From NCBI GenBank assembly GCA_005773635.1, contig SXHN01000009.1:1-64000 (forward strand): a DNA stretch of 64,000 bases, written 5' to 3'. A model generated the notes under the pieces. The model did not search any database. It saw only the letters and a list, made by a program, of their open reading frames with translations, and was not told where the DNA came from. Position 1 is the first letter of the stretch. Every line of letters begins with the position of its first letter. The DNA comes from Actinomycetota bacterium (GTDB taxonomy: Bacteria > Actinomycetota > Acidimicrobiia > IMCC26256 > PALSA-610). The position numbers and the translations under genes are program-made. Shown here in pieces: positions 1 through 64,000 of the stretch.

Positions 1-142
1 ACGCAGTCGCAGTCACATTCGGATTCCGATCCGCCAACACCCGCGTAATCGCAGCAGTCAACGTCGTCTTCCCATGATCAATATGACCAATCGTCCCAAT
101 ATTCAAATGCGGCTTATTACGCTCGAACTTCTCTTTTGCCAT
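1..142 (-). CDS. tuf: Elongation factor Tu, N-terminal fragment (cut by window edge)
   Basis: The first 47 codons of EF-Tu, the GTPase that delivers aminoacyl-tRNA to the ribosome. The reading frame begins [20 protein letters not shown] and contains the P-loop [11 protein letters not shown], with Ile where most EF-Tu proteins have Val (GHVDHGKT). The rest of the gene lies beyond position 1. The ATG is at 140-142. It follows tRNA-Thr and tRNA-Met on the same strand, a tRNA-tuf arrangement seen in many bacteria, so it may be co-transcribed with them. Family identification is secure; whether this is the only tuf copy cannot be judged here. Confidence 0.95.
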
Positions 143-258
143 TTCGGTTCTCCGGTTGCAGCCCCACGTCGTGGGGAGGACTGGTATTCGACTGATCTTG
201 CAGGATTTCACTTGCTGTTGCACTTGTAGGTTATTGCGGGACGCCGTGTGATCTTGCG

Positions 259-335
259 TGGTAGCGGGGGCGGGATTCGAACCCGCGACAACACGATTAT
301 GAGCCGTGTGCTCTAACCACCTGAGCTACCCCGCC
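259..335 (-). tRNA. tRNA-Met (CAT anticodon)
   Basis: A 77-nt cloverleaf on the minus strand. The acceptor stem GGCGGGG pairs with CCCCGCT (terminal G-U), the T arm is GCGGG-TTCGAAT-CCCGC, and the anticodon loop reads CTCATAA, giving CAT. CCA is encoded at the 3' end (259-261). The CAT anticodon could also serve elongator Met, initiator Met or Ile2; the terminal G-U pair and gene context do not settle this. Confidence 0.93.
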
Positions 336-363
336 AGGGCGGTGAAGCAAACTTCACCAGGTG

Positions 364-436
364 AGCCCCCTGGCAGATTTGAACTGCCGACCCCTTCATT
401 ACCATGGAAGTGCTCTACCGACTGAGCTAAGGAGGC
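364..436 (-). tRNA. tRNA-Thr (GGT anticodon)
   Basis: A 73-nt cloverleaf on the minus strand, acceptor GCCTCCT/AGGGGGC and T arm GGCAG-TTCAAAT-CTGCC. The anticodon loop ATGGTAA gives GGT (Thr). CCA is not encoded (next bases CAC), unlike the adjacent tRNA-Met. The innermost anticodon-stem pair is C31-U39, a mismatch where C-G is usual. It lies 28 nt upstream of tRNA-Met and is probably in the same transcript. Confidence 0.93.
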
Positions 437-496
437 GAAGCCGCGACACGATAGCTGATCATGCAGTGTCGACCGGAACGATAAGTTCTTCTACCC

Positions 497-994
497 ATGA
501 ACGACTACACAACGCGTCCAGTACAGGTTGGCGACGCCGAAGCAATACGTTCGATCTACAACATTGAGGTACTCGAATCGACCGTCACCTTCGACATGGT
601 GGAGCGGTCGCTCGACGACCAGATCAGCTGGATTACCGACCACTCAGGGTCGTACCCCGCGATTGTGGCAGTCAATACGACGGGCACCGTGGTGGGATTC
701 GCCAGTCTCACGGCCTATCGACCCCGCCCGGCCTACGCGACAACAGTCGAGAACTCGGTATATGTGCACAGAGAACATCGCAGCAAGGGCATCGCAGTCA
801 CGTTGATGCAGGAGCTGCTGACGGCGGCCGCCGAACACGGCTTCCACAGTGTGATCGCTCGCATCGTTGGTGACCACGATGCGTCGATCCAACTCCACGC
901 CAGCTGCGGGTTCCAACAAATCGGCCGCGAGGTCGAGGTGGGCCGCAAATTCGGCAAATGGCTCGACGTCGTCGTCATGCAAAAGATGTTGTAG
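497..994 (+). CDS. GNAT N-acetyltransferase, phosphinothricin acetyltransferase-like
   Basis: A 165-residue acetyl-CoA-dependent N-acetyltransferase. It has the full length and layout of the PAT/Bar-like branch of the GNAT fold: N-terminal RPVQVGDAEAIRSIYN, the strand VVGFASL followed by YRPRPAY, the acetyl-CoA pyrophosphate-binding stretch HREHRSKGIAVTLMQEL (about residues 92-108) and the C-terminal ASCGFQQIG segment. Homologues acetylate small amine substrates such as L-methionine sulfoximine or phosphinothricin; the real substrate here is unknown. It is a single gene, divergent from the upstream tRNA-Thr and convergent with tRNA-Tyr. The ATG at 497 has no strong ribosome-binding site. Confidence 0.88.
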   Translation: MNDYTTRPVQVGDAEAIRSIYNIEVLESTVTFDMVERSLDDQISWITDHSGSYPAIVAVNTTGTVVGFASLTAYRPRPAYATTVENSVYVHREHRSKGIAVTLMQELLTAAAEHGFHSVIARIVGDHDASIQLHASCGFQQIGREVEVGRKFGKWLDVVVMQKML

Positions 995-1019
995 GTCTCC
1001 TATCTGGCCATGCGTAGCG

Positions 1020-1066
1020 ACCATTGTCCCTTTACCCACCGTTTGCGTGCGAAAACGGACAATGGT
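1020..1066. repeat. 10-bp perfect inverted repeat downstream of the GNAT gene
   Basis: ACCATTGTCC at 1020-1029 and GGACAATGGT at 1057-1066 are perfect inverted copies separated by 27 nt. There is no T-tract, so it is not a standard terminator. It lies between the GNAT stop and the tRNA-Tyr terminator. It could be a weak hairpin at the mRNA end or a protein-binding site; function unknown. Confidence 0.5.
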
Positions 1067-1091
1067 GAACTGAGGGAAGCTTCGGCGAATG

Positions 1092-1118
1092 AAAAAACCC
1101 GCTCCGGAGAGCGGGTTT
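1092..1118 (-). terminator. Rho-independent terminator of tRNA-Tyr
   Basis: A GC-rich stem (ACCCGCTC / GAGCGGGT) with a CGGA loop is flanked by A and T runs on both sides. Read on the minus strand it starts directly after the tRNA CCA and ends in six T residues. The symmetry means it can also stop transcription of the convergent GNAT gene. Confidence 0.85.
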
Positions 1119-1203
1119 TGGTGGGCCGAGTTGGATTCGAACCAACGTAGCGAATCGCAGCGGAGTTACAGTCCACCCCCTTTGGCCACTCGGGTATCGA
1201 CCC
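1119..1203 (-). tRNA. tRNA-Tyr (GTA anticodon)
   Basis: An 85-nt type II tRNA with a long variable arm on the minus strand. Acceptor GGGTCGA pairs fully with TCGGCCC, the T arm is GTTGG-TTCGAAT-CCAAC, and the anticodon loop contains GTA in CTGTAAC. CCA is encoded at 1119-1121, directly followed by the terminator. Confidence 0.95.
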
Positions 1204-1255
1204 GGCGCTACGTTAGCAGTGGCCGATTCGCCATTCTCGAAGGGAAACCCAGCTG

Positions 1256-1750
1256 ATGCCATCGTTCGATGTCGTGTCCGAAGTCGATCTCCAAGAAGTG
1301 CGCAACGCGGTCGACCAGGCCAGCCGTGAACTCACGACGAGATTCGATTTCAAGGGCACCGATAGCACCGTGGACTTCAACGAAAAGACCCAGGTGATTC
1401 AGTTGGCATCGGGTTCCGAGGAGCGCCTCAAAGCCATCGTCGTGGTGCTTGAAGAAAAATGCGTGCGACGCAAGGTGTCGCTCAAGACCCTCGAGTACGC
1501 CAAAATCGAAGCGGCAAGCGGTGAGAGCGTGCGCCAACAGGTGAAACTGACGATGGGGATCTCGTCGGAGAAAGCCAAAGAGATCGGCAAGTTCCTCAAG
1601 GGCCTGTCGCTCAAGGGAATTAATCACCAGATCCAGGGAGATTCGATGCGCATCACGGGCAAAAAGCGCGACGACCTACAAGCCGCGATCGCAGCACTTA
1701 AGGAAAACGACTTCGGCATCCCGTTACAGTTCGAGAACTTCCGGGATTAG
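1256..1750 (+). CDS. yajQ: YajQ-family nucleotide-binding protein
   Basis: A 164-residue protein matching the YajQ (UPF0234) family over its whole length: N-terminal MPSFDVVSEVDLQEVRNAVD, the core TRFDFKGT, and the conserved C-terminal RITGKKRDDLQAAI with LPLQFENFRD-like ending. The family has two RNP-like ferredoxin folds; a Xanthomonas member binds c-di-GMP, while the E. coli member was first described as nucleotide/RNA binding. It is transcribed alone, 52 nt after tRNA-Tyr on the other strand, with GAAGGG upstream of the ATG as a probable ribosome-binding site. Molecular function here is unproven, but another c-di-GMP link is plausible given the PilB and RsiG-like proteins in this window. 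Confidence 0.93.
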   Translation: MPSFDVVSEVDLQEVRNAVDQASRELTTRFDFKGTDSTVDFNEKTQVIQLASGSEERLKAIVVVLEEKCVRRKVSLKTLEYAKIEAASGESVRQQVKLTMGISSEKAKEIGKFLKGLSLKGINHQIQGDSMRITGKKRDDLQAAIAALKENDFGIPLQFENFRD

Positions 1751-1840
1751 GTGTCGGCAACACAAACCCCAGCGTGATCCCTACATACACCGAGTACACC
1801 GCCGGAACGTAGGACCACCCGGGTCTGAACACTCGAGCGA

Positions 1841-2689
1841 CTAGTAACCGTTGAGCTTCGCGATGCGGTCCTCGGTTGCCGGGTGAGTAGAGAACAGCTT
1901 GGCGAATTGCATTTTGCGGCCTGTCAACGGGTTGACGATGTAGGCGCTCGCTTGGGCGGGATCAATATCCATAGGGACCCGGTGGGCGTACCCCTCAATT
2001 TTGCGCAATGCGCTCGCAAGGCCTTGACCAGTCCCGCAGAGTTCAGCCCCGCCACGATCGGCTTCGAACTCCCGCGATCGGGACAACGCCATCTGCAACA
2101 TCATTGCGGCAACCGGGGCCAAGATCATCATGGCAATTGCCGCGATCGGGTTCTGTCCTTCGTCGTCGCGGCTACTCCCGCCTCCAAAAATTGCACCCCA
2201 CATAGCCATCCGAGCCGCAAACGTGATTCCCATCGCGACCGCTGCCGCAACTGAAGAAATCAGAATGTCGCGGTGACGGATGTGGCTGATCTCGTGAGCG
2301 AGGACGCCTTTCAGTTCGTCGTGGTCGAGGACCTGCATCAGGCCTTGCGTGACGGCGACAGCGGCGTGCCGCTCGTTGCGCCCTGTAGCGAAGGCGTTGG
2401 GTTGTTGATTCGGGGAAACAAAAATACGAGGCATCGGCATTTCAGCGCGGGTAGTGAGCTCACGCACCATCGCATGCAACTGCGGCGCGTCGGTCTCGGA
2501 CACTTCAACCGCACCCGCCGAGCGGATGGCCAATTTGTCGGAGAACCAATACGACCCTCCGACCATGACTAACCCGAGCACAAGCCCAATTGCCAAGCCA
2601 CCCTGGCCGCCAATCGCGCCGCCAACTACCATAAACAGTGCACCAAGACCTGCGAGCAGAGCGGCAGTCTTGAACGTGTTCTTCACCAT
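1841..2689 (-). CDS. htpX: HtpX-type membrane zinc metalloprotease
   Basis: A 282-residue M48-family membrane protease that degrades damaged membrane proteins. Two N-terminal membrane segments (about residues 8-28 and 31-48) precede a cytoplasmic catalytic domain with the zinc motif HEISH at 132-136 and the third ligand in SREFEADRGG. Two further hydrophobic stretches lie in the 145-205 region, as usual for HtpX. The start chosen is the ATG at 2687-2689, preceded by AAGGA at 6-nt spacing; an in-frame upstream start would add 19 residues that do not look conserved. It is divergent from pilT. Confidence 0.93.
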   Translation of the reverse strand: MVKNTFKTAALLAGLGALFMVVGGAIGGQGGLAIGLVLGLVMVGGSYWFSDKLAIRSAGAVEVSETDAPQLHAMVRELTTRAEMPMPRIFVSPNQQPNAFATGRNERHAAVAVTQGLMQVLDHDELKGVLAHEISHIRHRDILISSVAAAVAMGITFAARMAMWGAIFGGGSSRDDEGQNPIAAIAMMILAPVAAMMLQMALSRSREFEADRGGAELCGTGQGLASALRKIEGYAHRVPMDIDPAQASAYIVNPLTGRKMQFAKLFSTHPATEDRIAKLNGY

Positions 2690-2882
2690 GAGGTTTCCTT
2701 GCGTGTAGTGGACAACCGAAGCTACAAGCCTTGGTTCGTTGACCATCTAACCGTGTGTGAGCGGGTCCCCTTCCCCAACAACTGAAGATTTCGTGAGAAT
2801 TTCCGGACAAATCCGGCCTTGAGGACGGCGAATCATTGCCGACAATCCTACGGACCCCAATTCACGAACCCAAGGAACCACC

Positions 2883-3956
2883 GTGCACGATGTCATCGAT
2901 ACCAGCGCCATAGACCCGTGGCTTGCAACCGTGATCGAACACGGGGCCAGCGACTTGATCGTCACCGCCGGGTCGGCTCCACGAATGCGGGTCGACGGAC
3001 GATTGACGGTCGTACCTGGGACGGAACGACTCGATGGCGACAAGGCAACCGACATCATCATGGCGATGCTGACTGACGACCACCGCACGGAACTCAGGCA
3101 ACGCAAGGAAATCGACTTGTCGTTTGGCTGGACCGTGCAACGAGCGAGGTTTCGGGCCAACGTCTTCTTCCAACAAGGCCAAGTGGCCATGGCGTTGCGG
3201 GTCATCCCCAGCAAGATTCCGTCATTCGAAGACCTCGGGCTCCCTCAGGTCCTCGCAGAGTTTTGTGCACTCCCGCAAGGCATGGTGCTGGTGACGGGCC
3301 CAACCGGTTCGGGCAAATCAACCACGCTTGCCGCGATGATCGACCGAGTCAACGAGACTCGGCCATGTCACATTCTCACCATCGAAGACCCAGTTGAGTA
3401 CGTCCACGATCACAAACTTGCACTCGTGAATCAACGCCAAGTTGGCGTGGACACCGACTCGTTCGATCGCGCGTTGCGCGCCGCGTTGCGAGAGGACCCC
3501 GATGTGATCCTGGTCGGGGAAATGCGCGATACCGAAACGATCCAGTTCGCGTTGACTGCCGCCGAGACTGGACACTTGGTGTTCGCAACAATGCATACAA
3601 ACGACGCTTCGCAAGCAGTCGATCGAGTGATCGACGTATTTCCTGTCGACCGCCAAGCACAGATTCGCGTGCAGCTCGCGGCATGCCTCAATGGCGTCGT
3701 CTCGCAACGACTTGTGCCTCGTATCGGCGGCGGCATGGTTGCCGCGCATGAAGTACTGATCAATGGTCCGGCTATTCGTAACGTCATTCGCGAAGGCAAG
3801 ACCCACCAACTCCGCAGCCTGATTCAACAGGGGGCACGTGAAGGCATGGCAACGCTAGAAAAGGCTCTCAGCGAGTTAGTCGCAAGCCGCACGGTGAGTT
3901 ACGAGGACGCAACGGCACGAGCCAGCCAACCCAAAGATGTCAAGCTCGCGGCGTGA
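2883..3956 (+). CDS. pilT: PilT twitching-motility retraction ATPase
   Basis: A 357-residue hexameric ATPase that powers pilus retraction. It has the PilT N-terminal PAS-like domain (ASDLIVTAGSAPRMRVDG) and a RecA-like core with Walker A GPTGSGKST (139-147), Asp box TIEDPVEY, Walker B DPDVILVGEMRD and the His box TMHTNDA. The length and lack of an N-terminal MshEN domain separate it from PilB. The gene reads away from the pilB-pilC-pilA block, with a shared hairpin between pilT and pilA ends, so it is a separate transcription unit serving the same machine. Confidence 0.95.
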   Translation: MHDVIDTSAIDPWLATVIEHGASDLIVTAGSAPRMRVDGRLTVVPGTERLDGDKATDIIMAMLTDDHRTELRQRKEIDLSFGWTVQRARFRANVFFQQGQVAMALRVIPSKIPSFEDLGLPQVLAEFCALPQGMVLVTGPTGSGKSTTLAAMIDRVNETRPCHILTIEDPVEYVHDHKLALVNQRQVGVDTDSFDRALRAALREDPDVILVGEMRDTETIQFALTAAETGHLVFATMHTNDASQAVDRVIDVFPVDRQAQIRVQLAACLNGVVSQRLVPRIGGGMVAAHEVLINGPAIRNVIREGKTHQLRSLIQQGAREGMATLEKALSELVASRTVSYEDATARASQPKDVKLAA

Positions 3957-3968
3957 CAACATGACGCC

Positions 3969-4000
3969 AGATGGCGGGAAGCCGAAGCCTCCCGCCATCT
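3969..4000. terminator. Bidirectional hairpin between convergent pilT and pilA
   Basis: An 11-bp perfect stem (AGATGGCGGGA / TCCCGCCATCT) with a 10-nt loop sits between the two convergent stops. It lacks a long U-tract on either side, so efficiency is uncertain, but position and stability argue for a terminator or 3'-end-protecting stem for both genes. Confidence 0.7.
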
Positions 4001-4025
4001 GAATAGTTCGGTTGTAGCTAGAGAA

Positions 4026-4388
4026 TTACGCAGCGATACCCGCACAAGCGCCGACACCGGTCAACGTCAGCGTCGTACCCGAGTATGAGATGGTGTACAG
4101 CGTTGAGGCTTGGCTCAACAGGCCGCCCGAGGTGAGGTTCGCCATCGTGGGAACGGTTGTCCCACCATTTTGCGCCCGGTACACCTCGACGGCAGTGCGC
4201 AACGTGCGGCCGTCTTCCTTGCAGGCACTCGTTTGGCCGCGGTCGCTAATGCCACCAACGGCAAACACCACGACGGCGGCAAGAATGCCGAGGATGGATA
4301 TCACCACGAGGAGTTCCACGAGCGTGAAACCCTTCTGCGCAAGGTTCTTGTCGTTCCACGATTCGGTCTTGCGAAGTTGCTTCAGCAT
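4026..4388 (-). CDS. pilA: Type IV major-pilin-like protein (prepilin)
   Basis: A 120-residue prepilin. A 20-residue basic leader ends QKG and is followed by the mature N-terminus FTLVELLVVISILGILAAVV, so prepilin peptidase should cut between Gly20 and Phe21; Glu25 is the conserved Glu5 of mature pilin. The short globular part has two cysteines (56 and 115) that could form the D-region disulfide. The ATG at 4386-4388 is preceded by GAAAGGGG at good spacing; an upstream in-frame start would add 17 unsupported residues. It is last in the pilB-pilC-pilA order, with a 129-nt gap containing a hairpin, which suggests separate control of pilin dose. Confidence 0.9.
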   Translation of the reverse strand: MLKQLRKTESWNDKNLAQKGFTLVELLVVISILGILAAVVVFAVGGISDRGQTSACKEDGRTLRTAVEVYRAQNGGTTVPTMANLTSGGLLSQASTLYTISYSGTTLTLTGVGACAGIAA

Positions 4389-4451
4389 TTGGATGCCCCT
4401 TTCAAAGGCTCTGTTCGGAACCGGCCGAACTGGAACCATTCCATCCCGGCT

Positions 4452-4488
4452 TTCAGGGTCTCACTCGGCCAAACAAACGAGACCTGAA
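4452..4488 (-). promoter_or_regulatory. Stem-loop in the pilC-pilA intergenic gap
   Basis: On the minus strand TTCAGGTCTC pairs with GAGACCCTGAA with one bulged base, about 65 nt upstream of the pilA start. It has no U-tract. It may be a processing site, a partial terminator or an mRNA stabiliser that sets pilA level relative to pilC. Function is inferred from position only. Confidence 0.45.
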
Positions 4489-4517
4489 GCATTCGCCCAA
4501 ATTTTCGAGACGAGTTG

Positions 4518-5726
4518 CTACTTGACCTTTTGACCGTTGAGTACGCCGTACATGGCGGAAATCAAGGCCACTGCGACGAAACCAACAATGAGACCCATGA
4601 AAATGATCACCATTGGTTCAAACAAGGAAGTCAGCTTCTTCAGCTTGTAGTCGAGTTCGCGGCCGTAATAGTCCGAGATGTTCTCCAGCTGCGTTTCGAG
4701 CGTTCCGGTGTTTTCTCCCACCCTCATCATCTGCACTGCAGCGACTGGGAATAGACCGGTGTCGCCGATCGGCCCCGCGAGACCTTCACCTTCGAGCATG
4801 CGTTCTTGGGCTTCACGCAAGCCATCTGCAAACACACGATTGTTGGCCGCGGCGATCGCGCCTTGCACCGCTTCGGGAAGGGGCACTCCACCCTTCACCA
4901 TGGCACCCAAAATTCTGCAGAATCGTTCGATGACCGCGTAGCGAACCACCTCACGGACTAGCGGCAATCGCAGCATCAAACGATCGCGGACGCCGTTACC
5001 CTTTTCAGTCCGGCGCATCCACATAACAAAGCCAACAAACGAGAAAATCGCGATTGGTGTTACATACCAAAACGTCTGGAAGAAGTCGGCGACAAACATC
5101 AACATCTTCGTGGGTAGCGGCAATTCCGCTTTGAACTGCTTGAAGAACTTGACGAACTTCGGCAGCACAAACGTAGCCATCACGATGACGGTCACAATCG
5201 ACATCACCATGATCACCAACGGATACGTCAGGGCACTTTTTACTTTGTGGCGAGCTTCGAGATCGCGGTCCATGTAGTCGGCGAGTTGATTCAACGATTC
5301 ATCGAGCTGACCCGTCAACTCTGAAGATCGAATGATGCCCAAGTAGTACGGGGGGAAGAGCGAGGCATGATCTGCAACCGTTTCAGAGAACGGAATGCCG
5401 GCTTCAATGTTGTCGTGCATCTCGCCGAGAATGTTTTGCCAGCGCTTGTTCTCGCTGCCATCTTTGATCACGTCAAGTGCTTCAGTGATCGATATTCCTG
5501 AACGCACAAAGGCGCCCACCTGGCGCGAAAAGTGCATGATCTCTTGCGGCTTGATCTTCTTGGGCGCCAACTCCATTTGGAGCAGGGGCTTCTTTTCCTT
5601 GATCCCAGCAACCGCAAGGTTCAGCGCAAGTAGTTCGTAGCGCAATGCTTCTTCTGATGCAGCTTCGCGTTGTCCCTTGACCTTCTTGCCGTCAACATCG
5701 TTTGCAACATAGGTGTAGATCGCCAT
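4518..5726 (-). CDS. pilC: Type IV pilus inner-membrane platform protein PilC
   Basis: A 402-residue GspF/PilC-family protein on which the PilB and PilT motors act. It starts MAIYTYVANDVDGKKVKG and contains two T2SSF domains (about 70-195 and 275-395), each with the FVRSGISITEALDVI or MVKGGVPLPEAVQGAI type helix pair, and three membrane segments, the last near FMGLIVGFVAVALISAMYG. The length is standard. It begins 13 nt after pilB, so both are co-transcribed. Confidence 0.95.
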   Translation of the reverse strand: MAIYTYVANDVDGKKVKGQREAASEEALRYELLALNLAVAGIKEKKPLLQMELAPKKIKPQEIMHFSRQVGAFVRSGISITEALDVIKDGSENKRWQNILGEMHDNIEAGIPFSETVADHASLFPPYYLGIIRSSELTGQLDESLNQLADYMDRDLEARHKVKSALTYPLVIMVMSIVTVIVMATFVLPKFVKFFKQFKAELPLPTKMLMFVADFFQTFWYVTPIAIFSFVGFVMWMRRTEKGNGVRDRLMLRLPLVREVVRYAVIERFCRILGAMVKGGVPLPEAVQGAIAAANNRVFADGLREAQERMLEGEGLAGPIGDTGLFPVAAVQMMRVGENTGTLETQLENISDYYGRELDYKLKKLTSLFEPMVIIFMGLIVGFVAVALISAMYGVLNGQKVK

Positions 5727-5739
5727 GCGAATACTTTCT

Positions 5740-7593
5740 TTACATTACGTAGACGGTGCGCAGCACTTCGTCGACAGTGGTGGCATCTTCTTCAACCAGT
5801 CGCAACGCCTGCTCGCGCAGAGTAAACAACCCTTGTTCCAACGCCATCGATCGAATTTCCTCATGTGACGCACTGTTAACGATGAGGCCCTTCATCTCGT
5901 CGGTGATCTTGAGCACTTCGTAGATGCCGACGCGGCCGAGGTACCCCGTGTTTCCGCAGAAGTTGCAACCTGCGCCGTGAAACCATTCGGTCTTGGGATC
6001 GCCGTCAGTGGCCTTTTCGTAGAACGCCAATTCTTCAATCGATGGCGTGTAGGCCTCAAAACAGTGCGGGCAAGTCTTGCGAATCAATCGCTGCCCAACC
6101 ACTCCGAGCAACGCACTTGAAATCAAGAACGGCTCGATACCCATGTCGATGAAGCGGTGCAACGCAGCTACCGAATCGGTCGCGTGGATCGACGACAACA
6201 CCAAGTGGCCAGTTAGCGCCGCTTGTGTCGCAATGCGAGCCGTCTCAAGATCGCGGATCTCACCAACAAGGATTGCATCAGGGTCTTGACGGAGAATGGA
6301 TCGCAATCCCGACGCGAAGGTGACGCCGGCTGCCTCGTTGATCTGAATTTGGGTGACGCGAGGAAAGACGTACTCCACTGGGTCTTCGATCGTGGTCACG
6401 TTAATTTCGTCGCGAGCGACTTCGCTCAACGTTGCGTACAAGGTCGTGGTCTTGCCGGAACCAGTCGGCCCCGCACAAATCACCATTCCGTAGGGCGATC
6501 GAGTGAGCTCTCGGTATTTAGCTGCGGTGTCAAGTGGCATTCCCAATTCCGCGACTTTGTAGAGTGCGCGGCTCTTATCGAGCAATCGCAGCACTGCCTT
6601 TTCGCCAAACACAGTTGAAGTCGTCGACACCCGCACATCGAATTCTCGATCACCGACTTTGGTATGGAATTGGCCGTCCTGCGGCCGACGGCGCTCGACA
6701 ATGTTCATGTCCGCCATCACTTTGATACGCGATACGAGCGATTGCGCCATATCTGCGGGCAGTGTCAACACCTCATGGAGTGCGCCATCAGTGCGAACAC
6801 GAATCCGAACTTGATCTTCTTGCGGCTCGATATGAACGTCCGAAGCCCGGTCACGTACTGCCTGTTCCATGATCAGATTGACGACCTGCACGATCGGCGC
6901 GCTCTCATCGACAGTCGCGCCGATCTCGGCTTGGTCGACTGTCGCCTTACGAGCTTCCGAACGAGCCGAGAACACACGAATCGCATCATCGACTTTGGCG
7001 ACCGACGTGTAGTTCTTTGCTATCGCGAGTTCGATGTCAGTAACACCAGCGACGACAAGTCGCACTGGGGCTTCGAGACTCTGAATCAACTTGTTTTGAA
7101 TATCAGGCGCAAGCGGATCGCCGACCGCGACTTCGACGCGGGGCCCGACCTTTTTGACCACGATGGCATGCAAATCCCGAGCGGTTGACTCATCGAGTAG
7201 AGCGACGAGGTCAGAGTCGAGATTCTGATGCCGCAAATCGACCACTTCAAGCCCAAGCTGATCCGCCAACACCGTAGCGAGATCGCGTTCTTGTACATGA
7301 CCGAGATCTACGAGGGTGTGACCGAGCTTTTTGCCTGTGGCCTTTTGCGCGACGAGCGCTTCCTCAATCTGTTCTTCGGTTGCGAGGCCATGTTCTTTCA
7401 GCAGGTCACCGATCCGCACGCCGCGATGCTTCGGTGCCGCGTCAGCATCGACAAACGATGGATTTGCGGCGGCGAACGCTCCAGGCGTGGGCCCAAGTTC
7501 ATCAGCTTTGTCGTGACTGCGCGATCGTTTGAGAGCCATACTCAGTCCGATCGGACTCAATAGCGCCAATCTGAGGGTCCGCAAAGCGGACAC
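5740..7593 (-). CDS. pilB: Type IV pilus assembly ATPase PilB with MshEN domain
   Basis: A 617-residue GspE/PilB-family assembly motor. Residues 60-112 form a MshEN domain: two 24-residue motifs (RIGDLL...Q and KLGHTL...Q) separated by exactly five residues, the known c-di-GMP-binding signature. The C-terminal half has Walker A GPTGSGKTT, TIEDPVEY, DPDAILVGEIRD, SSIHATDS and a zinc tetracysteine (CPHC and CNFC). The annotated start is a GTG 12 nt after the upstream stop; the ATG at 7537-7539 would shorten the protein by 18 residues, and neither has a clear ribosome-binding site. It heads pilB-pilC-pilA. Confidence 0.94.
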   Translation of the reverse strand: MSALRTLRLALLSPIGLSMALKRSRSHDKADELGPTPGAFAAANPSFVDADAAPKHRGVRIGDLLKEHGLATEEQIEEALVAQKATGKKLGHTLVDLGHVQERDLATVLADQLGLEVVDLRHQNLDSDLVALLDESTARDLHAIVVKKVGPRVEVAVGDPLAPDIQNKLIQSLEAPVRLVVAGVTDIELAIAKNYTSVAKVDDAIRVFSARSEARKATVDQAEIGATVDESAPIVQVVNLIMEQAVRDRASDVHIEPQEDQVRIRVRTDGALHEVLTLPADMAQSLVSRIKVMADMNIVERRRPQDGQFHTKVGDREFDVRVSTTSTVFGEKAVLRLLDKSRALYKVAELGMPLDTAAKYRELTRSPYGMVICAGPTGSGKTTTLYATLSEVARDEINVTTIEDPVEYVFPRVTQIQINEAAGVTFASGLRSILRQDPDAILVGEIRDLETARIATQAALTGHLVLSSIHATDSVAALHRFIDMGIEPFLISSALLGVVGQRLIRKTCPHCFEAYTPSIEELAFYEKATDGDPKTEWFHGAGCNFCGNTGYLGRVGIYEVLKITDEMKGLIVNSASHEEIRSMALEQGLFTLREQALRLVEEDATTVDEVLRTVYVM

Positions 7594-7605
7594 GGAGTAT
7601 TTGAA

Positions 7606-8118
7606 CTACTCGTAATACCCAGAGTGCACATACAGGCAGGGAATACCTTCGGAACGAAACATGGCAACATTGCGTTTGTCGTCTTCGAACGCCAACTTCA
7701 ATTCGAATCCGTAGTGCCGCAACTGCCAGACACTCGCCTGCTTGAAATCACGCGCCCAGTCGTAGTCCCCCCACGATCGCATCAACAGGAGATCCCAACG
7801 GATTTCGTAATGCACAAGCCAATGCACGGTGAGCGGATGGATGCGGTGCGGGCGGGCAGTGAGCAGCACGACCTGAAGCTCAGGATCAAGCAAATCGAGC
7901 AAGTGCTTCATTTCTTCAATCACAGGATCATCAATGCACGCATCGAAGAACGCGCGCCAATCCGAATACGGGCCATCGATGAAGTGCTGGCGGCCAGCAG
8001 CATCGGCGAGCACACCATCGATGTCAACTACCACCGAGGCCTGGGGGGCAACCGCCTTCGTGCGCCAGGTCCAATTGTCGGGGATAGGACCGCCTGGTGT
8101 CGGCTGGATCCAACTCAT
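7606..8118 (-). CDS. HAD-superfamily phosphatase, polynucleotide-kinase 3'-phosphatase-like
   Basis: A 170-residue protein with the HAD nucleophile motif VVVDIDGVLAD (about 30-40) and motif II at VVLLTARP, ending with the acidic motif FEDDKRNVAMF. This layout resembles the phosphatase domain of T4-type polynucleotide kinase and other short HAD phosphatases without a large cap. Substrate is unknown. The ATG at 8116-8118 overlaps the acs stop by one base (TGATG) and has GAGGA just upstream, so it is translationally coupled to acs. Why a small phosphatase follows acetyl-CoA synthetase is unclear. It is not itself part of the pilus machine, although pilB follows by 12 nt. Confidence 0.8.
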   Translation of the reverse strand: MSWIQPTPGGPIPDNWTWRTKAVAPQASVVVDIDGVLADAAGRQHFIDGPYSDWRAFFDACIDDPVIEEMKHLLDLLDPELQVVLLTARPHRIHPLTVHWLVHYEIRWDLLLMRSWGDYDWARDFKQASVWQLRHYGFELKLAFEDDKRNVAMFRSEGIPCLYVHSGYYE

Positions 8119-10073
8119 CAATCCTCGCTGGGTGCGGCACTCAAGTATCGAGACTTAATCGACGCGACGATTGATGGATCTGCCAAGGTAGTCGTATCGC
8201 CAAGTTGTTCGTCTTCGGCAACGTTGCGCAGCAATCGCCGCATGATCTTGCCAGAACGCGTTTTAGGTAAGTCGTCGGTGAACAAGATCGACTGAGGCTT
8301 CGCGATTGGACCAATCAATTTCGCCACGTGGTTACGTAACTCTTCAACAAACGCGTCGCTCGGATCGTGCCCAGCGCGCAGGGTGACGAAGGCAGCAATC
8401 GCTTGGCCTGTGGTGGAATCAGTCTTCCCAACCACCGCAGCTTCTGCGACCGCCGGGTGATCAACGAGGGCGCTTTCCACCTCGGTCGTGGAGATATTGT
8501 GGCCCGAAACCAACATGATGTCGTCGACCCGCCCGAGCAACCAGAAATATCCCTCGTCGTCGGTTTTGGCTCCGTCACCCGCGAAGTACTTGCCTTCGAA
8601 CCGAGACCAATACGTGTCGCGGTAACGCTGTTCATCGCCCCATACCCCTCGCAACATCGACGGCCACGGCCGCGGCAGAGCAAGGTAACCCCCGCCGGGG
8701 ACACCCACAGTTTTGCCAGAATCATCAATGATTTCGGCTTGAATTCCCGGCAAAGGGAACGTTGCGCTTCCCGGCTTCAACGTGGTGGCGCCAGGTAAAG
8801 CGCTGATCATGATGGCGCCGGTTTCGGTTTGCCACCAGGTATCGACGACCGGACAGCGTTCACCGCCGATGGCCTTGTAGTACCAGACCCACGCCTCAGG
8901 GTTGATTGGTTCACCGACGCTGCCCAACAATCGTAGGGATGACAAGTCGTGGCGTAGCGGGTACTCATCGCCCCACTTCATGAATGTGCGGATCGCCGTC
9001 GGAGCTGTATAGAAAATCGAGACCTTGTACTTCTCGACGGTGGCCCAGAACCGATCTTTATCCGGGTAGTCGGGCGTGCCTTCGTACATCACGCTCGTTG
9101 AGCGATTCGCGAGAGGTCCGTAGACGATATAGCTGTGCCCAGTAACCCAACCACAGTCGGCAGTGCACCAGTAGACGTCGGTATCGGGATGAAGATCAAA
9201 CACGTACTTGTGCGTGTAGGCAACCTGCGTCAGGTAACCGCCAGTGCTGTGCACAATGCCTTTGGGTTTACCCGTCGTGCCGCTCGTATACAGAATAAAT
9301 AGTGGGTCTTCGCTATCCATCACCTCAGCTGCGCATTCGGTTGCCTGGTCAGCAACAACTTCGTGCCACCAGTGATCTCTGCCTGGCGTCATCACGACAT
9401 CGTTGCTCGCGCGTTGCAATACCAATGCCTTGGCAATCGTTGGGCACTCGATAAGCGCCTCATCGACAACCGCTTTGAGATCGAACACACTCCCACGACG
9501 CCAGGAACCATCTTGGGTAATCAGCGCAACCGCTTGAGCATCATTAATGCGATCCTTCAATGACTGTGCCGTGAAGCCCCCGAACACCACGCTGTGCACT
9601 GCACCGATGCGGGCACACGCAAGCATGGCGATAGGCAACTCGGGCACCATGCCCATATAGATCGCAACGCGATCACCTTTTGCCACCCCCAACTGTTTCA
9701 GCGCGTTGGCGGTCCTGCAGACCTCAACGAGCATGTCGCTGTACGTGAGCGAACGAACGTCGCCAGACTCACCCTCCCAGTGGAACGCGACCTGTTCACC
9801 GTGGCCTGCCGTCACATGGCGGTCAAGGCAATTCTCGCTGACGTTGAGCTTGCCGCCCACGAACCACTTCGCAAACGGCAGATCCCACTCCAAGATGGTG
9901 TGCCATTCTTGATGCCAATCGAGCTCGAGTGCCTGATGCGCCCAGAACCCCTGCCAGTCGTGGTCGGCATCGTCGTAAATCTCCGCCGAAGACACCAGCG
10001 ATTGCTTACGAAACTCCTTACTCGGCGCGAAGGTTCGGCCCTCCTGCAACAGCGCTTCAAGTGCATCCGACAT
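8118..10073 (-). CDS. acs: Acetyl-coenzyme A synthetase
   Basis: A 651-residue AMP-forming acetate-CoA ligase that converts acetate, ATP and CoA to acetyl-CoA. It has the family length, the P-loop [12 protein letters not shown], the acetate-pocket stretch [10 protein letters not shown], the hinge region [16 protein letters not shown] and the catalytic lysine motif [10 protein letters not shown] near the C-terminus. That lysine is the usual site of regulatory acetylation in this family. The ATG at 10071-10073 follows AGAGGG at 6-nt spacing. It is followed by the coupled HAD phosphatase; the 102-nt gap to the upstream methyltransferase gene makes an independent promoter possible. Confidence 0.97.
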
Positions 10074-10175
10074 GCAGACCCTCTCAGAAAATCGAACTTG
10101 ATCGCTGCAAATCTACTAACGAACGAGGCTCGACCAAGATGTTGCCGAAGCGACGCCGTCTCGATGGATGTTCGG

Positions 10176-11342
10176 CTACCTCTGTAGTCGCAGCACAGCA
10201 AACGAACCGAGGCCAGCCTCCTCAGTGAGGACCGATGCCTCGTGCACGATGCTCTTGGCCTTCATCGCTTCGAGATCGCCGACGTGCGCCCGCTCGGCCC
10301 AGAGCGCTTGAGCCGATCGAACACGATCTTCGATCCCCAACTCCCGCAACCATTCGGCTTGCGTGACAGGCTCAGCGAGCAGAAACCCACAACGTTGCGC
10401 CGCATGTTCTACATACTCCAAGGGCACATCCGCGGTGATGTCGGCGCGTCCCGGAACAACCAAGGGGTCGTGGCCGCGGCGATGCTGATGGTACGTCCGC
10501 AACCAATTCGGGCTTCGCGCGACGATCTCATCCATCGCTACGACATAGTCGATAACGAGCACGGCGCCGGTTCGAAGACACCGCGACGCGCTTTCGAACC
10601 ATGCCGTGAGCGATCGATCAAGTGGGATTCGCGTACCCACTACGGCACCTGCACATGCAACCGCATCATCATCCATCGCGGTGAAGAGCAGCTCGACAGC
10701 ACCGCCTTCGTCGACTCCAACCCGCGCCTCATGCCACCGCGCACCGTCAAATTCTGCGATGCCGAACGGCAAATTATCGAGAAGCTCGTTGCACAAGATC
10801 ACGCCGTCGAACCGGCCAGCCGGAAGATCGCCGAGTTGAGCAAATAGCGGGCCCCCACCCCCAATCGGCACAAGGGGATCTTCGCTTTCATCGCCATGAG
10901 CACGGCCAAAGGGTCCGAGCACAACTGAAGGATCATCCAAGGCGACCAACGAACGCTGGTGGTCGCGCAACACAGCCGACTTCTCCACCAACAGGTACCG
11001 CAGTGCCGCCGCGCAGCGCGGATGAGCACGGGCGATATCACGGGCAAGCTTTCCGCTGCCCGCACCAGCTTCAATCACAACGAACGGATCCGGATTGCCG
11101 AGAGCATCCCACTCTCGGTCAATCGCTTCAGCCACTAACGCCCCGAACAACGAACCCGTTTCAACGCTCGTTACGAAGTCGCTCCCAGCACGACCGGCAC
11201 CGCGGCCGGTAGCAAAGAACCCTTCGTCTCCATAGAGAGCCATCTCCATAAATACGTCGAACGGCACCGACCCACTCCGACGAAGACGGTCAACAAGTTG
11301 AGACACCAGTGCAGCATTCCATTTCCCTGGCAGTAACGCCAC
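10176..11342 (-). CDS. MidA/NDUFAF7-family SAM-dependent methyltransferase
   Basis: A 388-residue member of the COG1565 family, whose mitochondrial member NDUFAF7 (MidA) dimethylates an arginine of complex I subunit NDUFS2 during assembly. The N-terminal DVFMEMALYGDEGFF stretch, the SAM-binding motif IEAGAGSGKLARDI and ILCNELLDNLPFG are diagnostic. It lies 21 nt after nuoN of the 11-gene complex I operon, on the same strand, so it is probably the last gene of that operon. The substrate is inferred to be NuoD of this operon, whose Arg66 matches the NDUFS2 target Arg85, while the other NuoD in the window has Thr there. Confidence 0.9.
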   Translation of the reverse strand: MALLPGKWNAALVSQLVDRLRRSGSVPFDVFMEMALYGDEGFFATGRGAGRAGSDFVTSVETGSLFGALVAEAIDREWDALGNPDPFVVIEAGAGSGKLARDIARAHPRCAAALRYLLVEKSAVLRDHQRSLVALDDPSVVLGPFGRAHGDESEDPLVPIGGGGPLFAQLGDLPAGRFDGVILCNELLDNLPFGIAEFDGARWHEARVGVDEGGAVELLFTAMDDDAVACAGAVVGTRIPLDRSLTAWFESASRCLRTGAVLVIDYVVAMDEIVARSPNWLRTYHQHRRGHDPLVVPGRADITADVPLEYVEHAAQRCGFLLAEPVTQAEWLRELGIEDRVRSAQALWAERAHVGDLEAMKAKSIVHEASVLTEEAGLGSFAVLRLQR

Positions 11343-11363
11343 CTGTGCGGGAAGCGGCCAGGG

Positions 11364-12869
11364 CTAGCCCAATACTTTGGCCGCAGCTTCGGCCATATCA
11401 CCGAAGAAACTCGGATATACGCCAACCACCATCACAAGCCCAACACACACCGCGAGCGACGCTCCAAGTGCGCCCGTCACTTGCACTGGCCGCGCATCGT
11501 CAGCGGCAGGCCTGAACCACATGGACCGCACAACGTTGAGGTAGTAGTAAGCAGCGATCACCGAATTCACGCCCGCAACCACACCGAGTGTGACTCCCCA
11601 GCCACCACCGGCTTCGATGATTGATTGGAACATCGTAAATTTCGCGAACCAACCAGCGAACGGAGGGATACCCGCGAGCGATGCCAGGAAAATCGTCATC
11701 ATCACAGTGATCACTGGAGAATGCTGAAACAAGCCAGAGAACGACGAGATTTCACCCGATTGCGTGCGCCGCGCCACTGCAATGATGCAAGCAAACGCAC
11801 CCAAATTCATGGCGCCGTATACCAGCAGGTACACGATGACCGATCGCATCGCACCTCGTGCGACGGCAGCATCGCCGTGAGACTGCGCCAGACCAAACGC
11901 GGCGAACGGCACCAACATAAAACCACCCTGAGCCACCGACGAGTACGCCAGCATGCGCACAATGTTGGTTTGACGCAGTGCGGAGAGGTTGCCGAGTGTC
12001 ATCGAGAGCGCGGCGCCTACCCAAATAATCAACCACCACAGCGACGGCTGCAGCCCGAATCCAAAAAACACGATGTTGAGCATCGCAACGAATCCGCCAG
12101 CTTTTGATGCGACCGACAAGAACGCCGTCACGGGCGTAGGCGCCCCTTCGTACGTGTCGGGTGCCCACCAGTGAAACGGCACGGCGCTGACCTTGAATGC
12201 AAAACCCAACAAGCTGAGGAATACGCCGAGCGCAAGCACTTTGGAATCTGGCAGCGTGCCGATTTTGGCCGAGATCGCCGCGAGGTTGGTCTCACCGGTG
12301 AGCCCGAAAATCATCGACATGCCGTAGAGCATCACCGCGGAGGAAATCGCGCCGATCAAGTAATACTTGATGGCGCCTTCGTTGCTGCGGCGATCGTGCT
12401 TTCGGTACCCCGCGAGCACGTAGGTGGGAATCGAGATTGTCTCAAGAGCAACAAACAGCGTGATGAGATCGCGAGCCGAGGCCATCACCGTCATCCCAAG
12501 CACCGAACACAACAGCAAGAAGTAAAACTCGCCTTGGTAGTAGTCGCCCTCCGCGATGTAATCGACCGATAACAAAATGGTCACATAGGTCGCTACGAGG
12601 AAGAAACCCTTCAATACCAGGGCATAATCGTCGATCGCGTAGGACCCACCGAACATCGGCGCGATCGGATCACGAAACGCAATCACCGCAACCCATGCCA
12701 ACGACACCAACACGCCGATTGAGGCGATGCGCGAGGTCTGCCACGCCGACCGTTCGGGCAGAATCATGTCGGCGATGAGCACCACCATCACGGTCGCGAT
12801 CAACGCAATCTCGGGCGAGATCGCGAGGAAGTCAACGTGGGGATTTGCGGAGGTCAGGGCAGCAAACAA
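11364..12869 (-). CDS. nuoN: Complex I subunit NuoN (11-gene operon)
   Basis: A 501-residue antiporter-like proton-pumping subunit of complex I, with about 14 membrane helices. The proton-channel helices contain GYRKHDRRSNEGAIKYYLIG (a conserved Lys) and FKVSAVPFHWWAPDTYEGAP, plus the discontinuous-helix region VRMLAYSSVAQGGFMLVP. It follows nuoM by 2 nt and is last of the structural genes, before the methyltransferase. A paralogue (513 residues) ends the 14-gene operon. Confidence 0.96.
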   Translation of the reverse strand: MFAALTSANPHVDFLAISPEIALIATVMVVLIADMILPERSAWQTSRIASIGVLVSLAWVAVIAFRDPIAPMFGGSYAIDDYALVLKGFFLVATYVTILLSVDYIAEGDYYQGEFYFLLLCSVLGMTVMASARDLITLFVALETISIPTYVLAGYRKHDRRSNEGAIKYYLIGAISSAVMLYGMSMIFGLTGETNLAAISAKIGTLPDSKVLALGVFLSLLGFAFKVSAVPFHWWAPDTYEGAPTPVTAFLSVASKAGGFVAMLNIVFFGFGLQPSLWWLIIWVGAALSMTLGNLSALRQTNIVRMLAYSSVAQGGFMLVPFAAFGLAQSHGDAAVARGAMRSVIVYLLVYGAMNLGAFACIIAVARRTQSGEISSFSGLFQHSPVITVMMTIFLASLAGIPPFAGWFAKFTMFQSIIEAGGGWGVTLGVVAGVNSVIAAYYYLNVVRSMWFRPAADDARPVQVTGALGASLAVCVGLVMVVGVYPSFFGDMAEAAAKVLG

Positions 12870-12871
12870 AA

Positions 12872-14521
12872 TCAGCCTCCGCTGTGCTCAGACTCGGCGG
12901 GGGCGTGGTCGGTGCCGTCACCTTCAGAGTGCTCGGTGCCCGCATCGTCGCCGTGTTCGGCTTGGGGCTCGTGCGATTTTACGGGGGCAGTTTGCGTCGA
13001 CGGAAATGCCTTCACGATCGTCTTCACGGCATCGTCGGTGGTCTTGAACATCAAGCCGGGAACCACACCAAGTACCAAGATGAGCACAAGCATCGGAAGC
13101 CACGCAATCCATTCCGCAGTACCAACGTCGTGAATGTGGTGGTCTTTCCATTCGTCCTTCGGGGTGCCAAAGGCGACCTTCTGCAGCATCCACAGTAGAT
13201 ACCCAGCCGCGAGCACCGTGCCGATTGCGGCAATCACCATATAGGTGCGAAACACAGCAACGTTCAAACCGTCTGCTGGTTGGAATACCGACAAAATGGC
13301 CGGGAACTCGCCCCAAAATCCCGCGAGGCCGGGCAGCCCGAGCGATGCCATGGAGCAGAATCCCAGAATCCATCCCATCTTCGGAGCTTGGGTCAAAAGA
13401 CCACCGAGTCGCGACATCTCACGGGTGTGGAATGTGTGCTGCACCGAACCGGCAATGAAGAACAGCATGCCGGTAATCAGGCCGTGCGCCACCATTCCGA
13501 ATACAGCAGCATTGATTCCAAAGGCAGTGAGCGACGAAATGCCGAGCATGACGTACCCCATGTGTGCGACCGACGAAAACGCGATCAGGCGCTTCATATC
13601 GGTTTGCGCCAAACAGCCCAGCGCGCCGTAGATGATCCCGATAACCGCAAGCAAGCCAATCCAGGGCGCCCAACTCTTCGCGGCTTCCGGCAGGATCGGT
13701 AATGCAATACGAATGAATCCGTAGGTACCGAGTTTCAGCAAAATCGCGGCAAGAAGAACGGAACCGACGGTCGGAGCTTCGGTGTGCGCATCGGGCAGCC
13801 AAGTGTGGAAAGGGAACATCGGCACTTTGATCGCGAATCCGAGGAACATGCCGCCAAAGATGATCAGTTGCACACCATGGGTAATTCTGCTCTTGTCAGC
13901 CGCGATGAGATCGGGAATGTCGAAGGTATTGATACCTGTCTTAAAGTAGATCGCCAAAAACGCGAGCAACATCAGCGCAGAACCGAACAGCGTGAACAAG
14001 AAGAACTTGATCGACGCGTATTCGCGATTAGGCCCGCCCCACACACCGATCATGAAGTACATCGGCAGCAGCACAATCTCGAAGAAGATGAAGAACAAAA
14101 TGAGGTCTTGAGCGATGAACGTGCCGTTCATACCCACTTCAAGTAGCAATATCAGCGCCAAAAACGCTTTGACGTTGTGCGGTTCAGGGAAGTGATTCCA
14201 CGAATAGATCACACACAACACCGTGACGAATGCTGAGAGCACAAGCATGGGGAGCGAAATGCCGTCGACACCGATGTGGTAGTTGCTGTTGATCACTTCG
14301 ATCCACGTCTTTTTCACTTCAAATTGAAGCTTCGCAGTGTGGTCATAGTCGAAGTAATACAGCACGTAGAGGGCGAAGCCCAACGTCAACACGGTTGTCG
14401 CCAGCGTGACGATTTTGATGAGCTCTTCTTCCACTTTGGGAATGAGCAACACGAGCGCCAGGCCGACGATCGGGGTGAAGGTTGTCAGCGTGAGCACCCA
14501 CGCATCAAAGCCAGTTGCCAT
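12872..14521 (-). CDS. nuoM: Complex I subunit NuoM (11-gene operon)
   Basis: A 549-residue antiporter-like subunit. It has about 14 membrane helices and the channel motifs FFIFFEIVLLPMYFMIGVWG (conserved Glu), FAIKVPMFPFHTWLPDAHTE and LIAFSSVAHMGYVMLG. A hydrophilic tail of about 45 residues rich in Asp, Glu and His follows the last helix and is longer than in E. coli NuoM. It lies 11 nt after nuoL and 2 nt before nuoN. Confidence 0.96.
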   Translation of the reverse strand: MATGFDAWVLTLTTFTPIVGLALVLLIPKVEEELIKIVTLATTVLTLGFALYVLYYFDYDHTAKLQFEVKKTWIEVINSNYHIGVDGISLPMLVLSAFVTVLCVIYSWNHFPEPHNVKAFLALILLLEVGMNGTFIAQDLILFFIFFEIVLLPMYFMIGVWGGPNREYASIKFFLFTLFGSALMLLAFLAIYFKTGINTFDIPDLIAADKSRITHGVQLIIFGGMFLGFAIKVPMFPFHTWLPDAHTEAPTVGSVLLAAILLKLGTYGFIRIALPILPEAAKSWAPWIGLLAVIGIIYGALGCLAQTDMKRLIAFSSVAHMGYVMLGISSLTAFGINAAVFGMVAHGLITGMLFFIAGSVQHTFHTREMSRLGGLLTQAPKMGWILGFCSMASLGLPGLAGFWGEFPAILSVFQPADGLNVAVFRTYMVIAAIGTVLAAGYLLWMLQKVAFGTPKDEWKDHHIHDVGTAEWIAWLPMLVLILVLGVVPGLMFKTTDDAVKTIVKAFPSTQTAPVKSHEPQAEHGDDAGTEHSEGDGTDHAPAESEHSGG

Positions 14522-14532
14522 TTGTTTCTCCG

Positions 14533-16824
14533 TTAGTTGGTGATCACGACTGCGAACGCGACTGCGCTCAGCAAGAACAGAACGAGAAGCGCGTAATACT
14601 GCAAACGACCGGTTTGCAGTTTGCTAGATAGTCCGCCGAGTGCGCTCGTACCGGCAGCGGATCCGTTGTAGATGCCGTCAACACCCTTTTGATCGATGTA
14701 CTTATAGACGAACTTCGCTGCGCCGGCAGCGCCTTTGCCCGTGTAGCGCAACACGTTGTCGATGACGTTCTGATTCACCCAGTACGCCGCCTGTGCGATG
14801 GGACCCTTGGTGGCGCCCACGATGACATCGGTATAGAGAACATCCAGGTAGTACTTGTTGACTAACAACTTTTTGCCTGCACCCAACGCGCCGTTGCGTT
14901 CGGTGATGTTCTGCCCATAGGCCTTGCGCCAATAAAACAGGTACGCCAGGGTTACGCCGACAACGCCAGCGGCAGTAGCCAAAATTGGGTCGATCCACGC
15001 AAACTCAGGGTGTTCCAATATTGGGAAGCCCCTGCTGCCCACATGCGGGTCGACCCACAGCGGGAACTTTTCGAAAATCTCCCAGTGAAATATGTGATGC
15101 AGCATCGGAGCAAAGATCCAACCCGCGAAAATCGACATGAACGATAAGAAGTACAGAGGCCCAAGAATCGGGAAGTTGCTCTCGTGCGGCCCGCCATTGG
15201 CGTCGTGCCCGTGATCGTTTGACGCCGCGTGCCCGTGATCGTGCCCGTGATCATCGCCATCCGCCGTGTGCGCCGCGTGCGAGTCGTGGGCATCACCGTG
15301 ATCGGCATGCCCGCCGCGATACTCGCCAAAGAAGGTGAGGTACACACAGCGCGTCATGTACGCAGCGGTCATGACCGCTCCCAACAGACCAACATATTTG
15401 AAGAAGGTGTACTCGTTCGCGGAAGCCGTCGCCAGGATCTCGTCTTTCGAAAAGAACCCGGCGGTCAACGGCACACCGATGAGCGCGGCGGTACCGATCA
15501 TGAAGGTGGCAAAGGTTTTCGGCATGAACTTGCGCAAGCCGCCCATGTCGTTTTTCATGTCGAACGAGTGGTGGGCACCCGAATGGCTCACCGAACCTGC
15601 TCCAAGAAACAAGTTGGCTTTGAAGAACGCGTGGGTGAAAAGGTGGAAGATCGCGGCTGACCACGCGCCAACGCCAAGGCCCATCACCATGTACCCGAGT
15701 TGGCTAATGGTGGAATACGCAAGCACTTTCTTAATGTCGTTTTGGACAAATGCGAGTCCGGCACCGACCAAGAGTGTCGCACCGCCGACGGCAGCCATCA
15801 GGTTGATGCCACCGTCGCCGATGTTGAGACCTTCGTGAAAGATCGGGTAGACGCGCGCACCGAGATACACACCTGCCACCACCATCGTGGCTGCGTGAAT
15901 CAGCGCAGATACTGGCGTGGGCCCAGCCATCGCGTCCGGCAGCCAAGTGTGTAAGGGGAACTGGCCTGACTTTCCAATAATGGCGAGCAGTAACGCAGCG
16001 GCACACCAAAACAACAACGATTTGGAGTTGCCGTCGAGGCTGAGACCAATTGCGGCTTGGTTGACCTGCGTGATGTCGAAGCTTCCGGTGCCCGTGTATC
16101 GCTGCACGACGAAGAAGGTCATGATCACGCCAGCAAGCAAACCAATATCGCCGGTACGAGTGGTGAGGAAGGCCTTCAGCGCCGCGTTGCTATTGGGCTT
16201 TTCTTCCCACCAATGACCAATGAGCATGAACGAACAAAGCCCAACCAGCTCCCAGCCCACAAGGAGTTGCAAGGTGTTGCTCGCCACCACCAAGAACAGC
16301 ATCGATGCGCTGAAGAGCGATAGCGCCGCAAAGTAATGATTGAACCGACGATCGCCCTTGAGGTATTCGGTGCTGTAGAAGTGCACCAACAGCGAGATGG
16401 TGGTGACAACGAACAACATCATCACCGCGAGGCCGTCGATGTGAATGCCAACGTCGAGCTTGAACCCGTTGTTTTGAAACCAGGTGGTGGAGTGGATAAT
16501 CGGATTCGCCACGAAACTCGCGTGACCTTCGCCGCCTGCACTCGCGCCTTCGGCTGCGAGTTTGATGCTGCGCCCAAACGCACGGATCGTTTCGACCGCT
16601 CCGTGCTCACCACCGGGTTCACCACCGTGTTCGCTGGCGTTGACGTGCGAAATCCATTGCACGACCGTGCCACATGCCAGCACCCACGCTGAGCCAATCG
16701 AAGCAAGCCCGATCCACGCCGCACGTTCACCAAATCGTTTTCCGAATAGCAAGATCACGAAATACGAAATCGCCGGGATCAATGGGATCAGCCAGGCATT
16801 GTCGAGAAACCAGTAGTGCTTCAT
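14533..16824 (-). CDS. nuoL: Complex I subunit NuoL (11-gene operon) with His-rich loop
   Basis: A 763-residue NuoL, about 100 residues longer than the 662-residue copy in the other operon. Conserved parts are the channel motifs LVGWELVGLCSFMLIGHWWE, FPLHTWLPDAMAGPTPVSAL and VLAYSTISQLGYMVMG. A loop encoded at about 15178-15330 is exceptionally rich in His and Asp (repeated HDH and HGHD patterns) and sits between helices in the C-terminal half. It then continues into the lateral helix and final helix. The loop could bind metal or be a neutral low-complexity insertion. It lies 10 nt after nuoK. Confidence 0.95.
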   Translation of the reverse strand: MKHYWFLDNAWLIPLIPAISYFVILLFGKRFGERAAWIGLASIGSAWVLACGTVVQWISHVNASEHGGEPGGEHGAVETIRAFGRSIKLAAEGASAGGEGHASFVANPIIHSTTWFQNNGFKLDVGIHIDGLAVMMLFVVTTISLLVHFYSTEYLKGDRRFNHYFAALSLFSASMLFLVVASNTLQLLVGWELVGLCSFMLIGHWWEEKPNSNAALKAFLTTRTGDIGLLAGVIMTFFVVQRYTGTGSFDITQVNQAAIGLSLDGNSKSLLFWCAAALLLAIIGKSGQFPLHTWLPDAMAGPTPVSALIHAATMVVAGVYLGARVYPIFHEGLNIGDGGINLMAAVGGATLLVGAGLAFVQNDIKKVLAYSTISQLGYMVMGLGVGAWSAAIFHLFTHAFFKANLFLGAGSVSHSGAHHSFDMKNDMGGLRKFMPKTFATFMIGTAALIGVPLTAGFFSKDEILATASANEYTFFKYVGLLGAVMTAAYMTRCVYLTFFGEYRGGHADHGDAHDSHAAHTADGDDHGHDHGHAASNDHGHDANGGPHESNFPILGPLYFLSFMSIFAGWIFAPMLHHIFHWEIFEKFPLWVDPHVGSRGFPILEHPEFAWIDPILATAAGVVGVTLAYLFYWRKAYGQNITERNGALGAGKKLLVNKYYLDVLYTDVIVGATKGPIAQAAYWVNQNVIDNVLRYTGKGAAGAAKFVYKYIDQKGVDGIYNGSAAGTSALGGLSSKLQTGRLQYYALLVLFLLSAVAFAVVITN

Positions 16825-16834
16825 GCGATCGCTG

Positions 16835-17134
16835 CTATCCCTTCAACACGTTGACATCGTCGGGATTCGCACTTCGAAGATTGCGGTAAATGAGCAACAC
16901 AATCGCGAGACCCACGCCCACCTCAGCGGCGGCAATCGCGAGCACAAATAACGCGAACACCTGCCCAACGGCATTGTTGAGCGTCGCACCGAACGCAACC
17001 AAGTTGATGTTGACAGCCACCAACATCAATTCGATACTCGCGAGCACTAGCACGGTGTGCTTACGCGTAATCACCCCGTAAATGCCCGTTCCAAACAGGA
17101 ACGCAGAAAGTAGCAAGAACTGGTTCAGCATCAT
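16835..17134 (-). CDS. nuoK: Complex I subunit NuoK (11-gene operon)
   Basis: A 99-residue three-helix membrane subunit in the E-channel region. The conserved glutamates lie in ASIELMLVAVNI (helix 2) and AIAAAEVGVGLAIV (helix 3). Standard length. It is 7 nt from nuoJ and 10 nt from nuoL, in the canonical J-K-L order. Confidence 0.96.
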   Translation of the reverse strand: MMLNQFLLLSAFLFGTGIYGVITRKHTVLVLASIELMLVAVNINLVAFGATLNNAVGQVFALFVLAIAAAEVGVGLAIVLLIYRNLRSANPDDVNVLKG

Positions 17135-17141
17135 CGCGACA

Positions 17142-17633
17142 TCAGTCCTTTCGCGCCATGACTACGGCACCGATGAGTGCGGCGAGCAGCAGCACACCAA
17201 CAACTTCGAACGGAACTAAATATCCGCGGAATATGAGCTCGCCAACTTCTTTGGTACGCACCGGCTTGGTGAGCGCAACGTTGTCGTTACCCCATTCATC
17301 GATGAACGCCCAGGCAATGGTGCCCGAGAACAGCAACGCGGCGACGAGTCCGGGCCAACGCAGATTGTTGTTGAGTTTTTCTTCGGCCTCCATGGGCGCC
17401 CGCGTAAGCATGATGCCGAAGAGAAAGAGCACAATCACTGCACCGATATAGACGATGACCTGCACCCACGCAACGAACTCTTGGCCCAAAATAATGAACT
17501 GCGCCGCGCCACCTGCCAACACGAGAACTAACCACAACGCGGCGTGCACGATGTTGTCAGTGGTGACGACACGGACCGCACCCACAGCCATGAAGGCCGC
17601 GAATATCCAAAAGGCGACGTTCTGAGCGACCAC
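17142..17633 (-). CDS. nuoJ: Complex I subunit NuoJ (11-gene operon)
   Basis: A 163-residue five-helix subunit. The family signature is seen in helix 3, QVIVYIGAVIVLFLFGIML, which holds the pi-bulge linked to gating between quinone chemistry and proton pumping. Its ATG overlaps the nuoI stop, so translation is coupled. It is shorter than the 196-residue NuoJ of the other operon, which has a longer loop. Confidence 0.96.
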   Translation of the reverse strand: MVAQNVAFWIFAAFMAVGAVRVVTTDNIVHAALWLVLVLAGGAAQFIILGQEFVAWVQVIVYIGAVIVLFLFGIMLTRAPMEAEEKLNNNLRWPGLVAALLFSGTIAWAFIDEWGNDNVALTKPVRTKEVGELIFRGYLVPFEVVGVLLLAALIGAVVMARKD

Positions 17634-18127
17634 TACTTTTTGGCCTTTTTGACTTCGGCACCAAGCTCGAGTGGTTCGATTTCAGGAACAGTGGCTTCCC
17701 ACTCACCAAGCTTTTCCATATCGTGGAGCAAGCTTGCGATCGAAAACTCGGAATACTCATATTCCGGGCTCCAGTGCAACGCGTCAAACGGACAAACTTC
17801 GACACAGATTCCGCAGTACATGCAGAGCGCATAATCGATATCAAAACGGTCGAGCACCGAAACGGTTCGTTCGCGGCCGCCTTCGCGCCGGGCCGGGCGC
17901 TTTTCTTTATGGCCCTCGATGTAAATACACCAGTCGGGACAACTGCGGGCACACAACATGCACACTGTGCAGTTTTCCTCTTGCAGGGCAATGACCCCAC
18001 GAGCCCGCGCGGTGACCTCTTCTTTTTCGTGTGGGTAGTGCACCGTCACGGCTGGTTTCAACATCGTCTTCAGTGTGACGCCGAGACCCTTTTGCATGCC
18101 TTGAATACTGTTGCGGAATGATGCCAT
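17633..18127 (-). CDS. nuoI: Complex I subunit NuoI, 2x[4Fe-4S] (11-gene operon)
   Basis: A 164-residue peripheral subunit carrying clusters N6a and N6b: [15 protein letters not shown] and [13 protein letters not shown]. In complex I lacking the NADH module this subunit is the likely electron entry point toward N2. The start is taken at the ATG 18125-18127, which overlaps the nuoH stop by one base (TAATG); a longer in-frame version from 18196 lies inside nuoH and is unlikely. The C-terminus is acidic then lysine-rich (EVKKAKK). Confidence 0.95.
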
Positions 18128-19188
18128 TACAGGGCCACCTTCAGCGCGCCGGTCACCAAAATATTGATGAGCGAAATCGGGATCATCCACTTCCAAGCCA
18201 GCGATTGCAGCTGGTCTTCACGCAAACGTGGATAGGAGAACCGCGCCCAGAACATCAGGAACGCGACGAACATGATTTTCGCGAACAACACGAGTGGCCC
18301 GACCCAGTTAGCAATCTCGCCTTCCACACCGGGGATCGACCAACCGCCGAGAAACAGAGTCGCGGCAAGCCCGGCATAGACGAAGGCCGTACCGAATTCT
18401 CCAATGAAGAAAAACAGGAATCGAAAGCCTGTGTACTCGACCATGTACCCGGCGACCAGCTCAGATTCAGCCACCGGCATGTCGAACGGTGGCTGGGTGA
18501 GCTCGGCTTGGGCGGCCACCATGAACAGGCAAAAGCCCACGAACTGCGTCAAAATGTACGGCGAGCCAATGCCGCCCCAGCCAAAGATTTCGCCGTCGCG
18601 CTGAGCGAACACGATTCCTTGCAGGTTCATGGTGCCGGCCTGTACCACCACACCGACGACGGCAAGAACAAGCGGGAGTTCGTAGGCGATGAGCTGCGCG
18701 GCAGCCCGGAGTGCGCCAATGAGTGCGTACTTGTTGCTTGAGGCCCAACCAGCCATCAAGACACCGATGACCGAAAGACTCGACACCGCAAGTGCATAGA
18801 AAATACCGACGTCGATACCGCCGATGCCGTTGTGAATCGATCCTGCCACGACAGCGTTGGGGCCAGCCGGCAACACGACGAACATGAGGAAGGTGCTCAT
18901 CACCACAACTGCGGGCGCCATCTTGAACACGCGCTTGTCGGCGCCCGCCGGGATGATGTCTTCTTTTTGAATGAACTTGATGCCATCGCCAATGAGCTGG
19001 AACCAACCGTGGAAACCGCCCGGATCCATTGGCCCAACGCGGCTTTGCATATGGCTCATCATCTTGAGCAAAAACGTGTAACCCAAAACCAACGCGCCGA
19101 CGGGAATCAGCCCCATCACGATAAGGGTCTTGATGCCTAGGGTGGTTTGCCAGCCACCTGGGAGATCGATAGCGAGGAGATGGCTCAT
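18127..19188 (-). CDS. nuoH: Complex I subunit NuoH (11-gene operon)
   Basis: A 353-residue membrane subunit that forms most of the quinone tunnel. Conserved segments are [25 protein letters not shown], cut short here to its core RVGPMDPGG, the loop [17 protein letters not shown], and [20 protein letters not shown], with the glutamates lining the E-channel. The ATG at 19186-19188 overlaps the nuoD stop (ATGA). In this operon nuoH follows nuoD directly, so nuoE, nuoF and nuoG are absent. Confidence 0.96.
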
Positions 19189-20348
19189 TTGTCGATATCT
19201 CCAAGAATGAAATACAAGCTCGCGAGCACGGTAATGACGTCGGGCACGTAGATACCTTGGAGCAGCCACGGCATGATCGAAACGTTGGAGAACGACGCCG
19301 TGCGAATCTTCACCCGAAATGGCCCCGTCGCGCCCTTCGAAATGATGTAGTAGCCCATTTCGCCGAGCGGATTTTCGGCGGCGACATACGTTTCGCCCTG
19401 GGGAACCTTGATAATGCGCGGGACCTTCGCCATGATCGGTCCGCTCGGCATTTGATCCAGCAGATGCAAAATCATGCGAGCCGATTCCCGAGTTTCTTGG
19501 AGCCGTACCCAGTAACGAGCGTAGCTATCGCCGTCTTGGTGCGTCCAAACTTTCCAATCGATTTCGTTGTACGGCAGCAGCGGCTCACCGTCGCGGCGCA
19601 GATCCCAATCAACACCACTAGCTCGGATGTTGCTACCGCTCACTCCGTACGCGGCGCCAAGCTCAGCAGGAATGATGCCTATGCCGCGGGTGCGAGCCTG
19701 GAAAATCGGGTTGCCGAGCACTAAATCTTCGAAGATGTCGCAGCTGTCGAGCATCTTGCGCATCGTGTTTCGGCATTCAGCAATCCAACCCCACGGCAAA
19801 TCATCTTTGATGCCGCCGATGCGGTTGAAATTGGGATGGAAACGCCCGCCGGTCGCGGATTCGATGAGGTTCAGCGGGTATTCACGATCGCGGAAACCAA
19901 GGAACGCCGGAGTGATCGCACCAACCTGCAAACCCATCTCGCCAAGAAACAACAAGAATGTCGAGATGCGGGCCATCTCGGTGAGGATCGTACGAATGTA
20001 TAAAGCACGCGGCGGCGCTTCGATGCCCATGAGCTGTTCGGCCGCGGCAATGAACGGCACTTCGTTGGCAAAGCTCGAAAGCCAGTCGATGCGGTTAATC
20101 AACGTTGTGACTTGCGGATAGGTACGGTATTCCGTGAGCTTTTCGTAGCCGCGGTGCATATACCCGATCACCGGGTCGGCTTTGATCACACGTTCGCCAT
20201 CAAGACGCACGACGAGCCGAAACGTGCCATGGGTCGCTGGGTGCTGCGGACCGATGTTGAGCACCATGTCGCCGGTGTCGAGCTCAACGTTGAGATGCGA
20301 GTCGGCTAGCGGGCTATAGAGCTTCGGATCGACGTCGAATGCAGTCAT
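19185..20348 (-). CDS. nuoD: Complex I subunit NuoD, 49-kDa type (11-gene operon)
   Basis: A 387-residue quinone-site subunit. GPQHPATHG (33-41) holds the quinone-head histidine His40. Twenty-six residues later is Arg66 in GYMHRGYEKL, the equivalent of NDUFS2 Arg85, the NDUFAF7 methylation site; the NuoD of the 14-gene operon has Thr at this position. The C-terminus ends [11 protein letters not shown] rather than the usual D-P-V/I-M-G-E-V-D-R. It is 3 nt from nuoC and overlaps nuoH by 4 nt. This divergence from the other NuoD says the two operons are not a recent duplication. Confidence 0.96.
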   Translation of the reverse strand: MTAFDVDPKLYSPLADSHLNVELDTGDMVLNIGPQHPATHGTFRLVVRLDGERVIKADPVIGYMHRGYEKLTEYRTYPQVTTLINRIDWLSSFANEVPFIAAAEQLMGIEAPPRALYIRTILTEMARISTFLLFLGEMGLQVGAITPAFLGFRDREYPLNLIESATGGRFHPNFNRIGGIKDDLPWGWIAECRNTMRKMLDSCDIFEDLVLGNPIFQARTRGIGIIPAELGAAYGVSGSNIRASGVDWDLRRDGEPLLPYNEIDWKVWTHQDGDSYARYWVRLQETRESARMILHLLDQMPSGPIMAKVPRIIKVPQGETYVAAENPLGEMGYYIISKGATGPFRVKIRTASFSNVSIMPWLLQGIYVPDVITVLASLYFILGDIDK

Positions 20349-20351
20349 CGC

Positions 20352-21119
20352 TTAGTCACCGCCCTCTTCGTCGTCGACACCGGGCATCGCTTCAACATTG
20401 ACGAGGCCGGGCCAGGGCTTTACTTCGCGAGCTAGCAACGGGAAGTCTTTGCGCAACGGAAAACCCTCAAATTCATGGGGCAAATACAGATGCCGCAAGC
20501 TTGGGTGCCCGTCGAATATGAAGCCGTACATCTCCCAACATTCACGCTCGTGCCAATCGGCGCCCGGGTACACCGAAAACCACGAATCGATGTGGGGAGC
20601 ACTCTCTTTCAGATCGGCTTTTAAGGTGATGCCGTAACGAGCGACCTTCGTGGAACCAACTCGCGCAAACACCTGAAACCGGCCCGCGCTGCCCGCAACT
20701 CCGAACGTCATGTCTTTGGGTTGCACGGGAGCGCTGGTATCGCCCTCGGCATCATCGCCGCCGGCGGCCGGAGTCGGCAACCAGTCGATTCCTGCGACGA
20801 ATCCCAAATAGTCGAACCCCAGCTTGGTTTTGCATGCCAGCGCGGCCGAAACCCATGCTGCGGGTTCGATTCGAACCACAAGTTCCCGGCCGGCGACTCC
20901 CGACTCAATGACGGCATCGGCGCCGACTTCGCCAGTAAAGCGCGCCAACAAATCAGCATGTTCAGCAGAAAGCTCCGCAACGTCGATCGTTACGACTGCG
21001 CTGTCTTGGTCAGCCACACTGTCTTGATCGACTGCGTCACCGGGACTGGTTATTTCGTCACTGGCCAACGACGATCGGTTCCCAGCCTTTGCCCTGCCAA
21101 CGATCGGCCGGGTCTTCAT
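20352..21119 (-). CDS. nuoC: Complex I subunit NuoC, 30-kDa type (11-gene operon)
   Basis: A 30-kDa-type hydrophilic subunit, up to 255 residues. The signature [20 protein letters not shown] and the [10 protein letters not shown] end are clear. The ATG start gives a 62-nt overlap with nuoB and an N-terminal extension of low complexity; an in-frame TTG beside the nuoB stop or a GTG further in would remove 20-37 residues, so the true start is open. A proline/alanine/aspartate-rich insertion sits near residues 111-132. The gene is fused to nothing; NuoC and NuoD are separate here. Confidence 0.92.
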
Positions 21120-21582
21120 GTTGAATACGTTCTTGCAACATCACGATCGCTTGGATAAAGGCTTCGGGCCGCGGCGGGCATCCAGGGACATACACGTCCA
21201 CAGGAATGACTTGATCAATGCCTTTGGTAACTGAGTAACTATCCCAATACGGACCGCCGCAATTCGCGCACGAACCCATTGAGATGACGTATTTGGGATC
21301 AGGCATCTGTTCGTAGAGCCGTCGGATTGCAGGAGCCATCTTGTCGGTCACCGTGCCCGAAATGACGATGAGGTCGGCTTGACGCGGGCTTGCAGGAAAC
21401 GGAATGACACCAAGGCGCATCACGTCATAGCGCGGACCGGCGAGCGCCACACCCATTTCGATCGCGCAACAGGCGAGGCCCCACTGAAACATCCACAGCG
21501 AATACTTGCGGCTGTAGTTGAGGAGTTCGCCAACCGGCTTCAATGGGCCTTTGCGCAATGCCCCGCTGGTCATTAAGCCCAT
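21058..21582 (-). CDS. nuoB: Complex I subunit NuoB, N2 cluster (11-gene operon)
   Basis: A 174-residue subunit holding cluster N2, the last iron-sulfur centre before quinone. Ligands are the tandem cysteines in [10 protein letters not shown], the cysteine in [10 protein letters not shown] and that in [11 protein letters not shown]. Its start overlaps the nuoA end by about 10 nt. The sequence around CANCGG resembles ancestral complex I and related hydrogenase small subunits more than the CASSGG of the other copy. Confidence 0.96.
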
Positions 21583-21950
21583 TTGAGCAACCCTTTGCGC
21601 CAGAGGTAGGCGAGGCCCGCGACCAGAATCGCAACGAACACAAAAATTTCAATGAAGCCGAACCAACCAAGGCCGCCTTGGGCGGCGCCATCGGCATTCA
21701 GCGCCCAAGGAAATACGAACACAGCTTCGACATCGAAAATGACGAACATCAACGCGTACAGGTAATAGCGGACGTTCTGCTGGCCGAAACTGCCGACCGG
21801 GTCAGAACCCGATTCGTAGGTGATGTATTTCTGTGGTTGTGGTCGTGTGGGGCGCAGGAAATACCCAACACCCAACATCGCTCCCACCATGACGAGAGAA
21901 GCCAAAACGAAGACCCCGACCGACAAATACTGCCGGTAGTACTCAGTCAT
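21573..21950 (-). CDS. nuoA: Complex I subunit NuoA (11-gene operon)
   Basis: A three-helix membrane subunit, 125 residues from the ATG at 21948-21950; an in-frame GTG at 21987-21989 would add 13 residues. The family loop YESGSDPVG and the helix [20 protein letters not shown] are conserved, including the acidic residue near the quinone channel (here a Ser replaces the loop Cys that is accessible in mitochondrial ND3). First gene of the 11-gene operon; upstream is a divergent gap with the patatin gene. Confidence 0.94.
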
Positions 21951-22070
21951 CTCGCTAGTGGCAAGTTGGTCGCTTAGTAGCGCGATCACGAGTGGCTCGT
22001 TGCCCCCGGCTTGGCGGCATCAGACCCCATGAAGCCGGGACCCGCTGCCTTGTGATGGACGTGTCCGCGG

Positions 22071-22076
22071 AGTATA
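22071..22076 (-). promoter_or_regulatory. Tentative -10 element upstream of the 11-gene nuo operon
   Basis: TATACT on the minus strand, about 120 nt upstream of the nuoA ATG, resembles the vegetative -10 hexamer. A -35 match (GTCACC at about 17 nt spacing) is poor. It is the best candidate in the 276-nt divergent gap 21951-22226, which holds no gene I can support. Confidence 0.3.
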
Positions 22077-22226
22077 CGCGGGCCGCTTTTCCCGGTGACG
22101 AATGGTGCGATCGTGAAAATTCGCCACACAAATTCCGTCGGCGAAGGTCAAATCGGAACGCGAGGAATTCGTGCCGCGAATACCGGTTATTGCATCAGTA
22201 TCCGATGCCGATGAATGTGAAGTGAA

Positions 22227-23228
22227 ATGCCACAGCTGCCACCCCGGATCGCGCACCCCGTAATGCATTTTCGCCGCGCCGCCAGTTCCCCGAGCGACCA
22301 CAACACCGGGCCTAGTCAACCGCGGACTGCGTTCGTATTGTCTGGAGGCGGAAACCAAGGGGTTGCCCAAATCGGCATGCTGCGCGCACTGGTCGAACGC
22401 GACATCATCCCCGACGTGGTCGTCGGCTGCTCAGCGGGAGCACTCAATGGCGCCGCGTTGTGTTATGCACCCAATTTAACCGGTATCGCACGTCTTAGTG
22501 CAGTTTGGTCGGAGCTCGGCACCAATGACGTTTTCCCAGGCGGCAAGCTCAGCCGAGCCTGGACAGTAGTGCGAAAGGGAACTCACCTCTTCCCGAACGA
22601 CGGGTTGGCGCAGGTCATCGACCGCGCCACACCGGCACGATCCTTCGCAGATCTTGCGATTCCGCTGCGGGTCATCACAGCAGATCTCGATACGGGAGAA
22701 GAAGTGGTGTTTTGTCGAGGCCCACTCGCGCCTGCGCTGTTGGCGTCGGCGGCTCTTCCCGGTGTGTTCCCCGTTATCCAGCATGATGGCCGCCGACTTG
22801 TAGACGGCGGAGTCGTCGATTCAGTGCCGCTGTGGCATGCCTTATGCGGCCCCGTCGATCGCGTGTTCGTGCTGAACGTTTCGGCCGGGGTCTCCGATCG
22901 ACCCATGCGATCGCCGCTCGACGTCGTGATGATGTCGTTTGCCCATTCCCGCAACATGCGCTACGAACTCGACCGGCGCAATGCGGCAGAGAACATCGAG
23001 ATCATCGAGCTGCCCCGGCCGCTCGATCCTCGTGAACTGTTCGATTTTTCCGGAGCAACCCATCTCATCGAAGCCGCGTACGAACTCTGCGCACCGGCGC
23101 TCGACGCGTATCTCAGCGGTCGAGTGATCGCGACACCCGAAGACGCCAACAGCCACCGCAAACTCCGAGTGCGGTTCGCCGGTAAGGGCCGAGGAACGCG
23201 ACCGCACCCCACGACAGTGGGTTCGTAA
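22227..23228 (+). CDS. Patatin-like phospholipase (RssA/NTE family)
   Basis: A 333-residue serine lipid hydrolase. The oxyanion-hole motif SGGGNQGVAQ (39-48), the nucleophile motif GCSAG (Ser69) and the DGG motif of the catalytic dyad (RLVDGGVVDSVPL) are all present, so it should be active on membrane or storage lipids. Some family members regulate turnover of sigma factors or lipid signalling, but the role here is unknown. It reads opposite to both flanking nuo operons and splits them. An internal ATG at 22263 is an alternative start. Confidence 0.9.
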   Translation: MPQLPPRIAHPVMHFRRAASSPSDHNTGPSQPRTAFVLSGGGNQGVAQIGMLRALVERDIIPDVVVGCSAGALNGAALCYAPNLTGIARLSAVWSELGTNDVFPGGKLSRAWTVVRKGTHLFPNDGLAQVIDRATPARSFADLAIPLRVITADLDTGEEVVFCRGPLAPALLASAALPGVFPVIQHDGRRLVDGGVVDSVPLWHALCGPVDRVFVLNVSAGVSDRPMRSPLDVVMMSFAHSRNMRYELDRRNAAENIEIIELPRPLDPRELFDFSGATHLIEAAYELCAPALDAYLSGRVIATPEDANSHRKLRVRFAGKGRGTRPHPTTVGS

Positions 23229-23344
23229 CCCGGTTCATTGATTCCCTTGTCAAGAGGTCCAAGATCGCAGCAATGATCATCCCCCAAAGGGTAGGCACAG
23301 GTAGGCGCCCGAGTTAGAAGCATCGTCGGCGGGTTCGCGGGCGT

Positions 23345-24886
23345 CTATCCAGTGCTGAACTGCAATAGTTGCGTTGCTTGGCCCGCGACATCGAGGAACC
23401 AGTTTGGCATGATGCCGAGTGCGATGACCGCGACTGCGGCGATAAACAGTGCGGTTGCGCTCGCAACATCGAGCTTGATCTTCGGTTCGTCGGCGGCGTG
23501 CTCGTCGTGAGTTGAGCGATACATCATGATCACCAGGCGCAGGTAGACGAATGCGCCGATCACTGCGGCCGCCATCCCCACTAACGCGAGTTCGTGTTGG
23601 CCAGCATCAACTGCGCTTCGGAAAATCGTGAGCTTGGCAATGAAGCCCCCGGTAAACGGCACGCCCGCTTGGGCCAACAAGAACAACGTCATCAAGCCCG
23701 CCAGTGCAGGCTGGCGACGGCCGAGTTCCCTGTAATCACTCAGGTCGTGGCCTATTTCCCCACGCTGGTTGATGGCTTGCACCACACCAAATGCGCCCAA
23801 CGCCATGAATGCATACACGAGTAAATAGAACAGCGCGGTCGCCGTGCCACCGAGCTTGTTGTCGGCCGAACCTGCGTTGGCGACCTGCACACCAATAAGG
23901 ATGTATCCCGCGTGCGCCACCGACGAATAGGCCAACATGCGTTTCACGTCAGTTTGAATCGCGGCAGCGATCGTACCTACCAGCAACGAAATCACGGCGA
24001 GCCCGTAGATGGCGGGCCGCCAGTCACTCGCGTACGTCGACAACGAACCTGCGAATATGCGCAAGAAAGCTGCAAACGCCGCGACCTTGGTCGCCGACGC
24101 CATGAACGCAGTCACCGGGGTCGGTGCTCCCTCGTTGACGTAGGGTGTCCACATGTGAAACGGGGCCGCGGAAATCTTGAATCCAAGGCCCACGATGAGC
24201 AACGCAAAGCCCGCGACAAGCAAGCCAGTGTGCTCTACGTTGGTTTCCAACAGATATTTCGCGATACCAGTAATCGAGGTTGTGCCAGTCGCACCGTAGA
24301 CAAGCGCAATGCCATACAGGAACACCGCAGAGCTGAACGCGCCCAATATGAAGTATTTCAACCCGGCTTCGTGCGACTGCGAGCGCTTGCGATCGAAGGC
24401 AGCCAAGATGTACAACGCGATCGAGAACACTTCGAGCGCAACGAACACCAAAATGAGATCGTTGGCGTGCGCCATCACGAGCATGCCGGCGGCGCTCAAC
24501 AACAGCAACACCAGATATTCGGGCGTTTCGAGGCCTTCGCGCCGCAAATACGATAGAGCCAGCAGCACGCTCAGTGCAGTTGCAATCAACACGATTGCTT
24601 GCACAAAGACGGTCATCCCATCGACAGAAATCGCGCCGGCGAATGTGATAAAGGGTTGATTCTTGTTGACGATCTTCCATTCGTTCGCAACGAAACCGCC
24701 CGAGACCGCAAGGCCGAGAAATGCCATCGCGACTGAAAGCCCGTAGACCAGCCGCGGTTGCGTCCGCAAGATCGCGCGAGCCAGCACGATCAGTAGCGCC
24801 GTAACGAACAACGTGACAACTGGCGCGATGATCGGCCAATCGACCCAAGGGGTGTCGGGGATTTTGGCGGCGAGCAAAAGATTCAT
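23345..24886 (-). CDS. nuoN: Complex I subunit NuoN (14-gene operon)
   Basis: A 513-residue antiporter-like subunit with about 14 helices. Channel motifs are FKISAAPFHMWTPYVNEGAP and VKRMLAYSSVAHAGYILIG, with the conserved lysine in SHEAGLKYFILGAF. The ATG overlaps the nuoM stop (ATGA). It ends the operon, convergent with the patatin gene after a 116-nt gap (23229-23344) in which I see nothing definite. Confidence 0.96.
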   Translation of the reverse strand: MNLLLAAKIPDTPWVDWPIIAPVVTLFVTALLIVLARAILRTQPRLVYGLSVAMAFLGLAVSGGFVANEWKIVNKNQPFITFAGAISVDGMTVFVQAIVLIATALSVLLALSYLRREGLETPEYLVLLLLSAAGMLVMAHANDLILVFVALEVFSIALYILAAFDRKRSQSHEAGLKYFILGAFSSAVFLYGIALVYGATGTTSITGIAKYLLETNVEHTGLLVAGFALLIVGLGFKISAAPFHMWTPYVNEGAPTPVTAFMASATKVAAFAAFLRIFAGSLSTYASDWRPAIYGLAVISLLVGTIAAAIQTDVKRMLAYSSVAHAGYILIGVQVANAGSADNKLGGTATALFYLLVYAFMALGAFGVVQAINQRGEIGHDLSDYRELGRRQPALAGLMTLFLLAQAGVPFTGGFIAKLTIFRSAVDAGQHELALVGMAAAVIGAFVYLRLVIMMYRSTHDEHAADEPKIKLDVASATALFIAAVAVIALGIMPNWFLDVAGQATQLLQFSTG

Positions 24887-26622
24887 CCGTGCTCACCATC
24901 TTCAGCATCGGTTTCAGTATGCGAGTCTTCTCCAGGTGACTCGCCACCCGATTCATGATCCTTGGGCGGAACTCGCACTGGTTCTTTGTAACACTCGCTT
25001 TCGCGGCCGTCGGCATCGTTGTTCTCGTCAAATTGGTCCGGCTCACACGTCCAGGTTTCGATGTGTGTCATCAAGTCTTTGACCGCGACCTCGCTACGGT
25101 CGAACAACGGCTTCGGGTAGAAGCCCAAGAACAAACTCAACGCCAACAACGGCACCACAGTTACGAGCTCACGAAACGAGATGTCTTGCATCGTTGCGTT
25201 GTCGCCTTCTGGCTCACCGGTGAACGCTCGCTGGTATGCCCACAACAAATACACCGCGGCAAGAATCACTCCTGCTGTTGCGGCGACGGCCCACCATCGT
25301 CGCGTCACAAACGTGCCGACCAACGCGGTGAACTCGCCCACGAACCCCGAAAACCCAGGAAGACCGATCGAAGCGAAGGTCGCAGCAAGAAAGAGCCCCG
25401 ACATGATTGGCACCGATTTCCACAGACCGCCGAGGTCTGCGATGAGTCGCGTGTGGCGGCGGTCGTAGATCATGCCAACGATCAAGAACAGCACACCGGT
25501 GGTGAGACCATGGCTCACCATGGTGAAGATGCCACCCTGCATGCCCTGCGTGGTGAGCGCGAACGTACCCATCACCACAAAGCCGAGGTGCGCCACCGAC
25601 GAATACGCGATGAGGCGCTTCAAATCGGGTTGCATTGTGGCCACAATCGCGCCGTAGATGATGCCGATCACCGCGAGGGTGAGCATGACGGGCGCAGCCC
25701 ATACGGCGGCCCGAGGGAACATTGGAATCGCGAGGCGCAGAAAGCCGTAGGTACCCATCTTGAGCATCACGCCAGCAAGCACTACCGAACCCGCGGTCGG
25801 CGCTTCGGTATGTGCATCGGGGAGCCATGTATGCAGCGGGAAGAGCGGCACTTTTACCGCAAACGCAATTGCGAAGCCGACGAACAGCAACTTCCCCGTG
25901 ACCGGCGCGATATTGCCACCGGCGGCAAATTCAGTGAGTTTGCCGATGGCAAAAGTCCAGTCGCCGGTTTCTTGGTGGTACAAGGCACCGAGCGTGAGGA
26001 TGGCGACGAACAAAAACGCGGAGCCCGCCATGGTGTAGAGGAAGAACTTCGTGGCGGCATACGCATTGTTGCCGTGACCCCACCCGGCGATCAAGAAATA
26101 CATGGGCACGAGTACAAGTTCGAAGAACACGAAGAACGCAATGAGATCACGGGCGACGAAGACACCGATGACACTCATCTCCAACAACAGCATCCAAACG
26201 GTGAAAGCCCGTGGGTTTTCAAGTTTCGCACTAGCAAGCAGGCCGATTGGAAAGAGCAATGCAGTCAGTACCACCATGAACAAGGCGATGCCGTCGATAC
26301 CAAAGTTGAACGACACGCCTACCGCATCAATCCAGCCGTGTTCTTCAAAAAATTGGTACCCATGCTGCGAAGTCTTGAAATTGAGCAACAAAAACACGGC
26401 CATGCCAAACGTCGCCATGGCGGCGACATACCCAATAACGCGTGCGTATTCAGGGCGACGTTTCGGCATCACCATCGCCAACAACGCGCCCGCGAGTGGC
26501 ACCAAAATCATCGCAGTCAATACTGGAAATGATCTGGTGCCGTGCTCAGTAGAAAACACCGTTTCGGAAAACATGGTGGTCGCTTTGCCTGCGGTATGAG
26601 TGACTGTCTCGGTCGCAATCAT
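24883..26622 (-). CDS. nuoM: Complex I subunit NuoM (14-gene operon) with acidic tail
   Basis: A 579-residue antiporter-like subunit. FFVFFELVLVPMYFLIAGWG holds the channel glutamate, and FAVKVPLFPLHTWLPDAHTE and LIAYSSVAHLGFVVMG follow in order. After the last helix there is a hydrophilic extension of about 65 residues rich in Glu and Asp, without counterpart in E. coli NuoM. The ATG at 26620-26622 overlaps the nuoL stop; a GTG six codons upstream is possible. It overlaps nuoN by 4 nt. Confidence 0.96.
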   Translation of the reverse strand: MIATETVTHTAGKATTMFSETVFSTEHGTRSFPVLTAMILVPLAGALLAMVMPKRRPEYARVIGYVAAMATFGMAVFLLLNFKTSQHGYQFFEEHGWIDAVGVSFNFGIDGIALFMVVLTALLFPIGLLASAKLENPRAFTVWMLLLEMSVIGVFVARDLIAFFVFFELVLVPMYFLIAGWGHGNNAYAATKFFLYTMAGSAFLFVAILTLGALYHQETGDWTFAIGKLTEFAAGGNIAPVTGKLLFVGFAIAFAVKVPLFPLHTWLPDAHTEAPTAGSVVLAGVMLKMGTYGFLRLAIPMFPRAAVWAAPVMLTLAVIGIIYGAIVATMQPDLKRLIAYSSVAHLGFVVMGTFALTTQGMQGGIFTMVSHGLTTGVLFLIVGMIYDRRHTRLIADLGGLWKSVPIMSGLFLAATFASIGLPGFSGFVGEFTALVGTFVTRRWWAVAATAGVILAAVYLLWAYQRAFTGEPEGDNATMQDISFRELVTVVPLLALSLFLGFYPKPLFDRSEVAVKDLMTHIETWTCEPDQFDENNDADGRESECYKEPVRVPPKDHESGGESPGEDSHTETDAEDGEHG

Positions 26623-28610
26623 CAGATTGCCCTCGTCCACATATACGCGAGCAGCATCACCGCGCCGGCCACGATGGCCAACGCGTAGTTGCGAACTAAC
26701 CCGGTCTGCATTCGGCGTAAACCATCACCGGCTTCCTTCACCGATCTCCCAATGCCGTTCACGGCACCGTCGATAGTCTTGCGGTCGACACCTTCAGCCA
26801 AAAACGTCGCGAACTTTGTCGCCGGGCCACTCACGAACTTCGCCAAGCCAATGTCGAGGAAGTATGCGTTTTCGAGTACTCGACTGAACGCGCCAAGACG
26901 GGACTCCATAGGGTCGACGCCATCGTCGGGCAATCCCCGTTGGTACATCGCCCGCCCGATCACGATGCCGATGATGCCAACGACAACTGCGCCGACTGAG
27001 AGCATGAAACCCGAGCTGAACGAGTCGATATGAATTTCTGGCGCACCCTCGAGCGACGGTTCCAACCAATGGGTCAAGAACTCAAGATTGGGCTGCGTAA
27101 ACGGTAACGACAAGAAACCGCCGACGATTGAAAGCCCACTCAACACCACGAGCGGAAGCACCATGGTGGTGGGAGATTCGTGAGGTTCGTGCGCATGGTC
27201 GGGTTCGGTCGCGTGTCCGTCTTCGCCATGGGCGGGTACGCGGAACCGCTCGTTGCCGTAAAACACAAGCCACACTTGACGGGTCATATAGAACGCTGTG
27301 AGCAACGCCGCCAGCATCCCAACGGCCCACAGAGCCTTGCCGGATACTCCTCCGCTAAAGAATGCCTTGGCAAGGATTTCGTCTTTCGACCAGAATCCCG
27401 CGAACGGCGGCACGCCCGCGATGGCCAGCCAGCCGAAGATGAACGTGAATCCAGTGATCGGCATGAACTTCTTCAGGCCGCCCATGCGGCGCATGTCTTG
27501 CTCGTGGTGCATGCCGTGGATGACTGACCCGGAACCCAAAAACAACAACGCCTTGAAGAATGCGTGCGTGACCATGTGGAACAAGCCGGCGCTGTAGGCG
27601 CCAACCCCCAAGGCCAAGAACATGTACCCCAATTGACTCAGCGTGGAGTAAGCGAGCACCCGTTTGATGTCGTTCTGACGAATCGCGACGGTAGCCGCGC
27701 CAAGCGCGGTGATTGCACCGACCCATGCCACGACGGTTCCCGCTTGGAGGCCCTCACCGAGATTCGAGAGATCGAAAAACGCGTGCGAGCGGCTGACCAA
27801 GAACACACCCGCGGTCACCATCGTGGCCGCGTGGATAAGGGCTGAAACTGGAGTGGGGCCCTCCATTGCATCGGGCAGCCAAATGTGCAACGGCACTTGC
27901 GCGCTTTTGCCCATCGCGCCGACAAAGAGCAACAAGGCAATCGCGGTCACGGTGCCATGCGAAATGTCACCGAGTTCGGATGCTCGCCCGAAGTGCACAT
28001 AGTCGAGTGTGCCGAACTTCGAAAAGATCAGAAACATCGCCAGCATGAAACCGAAATCGCCGACCCGGTTCGTGACAAAGGCTTTCTTGCCCGCAACCGC
28101 AGCAGAGTTCTTCTCAAACCAAAACGAGATGAGCAGGTATGAGCACAGACCCACGCCTTCCCAGCCCAAGAACGTCATCAGGAAGTTCGAGCCGAGCACC
28201 AATATGAGCATCGATGCCGCAAACAAGTTGAGGTACGCGAAGAATCGAGAAAAACGCGGGTCGCCGTGCATGTACCCGATGGAATACAGGTGGATGAGCG
28301 CGCCGATCCCGGTGACGAACAGCATCATCGTGACCGACAACGGATCGACGAGGAAGCCGAAGCTCACCGAGAAATCGCCAGTACCCGCGAACCACTTCCA
28401 CAGGTTGTACACGTGGTGGCGTTCTTCGCCAGGCTGCGACTGCAGTGCGAAGAAAGTGATCACCGACCACACGAAGCTCAGGCTGATTGTGCCGGTAGCA
28501 ATCCAGCCTGCCTTCGGTTCGCCGATGCGCTTGCCAAACAGCAGCAGAACAACGGCCCCGAGCGCGGGCGATGCCGGGACAACCCATACAAGGTCTAAGA
28601 AGCGTTGCAT
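26622..28610 (-). CDS. nuoL: Complex I subunit NuoL (14-gene operon)
   Basis: A 662-residue NuoL with the C-terminal lateral helix region. Motifs are LGWEGVGLCSYLLISFWFEK, VPLHIWLPDAMEGPTPVSAL and RVLAYSTLSQLGYMFLALG. A short His/Glu-rich loop (HAHEPHE) lies at the place where the other NuoL has its much longer His-rich insertion. It overlaps nuoM by one base and follows nuoK by 1 nt. Confidence 0.96.
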   Translation of the reverse strand: MQRFLDLVWVVPASPALGAVVLLLFGKRIGEPKAGWIATGTISLSFVWSVITFFALQSQPGEERHHVYNLWKWFAGTGDFSVSFGFLVDPLSVTMMLFVTGIGALIHLYSIGYMHGDPRFSRFFAYLNLFAASMLILVLGSNFLMTFLGWEGVGLCSYLLISFWFEKNSAAVAGKKAFVTNRVGDFGFMLAMFLIFSKFGTLDYVHFGRASELGDISHGTVTAIALLLFVGAMGKSAQVPLHIWLPDAMEGPTPVSALIHAATMVTAGVFLVSRSHAFFDLSNLGEGLQAGTVVAWVGAITALGAATVAIRQNDIKRVLAYSTLSQLGYMFLALGVGAYSAGLFHMVTHAFFKALLFLGSGSVIHGMHHEQDMRRMGGLKKFMPITGFTFIFGWLAIAGVPPFAGFWSKDEILAKAFFSGGVSGKALWAVGMLAALLTAFYMTRQVWLVFYGNERFRVPAHGEDGHATEPDHAHEPHESPTTMVLPLVVLSGLSIVGGFLSLPFTQPNLEFLTHWLEPSLEGAPEIHIDSFSSGFMLSVGAVVVGIIGIVIGRAMYQRGLPDDGVDPMESRLGAFSRVLENAYFLDIGLAKFVSGPATKFATFLAEGVDRKTIDGAVNGIGRSVKEAGDGLRRMQTGLVRNYALAIVAGAVMLLAYMWTRAI

Positions 28611-28611
28611 C

Positions 28612-28938
28612 TCAGCCCTTCATCAAATCGATGTCGTCGGCGGTAACGCCCTGGCGACGGCGGAAAATAGCCACGATGATTGCAAGACCTACTGCGACTT
28701 CAGCGGCAGCGACGATCAGCGTGAAGAACACTGCGGCCTGGCCGGCAGAGTCGTCGAGTGCCTTAGCGAATGTGACGAATGTGAGGTTCACTGCGTTCAG
28801 CATGAGTTCCACACACATAAACATCACAATGGTGTTGCGGCGCAACAGCATGCCAGTCGCGCCGATCGTGAACATGACCGCCGCGAGGATGAAATAGTGT
28901 TGGGCGCCGATTTCGAACGCTGAAACTGCCAGCATCAC
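28612..28938 (-). CDS. nuoK: Complex I subunit NuoK (14-gene operon)
   Basis: A 108-residue three-helix subunit; conserved Glu in [17 protein letters not shown] and [17 protein letters not shown]. The start overlaps the end of nuoJ by 4 nt. The C-terminal DDIDLMKG resembles the DDVNVLKG end of the other NuoK, a sign of shared descent. Confidence 0.96.
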
Positions 28939-29525
28939 GCGGCGACCTCCTCACGACTTGGGCGCGAACTTCTCCGGGCCAATACCACCGAGCCAATGAC
29001 CGCAATCACCAACAGTGCCGCGGTGACTTGAAATTGCCAAGCGAACTGCGTGAACAACGTACGGGCCATTGGGCGGATGTTGTCGACGTCGCCAGTTGCG
29101 CCAGCTTCCTCGATTCCTCTGCGACTTGCAGTTCGTGCGCCCAGTTGCCAATTCGTGACCGTCATACCAATGAGGGCAACCAACGTGCAGGCACCGAGGA
29201 CGGCACCACCAATGCGCTGATATTTGCGGTCGTCGGCGGCAAGCATTTCTTGGCGGTCGATGCCAAGCAGCATGATGACAAATAGAAACAGCACCACGAT
29301 CGCACTCGCATACACAATTACCTGGACAATGGCCACCATTGGTGCGCTCAGCGTGAGGAAGAACACTGCGATGACGATCATTGTGGCCACCAAGAACAGC
29401 GCCGAATGGACCGGGTTGCGCGAGATCACCACGCCGATCGCACCGGCCAACGCTAGAGCAGCAAGCGCGTAAAACAGCACGGCGTTGACATGAAACGACT
29501 CCGTTGCGGCAAGCATCGCGTGCAT
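28935..29525 (-). CDS. nuoJ: Complex I subunit NuoJ (14-gene operon)
   Basis: A 196-residue five-helix subunit with the helix-3 signature [22 protein letters not shown] loop of about 30 residues between helices 4 and 5 makes it longer than the other copy. It ends with a basic [13 protein letters not shown] tail. The ATG touches the nuoI stop (one-base overlap). Confidence 0.96.
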
Positions 29526-30172
29526 TAGTGATGCCCTCCCGCGTGCAGGTCGGGGCCGACAGTTGGTGCCGGAGTGTCGACATCGGCGGTTTGACCGACC
29601 TCAGGAGACCGCACGCCAAAGCCAAGTTCGCCCGACCAGTTCACACGATCTTCGTAGGCGGCTTGGCCCGACGACGACGTCGCGCGCATCCACGCGGACG
29701 TGTGATCGTCTTCACCGCCAGCCCAGTGCTCCCACGGCATGCGCTGCGCGCGCCCTTGGTCGTCGACCACAAGTTCGGCTTTGGTGTAGATGGCGTCCTG
29801 GCGATTCGAAAAGCTGAACTCGAACAGCTTCGACTCGGTGATGGCTTGTGTGGGGCACGCCTCGACGCACAAATCACAGTGGATGCAGCGTAAATAATTG
29901 ATCTCGTACACGAAACCAAACCGTTCGCCGGGGCTCACCGGGGCATCAGGTGGATTATCGGCACCTCGCACGTAGATGCACTTGGCCGGGCACACGCCCG
30001 CGCACAGTTCGCAGCCGATGCACTTCTCCATGCCGTCTTCGTACCGGTTCAGCACATGGCGGCCGTGGAAACGCTCTGGTTTCGGGCGCTTCTCGTCGGG
30101 GTACAGCGTCGTGACGCGTTTGGCTTTCCCCGTCTCGCGGATGACGACGCCGAAACCCTTCATGAAACCCAT
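29525..30172 (-). CDS. nuoI: Complex I subunit NuoI, 2x[4Fe-4S] (14-gene operon)
   Basis: A 215-residue subunit with clusters N6a and N6b in CIGCELCAGVCPAKC and CIHCDLCVEACPTQA. It starts MGFMKGFGVVIRETGKAKRV and has a C-terminal extension of about 50 residues beyond the ferredoxin fold, ending in a His-containing tail. It shares a one-base overlap with nuoH. Confidence 0.96.
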   Translation of the reverse strand: MGFMKGFGVVIRETGKAKRVTTLYPDEKRPKPERFHGRHVLNRYEDGMEKCIGCELCAGVCPAKCIYVRGADNPPDAPVSPGERFGFVYEINYLRCIHCDLCVEACPTQAITESKLFEFSFSNRQDAIYTKAELVVDDQGRAQRMPWEHWAGGEDDHTSAWMRATSSSGQAAYEDRVNWSGELGFGVRSPEVGQTADVDTPAPTVGPDLHAGGHH

Positions 30173-31380
30173 TAGCGAAACTCCTCTACCGTCTCACCGG
30201 GTTTGGGGACACACAGCATCAATACGCCATACAACACAAGGCAAGCCGTGGCTGCCAGCCCAACGGTGGTGTAACGGTTCCAACCATTTTTCTTGGCGAG
30301 TTCGAGCGCGATTTCGAACATGATCCACAAGATTGCTGCCTCAATCAAATACTTCCAGCAAAAGGCCATCAGCTTGTCGTAGCGCATCCGTGGGGTAGCG
30401 GCGCGCAGCCACACCGTGCCGTAGGTGAGTGCGATCGTTTTGATCATGAACCAGAAGATGGGCATAAGCCACACGTTGATGAAGTTGTCGGCGTCGATGA
30501 ATCCCAACGAAGGTCCGCTCGGACCACCCAAAAACAGCGTCGTTGCGATCGCGCACATCGTGATCACATTCATGAATTCGGCGAGAAAAAAGATGGCAAA
30601 ACGAATTCCCGAGTACTCGGTAATGAATCCGCCCACAAGCTCTTGTTCAGCTTCCACAAGATCGAAGGGTGGATGATTCGTTTCCGCAAGTGCCGCAATG
30701 ATGAAAATGAAAAACGCGCCGAAGGCGGGGACCAGGTTCCAACCTTCGTAGAACGATCGCCAGTTTTCCCATGCTTGGAGCGACGCGATTTCACGGGTCG
30801 AGAGCGTGCCGGTGTGGATAAGTGCCCCGAGAATTCCAAGACCGAAGGCGGCTTCATACGACAACAGCTGCGCGGATGCGCGCACTGAACCAAGCAGCGG
30901 GTACTTCGAACCACTCGACCAGCCTGCGAGCATCACTCCGTATACGCCGATACCAGAACACGCCAACACGAACATGGCACCGAACGGCAGATCTACAACT
31001 TGAAGCGATGTAGTGCGCCCGAGAATCGTTACTTCGCCGCCGATCGGCACCACACAAAACATCAAGAACGCGGGCATGATCGACAGGTACGGCGCTAAAC
31101 GAAATACGCCACGGTGAGCACTACTCGGAATGGTCTGTTCCTTGAAGAACAACTTGATGCCGTCGGCCAGAGTTTGCAAGATACCGAATGGGCCAGCTTT
31201 CGCCGGGCCGACCCGGTTTTGCATGTCGGCAATCCATTTACGCATGCCCCATATGTAGAGCATGACGCCAACCAACAAGAGCACGAATGCCACAAGCACT
31301 TTGATGATGACAACGACCGACGATGTCAACAAGTCGCCGTCCGCGAAGAGCGCCTTGGCGGCACCGAACAGGACGTTCAC
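30172..31380 (-). CDS. nuoH: Complex I subunit NuoH (14-gene operon)
   Basis: A 402-residue quinone-tunnel subunit, with MQNRVGPAKAGPFGILQTLA, SYEAAFGLGILGALI and FDLVEAEQELVGGFITEYSG in the usual places. It has two extra C-terminal helices compared with the 353-residue copy, as in other actinobacterial NuoH. It overlaps nuoG by 4 nt. Confidence 0.96.
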   Translation of the reverse strand: MNVLFGAAKALFADGDLLTSSVVVIIKVLVAFVLLLVGVMLYIWGMRKWIADMQNRVGPAKAGPFGILQTLADGIKLFFKEQTIPSSAHRGVFRLAPYLSIMPAFLMFCVVPIGGEVTILGRTTSLQVVDLPFGAMFVLACSGIGVYGVMLAGWSSGSKYPLLGSVRASAQLLSYEAAFGLGILGALIHTGTLSTREIASLQAWENWRSFYEGWNLVPAFGAFFIFIIAALAETNHPPFDLVEAEQELVGGFITEYSGIRFAIFFLAEFMNVITMCAIATTLFLGGPSGPSLGFIDADNFINVWLMPIFWFMIKTIALTYGTVWLRAATPRMRYDKLMAFCWKYLIEAAILWIMFEIALELAKKNGWNRYTTVGLAATACLVLYGVLMLCVPKPGETVEEFR

Positions 31381-33980
31381 CGGATTGTCTCCACGCGTAC
31401 ATCGTTTACCACTGCCGCCGCATCGATGAGCGCATTCGCTGCGTTACCTGAGCCCGCAGCGAGCTGCGCGACCCCCGGCTGCAAGCCCTTGATCGCTTGC
31501 ACCACGATGTTGAAGGCGCCGTTCGCCGAGGCGACATGCACTTCGGTGCCGTTCGGCACCCCGAGGCGTTGAAGATCGGCGGCTGCAACCAACAATTTAG
31601 GTACGGTTCGCAGCCCGACCAGCGATGGAGACTCACTCACCGCGCTGCCGTGGTCGTAGAGAGAAACCGAACCGATCAGGCGCAGCGCGTAAGCGTCGCG
31701 CCCTGGTAGATCGACCCGCACAGAACCACCGTCCCAACGCAACAGAGCAAAGGCATCTTGCGTGTTCCCGTTCTCAGGCACCGACTCCACGGTGATCTCC
31801 GCTTCCACCTTGATTGGCTCCCACGAGACGCCGTCGGGGCCGTCGAGTGTGAGGCCCAAGCCTTTGCGCAATTGCACTTCCGCGTGGTGCTGCGCCACCG
31901 GAATACGCACTCCATCGCGCGCTGAACGAAACAGCTGCGCAGACCCACCAGCTAGCGCCGGTGCGACACTCACCAACTCGTTGGTGACTTCATCGACGGT
32001 TTCCAAGTCGAAATCGTGACCCAGACGAAACGCAAGCTCGCTGGCGATACGCCAGTCGTCCATTGCAAGGCCGTCGGGCGACACCTTTTGGTTCACTCGT
32101 TGTATTCGGCCCTCAAGATTGGTGATCGTTCCAGACTTTTCGCCGAACATCGTGGCGGGAAGCACAACCTTGGCGCGTTGTGTGGACTCGTTGTGAAACC
32201 CATCGATCGCAATCACAGTCGGGACGGCGCGCACGGCAGCCTCGGCAAGAGCCCGGTCGGGGAAATCGGCGATTGGATCAGCGCCAATGAGTACCAAGGC
32301 CTTGATCTTTCCTTCGAGGGCGGCGCGCAACATTGCTTCGGTGTCGAGACCCGGAGCTTCTGGGATCGCCGACCACTTCGCCGCAACAGCATCGCGGTAT
32401 TCGATGGTGACGCGGCCTGGAAGAATGCCGGGCGCTAGACCAGCCTCGAGGGCGCCGTGCACATTGCCGCGCCGCAACGCCGAAAGAAATTTCACGTTCG
32501 GAAGTTGGGCCAGTGCGGCAACGGCTTGCACTGTGGCGTCACTACGTTCCGCGAGGTTGGCGCGACCTAACACCACAACGATCGTGCCGGCTCGGGCTTT
32601 CATCGTGGCTGCTGCCGCAGCTATCACTCCATCACTGGAAGCGCCATTGACTGCTGCGACCAGCTGTTCGGCCCGGGCGCCCTGTTCTCCTGGCGCGGCG
32701 GCCAACGCATGCGTTACCTCGCTCGAGAGCCCGTGGGGCGCACACGAAAAATCGATCAACGGCACCCTGAGGTCGAGCGCGGCGCGGCGCAACCGAAGAT
32801 GCAGCACCGGCAGCGCCTCTTTGAGGTCGGGAGCTAACAACACAATCGCGGCGGCCGAATCGCATTCGGCAATCGATGCTCGCTCCACGCCGAGGATCAG
32901 TTCGGCGGGTAGACCGTCACCAAGTTGGGCATCGACATTATCGGTGCCGAGCACGCCTTTGGCGAGCCGCGACCAGGCATACGCGTCTTCGTTGGTGCCG
33001 CGGGCACCGCCGATAAACCCGATTGATTCCGCACCGTGGAGATCGCGAGCGGATCGCAACGCGTCCGCCGCAGCATCCAAGGCTTGCGGCCACGAAGCAA
33101 TGGCCCCATTGAGCAGCGGCTCACGAATGCGGTCGTCGCTGTGCACGTACTCAAAGCCATAACGGCCTTTGTCGCACAACCAGCCATGATTGACGGCGTT
33201 GCTATCGATCCCAAGCAATCGCACCAGTCGATTTGAAGAACTCTGCAACGCGCCCCGGCATTGCACCGAACACTGTGTGCAACTGGTTTCGACAGTCGCA
33301 AGATCCCACGGGCGGGCGCGGAATCGATACGGCTTTGCCGTGAGCGCGCCGACCGGACAGATCTGCACCACGTTGCCGGAGAAATACGAGGCAAACGGAT
33401 GATTCGGATGATTCAGCACCTGTGTGTGACCGCCGCGGTCAACAAACGAAATCAGCGGATCACCGGCGATTTCGTCAGCGAACCGTGTACAACGCGCGCA
33501 CTGGATGCAGCGCTCCCGATCAAGCAAGACAACGTTGCTAATTGGAATCGGCTTTTCAAAATGTCGCTTCTCCTCCACGAAACGGCTTTCACCAGGACCA
33601 AATGCAAGCGTTGTGTCCTGCAGTGGGCACTCACCGCCGCGATCACATACTGGGCAGTCGAGTGGGTGGTTCACGAGTAAGAACTCAAGAATGTCATCTT
33701 GGGCCTGCTTGACCGCCGGAGTCTCGGTGTGACACACCATCCCTTCGGCAACCGGCATCGTGCATGCCGGAGGAAGCCCGCGTATGCCGTCCACTTCCAC
33801 AAGGCACATGCGACACATGCCAACTGGTTTCATGCGCTCATGCCAACAGAAACGCGGAATGTACACGCCGTTTTCCTGGGCGACTTTGATCAGCATCTCA
33901 CCGGGTATTGCCTCGACGGTATTGCCGTCGATGGTTACTGAAACGGTGGTCTTGGTCGATTGCGGCTCCGTTGTCGTCAC
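31377..33980 (-). CDS. nuoG: Complex I subunit NuoG (NADH module)
   Basis: An 867-residue iron-sulfur subunit. The [2Fe-2S] site is in GVYIPRFCWHERMKPVGMCR, then HPLDCPVCDRGGECPLQD (His-ligated cluster N5) and CIQCARCTRFADE. CTQCSVQC with a later WLCDKGR forms a fourth C-x2-C-x3-C...C site, the N7 cluster found only in some bacteria. The rest is a molybdopterin-oxidoreductase-like domain. The start is set at GTG 33978-33980, overlapping the nuoF stop (GTGA); the longer open frame from 34001 is less likely. Confidence 0.95.
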   Translation of the reverse strand: MTTTEPQSTKTTVSVTIDGNTVEAIPGEMLIKVAQENGVYIPRFCWHERMKPVGMCRMCLVEVDGIRGLPPACTMPVAEGMVCHTETPAVKQAQDDILEFLLVNHPLDCPVCDRGGECPLQDTTLAFGPGESRFVEEKRHFEKPIPISNVVLLDRERCIQCARCTRFADEIAGDPLISFVDRGGHTQVLNHPNHPFASYFSGNVVQICPVGALTAKPYRFRARPWDLATVETSCTQCSVQCRGALQSSSNRLVRLLGIDSNAVNHGWLCDKGRYGFEYVHSDDRIREPLLNGAIASWPQALDAAADALRSARDLHGAESIGFIGGARGTNEDAYAWSRLAKGVLGTDNVDAQLGDGLPAELILGVERASIAECDSAAAIVLLAPDLKEALPVLHLRLRRAALDLRVPLIDFSCAPHGLSSEVTHALAAAPGEQGARAEQLVAAVNGASSDGVIAAAAATMKARAGTIVVVLGRANLAERSDATVQAVAALAQLPNVKFLSALRRGNVHGALEAGLAPGILPGRVTIEYRDAVAAKWSAIPEAPGLDTEAMLRAALEGKIKALVLIGADPIADFPDRALAEAAVRAVPTVIAIDGFHNESTQRAKVVLPATMFGEKSGTITNLEGRIQRVNQKVSPDGLAMDDWRIASELAFRLGHDFDLETVDEVTNELVSVAPALAGGSAQLFRSARDGVRIPVAQHHAEVQLRKGLGLTLDGPDGVSWEPIKVEAEITVESVPENGNTQDAFALLRWDGGSVRVDLPGRDAYALRLIGSVSLYDHGSAVSESPSLVGLRTVPKLLVAAADLQRLGVPNGTEVHVASANGAFNIVVQAIKGLQPGVAQLAAGSGNAANALIDAAAVVNDVRVETIR

Positions 33981-35314
33981 GCTGGCACTCCCGCGGCACA
34001 CGCAGCCTCGACCTCAGCGCGGAAATACTTTTGCAAACTTGCGATCGCGCTCACAGGCGACGGCCCAAGTGGGCAAATCGTGGTCTGTGTAAACGGCGCC
34101 TTCATCACGTCCGGCGAGATGCCCGCGGAGATGTCGAGCAGCGCGTCCATATCGTTCGGACGACCTTGTCCGTGGCTCATTCGGTATAACACTTTTTCGA
34201 GCCAGCCCGAACCTTCACGGCATGGCGTGCATTTGCCGCAACTTTCGTGCGCGTAGAACTTCGCCAGCCTCCACGCAACTAAGAGCGGATCGGTGTCTTC
34301 GTCGTACACCATGATCGCGCCCGAGCCAAGTGTGGTGCCGAGCTTTGCCGAAATGTCATCGATGTCGTAGACCTGATCGAGGTGTTCGTCAGAAGCGATG
34401 AGCCACTGGAACGATGCTCCGCCCGGCAAGAAAAACTTGAGTTGCTTGTCGCCGCGGATACCGCCTGCGATCCCGAAGATGATGTCACGCAACGTCATGC
34501 CAAATTCGAGTTCGTATACGCCGGGATTGTTGACGTGGCCGCTAATCGCCGCGAGCCGCGTGCCCGTTGAACGATTAACACCGAGGTTCGCGTACTGCGC
34601 ACCACCCATCTTGAGAATGTGGGGAATCGTGCAAACGGTCTCAACGTTGTTGACCACGGTTGGTTCTGAATACAGCCCGACATGGATCGGAAGCGGGGGC
34701 TTAATGCGCGGCATTCCGCGCTTGCCCTCAAGGCTTTCGATTAACGCGGACTCTTCACCGCAGATGTAGGCACCCGCACCTCGATGCACAACGATTTCGA
34801 CATCAAAACCGGAGCCAAGAATGTTGCTGCCCACGTATCCCGCAGCGCGGGCATCGTGCACGGCTTGTTCGATCCGGTCAGCGCCAAGTGCAAATTCGCC
34901 ACGCAAATAGATGAAAGCACGGTGGCTGCCGATGCGATAGGCCTCAATGCACACGCCTTCAATGAGAGCGTGAGGGTCGCCTTCAATGAGCAAGCGATCT
35001 TTGAATGTTGATGGTTCGCCTTCGTCGCCGTTGATCACCAAATGCCGCGGCAAGCCATTGTCGGGCAACGATTCCCACTTAATAGCGGTCGGAAAGTTCG
35101 CGCCGCCACGGCCGCGCAAGCCTGAGGCTTTGACTTCGTCGTGAATCCACTGAACATCCGCGCGGCGCAGCACTTCTTTCCATATTTCATAGGCACCATC
35201 TGAGGTCGCACGCTCAAAGGTGTGCGCATCGTCGGGAAACTCGCGCACCCTGCGCGAAACAATGAGAGTCTCTCGCACCTCTTTGCGGGCTGGGGTCTCG
35301 ACTGCTTCACTCAT
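33977..35314 (-). CDS. nuoF: Complex I subunit NuoF, NADH-oxidising (NADH module)
   Basis: A 445-residue flavoprotein that accepts hydride from NADH. GLRGRGGANFPTAIKWE is the NADH/FMN-binding loop, NGDEGEPSTFKDR the FMN site and ESCGKCTPCREG with the later TICPLG cysteine the N3 [4Fe-4S] ligands. It overlaps nuoE by 4 nt. No counterpart exists in the 11-gene operon. Confidence 0.97.
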   Translation of the reverse strand: MSEAVETPARKEVRETLIVSRRVREFPDDAHTFERATSDGAYEIWKEVLRRADVQWIHDEVKASGLRGRGGANFPTAIKWESLPDNGLPRHLVINGDEGEPSTFKDRLLIEGDPHALIEGVCIEAYRIGSHRAFIYLRGEFALGADRIEQAVHDARAAGYVGSNILGSGFDVEIVVHRGAGAYICGEESALIESLEGKRGMPRIKPPLPIHVGLYSEPTVVNNVETVCTIPHILKMGGAQYANLGVNRSTGTRLAAISGHVNNPGVYELEFGMTLRDIIFGIAGGIRGDKQLKFFLPGGASFQWLIASDEHLDQVYDIDDISAKLGTTLGSGAIMVYDEDTDPLLVAWRLAKFYAHESCGKCTPCREGSGWLEKVLYRMSHGQGRPNDMDALLDISAGISPDVMKAPFTQTTICPLGPSPVSAIASLQKYFRAEVEAACAAGVPA

Positions 35315-35802
35315 GCGTGCACCGCTCCGCCACTTACACCACGCGCCACAAGGCGACCAGCTTTGTAATCCTCAACAACCTGCTCGGCAGATTCCGGTGT
35401 GAGGTGTTCGTGGTATTCGTAGTTCACTTGCATTGAAGGCGCGTTTCCGCAGGCAGCAAGGCACTCGACTTCTTCCACGAACACGTCGTTGTCGTTGGCG
35501 TACTTGTGTTCAAGGTGTTCCAACACTTCGGGGCCGCCGACAACCAGGCACGTAACGTTGGTGCACACCGACACTACGAAATTGCCGCACGGACGCCGTT
35601 TGTACATCGTGTAAAACGAGCACACACCTTGCACGTCGGCTGCGGTGGTGTCGCAATAGTCAGCAATTTCGTCCATTGCGTCAAGACTCAACCAACCATC
35701 TTGGTCTTGGGCTAGATGCGCGAGCGGCAGGATCGCAGAATGCGCCTTCGGATACTGCGCAACGATTTCTACGGCACGCTTCTTGTTCGCTTCAGTAAAC
35801 AT
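35311..35802 (-). CDS. nuoE: Complex I subunit NuoE, [2Fe-2S] (NADH module)
   Basis: A 163-residue thioredoxin-fold subunit with cluster N1a; ligands in SVCTNVTC and in VECLAACGNAP. It is the standard length for the 24-kDa subunit. It lies 3 nt after nuoD and overlaps nuoF by 4 nt. Confidence 0.96.
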   Translation of the reverse strand: MFTEANKKRAVEIVAQYPKAHSAILPLAHLAQDQDGWLSLDAMDEIADYCDTTAADVQGVCSFYTMYKRRPCGNFVVSVCTNVTCLVVGGPEVLEHLEHKYANDNDVFVEEVECLAACGNAPSMQVNYEYHEHLTPESAEQVVEDYKAGRLVARGVSGGAVHA

Positions 35803-35805
35803 GAC

Positions 35806-37098
35806 TTAGCGATCCACCTCACCCATAATCGGGTCGATCGACGACACAATTGCCACCGCGTCAGCGACCAATGCGTTTTTCACCATTGGTCCCATCGCCT
35901 GCAAGTTGTAAAACGACGGCCCACGAATGTGCATGCGCACGGGCTTCGCGCCGCCATCGCTCACCATGTAGCAACCGATTTCACCGCGCGGGCTTTCCAC
36001 TTGCGCGTACGTCTCGCCAGCTGGAACTTTAAAGCCCTCGGTGAACAGTTTGAAATGATGAATCAGTGCTTCCATCGATTCGTCGATACGCGCACGCGGC
36101 GGCGGGGTTACCTTGCGATCTTGGCTCCGGTAGTCGCCCTTCGGCATCTTCGCCACGCATTGCTTCACGATCTTGATCGACTCGCGAATTTCTTCGAGGC
36201 GGATCTGGTATCGGTCGAACACGTCGCCGTTATCGGTGTAGATAATGTCGAAATCGATGTCTTCGTACGCGAGATACGGCTGCGCTTTTCGCAAATCCCA
36301 GGCGAATCCGGTGCTGCGCAGCACCGGGCCGGTAATCGAATGGGCAAGGCACTCTTCAGTGGTGATTGTGCCAACACCTACCGTGCGCTCGCGCCAGATT
36401 GGGTTTCCCGACAACAGCGTGTCGTAGCTATCGACGCCTACCGCCACTTTGTCGAGAGTCGCCAACGTTTCTGCCTGCCAATTATCTGGAAGGTCGGCGG
36501 CGACGCCACCCACGCGAATGAAGTTGTGATTCATCCGCAAGCCCGTAATGATCTCGAGCAGCCGCAGCGCTTCTTCGCGCTCGCGCCAGCCGTAGAGCAT
36601 CATGGACACGGCGCCGAGGTCCATCCCGTTTGTGGCCTGAAACAACAGGTGTGAAGTAATACGATTGAGTTCGACGAGCATCATGCGAATCCACGTTGCC
36701 CGCTCGGGAATTTCGAGACTGAGGAGTTGCTCGGCCGCGAGGCAGTACACCAACTCGTTGGACAGCGGCGATGCATAATCCATGCGGGTCACATTGGTGC
36801 AGCCCTGCACAAAGGTGAGTTCTTCACCCGTCTTTTCCATTCCGGTATGGAGGTACCCAATCACAGCTTTGGCGCGCACCACCTCTTCGGAATCCAGTTC
36901 CATCATGATGCGCAACACGCCATGAGTAGAAGGGTGTTGCGGACCCATGTTGATGATCATGGTGTCCCCGAGATCATCATCGGGCCAAGGCGCACCGGTC
37001 ATCACAATTTCTTTCGAGGAGCCGCGGAGCTCCTGTTGTGACTCGGCAGTTTGATACTGCAATCGCTGGGTTTCGGGGTCGTTGAGAAGTTCGCTCAT
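35806..37098 (-). CDS. nuoD: Complex I subunit NuoD, 49-kDa type (14-gene operon)
   Basis: A 430-residue quinone-site subunit from the ATG at 37096-37098, which overlaps the nuoC stop (ATGA). GPQHPSTHG holds His59; position 85 is Thr in GYLHTGMEK, as in many bacterial NuoD, while the 11-gene copy has Arg at the equivalent place. The C-terminus DPIMGEVDR is canonical. The upstream in-frame extension to 37176 lies within nuoC and is rejected. Confidence 0.96.
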   Translation of the reverse strand: MSELLNDPETQRLQYQTAESQQELRGSSKEIVMTGAPWPDDDLGDTMIINMGPQHPSTHGVLRIMMELDSEEVVRAKAVIGYLHTGMEKTGEELTFVQGCTNVTRMDYASPLSNELVYCLAAEQLLSLEIPERATWIRMMLVELNRITSHLLFQATNGMDLGAVSMMLYGWREREEALRLLEIITGLRMNHNFIRVGGVAADLPDNWQAETLATLDKVAVGVDSYDTLLSGNPIWRERTVGVGTITTEECLAHSITGPVLRSTGFAWDLRKAQPYLAYEDIDFDIIYTDNGDVFDRYQIRLEEIRESIKIVKQCVAKMPKGDYRSQDRKVTPPPRARIDESMEALIHHFKLFTEGFKVPAGETYAQVESPRGEIGCYMVSDGGAKPVRMHIRGPSFYNLQAMGPMVKNALVADAVAIVSSIDPIMGEVDR

Positions 37099-37655
37099 CG
37101 GGGGCTTGGATCTCCCTTGAACGTCACCGGCACGCGCGCCGGTGCATAGTCTTTTCGCAGCGGATGCCCTTCCCAATCATCGGGCAACAAGATTCGAGAG
37201 TGGTCAGGGTGACCCTCAAATTCAATGCCGAAGAGGTCGAATGTTTCTCGCTCGGAGAAATTCGCGCCAGGGAATACGGCGGTGATGCTCGGCGCCGTTG
37301 TATCCGAATCGGAAATTTGGGCAATGGTCCGGATTCGGCGATTGCGGGCGTGACTCAAGTACTGGGTGACTAATTCGAAACGCTCTTGGGTAACCCCCGG
37401 GGCACAGTGGCGCACCGCATCTGCAACATGATCGACAGCACAAATGTCGATCAACATCGTGAATCGTTCTTCGTCGCGCAAATACTTGGCTACCTCAGCT
37501 TGGTGTGCCTTGTCGATGTAGACCACTGCTTGTCCGAGGCTTTCGAAGAACGTCGAACCCGCGAAGCGCTCGCACAGCGCGGCTGCGACCGCATCCGAGG
37601 GCACTTCGAGCGGAGTTTCAGGCTCGTGATCTTCTTCACGAACTGCGTCAGTCAT
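37095..37655 (-). CDS. nuoC: Complex I subunit NuoC, 30-kDa type (14-gene operon)
   Basis: A 186-residue subunit with the signature FSERETFDLFGIEFEGHPDH and the LRKDYAPARVPVTFKGDPS end. It has a short N-terminal acidic stretch. It starts 33 nt after nuoB, the widest internal gap of this operon, and is coupled to nuoD. Confidence 0.95.
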   Translation of the reverse strand: MTDAVREEDHEPETPLEVPSDAVAAALCERFAGSTFFESLGQAVVYIDKAHQAEVAKYLRDEERFTMLIDICAVDHVADAVRHCAPGVTQERFELVTQYLSHARNRRIRTIAQISDSDTTAPSITAVFPGANFSERETFDLFGIEFEGHPDHSRILLPDDWEGHPLRKDYAPARVPVTFKGDPSPR

Positions 37656-37688
37656 CGCGGCAAAAGCTTTCGAAAGAGGCGAACAGGA

Positions 37689-38237
37689 TCAAACAGATAC
37701 GGGAGCGGGCGGTTGCAGTTGGTATTCAGCACCACCGGTGGTGCTCGCAGTTCGGCGCCGCATGAGCTCGCCGTTCTTGATCATTTCGTGCAGGGTAATG
37801 ATCCCATGCAACAGCGTTTCGGGGCCAGGAGGGCACCCCGGCACATAGACATCGACGGGAACGATTTGATCGACACCTTGGACGATCGCGTAGTTGTTGA
37901 ACATTCCGCCACTGCTGGCACACACTCCCATGGAAATCACCCATTTGGGTTCGACCATCTGGTCGTACACCTGGCGAAGCACCGGCGCCATCTTCTGGCT
38001 GACCCGGCCCGCGACGATCATCAGGTCGGCGTGGCGCGGACTCGCCCGAAAAGTCTCCATGCCGAAGCGAGCGATGTCGTAGTGCGGAGCGCCAGTGGCC
38101 ATCATCTCAATTGCGCAGCAGGCCAACCCGAAGGTGGCGGGCATCACTGAGTTGCGACGGGCCCACTTCACGAGATCTTCAATCTTGCCAGTTGCAAAGC
38201 TGTGCGGAATCGCTTCGAGCCCTAGGTGTGGAGGCAT
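37689..38237 (-). CDS. nuoB: Complex I subunit NuoB, N2 cluster (14-gene operon)
   Basis: A 182-residue subunit with N2 ligands in [20 protein letters not shown] and [11 protein letters not shown]. Canonical bacterial NuoB. One-base overlap with nuoA. Confidence 0.96.
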
Positions 38238-38698
38238 TACGCAGCTTCTCCTGGATTTGATTTTTTGGCGTCGGAAGGATCAAGCATTGACACCTTCGAC
38301 CGCAGCACCGGGGCCAGCTGGCGCATACCCTCGACGACCTGTTTCGGCCCCCAACTCAGCGCACCGACCGACAATAGGTACCCAAAGGGCACCAACAAAC
38401 CCGCTACGTAGATGCCCATGAGGCCCAGGCCATAGGCGCCAAGGTCCTTGAATACCGTCGCGAATGGGTACAGGAACACGATCTCAACATCGAGCACGAT
38501 GAAGCTCATCGCAACCAGATAAAACTTCACAGGGAATCGCTCGGTCGGCTCGGATTCAGGGACGATGCCGCACTCGTACGGGGCCTGCTTGGCGCTATTG
38601 GGGCTACTCGGTCCTAACGCCTCAGAGGCGACAAACGACAGAAACACGAACGCGAACACCACGCCGATCATGACCAGCAGTGGGAGGTAGATGATCAC
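38237..38698 (-). CDS. nuoA: Complex I subunit NuoA (14-gene operon)
   Basis: A 153-residue three-helix subunit starting at GTG 38696-38698 with AGGTG upstream. The loop [23 protein letters not shown] is cut to its key part YECG, which keeps the loop Cys that the other copy lacks, and [15 protein letters not shown] is the conserved helix 2. First gene of the 14-gene operon; the promoter must lie in 38699-39072. Confidence 0.95.
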
Positions 38699-38807
38699 GT
38701 AGAGGTCACCTCGGCGAACAGTGTGTCGGCGCGAATAGGAAGTGACCGGAAACTACTGCGTTCGCTGGGTCAAGCCCCAACTTTGACGACGCGGTCGCCA
38801 GTGTAAA

Positions 38808-38924
38808 TGGGTTCCGATCAACGCCTGCGGGGCGTTTCTGGGGCGGGCTGGGAGGCTACGTGCGACGCCGCCAGCGAAGCTGGTGGTCGCCACAACGCCC
38901 TGTTGGCTGCTTGATCGGAACCCA
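38808..38924. repeat. 117-bp multi-stem palindromic element
   Basis: A perfect 14-bp inverted repeat (TGGGTTCCGATCAA at 38808-38821, TTGATCGGAACCCA at 38911-38924) closes a region with three internal hairpins: AACGCC-TGCGG-GGCGTT from 38820, CCGCCAGC-GAA-GCTGGTGG (one G-U pair) in the middle and CAAC-GCCCT-GTTG near the right arm. It fills much of the 374-nt gene-free stretch 38699-39072 between nuoA and the acyl-CoA synthetase gene. It could be a structured RNA, a 5' leader of the nuo mRNA, or a small palindromic mobile element; no clear target-site duplication flanks it. Confidence 0.6.
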
Positions 38925-39072
38925 GAACTTTTCCTCTCCGATGGGCGGGGCGCACCGTCGGTGAGGACACCCATATCTACGACACATTGCGCGCGATTCT
39001 TGAGTATGAATCTCACTCTCTGTGGTATTCGGGTTCGAGCGAAGTAGTAGTGAGGTCGTTATCCTTGCCATC

Positions 39073-40518
39073 GTGAACCTTGCCGAGATTCTGCTCGCAT
39101 CCGGAGACGCCACGGCACCCTGCCTCATTGGTCCCGACGGCTCGGTCCATGCCACCTATGGCTCGCTGCGTTCGGACGTGGCAACTCTTGCCGCCGACAT
39201 CGCCGCAAATACTCAAGCTGGCGACCGAGTCGCCTTTGCAATCCCAAACTGCACCGAATTTGTGATCGCGTATCTCGCGATCCTCTACGCAGGCCGGATT
39301 GCCGTCCCCCTCAATCCGTCGGCGCCACGCGCCGAGATCGACCGCGAAATCGCGGTTGTCAGTAGCTCGCTGCGCCTCGATGTTGCCGCGGTGCGAGAGG
39401 TACTCGACAACGGCCAGGCGCTCGAATTCACCGCGGTGGAACAAAGCGCCGACAGTGTCGCAGTGTGTTTATTCACTTCGGGCACTGCCGGGGCACCGAA
39501 AGCAGCGATGCTCACGCACGGATCGCTACTCGCGAATCTCGAACAGGTTCAAAGCGCCCCCGGCCTCGCATTTCAACGCAACGACATAGCACTGGGTGCA
39601 CTGCCGCTGTTTCACATCTTTGGCCTGAACGTTGTGCTGGCCTTGGCGCTGAAAGCCGGCGCCGCACTTTCGCTTGTAGAAGCATTCCACCCCGCTGAGG
39701 TCGCGCAACAAATTGCTACGACCGGAGTCACAATCGTTGCTGGAGTGCCCGCGATGTATCAAGCATGGCTCGCAGTTGCAGGCAAGCTCACCGACAATCC
39801 GTTTGCGAAGGTACGCCTCGCAGTTTCGGGTGCAGCTGCGCTTGACGAGCGAACCCATCAAGAATTCGCGACCCGTTTCAACGTCAACGTCTACGAGGGT
39901 TACGGCTTGACGGAAGCATCGCCCATCGTGTCGACAACTGCTGTAGATCAAGCGGTTCGAAGCGGTTCAATTGGCCCCGCACTTCCTGGGGTTTTAGTAC
40001 GTCTGGTCGATCGCGACGGCGCAGACGCCCTCGCAGACGATCCCGGTGAAATCTGGGTCAAAGGTCCAAACGTATTCGCCGGTTATTGGAACGATGACGC
40101 CCAGACCAGCGCCGTGCTCACCGACGATGGTTGGTTGCGTACCGGCGATATCGCGGTCGCAGATGCAAACGGTTGGCTCACCCTCGTGGATCGCAGCAAA
40201 GACCTCATCATCGTGTCGGGCTTCAACGTCTACCCGGCTGAAGTAGAAGACGCGCTGTGCCACCATGACGCAGTTGAGCATGCAGCGGTGGTGGGCGAAC
40301 CGGATGAGCGATCGGGGGAGCACATCGTTGCCTTCATCGTCGTACGTTCTGGCAACGACGAACCCACGCCGACCCAACTCATTGCTCACCTGCGTCGACG
40401 CGTCGCCCGCTACAAAATCCCCGCCCGCTTTGAGTTCGTGAGCGAACTACCCCAGACATTTGCGGGCAAAGTCGTGCGGCGCGCGTTGCGCAGCGATACC
40501 ACCACGATGTCGGCATAA
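39073..40518 (+). CDS. AMP-forming acyl-CoA synthetase / ligase
   Basis: An acyl-adenylate-forming enzyme of about 481 residues. The P-loop is LFTSGTAGAPKAAMLTHG, followed by YEGYGLTEASPIVS, GYWNDDAQT, WLRTGDIAVAD, the hinge DRSKDLIIVSGFNVYPAEVE and the catalytic lysine in PQTFAGKVVRRAL. It resembles medium/long-chain fatty-acyl or o-succinylbenzoate-CoA ligases; the substrate cannot be told. The start is uncertain: GTG at 39073 gives VNLAEILLASGD, while an upstream GTG at 39022 adds 17 residues. It stands alone, divergent from nuoA and 108 nt before rex. Confidence 0.9.
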   Translation: MNLAEILLASGDATAPCLIGPDGSVHATYGSLRSDVATLAADIAANTQAGDRVAFAIPNCTEFVIAYLAILYAGRIAVPLNPSAPRAEIDREIAVVSSSLRLDVAAVREVLDNGQALEFTAVEQSADSVAVCLFTSGTAGAPKAAMLTHGSLLANLEQVQSAPGLAFQRNDIALGALPLFHIFGLNVVLALALKAGAALSLVEAFHPAEVAQQIATTGVTIVAGVPAMYQAWLAVAGKLTDNPFAKVRLAVSGAAALDERTHQEFATRFNVNVYEGYGLTEASPIVSTTAVDQAVRSGSIGPALPGVLVRLVDRDGADALADDPGEIWVKGPNVFAGYWNDDAQTSAVLTDDGWLRTGDIAVADANGWLTLVDRSKDLIIVSGFNVYPAEVEDALCHHDAVEHAAVVGEPDERSGEHIVAFIVVRSGNDEPTPTQLIAHLRRRVARYKIPARFEFVSELPQTFAGKVVRRALRSDTTTMSA

Positions 40519-40557
40519 AACTCCGACATCTGCTGCCCATCGCCAGTGTGCTTCACT

Positions 40558-40575
40558 TCGAGAAAGCATTCACAA
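40558..40575. promoter_or_regulatory. Candidate Rex operator upstream of rex
   Basis: TCGAGAA-AGCA-TTCACAA matches 12 of the 14 specified bases of the Rex operator consensus TTGTGAA-N4-TTCACAA, with the right half-site perfect. It lies 52 nt before the rex GTG start, consistent with the autoregulation known for rex-hemACD in Streptomyces. Seen by eye; a genome scan is needed to judge the background rate. Confidence 0.65.
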
Positions 40576-40626
40576 GCTCGGTACCCTCGGTGTTTCCTGA
40601 GATCAACAAACCGGCAAGGAGCACCA

Positions 40627-41301
40627 GTGGGCCACAATGGAAGACGGCGAATCCCCGAAGCGACCGTCGCTCGCCTGCCGCTGTACTACCGCTCGCTCAT
40701 CGACTGCAACGAGCGCGACCTTGCGACGGTTTCCTCCGACCAACTCGCGGAGCTTGCAGGAGTAAACGCCGCCAAAGTGCGCAAAGACCTTTCATACCTC
40801 GGGTCGTACGGCACGCGAGGGGTGGGTTACGACGTCGAGTACCTACTGCATGAGATCAGTCGCGAACTCGGTCTTACCCAAGATTGGCCCTGCGTCATCG
40901 TTGGTGCTGGCAATCTGGGCGCAGCCCTCGCGAATTATCGCGGGTTCGGCGCACGCGGTTTTCGGATCGTGGGATTGGTGGACGACGCCTCCGACAAGGT
41001 CGGCCAGACTGTCGGCGAACTGACCGTTGAGCCAATGCACACGCTGGCCAACATGGTGAATGAACGCTCGATATCCATTGGCATTATCGCCACACCTGCG
41101 AGTGCAGCGCAACCCGTGGCCGATGCGCTCATTAGCGCTGGTATTCGGTCAGTACTGAATTTCGCACCAGCCGTCATCTCGGTGCCGCCCAACGTTTCAG
41201 TGCGAAAAGTTGATCTCGCGACCGAGTTGCAGATCCTGAGCTTTTATCAACTGCGCGGCCTCACGTCAGGGCCTGCGCTCGTCGTCGATCGGCCCGCGTG
41301 A
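40627..41301 (+). CDS. rex: Redox-sensing transcriptional repressor Rex
   Basis: A 224-residue NADH/NAD+-sensing repressor. The N-terminal winged helix begins RRRIPEATVARLPLYYRSL and contains VNAAKVRKDLSYLGSYGTRG; the Rossmann motif is VIVGAGNLGAALANY, with a C-terminal domain-swap helix around LRGLTSGPALVV. The start is GTG 40627, preceded by AAGGAG at ideal spacing; the longer open frame from 40546 is rejected. High NADH makes Rex release DNA, which derepresses respiratory and haem genes. It heads the tetrapyrrole operon, as in Streptomyces. Confidence 0.96.
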   Translation: MGHNGRRRIPEATVARLPLYYRSLIDCNERDLATVSSDQLAELAGVNAAKVRKDLSYLGSYGTRGVGYDVEYLLHEISRELGLTQDWPCVIVGAGNLGAALANYRGFGARGFRIVGLVDDASDKVGQTVGELTVEPMHTLANMVNERSISIGIIATPASAAQPVADALISAGIRSVLNFAPAVISVPPNVSVRKVDLATELQILSFYQLRGLTSGPALVVDRPA

Positions 41302-41924
41302 CCAACGACCGACCGTCGTTGATCGGGCTCCCGGTCAACCTGCTCTTGCAGGACCGTCCGGCCGTGGTCGTCGGCGGAGGACGCATTGCGGCCCGCAAGG
41401 CCGCGTCGCTCATCGAAGCCGGCGCAGTGGTCACAATCGTCGCGCCCCAGATTTGTGACGAAGTTCGATTACTGCAAGTGCGTATAGTCGAGCGCGAGTT
41501 CCAACCCAGCGATCTCGACGAGGCTTGGTACGTGGTAACTGCGACCGATCAGCCGGCGGTGAACAACGCTGTATTCGAGGCGTGCCAGACGCGCCGCACA
41601 TTCTGCAATAGCGCAGACGATCCCGCCAACTGTTCAGTGACGCTCATGTCGGTCGTTCGCCAAGGCGACTTAGTCGTCGCGATCGGAAGCGGCGGCCGAT
41701 CGCCGGCTCTCGCCACGTGGTTGCGTCAACACGTCCAATCCGAAATGGGTCCTGAGTATTCGACCTTGCTCGAAATACTCTCTACAGAACGCGAAAAAAT
41801 ACGCTCAGCCGGTACCAGTTCAGAAGATGCCAATTGGCAAAAGGCGTTCGAATCCGGCATCGTTGATCTTGTGCGTGCTGGTCAACTCGCCGAAGCCGAG
41901 GAGTTGTTGCGGTCATGTCTGTAA
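41298..41924 (+). CDS. Precorrin-2 dehydrogenase / siroheme synthase N-domain protein
   Basis: A 208-residue NAD-dependent dehydrogenase of the Met8/CysG-B/SirC family, oxidising precorrin-2 to sirohydrochlorin. It shows LPVNLLLQDRPAVVVGGGRIAARKAA (core VVGGGRIAARK), the acidic end of the Rossmann unit, VTATDQPAVN, FCNSADDP and VVAIGSGGRSPAL. The GTG start overlaps the rex stop (GTGA). Together with CobA in this operon it would take uroporphyrinogen III toward siroheme or cobalamin. Alternatively it may be a HemA partner, since similar proteins often sit beside hemA. Confidence 0.88.
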   Translation: MTNDRPSLIGLPVNLLLQDRPAVVVGGGRIAARKAASLIEAGAVVTIVAPQICDEVRLLQVRIVEREFQPSDLDEAWYVVTATDQPAVNNAVFEACQTRRTFCNSADDPANCSVTLMSVVRQGDLVVAIGSGGRSPALATWLRQHVQSEMGPEYSTLLEILSTEREKIRSAGTSSEDANWQKAFESGIVDLVRAGQLAEAEELLRSCL

Positions 41925-43201
41925 TCGTTGTTGGTCTGAATCACCGCACCGTGCCGGTTGAACTACTTGAACGAATGGCCGTGGCGGATTCGCGCCTCAG
42001 CAAAGCACTTCACGATCTTGAAAGCCGAGAACATCTTCTCGAAGTCGCAGTGCTTTCCACCTGCAACCGCACTGAGATTTACGCGTACTGCTCGCGGTTC
42101 CACTCAGCAGTCGGTGACATCGTCGAGTTCCTCGCTGAATACTCCGGAGCGCATCCCGAAGAATTCAACGAGCATCTCTATACCTACTACGACGACGCTG
42201 CGATTTCGCATCTCTTTTCAGTTGCGGCCGGCCTCGACTCGATGATCGTGGGTGAAGGCGAGATCTTGGGACAGGTGCGCTCGGCATGGACAGCCGCCGA
42301 ACGCGAAAAGGTCAGCGCGACGTTGCTTGGTTCTGCATTTCGTCATGCCATCGAATCAGGTAAACGAGTTCGCACAGAAACCGAAATCGGTCGCCACCCG
42401 GTTTCGATTTCGTCGGCTGCCGTCGCGGTCGCTGCGGAACGGCTCGGTGGCCTCGAGGGTTGTCGGGTACTCGTTATTGGCGTTGGTGAAATGGGCGAAG
42501 GTATGACCATCGCAATCTCATCGCGCGGCGTCGCGGATATTTGCATTGCGAACCGCACGGTGGAGAATGCTTCGGCGCTCGCCGAACGAGTCGACGGGCG
42601 AGTAATTCCGCTCACCGACATCGCTAACGAACTTGAACGAGCCGACGTTGTGCTTGCCTCCACAGGAGCGTCGGAAGTGCTCATTGAGCGCGGAGCAGTC
42701 GAGACGATTATGGCTCGTCGAAGCGACCAACGTATGTTGATCGTCGACGTTGCACTCCCGCGCGACATCGACCCCGGAGTCGGAGAAATTCCGGGCGTCA
42801 CGCTGTTAGATATCGATGATCTCAAGGGCTACGCCCAACGATCAACGGAACGGCGGCGCGCAGAAATCGGCAAGGCCCGCGAAATTCTCGGTGCTGAGAT
42901 TGAGCGCTACCGCGAAGAGCGAGCGGCACGGATGGTCGCACCAATTGTGACGGCATTGCATCGGCGCGGGGAGGCACTCCGCACCGCGGAACTCGACCGG
43001 CATCGCACACGACTCACGGAGCTCGACGAACAGACGATGCAACTCGTCGAATCTCTCACACGCGGCATCGTGAACAAACTGCTACATGAGCCAACCGTAC
43101 GCGTGAAAGACAATGCTGGCACCGACCGAGGCGACGTCCTCGCCGACGCGTTGAGTACGTTGTTCGATCTCGACGCAGGGATGATCGAGCCCGAGGCGTG
43201 A
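41915..43201 (+). CDS. hemA: Glutamyl-tRNA reductase
   Basis: A 428-residue enzyme that reduces Glu-tRNA to glutamate-1-semialdehyde, the first committed step of the C5 pathway. It starts MSVIVVGLNHRTVPVELLER and has LSTCNRTEIYAY with the catalytic cysteine, GEGEILGQVRSAW, and the NADPH-binding VLVIGVGEMGEGM. The C-terminal dimerisation helices are complete. It overlaps the previous gene by 10 nt and hemC by 4 nt. The product is passed to HemL, encoded later in the same strand block. Confidence 0.97.
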   Translation: MSVIVVGLNHRTVPVELLERMAVADSRLSKALHDLESREHLLEVAVLSTCNRTEIYAYCSRFHSAVGDIVEFLAEYSGAHPEEFNEHLYTYYDDAAISHLFSVAAGLDSMIVGEGEILGQVRSAWTAAEREKVSATLLGSAFRHAIESGKRVRTETEIGRHPVSISSAAVAVAAERLGGLEGCRVLVIGVGEMGEGMTIAISSRGVADICIANRTVENASALAERVDGRVIPLTDIANELERADVVLASTGASEVLIERGAVETIMARRSDQRMLIVDVALPRDIDPGVGEIPGVTLLDIDDLKGYAQRSTERRRAEIGKAREILGAEIERYREERAARMVAPIVTALHRRGEALRTAELDRHRTRLTELDEQTMQLVESLTRGIVNKLLHEPTVRVKDNAGTDRGDVLADALSTLFDLDAGMIEPEA

Positions 43202-44070
43202 CCACGCTGCGCATCGCGACGCGAAGTTCCCAACTCGCCCGTTGGCAAGCGAACCGTATCGCCGATCTTTTACGCAACGGCCAAGAGATCGAAGTTGAGT
43301 TGGTGTTCATTTCGACACAGGGCGACGAGCACCGCGATGTGCCCATTCATTCGCTTGGCGGCATAGGTGTCTTTGTCAAAGAAGTCCAACAAGCAGTAAT
43401 CGACCAAAGAGCAGACATCGCCGTGCACTCGGCCAAAGACCTCCCTTCGACGACGGCCACGGGCCTCATACTTGCGGCGATTCCGGAACGCGCTGACGTG
43501 CGAGATGTCCTGATCGGATCCCGACTCGATGACATTCGAGACGGCGGCGTCGTGGCCACGGGATCCGTGCGCCGACGCACCCAGCTGAGGGCACTGCGGC
43601 CCGATCTACAGTTCGCCGAGCTGCGCGGCAACATCGACACCCGAATCCAGCGTGCGAAAGATTTCGATGCGATCGTGCTCGCCGCGGCAGGCCTTGATCG
43701 CCTGGGACGCGCAGAGACAATCGCGCAGCGTCTCGACGTCGACGCCATGATGCCGCAGGTCGGTCAGGGCGCTCTCGCCGTCGAATGTCGAAGCGACGAC
43801 AGCGCCACCATCGAGCGACTCCTGAAGATCGACAACGTCAAACATCACCGCTGCGTCGACGCCGAACGAGCATTTTTGGCAGGCATTGGCGGTGGTTGTG
43901 ATGCTCCAGTCGGCGCGTACGCGACGATGCATGGCGATGAATTTTCGCTCGACGCGATCATCGCCAACACATCGGGCGTTATCCATCGGGTGCACACCAC
44001 CGGCAACGAACCTGCGGTCGTCGGCAGTGCTGCGGCGACAACACTGCTTCGGTTTGCTGGCGCGACATGA
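43198..44070 (+). CDS. hemC: Porphobilinogen deaminase (hydroxymethylbilane synthase)
   Basis: A 290-residue enzyme joining four porphobilinogens into hydroxymethylbilane. IATRSSQLARWQANRI is the N-terminus, DIAVHSAKDLPS holds active-site residues, RGNIDTRIQR follows, and the cysteine for the dipyrromethane cofactor is in GGGCDAPVGAYA. GTG start overlapping the hemA stop (GTGA). Confidence 0.97.
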   Translation: MTTLRIATRSSQLARWQANRIADLLRNGQEIEVELVFISTQGDEHRDVPIHSLGGIGVFVKEVQQAVIDQRADIAVHSAKDLPSTTATGLILAAIPERADVRDVLIGSRLDDIRDGGVVATGSVRRRTQLRALRPDLQFAELRGNIDTRIQRAKDFDAIVLAAAGLDRLGRAETIAQRLDVDAMMPQVGQGALAVECRSDDSATIERLLKIDNVKHHRCVDAERAFLAGIGGGCDAPVGAYATMHGDEFSLDAIIANTSGVIHRVHTTGNEPAVVGSAAATTLLRFAGAT

Positions 44071-45536
44071 CCGTTTACCTCGTTGGTGCAGGCCCAGGAG
44101 ACCCCGGTTTGTTCACTCGCAAAGGCGCGGCGTTGCTCGAGCGCGCCGACGTAGTTGTGCACGACCGCCTAGGCACCGCTGAGCTCTTACCCCTCGCGAA
44201 CGCCAACGCGAAGCTCATCGATGTGGGCAAGGCGCCGGGTCGAGCCGCCATGAACCAACCAGAGATCAACGCGGTGCTGGTGGAATACGGCCGTTTCGCG
44301 AACTGCGTTGTTCGACTCAAAGGCGGCGACCCCTTCGTGTTCGGTCGTGGCGGCGAAGAAGCCGACGCGCTGCGAGCCGCCGGAGTGGCGTACGAGGTCG
44401 TTCCTGGTGTCACCAGCGCTATCGCCGCGGCCGCCTACGCCGGCATACCCGTGACTCACCGAGGCGTTTCGACCCACTTCACGGTGGTGACTGGGCACGA
44501 GGACCCGGCGAAAGGCACGACCGACACCGATTGGGACGCGCTCGGTCGAATCGGCGGGACTCTCGTCATTCTCATGGGCGCCGCCCACATCGCAGACATC
44601 GCCGCGCGTCTCATCGCGGCCGGGCGCAGCCGCGACACACCGGTCGCCGCAATCCGCTGGGGCACGACCGCCGGGCAACACACCATCCGTACCACGCTCG
44701 CGCTGGCAGGTGCCGCGGGAATCGCTTCGCCATCGGCCATCGTGGTTGGCGAAGTGGCCGCGCTCGATTTCGGTTGGTTCGAGCAACGCCCGCTGTTCGG
44801 CACGAAAGTTGTCGTGACGCGGGCCCGTGAACAAGCGAGTTCGCTCACCGTCCGCCTGCTCGAACTCGGCGCCGAGGTGATCGAGCTGCCATCGATCACG
44901 ATGCGGCCCATTGAGTTCATCGTTCCCGATCTTGCGTCGCTGGAGTGGATCGTGTTTACATCCGCGAACGGCGTGAATCACTTCATGCGCCGCGGCCTTC
45001 AGGCTCATGGCCTTGATGCGCGAGCGCTCCACCAAAATCACATTGCCGCAATCGGGCCTGGTACCAGCGACGCGCTAAAACAATTCGGAATCGTTGCCGA
45101 TCTTGTGCCCGAGCGCTTCATTGCCGAATCGCTCCTGTCGGTATTTCCGGATCCTTCGGTGCCTCAAGCAACTGCTCTCATTGTGCGCCCAATCATCGCT
45201 CGTGATGCACTGCCCGACGGATTACGCGAGCGCGGCTACAACGTCGACATCTTGGGGGTATACGAAACAGTCCGCGCCGATGCCAACCCTCAAGACCTTG
45301 ACGCCGTCCGCAGCGGTTCCGTCGACGTGATTACGTTCACCTCGTCATCGACGGTCTCCAAATTCGTCGAACTGGTCGGCCCGATTCACAGCCAGCGCCC
45401 CACCATCGTCTCTATCGGACCACGGACCTCTGCCGCTGCTTCTGCACTAGGTCTGACAGTCGGCGTCGAAGCCGATCCTCACGACATCGACGGCCTCGTC
45501 GCCGCCGTGGTTTCGGCAGTGGCGGCGCGGCGGTAG
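44067..45536 (+). CDS. cobA-hemD: Fused uroporphyrinogen-III C-methyltransferase / uroporphyrinogen-III synthase
   Basis: A 489-residue two-domain protein. The first half (about 1-240) is a SAM-dependent methyltransferase (CobA/SUMT) with VYLVGAGPGDPGLFTRKG, RLKGGDPFVFGRGGEEA and GIPVTHRG. The second half (about 248-489) is a HemD synthase with VVVTRAREQASSLTVRL and FTSANGVNHF. It makes uroporphyrinogen III and can then methylate it to precorrin-2, the branch to siroheme and B12. ATGA overlap with hemC. This fusion is common in actinobacteria. Confidence 0.95.
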   Translation: MTVYLVGAGPGDPGLFTRKGAALLERADVVVHDRLGTAELLPLANANAKLIDVGKAPGRAAMNQPEINAVLVEYGRFANCVVRLKGGDPFVFGRGGEEADALRAAGVAYEVVPGVTSAIAAAAYAGIPVTHRGVSTHFTVVTGHEDPAKGTTDTDWDALGRIGGTLVILMGAAHIADIAARLIAAGRSRDTPVAAIRWGTTAGQHTIRTTLALAGAAGIASPSAIVVGEVAALDFGWFEQRPLFGTKVVVTRAREQASSLTVRLLELGAEVIELPSITMRPIEFIVPDLASLEWIVFTSANGVNHFMRRGLQAHGLDARALHQNHIAAIGPGTSDALKQFGIVADLVPERFIAESLLSVFPDPSVPQATALIVRPIIARDALPDGLRERGYNVDILGVYETVRADANPQDLDAVRSGSVDVITFTSSSTVSKFVELVGPIHSQRPTIVSIGPRTSAAASALGLTVGVEADPHDIDGLVAAVVSAVAARR

Positions 45537-45572
45537 CCAAGATTCGAAGCCGCGCTCATAGCATCGGTATCT

Positions 45573-46550
45573 ATGGCATTCCCCGAGCAACGTCCACGCC
45601 GCCTGCGTCGAACCCCTGCGCTGCGACGCCTGGTTTCACAGACATCGTTGAGCGTCAACGATCTTGTTGCACCACTCTTTGTCAAAGAAGGCATCACCGC
45701 TGCAGAGCCTGTGATCTCAATGCCAGGAGTTTCGCAACACACAATCGTGTCTTTGCGTGCGGAAACCCGCGCTCTGGTTGCGCTTGGAGTTCCTGCGATC
45801 ATGTTGTTCGGCGTGCCGCAACACAAAGACGCACTCGGCACTAGCGCCGACGATCCGAATGGAATTGTGCAACTTGCGATCCGAGCATTGAAAGACGATC
45901 ATGGCGACGACCTAGTTGTGATGGTCGACAACTGCCTCGATGAGTACACCGACCACGGCCATTGCGGAATCCTCACTCCGGCGGGCGCAGTCGACAACGA
46001 CGCCACGTTGGATCGCTACGCATCCATCGCGATTGCACAGGCACAGGCCGGCGCAGATGTCGTGGCGCCATCGGGCATGATGGACGGGCAGGTGGGTGCG
46101 ATACGCGCCGCATTGGATGCCGTGGGAGCCACCGACACGACGATCCTGGCCTACGCGGCAAAGTATGCCTCAGCGTTATACGGGCCCTTTCGTGATGCTG
46201 CCGAATGCGCTCCGAAATTTGGTGATCGCAAGAGCTATCAAATGGATCCCGCAAACGCACGAGAAGCGATCGATGAAGTGGCACTCGATCTCAATGAGGG
46301 CGCCGACATGGTGATGGTGAAGCCCGCCCTCGCATACCTCGACATCATCGCCACACTCCGCAACGAGTTCAGCGCGCCACTTGCCGCCTACCACGTCAGC
46401 GGCGAATACGCGATGGTGCAAGCTGGCGCGCAGCTGGGTTGGATCGATGGCGACGCTGTGGCTATGGAACACATGCTTGCAATAAAACGCGCGGGCGCAG
46501 ACATCGTGATCACCTACTTTGCGCGCCGCGTCGCCGAACTGCTCCAGTAG
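45573..46550 (+). CDS. hemB: Delta-aminolevulinic acid dehydratase (porphobilinogen synthase)
   Basis: A 325-residue enzyme condensing two 5-aminolevulinates. RPRRLRRTPALRRLV is the N-terminus; the metal region is DNCLDEYTDHGHCGIL, a pattern with a single cysteine pair reduced from the three-cysteine zinc site, and the Schiff-base lysines are in AYAAKYASALYGPFRDA and MVMVKPALAYLD. It lies 36 nt after cobA-hemD in the same direction and completes the route from 5-aminolevulinate. Confidence 0.96.
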   Translation: MAFPEQRPRRLRRTPALRRLVSQTSLSVNDLVAPLFVKEGITAAEPVISMPGVSQHTIVSLRAETRALVALGVPAIMLFGVPQHKDALGTSADDPNGIVQLAIRALKDDHGDDLVVMVDNCLDEYTDHGHCGILTPAGAVDNDATLDRYASIAIAQAQAGADVVAPSGMMDGQVGAIRAALDAVGATDTTILAYAAKYASALYGPFRDAAECAPKFGDRKSYQMDPANAREAIDEVALDLNEGADMVMVKPALAYLDIIATLRNEFSAPLAAYHVSGEYAMVQAGAQLGWIDGDAVAMEHMLAIKRAGADIVITYFARRVAELLQ

Positions 46551-46620
46551 TGTCAATGCCAGTGCTGCGATGACACGGCCTCAATAGGAGCCGTGGCGCT
46601 GTGCTTCGTAGGATCGATAC

Positions 46621-47877
46621 ATGAATTGGTTCGATCGTGCGCAACAGGTGATTCCTGGCGGAGTGAACTCACCGGTGCGGGCATTCGGTTCCGTCGGTGG
46701 CGAACCTTTCTTCACTGCGTCGGCGCAGGGTGCGTACCTCACCGATACCGACGGCCACCGTTACCTTGATTGGATTCAATCCTGGGGCGCGGTGATCTTG
46801 GGTCACGCGCAACCTGCCATCGTCGCCGCAGTCCAACGCGCGGCGGCGCTGGGAACGTCATTCGGTACTCCCACTGCGGCCGAGGTGCAACTCGCAGAAT
46901 CGATCTGCGACCGAGTCGCATCGGTCGACAAAGTGCGGCTTGTATCGTCGGGTACCGAAGCGGCGATGACCGCAGTGCGACTCGCACGCGGCGCGACCGG
47001 CCGAGACAAGATCGTGAAATTCGCTGGTTGCTACCACGGGCATCTGGATTCGCTGCTGGTAGCTGCGGGTTCTGGGCTCGCGACCTTCGGCCTGCCGGGG
47101 TCGGCTGGTGTCACCGTCGGCACCGTCGCTGACACCATCGTGCTTCCATACAACGACATCGAGGCGTTGCGATCGCTGTTTGACGATCATGGCTCGGCCA
47201 TCGCGGCGGTTCTGGTCGAGCCGATCGCAGCAAACATGGGGCTTGTGGCGCCGCAACCTGGCTTTCTCGAAACAATCCGCGAACTCTGCACCGCGCACGA
47301 TGTGGTGTGTGTATTCGACGAAGTCATCACCGGATTTCGCGTCGCACGCGGCGGCGCGCAAGAGCTCTTTGGCATACCCGCGGATCTCACGATCATGGGC
47401 AAAGTGGTTGGGGGCGGGCTGCCGCTCGCGGCCATCGGCGGACGACGCGACATCATGGATCATCTTGCGCCGATCGGCACGGTGTATCAAGCAGGCACGT
47501 TGTCTGGGAACCCACTGGCGACGGCGGCTGGCTTGGAAACATTGGAGCATCTCACCGACGCGGCGTACGACCAGCTCGGCCGCACGGCTGAGCATCTCGC
47601 AGACTCGCTCGCTGATGCGTTCGAATCGGGCGGCGCAGATACCCAAATAACGCGCGCGGGCACGCTGGTCGGGATGTTTTTCAGTGCGACACCAATTCGA
47701 AATTACGCCGAAGCGCAGCAGGCCGATCATCAGCGCTACGCAGCTTGGTTTCATTCCATGCTCGGCGCCGGCGTATACGTCGCGCCGAGTGGCTACGAAA
47801 CCATGTTCCCAGGCCTCGCGCACTCCAGCGAAAGCATTGAAATCACCGCAGCAGCGACACGAGACTCGCTGCGATGA
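46621..47877 (+). CDS. hemL: Glutamate-1-semialdehyde 2,1-aminomutase
   Basis: A 418-residue PLP enzyme that turns glutamate-1-semialdehyde into 5-aminolevulinate. VIPGGVNSPVRAF is the N-terminus, RLVSSGTEAAMTAVRLAR binds cofactor phosphate, FDEVITGFRVARGGAQ holds the PLP-contacting Asp, and the catalytic lysine is in MGKVVGGGLPLAAIGG. It follows hemB by 70 nt, a gap with a small hairpin (46574-46595). It converges with the cytochrome operon after 3 nt. Confidence 0.96.
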   Translation: MNWFDRAQQVIPGGVNSPVRAFGSVGGEPFFTASAQGAYLTDTDGHRYLDWIQSWGAVILGHAQPAIVAAVQRAAALGTSFGTPTAAEVQLAESICDRVASVDKVRLVSSGTEAAMTAVRLARGATGRDKIVKFAGCYHGHLDSLLVAAGSGLATFGLPGSAGVTVGTVADTIVLPYNDIEALRSLFDDHGSAIAAVLVEPIAANMGLVAPQPGFLETIRELCTAHDVVCVFDEVITGFRVARGGAQELFGIPADLTIMGKVVGGGLPLAAIGGRRDIMDHLAPIGTVYQAGTLSGNPLATAAGLETLEHLTDAAYDQLGRTAEHLADSLADAFESGGADTQITRAGTLVGMFFSATPIRNYAEAQQADHQRYAAWFHSMLGAGVYVAPSGYETMFPGLAHSSESIEITAAATRDSLR

Positions 47878-47880
47878 GGG

Positions 47881-48129
47881 CTAGTGCTGCTGGTCGCGCT
47901 CGTCGGCCCGCTGACGAATGCGGTCCATATAAAACAGCGTGAACACAAAGATCACAATCATCACGGTCATCGCAACAAACGCCAACGGCCCTTGTTCTGA
48001 AGCATCAATCGGCTGAGGCGCTAACGCCCCTGCGGGGCGCGTAGCCCCGAAGAGCACCAACACCAACACACCCAGCGCGGCCATTGCCCGCGTGCATACA
48101 GACGTGATTTTCATGACGACCTTCCTCAT
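47881..48129 (-). CDS. Small membrane protein, last gene of the cytochrome operon
   Basis: An 82-residue protein I do not recognise. It has a signal-peptide-like N-terminus with a long hydrophobic stretch (about 16-36, ending near ALA), a short loop, and one C-terminal membrane helix (about 47-68) followed by a charged cytoplasmic tail RIRQRADERDQ. The ATG overlaps the stop of the upstream gene (ATGA), so it is translated with it. A role as a small accessory subunit of the quinol oxidoreductase is inferred from position only. Confidence 0.75.
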   Translation of the reverse strand: MRKVVMKITSVCTRAMAALGVLVLVLFGATRPAGALAPQPIDASEQGPLAFVAMTVMIVIFVFTLFYMDRIRQRADERDQQH

Positions 48130-49028
48130 GCTGTCGCCACCGTTGCACCCTCAGCAGCGATGCGACGCTGTGCCAGCTCACGGCTGTGCAATGCATAAAG
48201 CGACACTGCAAATATCAGCGATGAAAATAACAGATACATAAACGCGGGGAGGCGAATGGACCCACGGTCGTAGCGCAACAAGATCCATTGGTGCGCCTTC
48301 GTGGGATCACAGCCTGGCGTTGTTGGCTTCACATTGGGATTCCCCTTCGGGAAACGCGGATCAAAACCAGCATCGGTGGGCTGCAGTTTCTTCTCACAGA
48401 ATTCCACAGCGGCATACTTGGGCTTGTGTTTCACGATCATCTCGGTGTCGCCACCGACGATGAACTCTTTGAGTGTCTCAGTACCCAATTTATTGGGTAT
48501 GCCTGCGGCATCGACCGGCGCCTGGGTGAGGACCTCGGCGCCATTTTCAAATTTGGCGTAGGGCTGCTCCGGCTTTTCCTTCTCCCCTGCCTCATCGGCA
48601 ACTACCAACGCGGCTTCAACCGCGGAACGCAGCGTCTGATAGTTCTCAGGCTCAATCGGTTCTGGGTTTCCGCGTGCAAGGTTGCTCAGTGCCGCGACCG
48701 GCGCTTCTGAGAGGTTGTCTACAAGGGCACAATCTGGCTTGTCGTCGGGACACGGGATCGTGGTCCACAGCGCTGTGCGGCCTTTCGGGCTGTTCAGCGG
48801 AGTCTGTGTCGTGACCCAGAGACCTGACAGCAACACCATGATGCCCGCTAGTGCTGAAAACGAGATCATGAATCCAAGGCGACCGCCCAAATTTGTAGCG
48901 AGCAGCAGGTACGTGGATCCGCAAAATAGGACCACTCCTGAAAGCACAACGAGAATGCCGATGATGGTCGGATCCCACAGCGACGTTGAACCGCCTGCGC
49001 TACTGGCAAGGATTGCTAGGTGTGACAC
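48126..49028 (-). CDS. Unknown membrane protein of the cytochrome operon
   Basis: A 300-residue protein of unknown family. Two membrane helices near the N-terminus (about 20-40 and 46-67) and one near the C-terminus (about 265-285) flank a hydrophilic domain of about 190 residues with cysteines in IPCPDDKPDC and TPGCDPT that could form disulfides, suggesting an extracytoplasmic location. No haem or iron-sulfur motif is seen. The start is taken at GTG 49026-49028, which has AGGAG at 8-nt spacing; an ATG nine codons upstream would overlap the cytochrome c gene. It is probably an additional subunit or assembly factor. Confidence 0.75.
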   Translation of the reverse strand: MSHLAILASSAGGSTSLWDPTIIGILVVLSGVVLFCGSTYLLLATNLGGRLGFMISFSALAGIMVLLSGLWVTTQTPLNSPKGRTALWTTIPCPDDKPDCALVDNLSEAPVAALSNLARGNPEPIEPENYQTLRSAVEAALVVADEAGEKEKPEQPYAKFENGAEVLTQAPVDAAGIPNKLGTETLKEFIVGGDTEMIVKHKPKYAAVEFCEKKLQPTDAGFDPRFPKGNPNVKPTTPGCDPTKAHQWILLRYDRGSIRLPAFMYLLFSSLIFAVSLYALHSRELAQRRIAAEGATVATA

Positions 49029-49039
49029 GATCCTGTCTC

Positions 49040-50998
49040 CTACTCCGACTTGCATTTCGTTGCGTACGCGGCGGCAGCAAGCGTGTTGGTTGAGCCTTCA
49101 AGACCACACCGCTCGTACTGCATGATTTGTTCGACCATTGCGTCGTCGATTCCACCACTCGTGTCGGTGTCGAGAAGTTTGGTGGGTGCACCTCCGGCTG
49201 GTGTCGACGCGCTCGTCAACATGCAGCCGTAATACTTCAACTTGGGCGCTGTGGTATCGGATCGCACTGCCTCATTGCACTGACCCGGCATCGATCCCGA
49301 ACCACGGCCACCGATTCCGTACGGCCGAGAAAACACAGATCCTTCGAGAATGAACTTGGTGTGTGAAAGCTCACCTGAATTCTCAACAATTTCGCCGTCT
49401 GGGCCCCGGGTTGCCGGGAATCTGCGTTGCAAATCGGTGCCGCGCAAGTTGAAGCCCAATGAACCGCCGCCACCTGGTGCGCCAAGAAAATCTTCGGGCT
49501 TCAAGGCGCTGCGGGTCGGATCGAAAATCGACCAGTTCTTGGTGTGACACCGAGCGCAGTTCGTCTCAAACAGAACCTGCCCGTCAGTGACGTTGGCCCG
49601 ACGGTCGCGCCATTCTGTTGCCCACTCCAGCGCCGCCGCCGACGTTTCCACTGCAACGTCGTTCGTTGCCCGGATATCTACTTTCGAAAGCGCTCGATGA
49701 AGTCGTTCGCACGCGGCCGCATCACCGACCGATGGTGCGGTGCCGTCGGGCCGGCAACCCTTTTGTCGATTGGCTTCTTTATCTGCATCCAACGTGGCGT
49801 TGGCAGCCTTCAGTGCTTTTTCCGCCGCAGCAATCTCGGATTTCGGCGCGTTCTTGCTCTGCAACGCATTCAGGTGCTGTTTAGCGGCTTCGATTGCAAT
49901 GGTGTCTTGTGGCGTCGTGGGATCAGGAGTATCACGGACTTTCAAGCGAAGTTTCTGACAATCTTCGCTCAAACTGTTGGCCGCTTTGAGGGCAGCATCT
50001 CGTTGCTCAACTTCACTTTCGCCGGTTGGTGCAGGCAGGCCATTCAAACGAGCTACTTCGGCTGCTCCCGCCTTCTCATCGGCTTCGTAGTCCTCAAGCC
50101 CACCCTCGTGAACATCACTGCACGCAAGTTTGGCGAACTCGGCCTTATCGTCGCTTTGAGCTTGCAACGCGGCGTTTGATGCGTCCGATGCATCTTGGTA
50201 TTGAAGTTCCGGTTGGGTCTTCCAGGCGTGTTGTTGACACGCGGCCTGGCCTTTGGCGGTCTGAGGCGCTACTGGTGGATCGGCCTTGCAACCCGCAAGA
50301 TCCTGTGCAGCCTCGGCTGCTGTACCGTCGGGAAGTTGAATCGATATGAGATACGCAACAAGATCGTTGATGCTCTGCGAGTTCTTGGGGCCCGAACCCT
50401 TGCGGTCGAGACCCCAACTACCCATTGGGGTGCCAGGGCGACCAAGCGTGATGATTTCGTTCACTTCGTCGGGCGAAAACCGATACAACACTGTGTTGAG
50501 CGCCGGAGCTTTCCAGTCGACAGCGTGCGCGACACCGGTGGCAGGATCGGTGTAAGTAAAGGGTGCAGAACCGCCCCCGCCGTCGGGCCCGTGGCAGGTT
50601 GCGCATTGCAACGACGCGGCAGAGTTGAACTTGGGCATGCCTTCGCTTGAATACAGCTCCTCGCCGCGTTCAATCGCATTCTCTTCGAAGTAGGCGACCG
50701 TGCCCTTACCCCGTGATGCCTCGTGCAACCAGTACAGCGGCAACGTCACTGCGAAGATCGCAAAGAAAAATAGTGCCCACCCGAGCACCCGTTCGAGGCG
50801 CGGGCCTTCGAGTTCTTCGTCACCCATGAAGACTTCAAGATTGGCAGGCGTGCGCGCGGTCTTGTCGCGCAGCAGGCTGATCACCACAGTGACAACCAAT
50901 CCGATCCCGACGAGCACATTCACCCACAGCACGACCGTCCAGACATCAAAGCGTGTGAACGGACGGGACCAATCGGGGGCAGCGAGCACGTTCATCAC
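49040..50998 (-). CDS. Large membrane-anchored dihaem cytochrome c
   Basis: A 652-residue protein. Two N-terminal membrane helices (about 20-42 and 72-90) precede a class I cytochrome c domain with haem motif CATCH (132-136) and a candidate axial Met near GRPGTPMGSWG. A second haem motif CARCH lies at 481-485, with a Met in GSGSMPGQC. Between them is an insertion of about 240 residues, rich in Ala, Glu, Gln and Lys, predicted helical, with several cysteines. It occupies the place of QcrC-type cytochromes and would take electrons from the Rieske protein. GTG-ATG tandem start at 50993-50998. Confidence 0.85.
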   Translation of the reverse strand: MMNVLAAPDWSRPFTRFDVWTVVLWVNVLVGIGLVVTVVISLLRDKTARTPANLEVFMGDEELEGPRLERVLGWALFFFAIFAVTLPLYWLHEASRGKGTVAYFEENAIERGEELYSSEGMPKFNSAASLQCATCHGPDGGGGSAPFTYTDPATGVAHAVDWKAPALNTVLYRFSPDEVNEIITLGRPGTPMGSWGLDRKGSGPKNSQSINDLVAYLISIQLPDGTAAEAAQDLAGCKADPPVAPQTAKGQAACQQHAWKTQPELQYQDASDASNAALQAQSDDKAEFAKLACSDVHEGGLEDYEADEKAGAAEVARLNGLPAPTGESEVEQRDAALKAANSLSEDCQKLRLKVRDTPDPTTPQDTIAIEAAKQHLNALQSKNAPKSEIAAAEKALKAANATLDADKEANRQKGCRPDGTAPSVGDAAACERLHRALSKVDIRATNDVAVETSAAALEWATEWRDRRANVTDGQVLFETNCARCHTKNWSIFDPTRSALKPEDFLGAPGGGGSLGFNLRGTDLQRRFPATRGPDGEIVENSGELSHTKFILEGSVFSRPYGIGGRGSGSMPGQCNEAVRSDTTAPKLKYYGCMLTSASTPAGGAPTKLLDTDTSGGIDDAMVEQIMQYERCGLEGSTNTLAAAAYATKCKSE

Positions 50999-51043
50999 GA
51001 CGTCAACTCTCCAAACGAAACGGACAAGGAAGTACGCGCGCGA

Positions 51044-51883
51044 TCAGACACAAGACGGACCTTCGGCGGCTTGCTTGGTGGTATCGATTCCGATCGCCGG
51101 GCCGTTGATTGCTGCGCCGCTGGTGTCGATCGTAATGTCATCACCCGAGATCACAACTGGCCAACGGTCGAGGCCGCGCGGCGCAGGACCATCTCGTTTT
51201 TCTCCGACGCGATTGTATTTCGAGCCATGGCACGGGCATTCGAACCACTGAGCGGAGGCGCACCAAGGCACGCGGCATCCTAAGTGCACACACTTTTGGT
51301 ACAAGGCGACAACGCCCTCTTGCATGCCCACCCAGCTCGCGTCTGCGGAATACTCCTTCTCACCTGCAGCCAACGCCTCCGCGGGATAGTTGACGAGGTA
51401 AGAGCGGGCTTCAGGAACATAGAACGGTTCCTTTTTCTCCCATGACTTTTCTGCTTCAGACCGCTTCGTGGTGACTTTGCTACCAAAGCCGCCAACGCCC
51501 GAAGGCCACAGAAACGCCAACAATGACAAGCCGAATGGTGGAAGGACACCGACCAGGCCGACCATCAAGATCGCACGATTGAAAAACATTCGGCGCGAAA
51601 CGCTGAGTTCTTCGGCGTCGAGTGGAGTCCACTGCTCAATTGTTCCTGCGTCGCGAGGAACGACCACGCCCGCTTGATCGCGAGTCTCATCAGACCGCTC
51701 ACGGGCCGCCACAGTTTCGATCGACTCGAGGTCGGAACCCGGCGTTTTGGAATCGGCGTGCTTGTCGCGCGACTTGGTTTCACGTGACAGCGCGCCAACC
51801 GACGCAGTGCCACGTTTGGTGATGACTGTGAGCGCGACAATCCCGGCTAGCAGGATGGCAACGATGACGAGAACAACAGGCAC
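51044..51883 (-). CDS. Rieske [2Fe-2S] protein of a bc/b6f-type complex
   Basis: A 279-residue Rieske subunit. Cluster ligands are in CVHLGC (C198, H200) and CPCHGS (C216, H219), with C203 and C218 placed for the stabilising disulfide. It has an N-terminal helix (1-21), a charged linker of about 75 residues and a second helix (about 103-127) before the soluble head. This two-helix layout recalls actinobacterial QcrA, which has three. It receives electrons at the quinol-oxidation site and passes them to the dihaem cytochrome c. It lies 12 nt after the subunit IV gene. Confidence 0.92.
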   Translation of the reverse strand: MPVVLVIVAILLAGIVALTVITKRGTASVGALSRETKSRDKHADSKTPGSDLESIETVAARERSDETRDQAGVVVPRDAGTIEQWTPLDAEELSVSRRMFFNRAILMVGLVGVLPPFGLSLLAFLWPSGVGGFGSKVTTKRSEAEKSWEKKEPFYVPEARSYLVNYPAEALAAGEKEYSADASWVGMQEGVVALYQKCVHLGCRVPWCASAQWFECPCHGSKYNRVGEKRDGPAPRGLDRWPVVISGDDITIDTSGAAINGPAIGIDTTKQAAEGPSCV

Positions 51884-51895
51884 GGCCAGATGCTC

Positions 51896-52732
51896 CTAAA
51901 GCTCGAAGAACACTTTGCTGGTCCACGGAAGCACGAAGTTGAACCCTTCGCCGCGGAAGAACGAACCAATGATCACCAACACGGCCCAGAACATCAAAAA
52001 CAACGTAAACATTGAAATCGCGTACTTGCGGTCGGCGGGTTTGTTGGAAGGATTCTTGTCGAGGAACGGTGCGAATGCGATGAGCACCAACGCCACTCCT
52101 GGAACGGTCACCCCAGCAACCATGGGGTGAAACATCGTGAGCAGTTCCTGCAGACCCAAGAAGTACCACGGTGCCTTCGAAGGGTTCGGCGTGCGGTTCA
52201 CATCGGCAAGACCAAGCAGTGGAGCTTTGACCAACGCAGAAAAGATCGTGATGATCGCCGTCATCGAAAGAACCGAAGCGAACTCAAGCGACAGCAGATG
52301 CGGCCACGTGTGGACTTTGTCCTGGGCTTCGCCTTTGGTTTGCTGGATCGAGCCTGCCTTCACCACGGTCAGCAACCGCTGCGTGTGTCCACCCGGACCA
52401 ACGCCGCTCGCGGCACCCGCGGTCATTGCGGGTGCTTTGGCTTTCGTCGCAGTCGCGGTGGACGCTGCCGCCGATGGCACTGCGGCACCACCTTCACCCG
52501 CGGCAGCCGCAGCCTTGCGCCGTCGGCTGCGTTCCAGCAGGTGCGCGGGCACGCCTCCAACATCTTCAGTGATGACGTCGCCAGTGTCTTGCACAACGGG
52601 TGGCGCAGCCTCAACTTCGGCCGACTCCGCGACTTCGGGCGCGGCAGCTTCAACGGCTTCATCGCCGCCGCCCGCCAGCGCGGCTTTGCGGGCCGCTGCC
52701 CGCTTGAGCAGGTGTTCTGGAACTTCGGTCAT
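51896..52732 (-). CDS. Cytochrome b C-terminal part (subunit IV-like) with long N-extension
   Basis: A 278-residue protein whose last 150 residues match b6f subunit IV: three helices and KAPWYFLGLQELL, where APWY stands in place of the PEWY motif at the quinol-oxidation site. The first 120 residues are a low-complexity Ala/Glu-rich extension with a 14-residue motif present twice (4-17 and 61-74): V-P-x-H-L-L-x-R-x3-R-K-A. The extension has no counterpart in plant subunit IV. It starts 17 nt after the cytochrome b6 gene. Confidence 0.88.
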   Translation of the reverse strand: MTEVPEHLLKRAAARKAALAGGGDEAVEAAAPEVAESAEVEAAPPVVQDTGDVITEDVGGVPAHLLERSRRRKAAAAAGEGGAAVPSAAASTATATKAKAPAMTAGAASGVGPGGHTQRLLTVVKAGSIQQTKGEAQDKVHTWPHLLSLEFASVLSMTAIITIFSALVKAPLLGLADVNRTPNPSKAPWYFLGLQELLTMFHPMVAGVTVPGVALVLIAFAPFLDKNPSNKPADRKYAISMFTLFLMFWAVLVIIGSFFRGEGFNFVLPWTSKVFFEL

Positions 52733-52749
52733 CGAATGCTCCCCGTTGC

Positions 52750-53544
52750 CTAAAGAGGTCCGGAAATGCCGCCGTCTTTACGGACCCGCCAGAAGTGCAC
52801 GGCCATAAAGATCACGATTACGAACGGCAACATCAACACATGCAACACATACCAGCGCAGCAGCGTGTCGTTGCCGATCTCTTTACTCCCCAGTAACACG
52901 AAACGCACTTCATTGCCGAATACCGGGGTATACCCCATCATGTTCGTGCCCACGGTGACAGCCCAGAGTGCGAGCTGATCCCACGGCAACAGATAACCGG
53001 TAAAGGAGAGCAGCAACGTGAGCAACAGCAGCACGACTCCGATGATCCAGTTGAACTCGCGAGGTGATTTGTAGGCGCCGTGATAAAAGACGCGCGACAT
53101 ATGCAAAAACACCGAGAGCACCATGAGGTGCGCGCCCCACCGGTGCATATTTCGAACCAACGACCCGAACGCGACCCCAGTCTCGAGAGTCTGAACGGTT
53201 TGCCACGCATCGGTCGCGGTCGGCCGGTAAAAAAACATCAAAAAGATACCGGTGACGGTGAGGAGAATGAACAAGAAAAATGACAATCCGCCAAGGCACA
53301 AGGTGTAACTGACTTTGACCGCGTGGCGCTTCACCTTCACTGGGTGCAGGTGGTACAGCACGTTGTTCATGATGACGTAGGAACGGTTCCGAGGGCTATC
53401 GGTATAGCCCTTGCGAAACACCGAGCCCGGCCGGAAGATGGCGCCCCAAGCTTGCGAGCCCTGGACATTGCCCCAGACCTCGTTGCCTTTTTCTTTAAGT
53501 TTTGCGGCGGGCCCTGAGCCCTTACCGTCTGCGGTGGTTGCCAC
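52750..53544 (-). CDS. Cytochrome b6-type subunit (split cytochrome b, N-terminal part)
   Basis: A 264-residue four-helix cytochrome b6. Haem ligands are the His pairs in MHRWGAHLMVLSVFLHMSR (spacing 14) and LHVLMLPFVIVIFMAVHFW (spacing 15, as in b6 rather than mitochondrial cytochrome b). TLCLGG places a cysteine where b6 Cys35 binds haem c_n covalently, and FFYRPT follows as in b6. An N-terminal extension of about 60 residues is hydrophilic. It follows the ferredoxin gene by 8 nt. The complex thus resembles b6f or Bacillus-type Qcr rather than the fused cytochrome b of most actinobacteria. Confidence 0.93.
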   Translation of the reverse strand: MATTADGKGSGPAAKLKEKGNEVWGNVQGSQAWGAIFRPGSVFRKGYTDSPRNRSYVIMNNVLYHLHPVKVKRHAVKVSYTLCLGGLSFFLFILLTVTGIFLMFFYRPTATDAWQTVQTLETGVAFGSLVRNMHRWGAHLMVLSVFLHMSRVFYHGAYKSPREFNWIIGVVLLLLTLLLSFTGYLLPWDQLALWAVTVGTNMMGYTPVFGNEVRFVLLGSKEIGNDTLLRWYVLHVLMLPFVIVIFMAVHFWRVRKDGGISGPL

Positions 53545-53552
53545 AGTGTCTC

Positions 53553-53966
53553 CTAGAACCGAACGCCGTAGGCGTAGCCGTGCCGATTGGTACGTACATT
53601 GGGGTCACCGTCGGCCCAATCCGTTGTGACCTTGCCAAGCACGATCACTCCAGTTGGGCAACGGTCGACGCAGAGCGCACACCGTGTGCAGACATCTTCG
53701 TCAACAACGAAAAACACATTGTCTTTTGGATCGTCGCCAGGAGTTTCGGTGCCAACCGATTCCTCAATTGAATCCACCGACAACATGTGGATGCATTTCC
53801 AGGGGCAGATGTCGACGCAGCCTTCGCACAAAATGCATTCGGCCTGATCGATATGCAAAAACTGTTTTGGCTTCACCGCTTGCGTTAGCCAAGACGGGTC
53901 GACCTCTTGGATGACATATTTGTCGGAGAACTCCGGCATCGGCGGATTGGCGTCGGTCTTTCCCAT
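53553..53966 (-). CDS. 2x[4Fe-4S] ferredoxin-type protein in the cytochrome operon
   Basis: A 137-residue iron-sulfur protein with two cluster motifs, CILCEGCVDICPWKC and CTRCALCVDRCPTGV, separated by an acidic segment of about 45 residues. It has no signal peptide, so it is expected on the cytoplasmic side. Related proteins occur next to some bacterial b6f/bc-type operons, but their partner is not settled. It lies 6 nt from the upstream membrane gene and 8 nt from cytochrome b6, so it is an operon member and possibly a subunit that links a cytoplasmic donor to the membrane complex. Confidence 0.88.
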   Translation of the reverse strand: MGKTDANPPMPEFSDKYVIQEVDPSWLTQAVKPKQFLHIDQAECILCEGCVDICPWKCIHMLSVDSIEESVGTETPGDDPKDNVFFVVDEDVCTRCALCVDRCPTGVIVLGKVTTDWADGDPNVRTNRHGYAYGVRF

Positions 53967-53972
53967 ACGAAC

Positions 53973-54509
53973 TCAGGCTTTCGCCGTCATTGGTTTGCCG
54001 TATGCAGAAGTTCCGGCGCTTACATCGGGAGCTGTTGCGGCATCGGCAACAGGAGCCAATGGCCGCTTTTGCCACTTCACGAAGAGTTTGCAATTCACCG
54101 TCACCAACACGACGTAAATGAGAGTCGCGACGATGTCCTTAATCGCGGCAAGCGGCACGTTGATCGGCAGAAACCAATGCCCATTGGACAATAGATAACT
54201 CTCGCCTACCTCACGGCCGCGAATCAAGAAATGGGTTGTGTCCCACTTGAGGTAACCGTTGGCGAACGTCAACCACTCATGCGGAACCGTGCCGTATGCA
54301 AGCAACATCAACGCGAACGAAATCACGGCGCCGAGCATCGATTGCGCCCACGTCGAAGGCTCTTTCGGCTTTGGTCGTTTACACAAAATCTGGATCACGA
54401 CAACGCCAACGACAAGGAGCAGCGTCGACCAAATCAAGCGACCTGCAGGCCGCAACGGACCCCAGTCCGGCAGGAAGTTCGGAATGGATACTGCGAGGCT
54501 GTGCAGCAT
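53973..54509 (-). CDS. Unknown membrane protein, first gene of the cytochrome operon
   Basis: A 178-residue protein I do not recognise, with about three membrane helices (near residues 25-43, 58-75 and 120-143), a conserved-looking loop YGTVPHEWLTFANGYLKWD and an Ala/Pro-rich C-terminal tail. The ATG at 54507-54509 has AAGGGG at 9-nt spacing; a GTG at 54599 would add 30 residues with little membrane-protein character. It is followed after 6 nt by the ferredoxin gene, suggesting it anchors that protein. The upstream gap 54510-54759 is divergent with the reductase gene and must hold both promoters. Confidence 0.75.
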   Translation of the reverse strand: MLHSLAVSIPNFLPDWGPLRPAGRLIWSTLLLVVGVVVIQILCKRPKPKEPSTWAQSMLGAVISFALMLLAYGTVPHEWLTFANGYLKWDTTHFLIRGREVGESYLLSNGHWFLPINVPLAAIKDIVATLIYVVLVTVNCKLFVKWQKRPLAPVADAATAPDVSAGTSAYGKPMTAKA

Positions 54510-54759
54510 GTTGTTCGTCCCCTTGCCATTCGTCGAAGGCCCATGTTCTTGGGCGGTGGTCGCGGTCAGTTGCAGCGCTGTAACGGTGTTTCCTACCACG
54601 CTAGATGAGCGGCAAGCACATTGTGCGCAATGGTCGCGCAGAACCGTCGCGCGGTCACAAATTCACGAGCGCGAATCAGTATCCGACCCCTCCTGACGAC
54701 GACACAAGCACTCTCGCTCCAACCCGTCCGCGCTGCCGTTGGCGCGCGAGGATTCATGG

Positions 54760-56010
54760 GTGACTGCTGAGGTGTACGACGCGCTGATCGTCGGCGGTGG
54801 GCCAGCTGGCGCAGCATGTGCATACTGGTTGGCCGAGTCCGGTCGGCGAGTCCTCGTGGTCGAAAAGAAGCGCTTCCCGCGCGACAAAACCTGCGGCGAC
54901 GGACTCACGCCACGCGCAGTTCGCCAACTCAACGACATGGGCCTTGCCGAACGATTGAGCGACCATCTTCGTTACGACGGGCTTCGCGCGATTGCCCACG
55001 GGGTTACCCTCGAAATGCCGTGGCCCGACCACCCCGAATTTCCGTCCTTCGGCTACGTGGTGCGGCGCCACGATCTCGACGAAATGGTGGCTGCAAATGC
55101 GGTCAAAGCGGGCGCAACGCTCTGGAGCGCAAGCGAGGCCACCGCTCCTATCGTGGAACGCGGCATCCTGCGAGGCGCACACGTCTACCGCAAAGACGAT
55201 GGCGGGGCCACCGAGGTACGAGCCAAGTTCGTCGTGGTGGCCGACGGTGCCAATTCGCGCTTCGGCAGGGCACTGGGAACCGCGCGCAATCGCAGCTATC
55301 CCCTCGGCATGGCAATCCGGGGCTATTTCAGGAGTCCGTTCCATGACGAGCCGTGGATCGAAAGCCACCTCGATATACGAGACCGAGAGGGCAACCACCT
55401 CCCAGGATACGGCTGGATATTCCCCGTCGGCGACGGCACGATCAATGTTGGGTGCGGATTGCTTTCCACGTTCAAGGGCTGGAAAGACATCAACACAACC
55501 AAGCTGATGGATGCCTTCTCTGCGACGGCGCCTGCACGATGGGGTATCTCTCCTGATACGGCCACCTGTGCGCCAACCGGTGGCCGACTCCCAACCGGCG
55601 GTTCAGTAATGCCCCATGTGGGCCCTACTTGGCTTGCAGTCGGCGACGCGGCAGGCTCCGTGAATCCTTTCAACGGAGAAGGCATCTCGGTCGCGTACGA
55701 GACCGGGCGTATGGCGGCCCAAGCGCTCGAACTGGCGATCGCAAACGACGATGGGCTCGCGTTACACACCTACGAACAACAGCTCGAAGCGATCTACGGC
55801 TTGTACTTCAAAATGGCACGGTTGTTCGTCCACGCCATTGGTAATCCCGCGGTCATGCGCGAACTCACCAGAGTCGGGATGCAAAGCCGCCCGCTCATGG
55901 AATGGGTGTTGCGAATAATGGCCAACCTCTTACGCCCCGACGAACTCGGTCCCGCAGAGGTCGCATACAAAATGGTGAGCCAAATTGTGAGGGTTGTTCC
56001 GAACTCGTAA
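54760..56010 (+). CDS. Geranylgeranyl reductase-family flavoprotein (menaquinone-tail reductase, MenJ-like)
   Basis: A 416-residue FAD-dependent reductase. The dinucleotide fold YDALIVGGGPAGAACAYWLA, the signature KRFPRDKTCGDGLTPRAV and the second FAD motif VGDAAGSVNPFNGEGIS are diagnostic of the geranylgeranyl reductase family. Actinobacterial members such as MenJ saturate one isoprene unit of menaquinone; others act on archaeal-type lipids or chlorophyll side chains. Position beside the quinol oxidoreductase operon favours menaquinone. The GTG at 54760 has GAGGA at 7-nt spacing; a TTG seven codons upstream is less likely. Confidence 0.85.
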   Translation: MTAEVYDALIVGGGPAGAACAYWLAESGRRVLVVEKKRFPRDKTCGDGLTPRAVRQLNDMGLAERLSDHLRYDGLRAIAHGVTLEMPWPDHPEFPSFGYVVRRHDLDEMVAANAVKAGATLWSASEATAPIVERGILRGAHVYRKDDGGATEVRAKFVVVADGANSRFGRALGTARNRSYPLGMAIRGYFRSPFHDEPWIESHLDIRDREGNHLPGYGWIFPVGDGTINVGCGLLSTFKGWKDINTTKLMDAFSATAPARWGISPDTATCAPTGGRLPTGGSVMPHVGPTWLAVGDAAGSVNPFNGEGISVAYETGRMAAQALELAIANDDGLALHTYEQQLEAIYGLYFKMARLFVHAIGNPAVMRELTRVGMQSRPLMEWVLRIMANLLRPDELGPAEVAYKMVSQIVRVVPNS

Positions 56011-56041
56011 GCCGATCCCGCCGCGCACCGCTGGGGTCGCG

Positions 56042-56128
56042 TCACACAGTCTTGAACACAAAGATCAAGCCCGACGCAAGAATCATCAGCAGCAACGCCG
56101 AGATCGCGATCGTGGTGCCCTTTCTCAT
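56042..56128 (-). CDS. 28-residue single-helix membrane protein
   Basis: A 28-codon frame starting MRKGTTIAIS and ending IFVFKTV, almost entirely one hydrophobic helix after a basic N-terminus. Its ATG overlaps the stop of the SAM hydroxide adenosyltransferase gene by 4 nt (ATGA), the coupling used by real genes throughout this window. No function can be assigned. It may be a small membrane regulator, or the overlap may be fortuitous. Confidence 0.55.
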   Translation of the reverse strand: MRKGTTIAISALLLMILASGLIFVFKTV

Positions 56129-56958
56129 TGCGCGCCACGCGATGGTGCAGGCACGACGCTGATAACGGTTCCGACTGACAAGTTCGCCGATTTCGCGGCG
56201 CTCTGACGGTCGATCGCCAACGCCAATAATCCGTAGCTGTCGGTAACCATCGCCAATTCGGAGGGCTTGCCCTCTGAATACGAGTTGATCCATCGCACAC
56301 CGCGAACCTCGTCGCGCCATCGCAGTTCCACAGAATCGCCAACCGCGACGCCACGAGCGATCAACATATCGGGGTCGATGTTGAGTTGAACGTTGCCGAA
56401 ACGGTCGACCCACAGCACCTCACCGACAACAACGCCGTCGGCGGCTTCTTCGGGCAACGGCAAAAGCCCAGGCACTAACAACACGGGATCTATCTCAGTG
56501 CCGAGTTCGAGCAAAGACACACCGGACGCGAGGTGCCCAACCGCCGGCGCCATGACATCGCGGCCCGCGAACGTGCCGCCAGGCGCTTGCAACTGGTATT
56601 CGGAGTTGTCGAGAGCGACCGCTCGCGTCGCGCCGCCCAACATCGCAACGCTGGGAGCGAGCAAGCCATTGTCAGGCCCAACCAATACGCCGTTTTCGAC
56701 TTCTACCGCGATCGCTTTACGGTCGCTTCCGACGCCCGGATCGACGATCGCGAGCACGATGCCGGCCGGTAGATATTGGATAGCTCGAACGAGGGTCAGT
56801 GCCGCCGCCCGCACGTCGTATGGCGCCACATCATGGGTGATATCCACGATGCGCAAGTCCGGAGCCAGCTCCAACATGACCGCTTTGCAGACTCCAACGA
56901 ACTCATCACGAGTGCCGTAGTCAGAGAGAAACGATACGAATGGAGGCGCGTCAGACAC
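56125..56958 (-). CDS. SAM hydroxide adenosyltransferase (DUF62 family)
   Basis: A 277-residue member of the DUF62 / S-adenosylmethionine hydrolase family, which splits SAM to adenosine and methionine using hydroxide and is related to fluorinase and chlorinase. FLSDYGTRDEFVGVCK at the N-terminus, VDPGVGSDRKAIAV, GPDNGLLAP and WVDRFGNVQLNI are the family motifs. Length is standard. Its physiological role is unclear in any host. It is followed by the coupled 28-residue gene and is downstream of the BldC-like gene by 56 nt. Confidence 0.92.
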   Translation of the reverse strand: MSDAPPFVSFLSDYGTRDEFVGVCKAVMLELAPDLRIVDITHDVAPYDVRAAALTLVRAIQYLPAGIVLAIVDPGVGSDRKAIAVEVENGVLVGPDNGLLAPSVAMLGGATRAVALDNSEYQLQAPGGTFAGRDVMAPAVGHLASGVSLLELGTEIDPVLLVPGLLPLPEEAADGVVVGEVLWVDRFGNVQLNIDPDMLIARGVAVGDSVELRWRDEVRGVRWINSYSEGKPSELAMVTDSYGLLALAIDRQSAAKSANLSVGTVISVVPAPSRGAQ

Positions 56959-57014
56959 AGCGATGACCGTACCGGGGTCGGACCTCCGCAGGCCAACCCG
57001 ACACTGCTTGTGAA

Positions 57015-57209
57015 CTAACCGGCTTGGGTGTAGCGCGCTGCAAGGTACTGGTCGACATCGACATCAGAAACCCGAAACGAGCGACCAACCCGCACTGCTG
57101 CAAGTTCGCCAGATTTGATCAAGCGGTATACCGTCATTGACGACACCCGCATTACGTCTGCCACTTCCTGAACTGTCAGAAAGCGCGATTTACTGAGCCC
57201 ATTGGCCAC
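57015..57209 (-). CDS. BldC-like helix-turn-helix DNA-binding protein
   Basis: A 64-residue protein that is a single MerR/excisionase-type winged helix: FLTVQEVADVMRVSSMTVYRLIKSGELAAVRVGRSFRVSDVDVDQYL, of which the core is VQEVADVMRVSSMTVYRLI. The size and the VGRSFRV strand pattern match BldC-type regulators that bind direct repeats as head-to-tail oligomers. Function in development cannot be assumed here; targets are unknown. Confidence 0.85.
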   Translation of the reverse strand: MANGLSKSRFLTVQEVADVMRVSSMTVYRLIKSGELAAVRVGRSFRVSDVDVDQYLAARYTQAG

Positions 57210-57361
57210 GCGGTACTCCCTACTCCGAACCCGCCGTTGGGATCACCGTACGCCATCGCGACGCGTGTTGTCCACTGAGACCGCGACATACCCAAGTTGT
57301 CTGTGACCAGTATCCCCTTCGCCCCTGCTCATCACCACCCCCCATCGGCCCGACGCCCCGA

Positions 57362-57467
57362 CCGATGGCGCGTTTGTGTACCGCCCGCGGTCGACTATCG
57401 CGCCAACTCAGCACGCTCCAGGCCCGATGGCGCGTTTGTGTACCGCCCGCGGTCGACTATCGCGCCA
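57362..57467. repeat. Two 44-bp direct repeats with internal inverted repeats
   Basis: A 44-bp unit beginning CCGATGGCGCGTTTGTG occurs at 57362-57405 and again, identical, at 57424-57467 (period 62). Each unit has TGGCGCG near its left end and the inverted CGCGCCA at its right end, so each can fold. The unit lies in the 279-nt gene-free gap between the BldC-like gene and proC. Two copies are too few for a CRISPR array; a duplicated regulatory site or remnant repeat is more likely. Confidence 0.8.
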
Positions 57468-57488
57468 TCGACTGAGGGTTTCGTGCGG

Positions 57489-58292
57489 TCACGGCGCCCC
57501 AAGCTCACGAGATCGTTGCGTGGCTGCCATCACCGCATCAAGCATCGCGGCCCTGAAGCCATGCGCTTCCAGTACACGCAAACCGGCAGCTGTAGTACCC
57601 CCAGGAGATGTCACGGCGGCCCGCAATTGTTCAGCCGTGGAGTCGCCCGCCGCAAGCAGGCGCGCCGATCCCAACAAGGTCTGGGTAACCAAGCCACTGG
57701 AAACCTCACGACTGAGCCCGGCAAGTACACCGGCTTCAATCATCGCCTCGGCCATCAAAAACACGTAGGCCGGGCCAGAACCCGAAAGCCCTGTCACGGC
57801 ATCTAGCTGATACTCCGGGACTTCGACCACCGTGCCGACGGCACCCAATAAGCGACAAACAAGCGAGCTGTGGACGGCCGAAGCATGTGAACCCGAAGCA
57901 ATCGCCGATGCCCCCGACCGCACAAGCGCGGGCGTATTTGGCATCGCCCGCACGACCGGCCGCCCTGGTGCCATCTCTTCAAGTTCGCGAATTGTCACCC
58001 CTGCGGCGATCGACAGCACTAGCGCATCATGGGCAAGCCCGTCGATCGATGCTCCGAGTGCTTCGGCAACGTCTCCTGGCTTGACGGCCACAATCACGAC
58101 CTCAGCGTCGGGCAACGCCCAGGCACTCGAAGGAACAACGCGAATCCCCGCGAGGCTCGTTTCCAGGTGCCGGCGGCGGTCGGGGTCGGCTTCAGCGACA
58201 CAGAGATCGCCGGATTCATAGCCCGCATCAATCATCCCTGCGAGCAGGGCCTCGCCCATTTTTCCGCCGCCAAGAACTGATACCCGGGTCAT
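57489..58292 (-). CDS. proC: Pyrroline-5-carboxylate reductase
   Basis: A 267-residue NADPH-dependent enzyme for the last step of proline synthesis. The Rossmann start VSVLGGGKMGEALLAGMIDAG, VIVAVKPGDV, VRAMPNTPALV and the C-terminal VTGLSGSGPAYVFLMAEAM with SPGGTTAAGLRVLE are diagnostic. It stands alone; the upstream gap 58293-58452 shows no gene I can support. Confidence 0.96.
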   Translation of the reverse strand: MTRVSVLGGGKMGEALLAGMIDAGYESGDLCVAEADPDRRRHLETSLAGIRVVPSSAWALPDAEVVIVAVKPGDVAEALGASIDGLAHDALVLSIAAGVTIRELEEMAPGRPVVRAMPNTPALVRSGASAIASGSHASAVHSSLVCRLLGAVGTVVEVPEYQLDAVTGLSGSGPAYVFLMAEAMIEAGVLAGLSREVSSGLVTQTLLGSARLLAAGDSTAEQLRAAVTSPGGTTAAGLRVLEAHGFRAAMLDAVMAATQRSRELGAP

Positions 58293-58452
58293 AACCCCAA
58301 ACTACCTAGCGAGCGCCGCAGGGAGTAGACGCCATAAAGATGCCTGAGGGACGTTGAGTGCGGTCATCTTCCCCGACTGCCACACTACAAAGCATTCCCT
58401 CAGGCTTTGTCACTATATAACACAAGATAAGACATCACAAGCCCGCTATGAT

Positions 58453-58914
58453 TCAGGTTCGCCGAGGAAACGCCAAGCGAGCGACCATCGGGAACCATCG
58501 CTCGGTGAACTGGTATATCGATCCGATAATGCGATCAATCTCGGCTTCATCAAGGTGCTCAAGCAGTGTCTTGCCGACGAGATACACCTCGCCGTCGCGA
58601 TCCATACACGCGCTGACGGCATACGAGTCACGATTGGCCCGCAGCAAGAGGTCGTATATCTCCAGTTGGTTCTGCAATGGTGCAGGCAAGAAATACACCT
58701 CATAGTGGAGCGACCGGGGTTTGAGATCAAAGTAGATAGTTGCAGCGTCGCGCCCGTCACAACCGAACCGTACGTACCAGCGCACAAGTTCCGAGTCGTA
58801 TTCGACCGTTTGGATATACAGCTCGCTCGCAACATCGTGTTCCAAATACTTCGCAAGCAAGTCATGCGCCGAGGCAAAGAGAGCGGGGTCAGCGGGCTCA
58901 AAATCCTGCGACAT
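58453..58914 (-). CDS. YbjN-domain protein
   Basis: A 153-residue YbjN/type III secretion chaperone-like fold protein: YDSELVRWYVRFGCDGRDA, EIYDLLLRANRDSYAVSACM and the C-terminal IYQFTERWFPMVARL. Actinobacterial members are usually encoded directly beside mshA, as here. The start ATG at 58912-58914 has AGAAGG upstream; the longer frame to 59097 lies inside mshA. Function is unknown. Confidence 0.85.
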   Translation of the reverse strand: MSQDFEPADPALFASAHDLLAKYLEHDVASELYIQTVEYDSELVRWYVRFGCDGRDAATIYFDLKPRSLHYEVYFLPAPLQNQLEIYDLLLRANRDSYAVSACMDRDGEVYLVGKTLLEHLDEAEIDRIIGSIYQFTERWFPMVARLAFPRRT

Positions 58915-58940
58915 ACTGGGACCTTCTCGCCGCGCGCGGC

Positions 58941-60167
58941 CTAGCGACACTGCACGGGTTCGCGGGCGGCGAGATCGCCGTAAGCCCGCCGCAGCCGCAC
59001 CGCGGTTGAGTTCCACGAAAACTGCTGAGATCGCGAGGCGCCTTGAGCCCCTAGCGAGGCACCGAATGCAGGATCGCTCAAAATCTTGTCGATGCACGCC
59101 GCGAAATCGGTCGGGGAACGCCCCTCGACCAAAAAGCCGGTTCGTCCGTCATCGACAATCGACCGCAAGCCGCCTACTGAAGCAGCCACCACTGGAGTGC
59201 CGCACGACGAAGCTTCAAGCGCAACCAAACCGAACGATTCGGAGTGTGACGGAACTACGCAGACGTCTGCGGCTCGGTAATAGTCAGCCAACTCCGAGTG
59301 CGGCACGGAGCCAACGAACTCAACTTGGCGCTCAATTCCCAGTTCCACGGTCAAATTGCGCAATCGTTCCAATTCCTCGGGACCGATCGGACCACTCGGG
59401 TCACCCACCATCAGCAACTTCGCGTTGGTCCGCGTCAACTCCCCGAACGAACGCAGGGCCAATTCGCCGCCTTTCAACGGCTGAATACGGCCAGCAAACA
59501 ACACCACATCATGACCTACATAGCCAAGCCTGCGCTTCGATTCGTCCCGGTGCCGCGAGTGAAAGATCGAATGGTCGACGCCAGGTGGGACGATTTCAAT
59601 GCGCGCCGGATCGGCGTCATAGCCAACAATGAGATCGCGCTCTTCATCACGAGTTGATGCGATCATCAGGTCGGCGCAGGCGATGATCGACCGCTCCGCG
59701 GCGGCTCGTCCATGCAGTTCTTCGTCGATTCCTGCCGCGTGCTTAACAAAATCGAGCGTATGGAACGTAGTCACGAGTGGGAGACCGAACTCATGCTTCA
59801 AGCGATGCGCGACAACGCCGGACATCCAGTAATGAGCGTGCAGCACGTCGTAGTGCCCGTTGTGACGTTCAATCCAGGCACAGACTGCATCGCCAAAGGT
59901 TTCGAGCAACGGGGGTAATAATTCCTTTTCGATGCTGCTCGGCGGGCCAGCGTCGATGTGCACGACACGTACACCCGGTTCAAGCTCGACAATCTCTGCG
60001 ATGTCTGGGTCGTCGCGTCGAGTGAATACATCACACTGCACCCCAGCGCGCGCCAAACCAGCGACCAACGACCGCACGTAGACATTCATCCCACCGCTAT
60101 CGCCTCTTCCGGGCTGAGCGAGCGGGGATGTGTGGACGCTGAACGCAGCGACTCGACGAAGCGACAT
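58941..60167 (-). CDS. mshA: D-inositol-3-phosphate glycosyltransferase MshA
   Basis: A 408-residue GT4-family enzyme of mycothiol synthesis, joining UDP-GlcNAc to inositol phosphate. It starts with SVHTSPLAQPGRGDSGGMNVYV, the typical MshA nucleotide-sugar loop, continues with DVLHAHYWMSG, VTTFHTLDFVKHAAG, FAGRIQPLKGGELALR and the C-terminal SESFGLVALEASSCGTPVVA with conserved Glu. It marks the host as an actinomycete. It is followed by YbjN at 26 nt and preceded by the XRE regulator at 32 nt on the same strand. Confidence 0.95.
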   Translation of the reverse strand: MSLRRVAAFSVHTSPLAQPGRGDSGGMNVYVRSLVAGLARAGVQCDVFTRRDDPDIAEIVELEPGVRVVHIDAGPPSSIEKELLPPLLETFGDAVCAWIERHNGHYDVLHAHYWMSGVVAHRLKHEFGLPLVTTFHTLDFVKHAAGIDEELHGRAAAERSIIACADLMIASTRDEERDLIVGYDADPARIEIVPPGVDHSIFHSRHRDESKRRLGYVGHDVVLFAGRIQPLKGGELALRSFGELTRTNAKLLMVGDPSGPIGPEELERLRNLTVELGIERQVEFVGSVPHSELADYYRAADVCVVPSHSESFGLVALEASSCGTPVVAASVGGLRSIVDDGRTGFLVEGRSPTDFAACIDKILSDPAFGASLGAQGASRSQQFSWNSTAVRLRRAYGDLAAREPVQCR

Positions 60168-60199
60168 AACGATCCGATGCTACCGCCAGACTCTGAGTT

Positions 60200-60586
60200 T
60201 TATTCCAGAGGGCTTTCCAGACGAGATCCGTTGCGGGCGGCCACCTCAGCTTGGAACGACCGATATATCCGCACGAGTGCATCTTTGTGGTCTTCGGTAA
60301 TCGTGGTATCACGCAAGATTTCGGCCACGAGGTTGGGGCCGGCTGGGCGCTCCTCAAGCAAACCGGCCCGCTCGTAGAGCGTTTCGGCCGATATTCGCAA
60401 TCCCTTAGCGATGCCTTGCAAAATCTCCGCTGATGGCTTGCGCAATCCTCGTTCAATCTGGCTCAGATAGGGATTCGAGATGCCCGCTCGTTCCGAAAGC
60501 CCCCGGAGCGAAAGCCGGGAACTACGCCGTTGATCGCGAATGAACGCACCAAGATCGTGCCATCGCTCAAATGGATCAGGCGCCAT
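60200..60586 (-). CDS. XRE-family helix-turn-helix regulator
   Basis: A 128-residue protein with an N-terminal Cro/C1 HTH (about 12-66: IRDQRRSSRLSLRGLSERAG and SNPYLSQIERGLRKPSAEI) and a short C-terminal helical region. It belongs to a group of short actinobacterial regulators often found near mshA. Targets and signals unknown. It lies 15 nt after the RsiG-like gene. Confidence 0.88.
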   Translation of the reverse strand: MAPDPFERWHDLGAFIRDQRRSSRLSLRGLSERAGISNPYLSQIERGLRKPSAEILQGIAKGLRISAETLYERAGLLEERPAGPNLVAEILRDTTITEDHKDALVRIYRSFQAEVAARNGSRLESPLE

Positions 60587-60601
60587 ACAAAGCCAGGACG
60601 A

Positions 60602-61210
60602 TCAAATCCCGGCGGCGGCGCGAACCGCTAGGGCATTATCCACAACATCAATCACATCGTGGAGTCGGCGCCGATCATCGGAGAGTTCGCGCTCGAATGC
60701 CTGCAACCGCTCAAGCACCGAACCCAGCTCATCGTCAGCAATCACCGGCAGGGTCGCGAGAGATTCGTCGCCAGAAACGAGCTCTTCGCGGCCATCGGGC
60801 CAGGTCAATTCAATGAACGTCAGGTCGGGTTCCACCAAACGGGAATCCGATGCACTCGAGCGAATGGTCTCTCCGCCGAGAATGTTGGGTAACGCGTCAA
60901 TGAGCTCAGCAATCGAACCCCCGCGCGCCCTACGAGCTTGCTCGGCTTCGAGAATCTCGATACGCGCCTGGGCCAAACGACGGTAATAACTCACTGCGTT
61001 CTCGACCGCAGAAGCCTCAGCTTTAAAGGCGCGCAACGCGGTCTCATCGTGGTCGCTCAGGCCACTCACTACGCCCGGGGCAATAAGCGCTTCTATACGG
61101 TCGATGACACACCTCCAAAGCCGGCGTCCGAGGTGCACCCTACCGGTGCAATGGACGTTCGGTCGTTCCAAACAGGTTCCCATCGGCGATTGCGGCGCAA
61201 AGCTTCGCAC
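60602..61210 (-). CDS. RsiG-like c-di-GMP-responsive anti-sigma factor
   Basis: A helical protein of up to 202 residues. It carries two copies of the RsiG c-di-GMP signature E-x3-S-x2-R-x3-Q-x3-D, each with one change: E70-S74-R77-Q81-E85 (D to E) and E173-S177-R180-H184-D188 (Q to H). Between them are an Ala/Arg-rich and an acidic linker. Streptomyces RsiG uses these two helices to hold a c-di-GMP dimer and sequester sigma-WhiG. The true start is unclear; the conserved part begins near 61108 and a GTG at 61136-61138 is possible. No sigma factor gene is in this window. Confidence 0.75.
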   Translation of the reverse strand: MRSFAPQSPMGTCLERPNVHCTGRVHLGRRLWRCVIDRIEALIAPGVVSGLSDHDETALRAFKAEASAVENAVSYYRRLAQARIEILEAEQARRARGGSIAELIDALPNILGGETIRSSASDSRLVEPDLTFIELTWPDGREELVSGDESLATLPVIADDELGSVLERLQAFERELSDDRRRLHDVIDVVDNALAVRAAAGI

Positions 61211-61269
61211 AACCGCCAGATCATCGAACGATCAGAGGGCCGGCTCACCAGCTGGCCGCCGCTGCCCGA

Positions 61270-61518
61270 TTACCCTCCTGACACCGGCGGCAGCACCGCA
61301 ACTTCGTCACCATCACGGAGCACCGTCTCTGGTCCTGACTGAGGTTCGTCACCATTGAGCCACACCCGTGACGTTGCGAGTACGTGCTGCCACTCAATCC
61401 CGTAACGCTGTGCCGCAAGCTCGAGCACCTCATGCACAGAGGCTGCTACAAAGGAATCCGAACTGCATCCGCTTGCCTCCCGGGCTCCAGCAAAGCATCG
61501 CAGGACAACCTTGGCCAT
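61270..61518 (-). CDS. MoaD/ThiS-family sulfur carrier
   Basis: An 82-residue ubiquitin-fold protein ending VLPPVSGG, the di-glycine tail that is adenylated and thiocarboxylated. MoaD of molybdopterin synthase is the closest fit, but ThiS or CysO-like roles are possible as no partner gene (moaE, thiG or moeB) is next to it. ATG at 61516-61518. It precedes the RsiG-like gene on the same strand. Confidence 0.85.
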   Translation of the reverse strand: MAKVVLRCFAGAREASGCSSDSFVAASVHEVLELAAQRYGIEWQHVLATSRVWLNGDEPQSGPETVLRDGDEVAVLPPVSGG

Positions 61519-61536
61519 GGAGTTGTTCCAATCCCA

Positions 61537-61704
61537 CTAGGAAGATGACTGCGGGGTATCAAGAGCACGCAACTCACTGTCGATTGCGGCAAGATCAGCT
61601 TCTAACCGTTCGAGCACCACCAAGTCGTCTTCGCCCTCTGGTGCGCCAGTTTCCGCAACGACGGGCTCTTCGCCAATGTGAGAGTGTGCCTGTTCGGGTT
61701 CCAT
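61537..61704 (-). CDS. Small acidic protein, 55 residues
   Basis: A 55-residue protein starting MEPEQAHSHIGEEP and ending RALDTPQSSS, with a helical, possibly coiled-coil segment (VLERLEADLAAIDSELRAL). No family is recognised. It lies 11 nt after the LON-domain gene and 18 nt before moaD on the same strand, in a close-packed operon, which supports it being real. Function unknown. Confidence 0.6.
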   Translation of the reverse strand: MEPEQAHSHIGEEPVVAETGAPEGEDDLVVLERLEADLAAIDSELRALDTPQSSS

Positions 61705-61715
61705 GCTGTACGAGA

Positions 61716-62351
61716 CTACCGGTCGCCCTGTTGAAGCCGCCGCAACCCGATGGCGTCGGCGAGCAGCGTGGTCAGCACCGCGATCTGTTCGTCGACCGTC
61801 GAGGCCATAAGCAATTGCTGCGCGTCCCATGCTCCGAACCCCACCGTCGCAGACACCCAATCCACAAATTGCTCGACGGATTGGCCACTCGGAACCGCGA
61901 CCTCCTCGCCCGGGGCCACAAGGGCCACCAACTCTTGCAGCTGCAAGCGAACCTGCGCACTACCGGCGTGTCCTTCGATAGATGTCGTACCACGGGGTAA
62001 GCGAATGACGTTCGCGATGGGATACGGATCATCGGGCAACCACTGCTCGACCATCAATCGTTCAACACCCCGAGCGAGCACCCCAACCCGTCCATCATCG
62101 ATCTGTTGCGCTCGTTCAACCACGGCGACACAGCCGATGTTGCTGCGTTGATCTCCGCCACCAACCTCATGTCCACGCTCGATGAGCACTGCGCCAAACT
62201 CTCCGTCGCCAGCCAACACCTCGGCAATCATCACTTGATACCGAGGTTCAAAAATCTGCAACGGCAGCTGTTGCCCTGGAAAGAGCACGTTGCCGAGCGG
62301 AAACATTGCAAGGCGTTCGCCTCGCGTGCTGTTCAATTGGTACGCGCCCAA
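61716..62351 (-). CDS. LON peptidase N-terminal (substrate-binding) domain protein
   Basis: A stand-alone LON N-domain of about 200 residues: LAMFPLGNVLFPGQQLPLQIFEPRY at the start (core FPLGNVLFPG), RGHEVGGGDQRSNIGCVA and RGVERLMVEQW. It lacks the AAA and protease domains. The start is open: TTG at 62351 or 62336, or ATG at 62306, which would begin inside the first conserved strand. It overlaps the SirB1 gene by up to 19 nt. Such proteins are common in actinobacteria; function unknown. Confidence 0.88.
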   Translation of the reverse strand: MGAYQLNSTRGERLAMFPLGNVLFPGQQLPLQIFEPRYQVMIAEVLAGDGEFGAVLIERGHEVGGGDQRSNIGCVAVVERAQQIDDGRVGVLARGVERLMVEQWLPDDPYPIANVIRLPRGTTSIEGHAGSAQVRLQLQELVALVAPGEEVAVPSGQSVEQFVDWVSATVGFGAWDAQQLLMASTVDEQIAVLTTLLADAIGLRRLQQGDR

Positions 62352-63106
62352 TACTGCGCTGCGGCCCGCTGAGCTACCAAGCGTTCGGCGCCATCAAGCC
62401 GTTCGACACACCGTTCTGCGGCCCTCGCAGCGTCGCCGAAATGCCCGATGCCCGCGAACCTTGTGGCCAAGGCCAGGTACTCTCCGGGAGGCAGCGAGGG
62501 CAACGCCGCATGCAGTTGCAACAAACGCTGCATCATGTCGGGCAGTGTTGCCCACGCTGACTGCTCGAGATTGTTGAGCACCCGGGCTAACACCAGCGGT
62601 ACAGACACCGGGAGAAGCTCGTGGGTCTGCAGCGTGCGCCGCCCGCCGAACACTTGATCATGCAGCGCTCGACAACCGCGCTCATCAAGCGTCTTACCTC
62701 CCGCAAACGGGTCACAAAATGTTGACGAAGCCGGTTCCAAGACCAGGAAGTGCCCAGGCATCGAGACTGGCAGCAATTCAAGACCAACCCGTCGCCCAAC
62801 TTCGATCATCACAATCGCGAGGGTGATCGGAATCCCCTTTTTGCGGTCGAGTACAGCATCAAGCAGAGAATTTTCAGGGTCGGAGTATTGCAACGTATTG
62901 CCACGAAACTGTTCACGGACAAACAACAGGTCTCGCACTCCAGCAAGGGTCGCAGTGGCACAACCCACCGCCAGCCGATCGAGTTCGTGCAGCACGCCTT
63001 CGACCTCAACCGGTGGGCGGACAACGCTTGAAATCAGCGCCGCGGCCTCATCAAGCGGCACCGATGGACGTTGCACCAATGTCGCAAAGGCTTCTGCAGC
63101 GGTCAC
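62333..63106 (-). CDS. SirB1-family transglutaminase-like / TPR protein
   Basis: A 257-residue protein of the SirB1 (YchA-like) family. DAVLDRKKGIPITLAIVMIEVGRRVGL and PVSMPGHFLVL are family motifs; the C-terminal third is tetratricopeptide-like (VLNNLEQSAWATLPDMMQRLLQLH). The transglutaminase cysteine is not evident, so it is probably non-catalytic. GTG start at 63104-63106. It leads SirB1, LON, small ORF, MoaD and RsiG-like in one direction and is divergent from the next gene. Confidence 0.85.
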   Translation of the reverse strand: MTAAEAFATLVQRPSVPLDEAAALISSVVRPPVEVEGVLHELDRLAVGCATATLAGVRDLLFVREQFRGNTLQYSDPENSLLDAVLDRKKGIPITLAIVMIEVGRRVGLELLPVSMPGHFLVLEPASSTFCDPFAGGKTLDERGCRALHDQVFGGRRTLQTHELLPVSVPLVLARVLNNLEQSAWATLPDMMQRLLQLHAALPSLPPGEYLALATRFAGIGHFGDAARAAERCVERLDGAERLVAQRAAAQYWARTN

Positions 63107-63175
63107 AGCCCAGCACCGTAGGCGAACTCGGCATGCCGTTCACCCTTGACCACTTGAAGGTGCGAAGATGCCAAG

Positions 63176-64000
63176 GTGAAAGCGTGGTTACGCATGATGT
63201 CGCAACTGAGCATCCTCGCTGCATGTTCGATCGTCGCAACGGCTGCCCCTGCTGGTGCGCACGGCTCCGCCGGCCAAAGTGCGACTAATTGGCGCAGCGA
63301 GGTCGACTCGATCACTGTCGAATCATCGGGAGTTTTTGCAACCACCACTGATCTCGGTGACCACATCGAAGTGACGACGGATGGATCACACGAAATCATC
63401 GTCTTCGGATACAGCGGTGAGCCTTACCTAAAGTTCAACCAACAGGGCGTTTCAATCAACGCGCGATCACCTGCAGGTTTTCTCAATCGGTCGGCGGTGG
63501 CTCCGAAGAAGCCGCCAGCCCGCTTCGACGCGACCGCGCCACCCGAATGGCAAAGGCGGTCGAGCGAACGCAGCTACCGATGGCATGATCACCGTTTCCA
63601 CCGCGGGGCAAACGCGACGCAACGATCGTGGTCTATACCGATTTCAGTCGATGGCAATTCCGCCAACATCGTCGGCCAATTGATTTACGTAGACCCAGAT
63701 ACTCCCTCGACCGCACTGCTCGTCGGCGTACTCGCGCTCGGCATCTTCGTAGCATTCGCTATGTTGCGGCCACGTGCGATGGCAATCGTTTCAGGCCTCC
63801 TCGTCGCGATCAGCAGCACAGCAATACTCGTGAGTCAGCAACTCGCAAGCACTGAACCGTGGCAGGAACAGCTTGGTGCCACGTCGTATTCTGTCGCTGC
63901 GATCTTGAGTGCGGTCGCGATCCTCGCGATTGCATTGAGCACCATGCGTCGAATCGCCGCGCCGGTTGTCCTACTGGCGAGTGTTGCGCTGCTGGTCTGC
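63176..64000 (+). CDS. Secreted/membrane protein of unknown function, truncated at window edge
   Basis: An open frame running off the window, 275 codons from GTG 63176 or 269 from ATG 63194. The GTG start gives a good signal peptide (basic VKAWLR, hydrophobic core, APAGAHG). The lumenal part contains VFGYSGEPYLKF, RSPAGFLNR, PEWQRRSS and RWHDHRFH, a pattern I know from uncharacterised actinobacterial membrane proteins, followed by PISVDGNSANIVGQLIYVD. At least three membrane helices follow (from about residue 190). A His-rich HDHRFH patch may bind metal; function unknown. Confidence 0.7.
   Translation, partial: MKAWLRMMSQLSILAACSIVATAAPAGAHGSAGQSATNWRSEVDSITVESSGVFATTTDLGDHIEVTTDGSHEIIVFGYSGEPYLKFNQQGVSINARSPAGFLNRSAVAPKKPPARFDATAPPEWQRRSSERSYRWHDHRFHRGANATQRSWSIPISVDGNSANIVGQLIYVDPDTPSTALLVGVLALGIFVAFAMLRPRAMAIVSGLLVAISSTAILVSQQLASTEPWQEQLGATSYSVAAILSAVAILAIALSTMRRIAAPVVLLASVALLVC

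What the first reader, a model, noticed from the sequence alone, without database searches (positions are those of the whole stretch)
60602..61210. RsiG-like protein with two degenerate c-di-GMP motifs outside Streptomyces
Both helices of the RsiG signature E-x3-S-x2-R-x3-Q-x3-D are present, at 70-85 and 173-188, with single conservative changes (D to E; Q to H). RsiG binds a c-di-GMP dimer and holds sigma-WhiG; in Rubrobacter the homologous pair has been linked to type IV pilus genes. This window has a pilus locus whose motor also has a c-di-GMP domain, so a shared signalling circuit is plausible.
Basis: partly seen in the sequence, partly recalled or inferred. Interest (0 to 1): 0.78.

Follow-up and report, generated by a model that had tools for sequence, protein, structure and literature searches.

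The report
Twin-motif RsiG anti-sigma factor, Acidimicrobiia
This gene encodes a normal, conserved relative of the Streptomyces protein RsiG, which uses the signal molecule c-di-GMP to hold a sigma factor (WhiG) inactive; the partner is present in the same genome, but a link to the pilus genes in this window is not supported.

Summary
The ORF lies on the minus strand and encodes a bona fide RsiG: Pfam RsiG-like at 63 bits (cut-off 27), best solved relative S. venezuelae RsiG, and a predicted fold whose four best Foldseek matches are all RsiG. Both motifs exist, but 'degenerate' is misleading: S and R are invariant in 50 class homologues, H in motif 2 is the class norm, and D to E in motif 1 is shared by all 12 homologues of the window's family. 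The gene probably starts at 61105, apparently on ATC (167 aa). The genome has a real WhiG that keeps the c-di-GMP-contacting K/G/R; a second, flagellar FliA lacks them. RsiG and WhiG co-occur in 119 of 198 class genomes (8 have only one). The window's pilus genes have no WhiG-type promoter, so the pilus circuit is unsupported here. Instead, sigma28-type promoters precede a secreted glucosaminidase-like protein (conserved in the family) and perhaps GGDEF genes; across the class such sites precede cell-wall hydrolases, histidine kinases, GGDEF proteins and one prepilin operon. Twin-motif RsiG in Acidimicrobiales was already published (PMC8325347): a new member of a known kind; only the regulon hint is new.

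The parts
60602..61105 (-). rsiG, probable true extent (167 aa, apparent ATC start after GGAGG-N6)
   Evidence: Pfam RsiG 63 bits; N-terminus and missing ATG/GTG/TTG compared across 12 family genomes; AlphaFold model with two long helices, 21-60 and 124-165
   Evidence: not conserved; G015 has an in-frame stop
60956..61003 (-). c-di-GMP motif 1 (alpha1), ENAVSYYRRLAQARIE: E-S-R-Q-E, final D to E
60647..60694 (-). c-di-GMP motif 2 (alpha5), ERELSDDRRRLHDVID: E-S-R-H-D
60200..60586 (-). XRE-family HTH regulator, 15 bp downstream of rsiG, probably cotranscribed; follows rsiG in most relatives examined
   Evidence: Pfam HTH_3/HTH_31; gene order
58941..60167 (-). MshA-like GT4 glycosyltransferase, conserved neighbour
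61270..61518 (-). MoaD/ThiS family protein, conserved upstream neighbour

Best explanation
It is a twin-motif RsiG: a monomeric antiparallel coiled-coil that, when c-di-GMP is high, binds an intercalated c-di-GMP dimer through one motif on each helix and so clamps the genome's WhiG sigma factor (contig C60, 262 aa) away from RNA polymerase. When c-di-GMP falls, WhiG is released. Shown here: family membership, fold similarity, both motifs, presence of the partner and conservation of its c-di-GMP-contacting residues, and co-occurrence across the class. Inferred from the solved S. venezuelae and Rubrobacter complexes: c-di-GMP binding, sequestration and the direction of the switch. The likely output in this family is a small set of sigma28-type promoters, in part leaderless (CTCAAG...CCGAT about 8 nt before the start codon), in front of an envelope hydrolase-like protein and possibly c-di-GMP turnover genes, rather than the pilus operon of this window. 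FliA may share these promoters.
For: Pfam RsiG, two stretches; the only RsiG hits in the genome are these two; PDB phmmer; Foldseek ranks 1-4 = 6pfv/6pfj RsiG, E 3.5e-4 to 2.6e-3. WhiG: NCBIfam FliA_WhiG 275 bits; PDB best hit S. venezuelae WhiG 2.5e-93 against 4e-46 for FliA; sits just before tsf-pyrH-frr-like ORFs; LVKFVAGR keeps K57/G61/R62 of S. venezuelae WhiG, whereas the flagellar paralogue reads LVGYVVTE (contacts from PMC8325347). K/G/R is kept in 28 of 29 WhiG examined. RsiG and WhiG: 119 both, 2 RsiG only, 6 WhiG only, 71 neither. 19 GGDEF matches in the genome, so c-di-GMP signalling exists. Promoters.
Against: No binding or genetics. The final D of motif 1, which reads a guanine edge in the solved complexes, is E in this family; E could make the same contact, but this is untested. 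Genomes lacking both genes fall mostly in two lineages, so the co-occurrence statistic overstates independence. VIA-align gives the RsiG match Z 10.3, level with other long helical hairpins, so the fold alone is not diagnostic. WhiG and FliA recognise similar promoters and this genome has both.
Confidence: 0.87

Rival explanations
1. RsiG and WhiG control the type IV pili of this window, as proposed for Rubrobacter; PilB's MshEN domain adds a second c-di-GMP input to the same machine.
For: Rubrobacter precedent (PMC8325347); MshEN on PilB; a sigma28-type site just upstream of a minor-pilin operon in G058 of the same class.
Against: No sigma28-type site before the window's pil operon, pilT or pilin, nor before the other prepilin ORFs scanned; rsiG is 53 kb away in a conserved non-pilus neighbourhood; G058 also has a FliA, which could own that promoter.
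Confidence: 0.1
2. RsiG in this family restrains the flagellar FliA (contig C43) rather than, or as well as, WhiG.
For: The organism has a flagellar locus and FliA; rsiG and the fliA homologue lie 20-28 kb apart on one contig in G015, G020, G036 and G080.
Against: FliA lacks all three c-di-GMP-contacting residues; many class genomes have RsiG and only the WhiG-type sigma.
Confidence: 0.07
3. The altered motifs have lost c-di-GMP binding and RsiG acts as a constitutive anti-sigma factor or is inactive.
For: D to E at a specificity position in motif 1.
Against: S and R are invariant 50/50 in both motifs; E is conserved as E in the whole family, not scattered; H at the stacking position is shown functional in Conexibacter RsiG (PMC8325347); the gene is retained together with WhiG.
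Confidence: 0.05

Closest known systems
Streptomyces venezuelae RsiG (6PFJ, 6PFV), monomeric twin-motif anti-sigma of WhiG
   Same: two motifs, one on each long helix; similar length and predicted fold; genome carries a close WhiG relative
   Different: E instead of D at the end of motif 1, H instead of Q in motif 2; organism is an Acidimicrobiia member with a flagellar locus and a separate FliA
Twin-motif RsiG of Acidimicrobiales (3 of 4 species in PMC8325347)
   Same: same class, same architecture; this is another member
   Different: that paper's main text reports presence only; no regulon is proposed there for this class
Rubrobacter radiotolerans single-motif RsiG (7LQ2-7LQ4)
   Same: same motif and the same type of partner
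   Different: single motif and homodimer; there linked to pil and dgc/pde promoters, a pilus link not found here
FlgM and other FliA anti-sigma factors (from general knowledge, not searched here)
   Same: target a sigma28-type factor
   Different: FlgM is exported through the flagellum and has no c-di-GMP motif; no FlgM-like hit appeared for this protein

Membership tests
RsiG (PF22802), twin-motif form | Profile match above curated cut-off | tested here: met
   63.1 bits against 27, two stretches
RsiG (PF22802), twin-motif form | Two E(X)3S(X)2R(X)3[Q/H](X)3D motifs | tested here: inconclusive
   motif 2 fully met with H; motif 1 met at four of five positions, final D is E, as in all 12 family members and 3 other homologues of the class
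RsiG (PF22802), twin-motif form | Antiparallel coiled-coil of two long helices | tested here: met
   helices 21-60 and 124-165, pLDDT about 85-94; Foldseek ranks 1-4 are RsiG
RsiG (PF22802), twin-motif form | WhiG encoded in the same genome with c-di-GMP-contacting K/G/R | tested here: met
   P0002, LVKFVAGR; 28 of 29 WhiG
RsiG (PF22802), twin-motif form | Binds a c-di-GMP dimer and sequesters WhiG | not testable with these tools
   needs purified proteins
Rubrobacter-type RsiG/WhiG pilus circuit | Flagellar-type promoters before pil genes | tested here: not met
   no such site before the window's pil genes or the other prepilin ORFs scanned
Rubrobacter-type RsiG/WhiG pilus circuit | Flagellar-type promoters before dgc/pde genes | tested here: inconclusive
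   2 of 16 GGDEF genes against 4 of 528 other genes, P = 0.011, post hoc, motif defined here

The most novel reading that the evidence does not exclude
In Acidimicrobiia the RsiG-WhiG switch governs a dispersed set of sigma28-type promoters, many of them leaderless, that drive peptidoglycan hydrolases, surface proteins and c-di-GMP enzymes: an envelope-remodelling and c-di-GMP feedback regulon that may be close to the ancestral role before sporulation took it over in Streptomyces.
Probability: 0.35. Interest if true: 0.6.

Novelty: new member of a known kind. Interest (0 to 1): 0.36.

Why it matters
What WhiG does in simple, non-sporulating actinobacteria is an acknowledged gap (PMC4255298 notes that there was no analysis of WhiG's role in motile simple actinobacteria). 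The class offers a natural comparison, since WhiG occurs with FliA in some genomes and alone in others, and it gives concrete promoters to test. The family-wide D to E change also offers a natural variant of the c-di-GMP reading residue.

Tried and rejected
TAAA-N15-GCCGATAA with up to two mismatches in the whole genome is not enriched (117 sites against 183 for the reversed control), so loose matches were not used. The one exact match (C56) lies inside a 775-aa ORF and was rejected. Pattern hits in the window itself were at chance. The genome-contig scan returned only two named relatives, one titled Acidimicrobiia bacterium KatS3mg009. NCBIfam has no hit for the protein. VIA-align could not separate RsiG from other helical hairpins.

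Full report
Observation. The stretch 60602-61210 encodes, on the minus strand, a 202-codon ORF. It matches Pfam PF22802 (RsiG-like) at 63.1 bits, cut-off 27, in two stretches. Its best solved relative is S. venezuelae RsiG (6pfj_T, 1.2e-7), then Rubrobacter RsiG (about 0.014).

The gene start. In the family genomes the conserved protein begins near a 'RI..L(L/I)..' segment. In the window's genome, in G015 (same genus) and in G020 no ATG, GTG or TTG is in frame at that point; G015 has an in-frame TAG 10 codons before it. GGAGG-N6-ATC-GAC-CG(T/C)-AT is conserved in all three. The simplest reading is an ATC start at 61105 and a 167-aa protein. This is inference from sequence.

The motifs are not degenerate. 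In 50 aligned homologues of the class, S and R are invariant in both motifs. The stacking position of motif 1 is Q (39) or H (11); that of motif 2 is H (37), F (7), Q (5) or Y (1). The final residue of motif 1 is D (35) or E (15), E in all 12 of the family. Schumacher et al. 2021 (PMC8325347) already note Q/H exchange, in motif 1, and show c-di-GMP binding by an H-type RsiG.

Fold. AlphaFold2 with three sequences gives mean pLDDT 75.8, with two long confident helices, 21-60 and 124-165, joined by a largely low-confidence linker. The four best Foldseek hits in the PDB are all S. venezuelae RsiG chains (E 3.5e-4 to 2.6e-3). VIA-align gives Z 10.3 for RsiG, no better than unrelated helical hairpins, so the fold supports but does not prove membership.

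The partner. The genome has two FliA/WhiG-type sigma factors above the NCBIfam cut-off. P0002 (contig C60, 262 aa) lies just before tsf, pyrH and frr (ORFs; gene names from my reading of the translations) and matches S. venezuelae WhiG at 2.5e-93 against about 4e-46 for FliA. P0003 (contig C43) lies beside flgL/flgK-like ORFs (same caveat). In the solved complexes WhiG touches c-di-GMP through K57, G61 and R62 (PMC8325347). P0002 keeps them (LVKFVAGR); P0003 does not (LVGYVVTE). So WhiG, not FliA, is the predicted partner. Across 198 genomes of the class RsiG and WhiG are both present in 119, RsiG alone in 2, WhiG alone in 6, neither in 71. Several single cases are incomplete assemblies, and the 'neither' set is dominated by two lineages, so the nominal P value should not be taken at face value.

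Neighbourhood. rsiG is followed by an XRE-type HTH gene in most of the 27 relatives examined, and by an MshA-like glycosyltransferase, a YbjN protein, proC and a SAM hydrolase-like gene; MoaD/ThiS lies upstream. This is a vertically inherited chromosomal setting, unrelated to pili.

Output. Exact sites TAAA-N14-16-GCCGATA followed by a start codon 6-12 nt on number 34 in WhiG-positive genomes against 13 for the reversed pattern, and 9 against 14 in WhiG-negative ones (counted by hand; one search tested 34/13 against 9/13, binomial P 0.003 for the first, Fisher P 0.017; the last count should read 14). In WhiG-positive genomes about half of the sites open an ORF of 200 aa or more; none of the eight WhiG-negative sites examined does. 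Pfam assigns the products to LysM-NlpC/P60, M23 peptidase, histidine kinases, a MoxR-type AAA ATPase, GGDEF proteins (G193, G092, and G007 with a matching site in G133) and a prepilin-like protein (G058; N_methyl below its cut-off, but with a canonical GFTLVE site); a CAP-like secreted protein (G066, G078) was recognised by eye. The GGDEF and prepilin cases are in genomes that also have a FliA-like sigma, so their sigma is undecided; genomes with only the WhiG-type sigma give LysM-NlpC/P60, CAP-like, histidine kinase and MoxR targets.

In the window's own genome a secreted glucosaminidase-like protein (P0004; Pfam Glucosaminidase 25.3 bits, below its 30.2 cut-off) has TCAAG-N14-GCCGATAA 8 nt before its ATG. 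Sites of the same form, with varying match to the consensus, stand 8-11 nt before the start codon in nine of the other family orthologues examined, strongest in G015, weak in G199, G107 and G166. With this family-type motif, 2 of 16 GGDEF genes and 4 of 528 other genes scanned have a site (P 0.011); this is post hoc and small. One of the four is a GntR-like regulator by eye; chance is not excluded.

Pili. The window has PilB with MshEN, PilC, a PilT-like ATPase and a prepilin. None has a WhiG-type promoter by the patterns tried, nor do the other prepilin ORFs of the genome that were scanned. The proposed shared circuit is therefore unsupported here, though absence of a consensus match is not proof.

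Novelty. Twin-motif RsiG in Acidimicrobiales is published (PMC8325347). In Streptomyces the PDE RmdB also antagonises RsiG on WhiG (PMC13232838). No paper in the library combined Acidimicrobiia with type IV pili and c-di-GMP. The class-wide promoter hint is new as far as these searches show, but needs experiments.

Noticed in passing
window 61103-61116 (minus strand); L095, L098: rsiG of G000, G015 and G020 seems to start on ATC after GGAGG-N6, with no ATG/GTG/TTG available in frame.
   Followed up: partly
window 11364-21989 and 26622-38698 (minus strand): Two separate complex I (nuo) gene clusters in one window.
   Followed up: no
window 5740-7593 (minus strand): PilB-type ATPase with an MshEN domain carrying two RxGxxL...Q-like repeats, a likely direct c-di-GMP input to the pilus motor.
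   Followed up: partly
L352 12114-13580 in reverse-strand search; G000 C47:52117-53580, minus: Secreted glucosaminidase-like protein with a sigma28-type leaderless promoter; the same form is seen again in nine family orthologues.
   Followed up: yes
L358 12721-13491 (G000 C115, minus): GntR-like regulator (by eye) with a leaderless sigma28-type promoter; WhiH of Streptomyces is a WhiG-dependent GntR-type regulator, but chance is not excluded.
   Followed up: no
window 60200-60586 (minus strand): XRE-family HTH protein 15 bp downstream of rsiG, 95% identical in G015 and next to rsiG in most relatives.
   Followed up: partly
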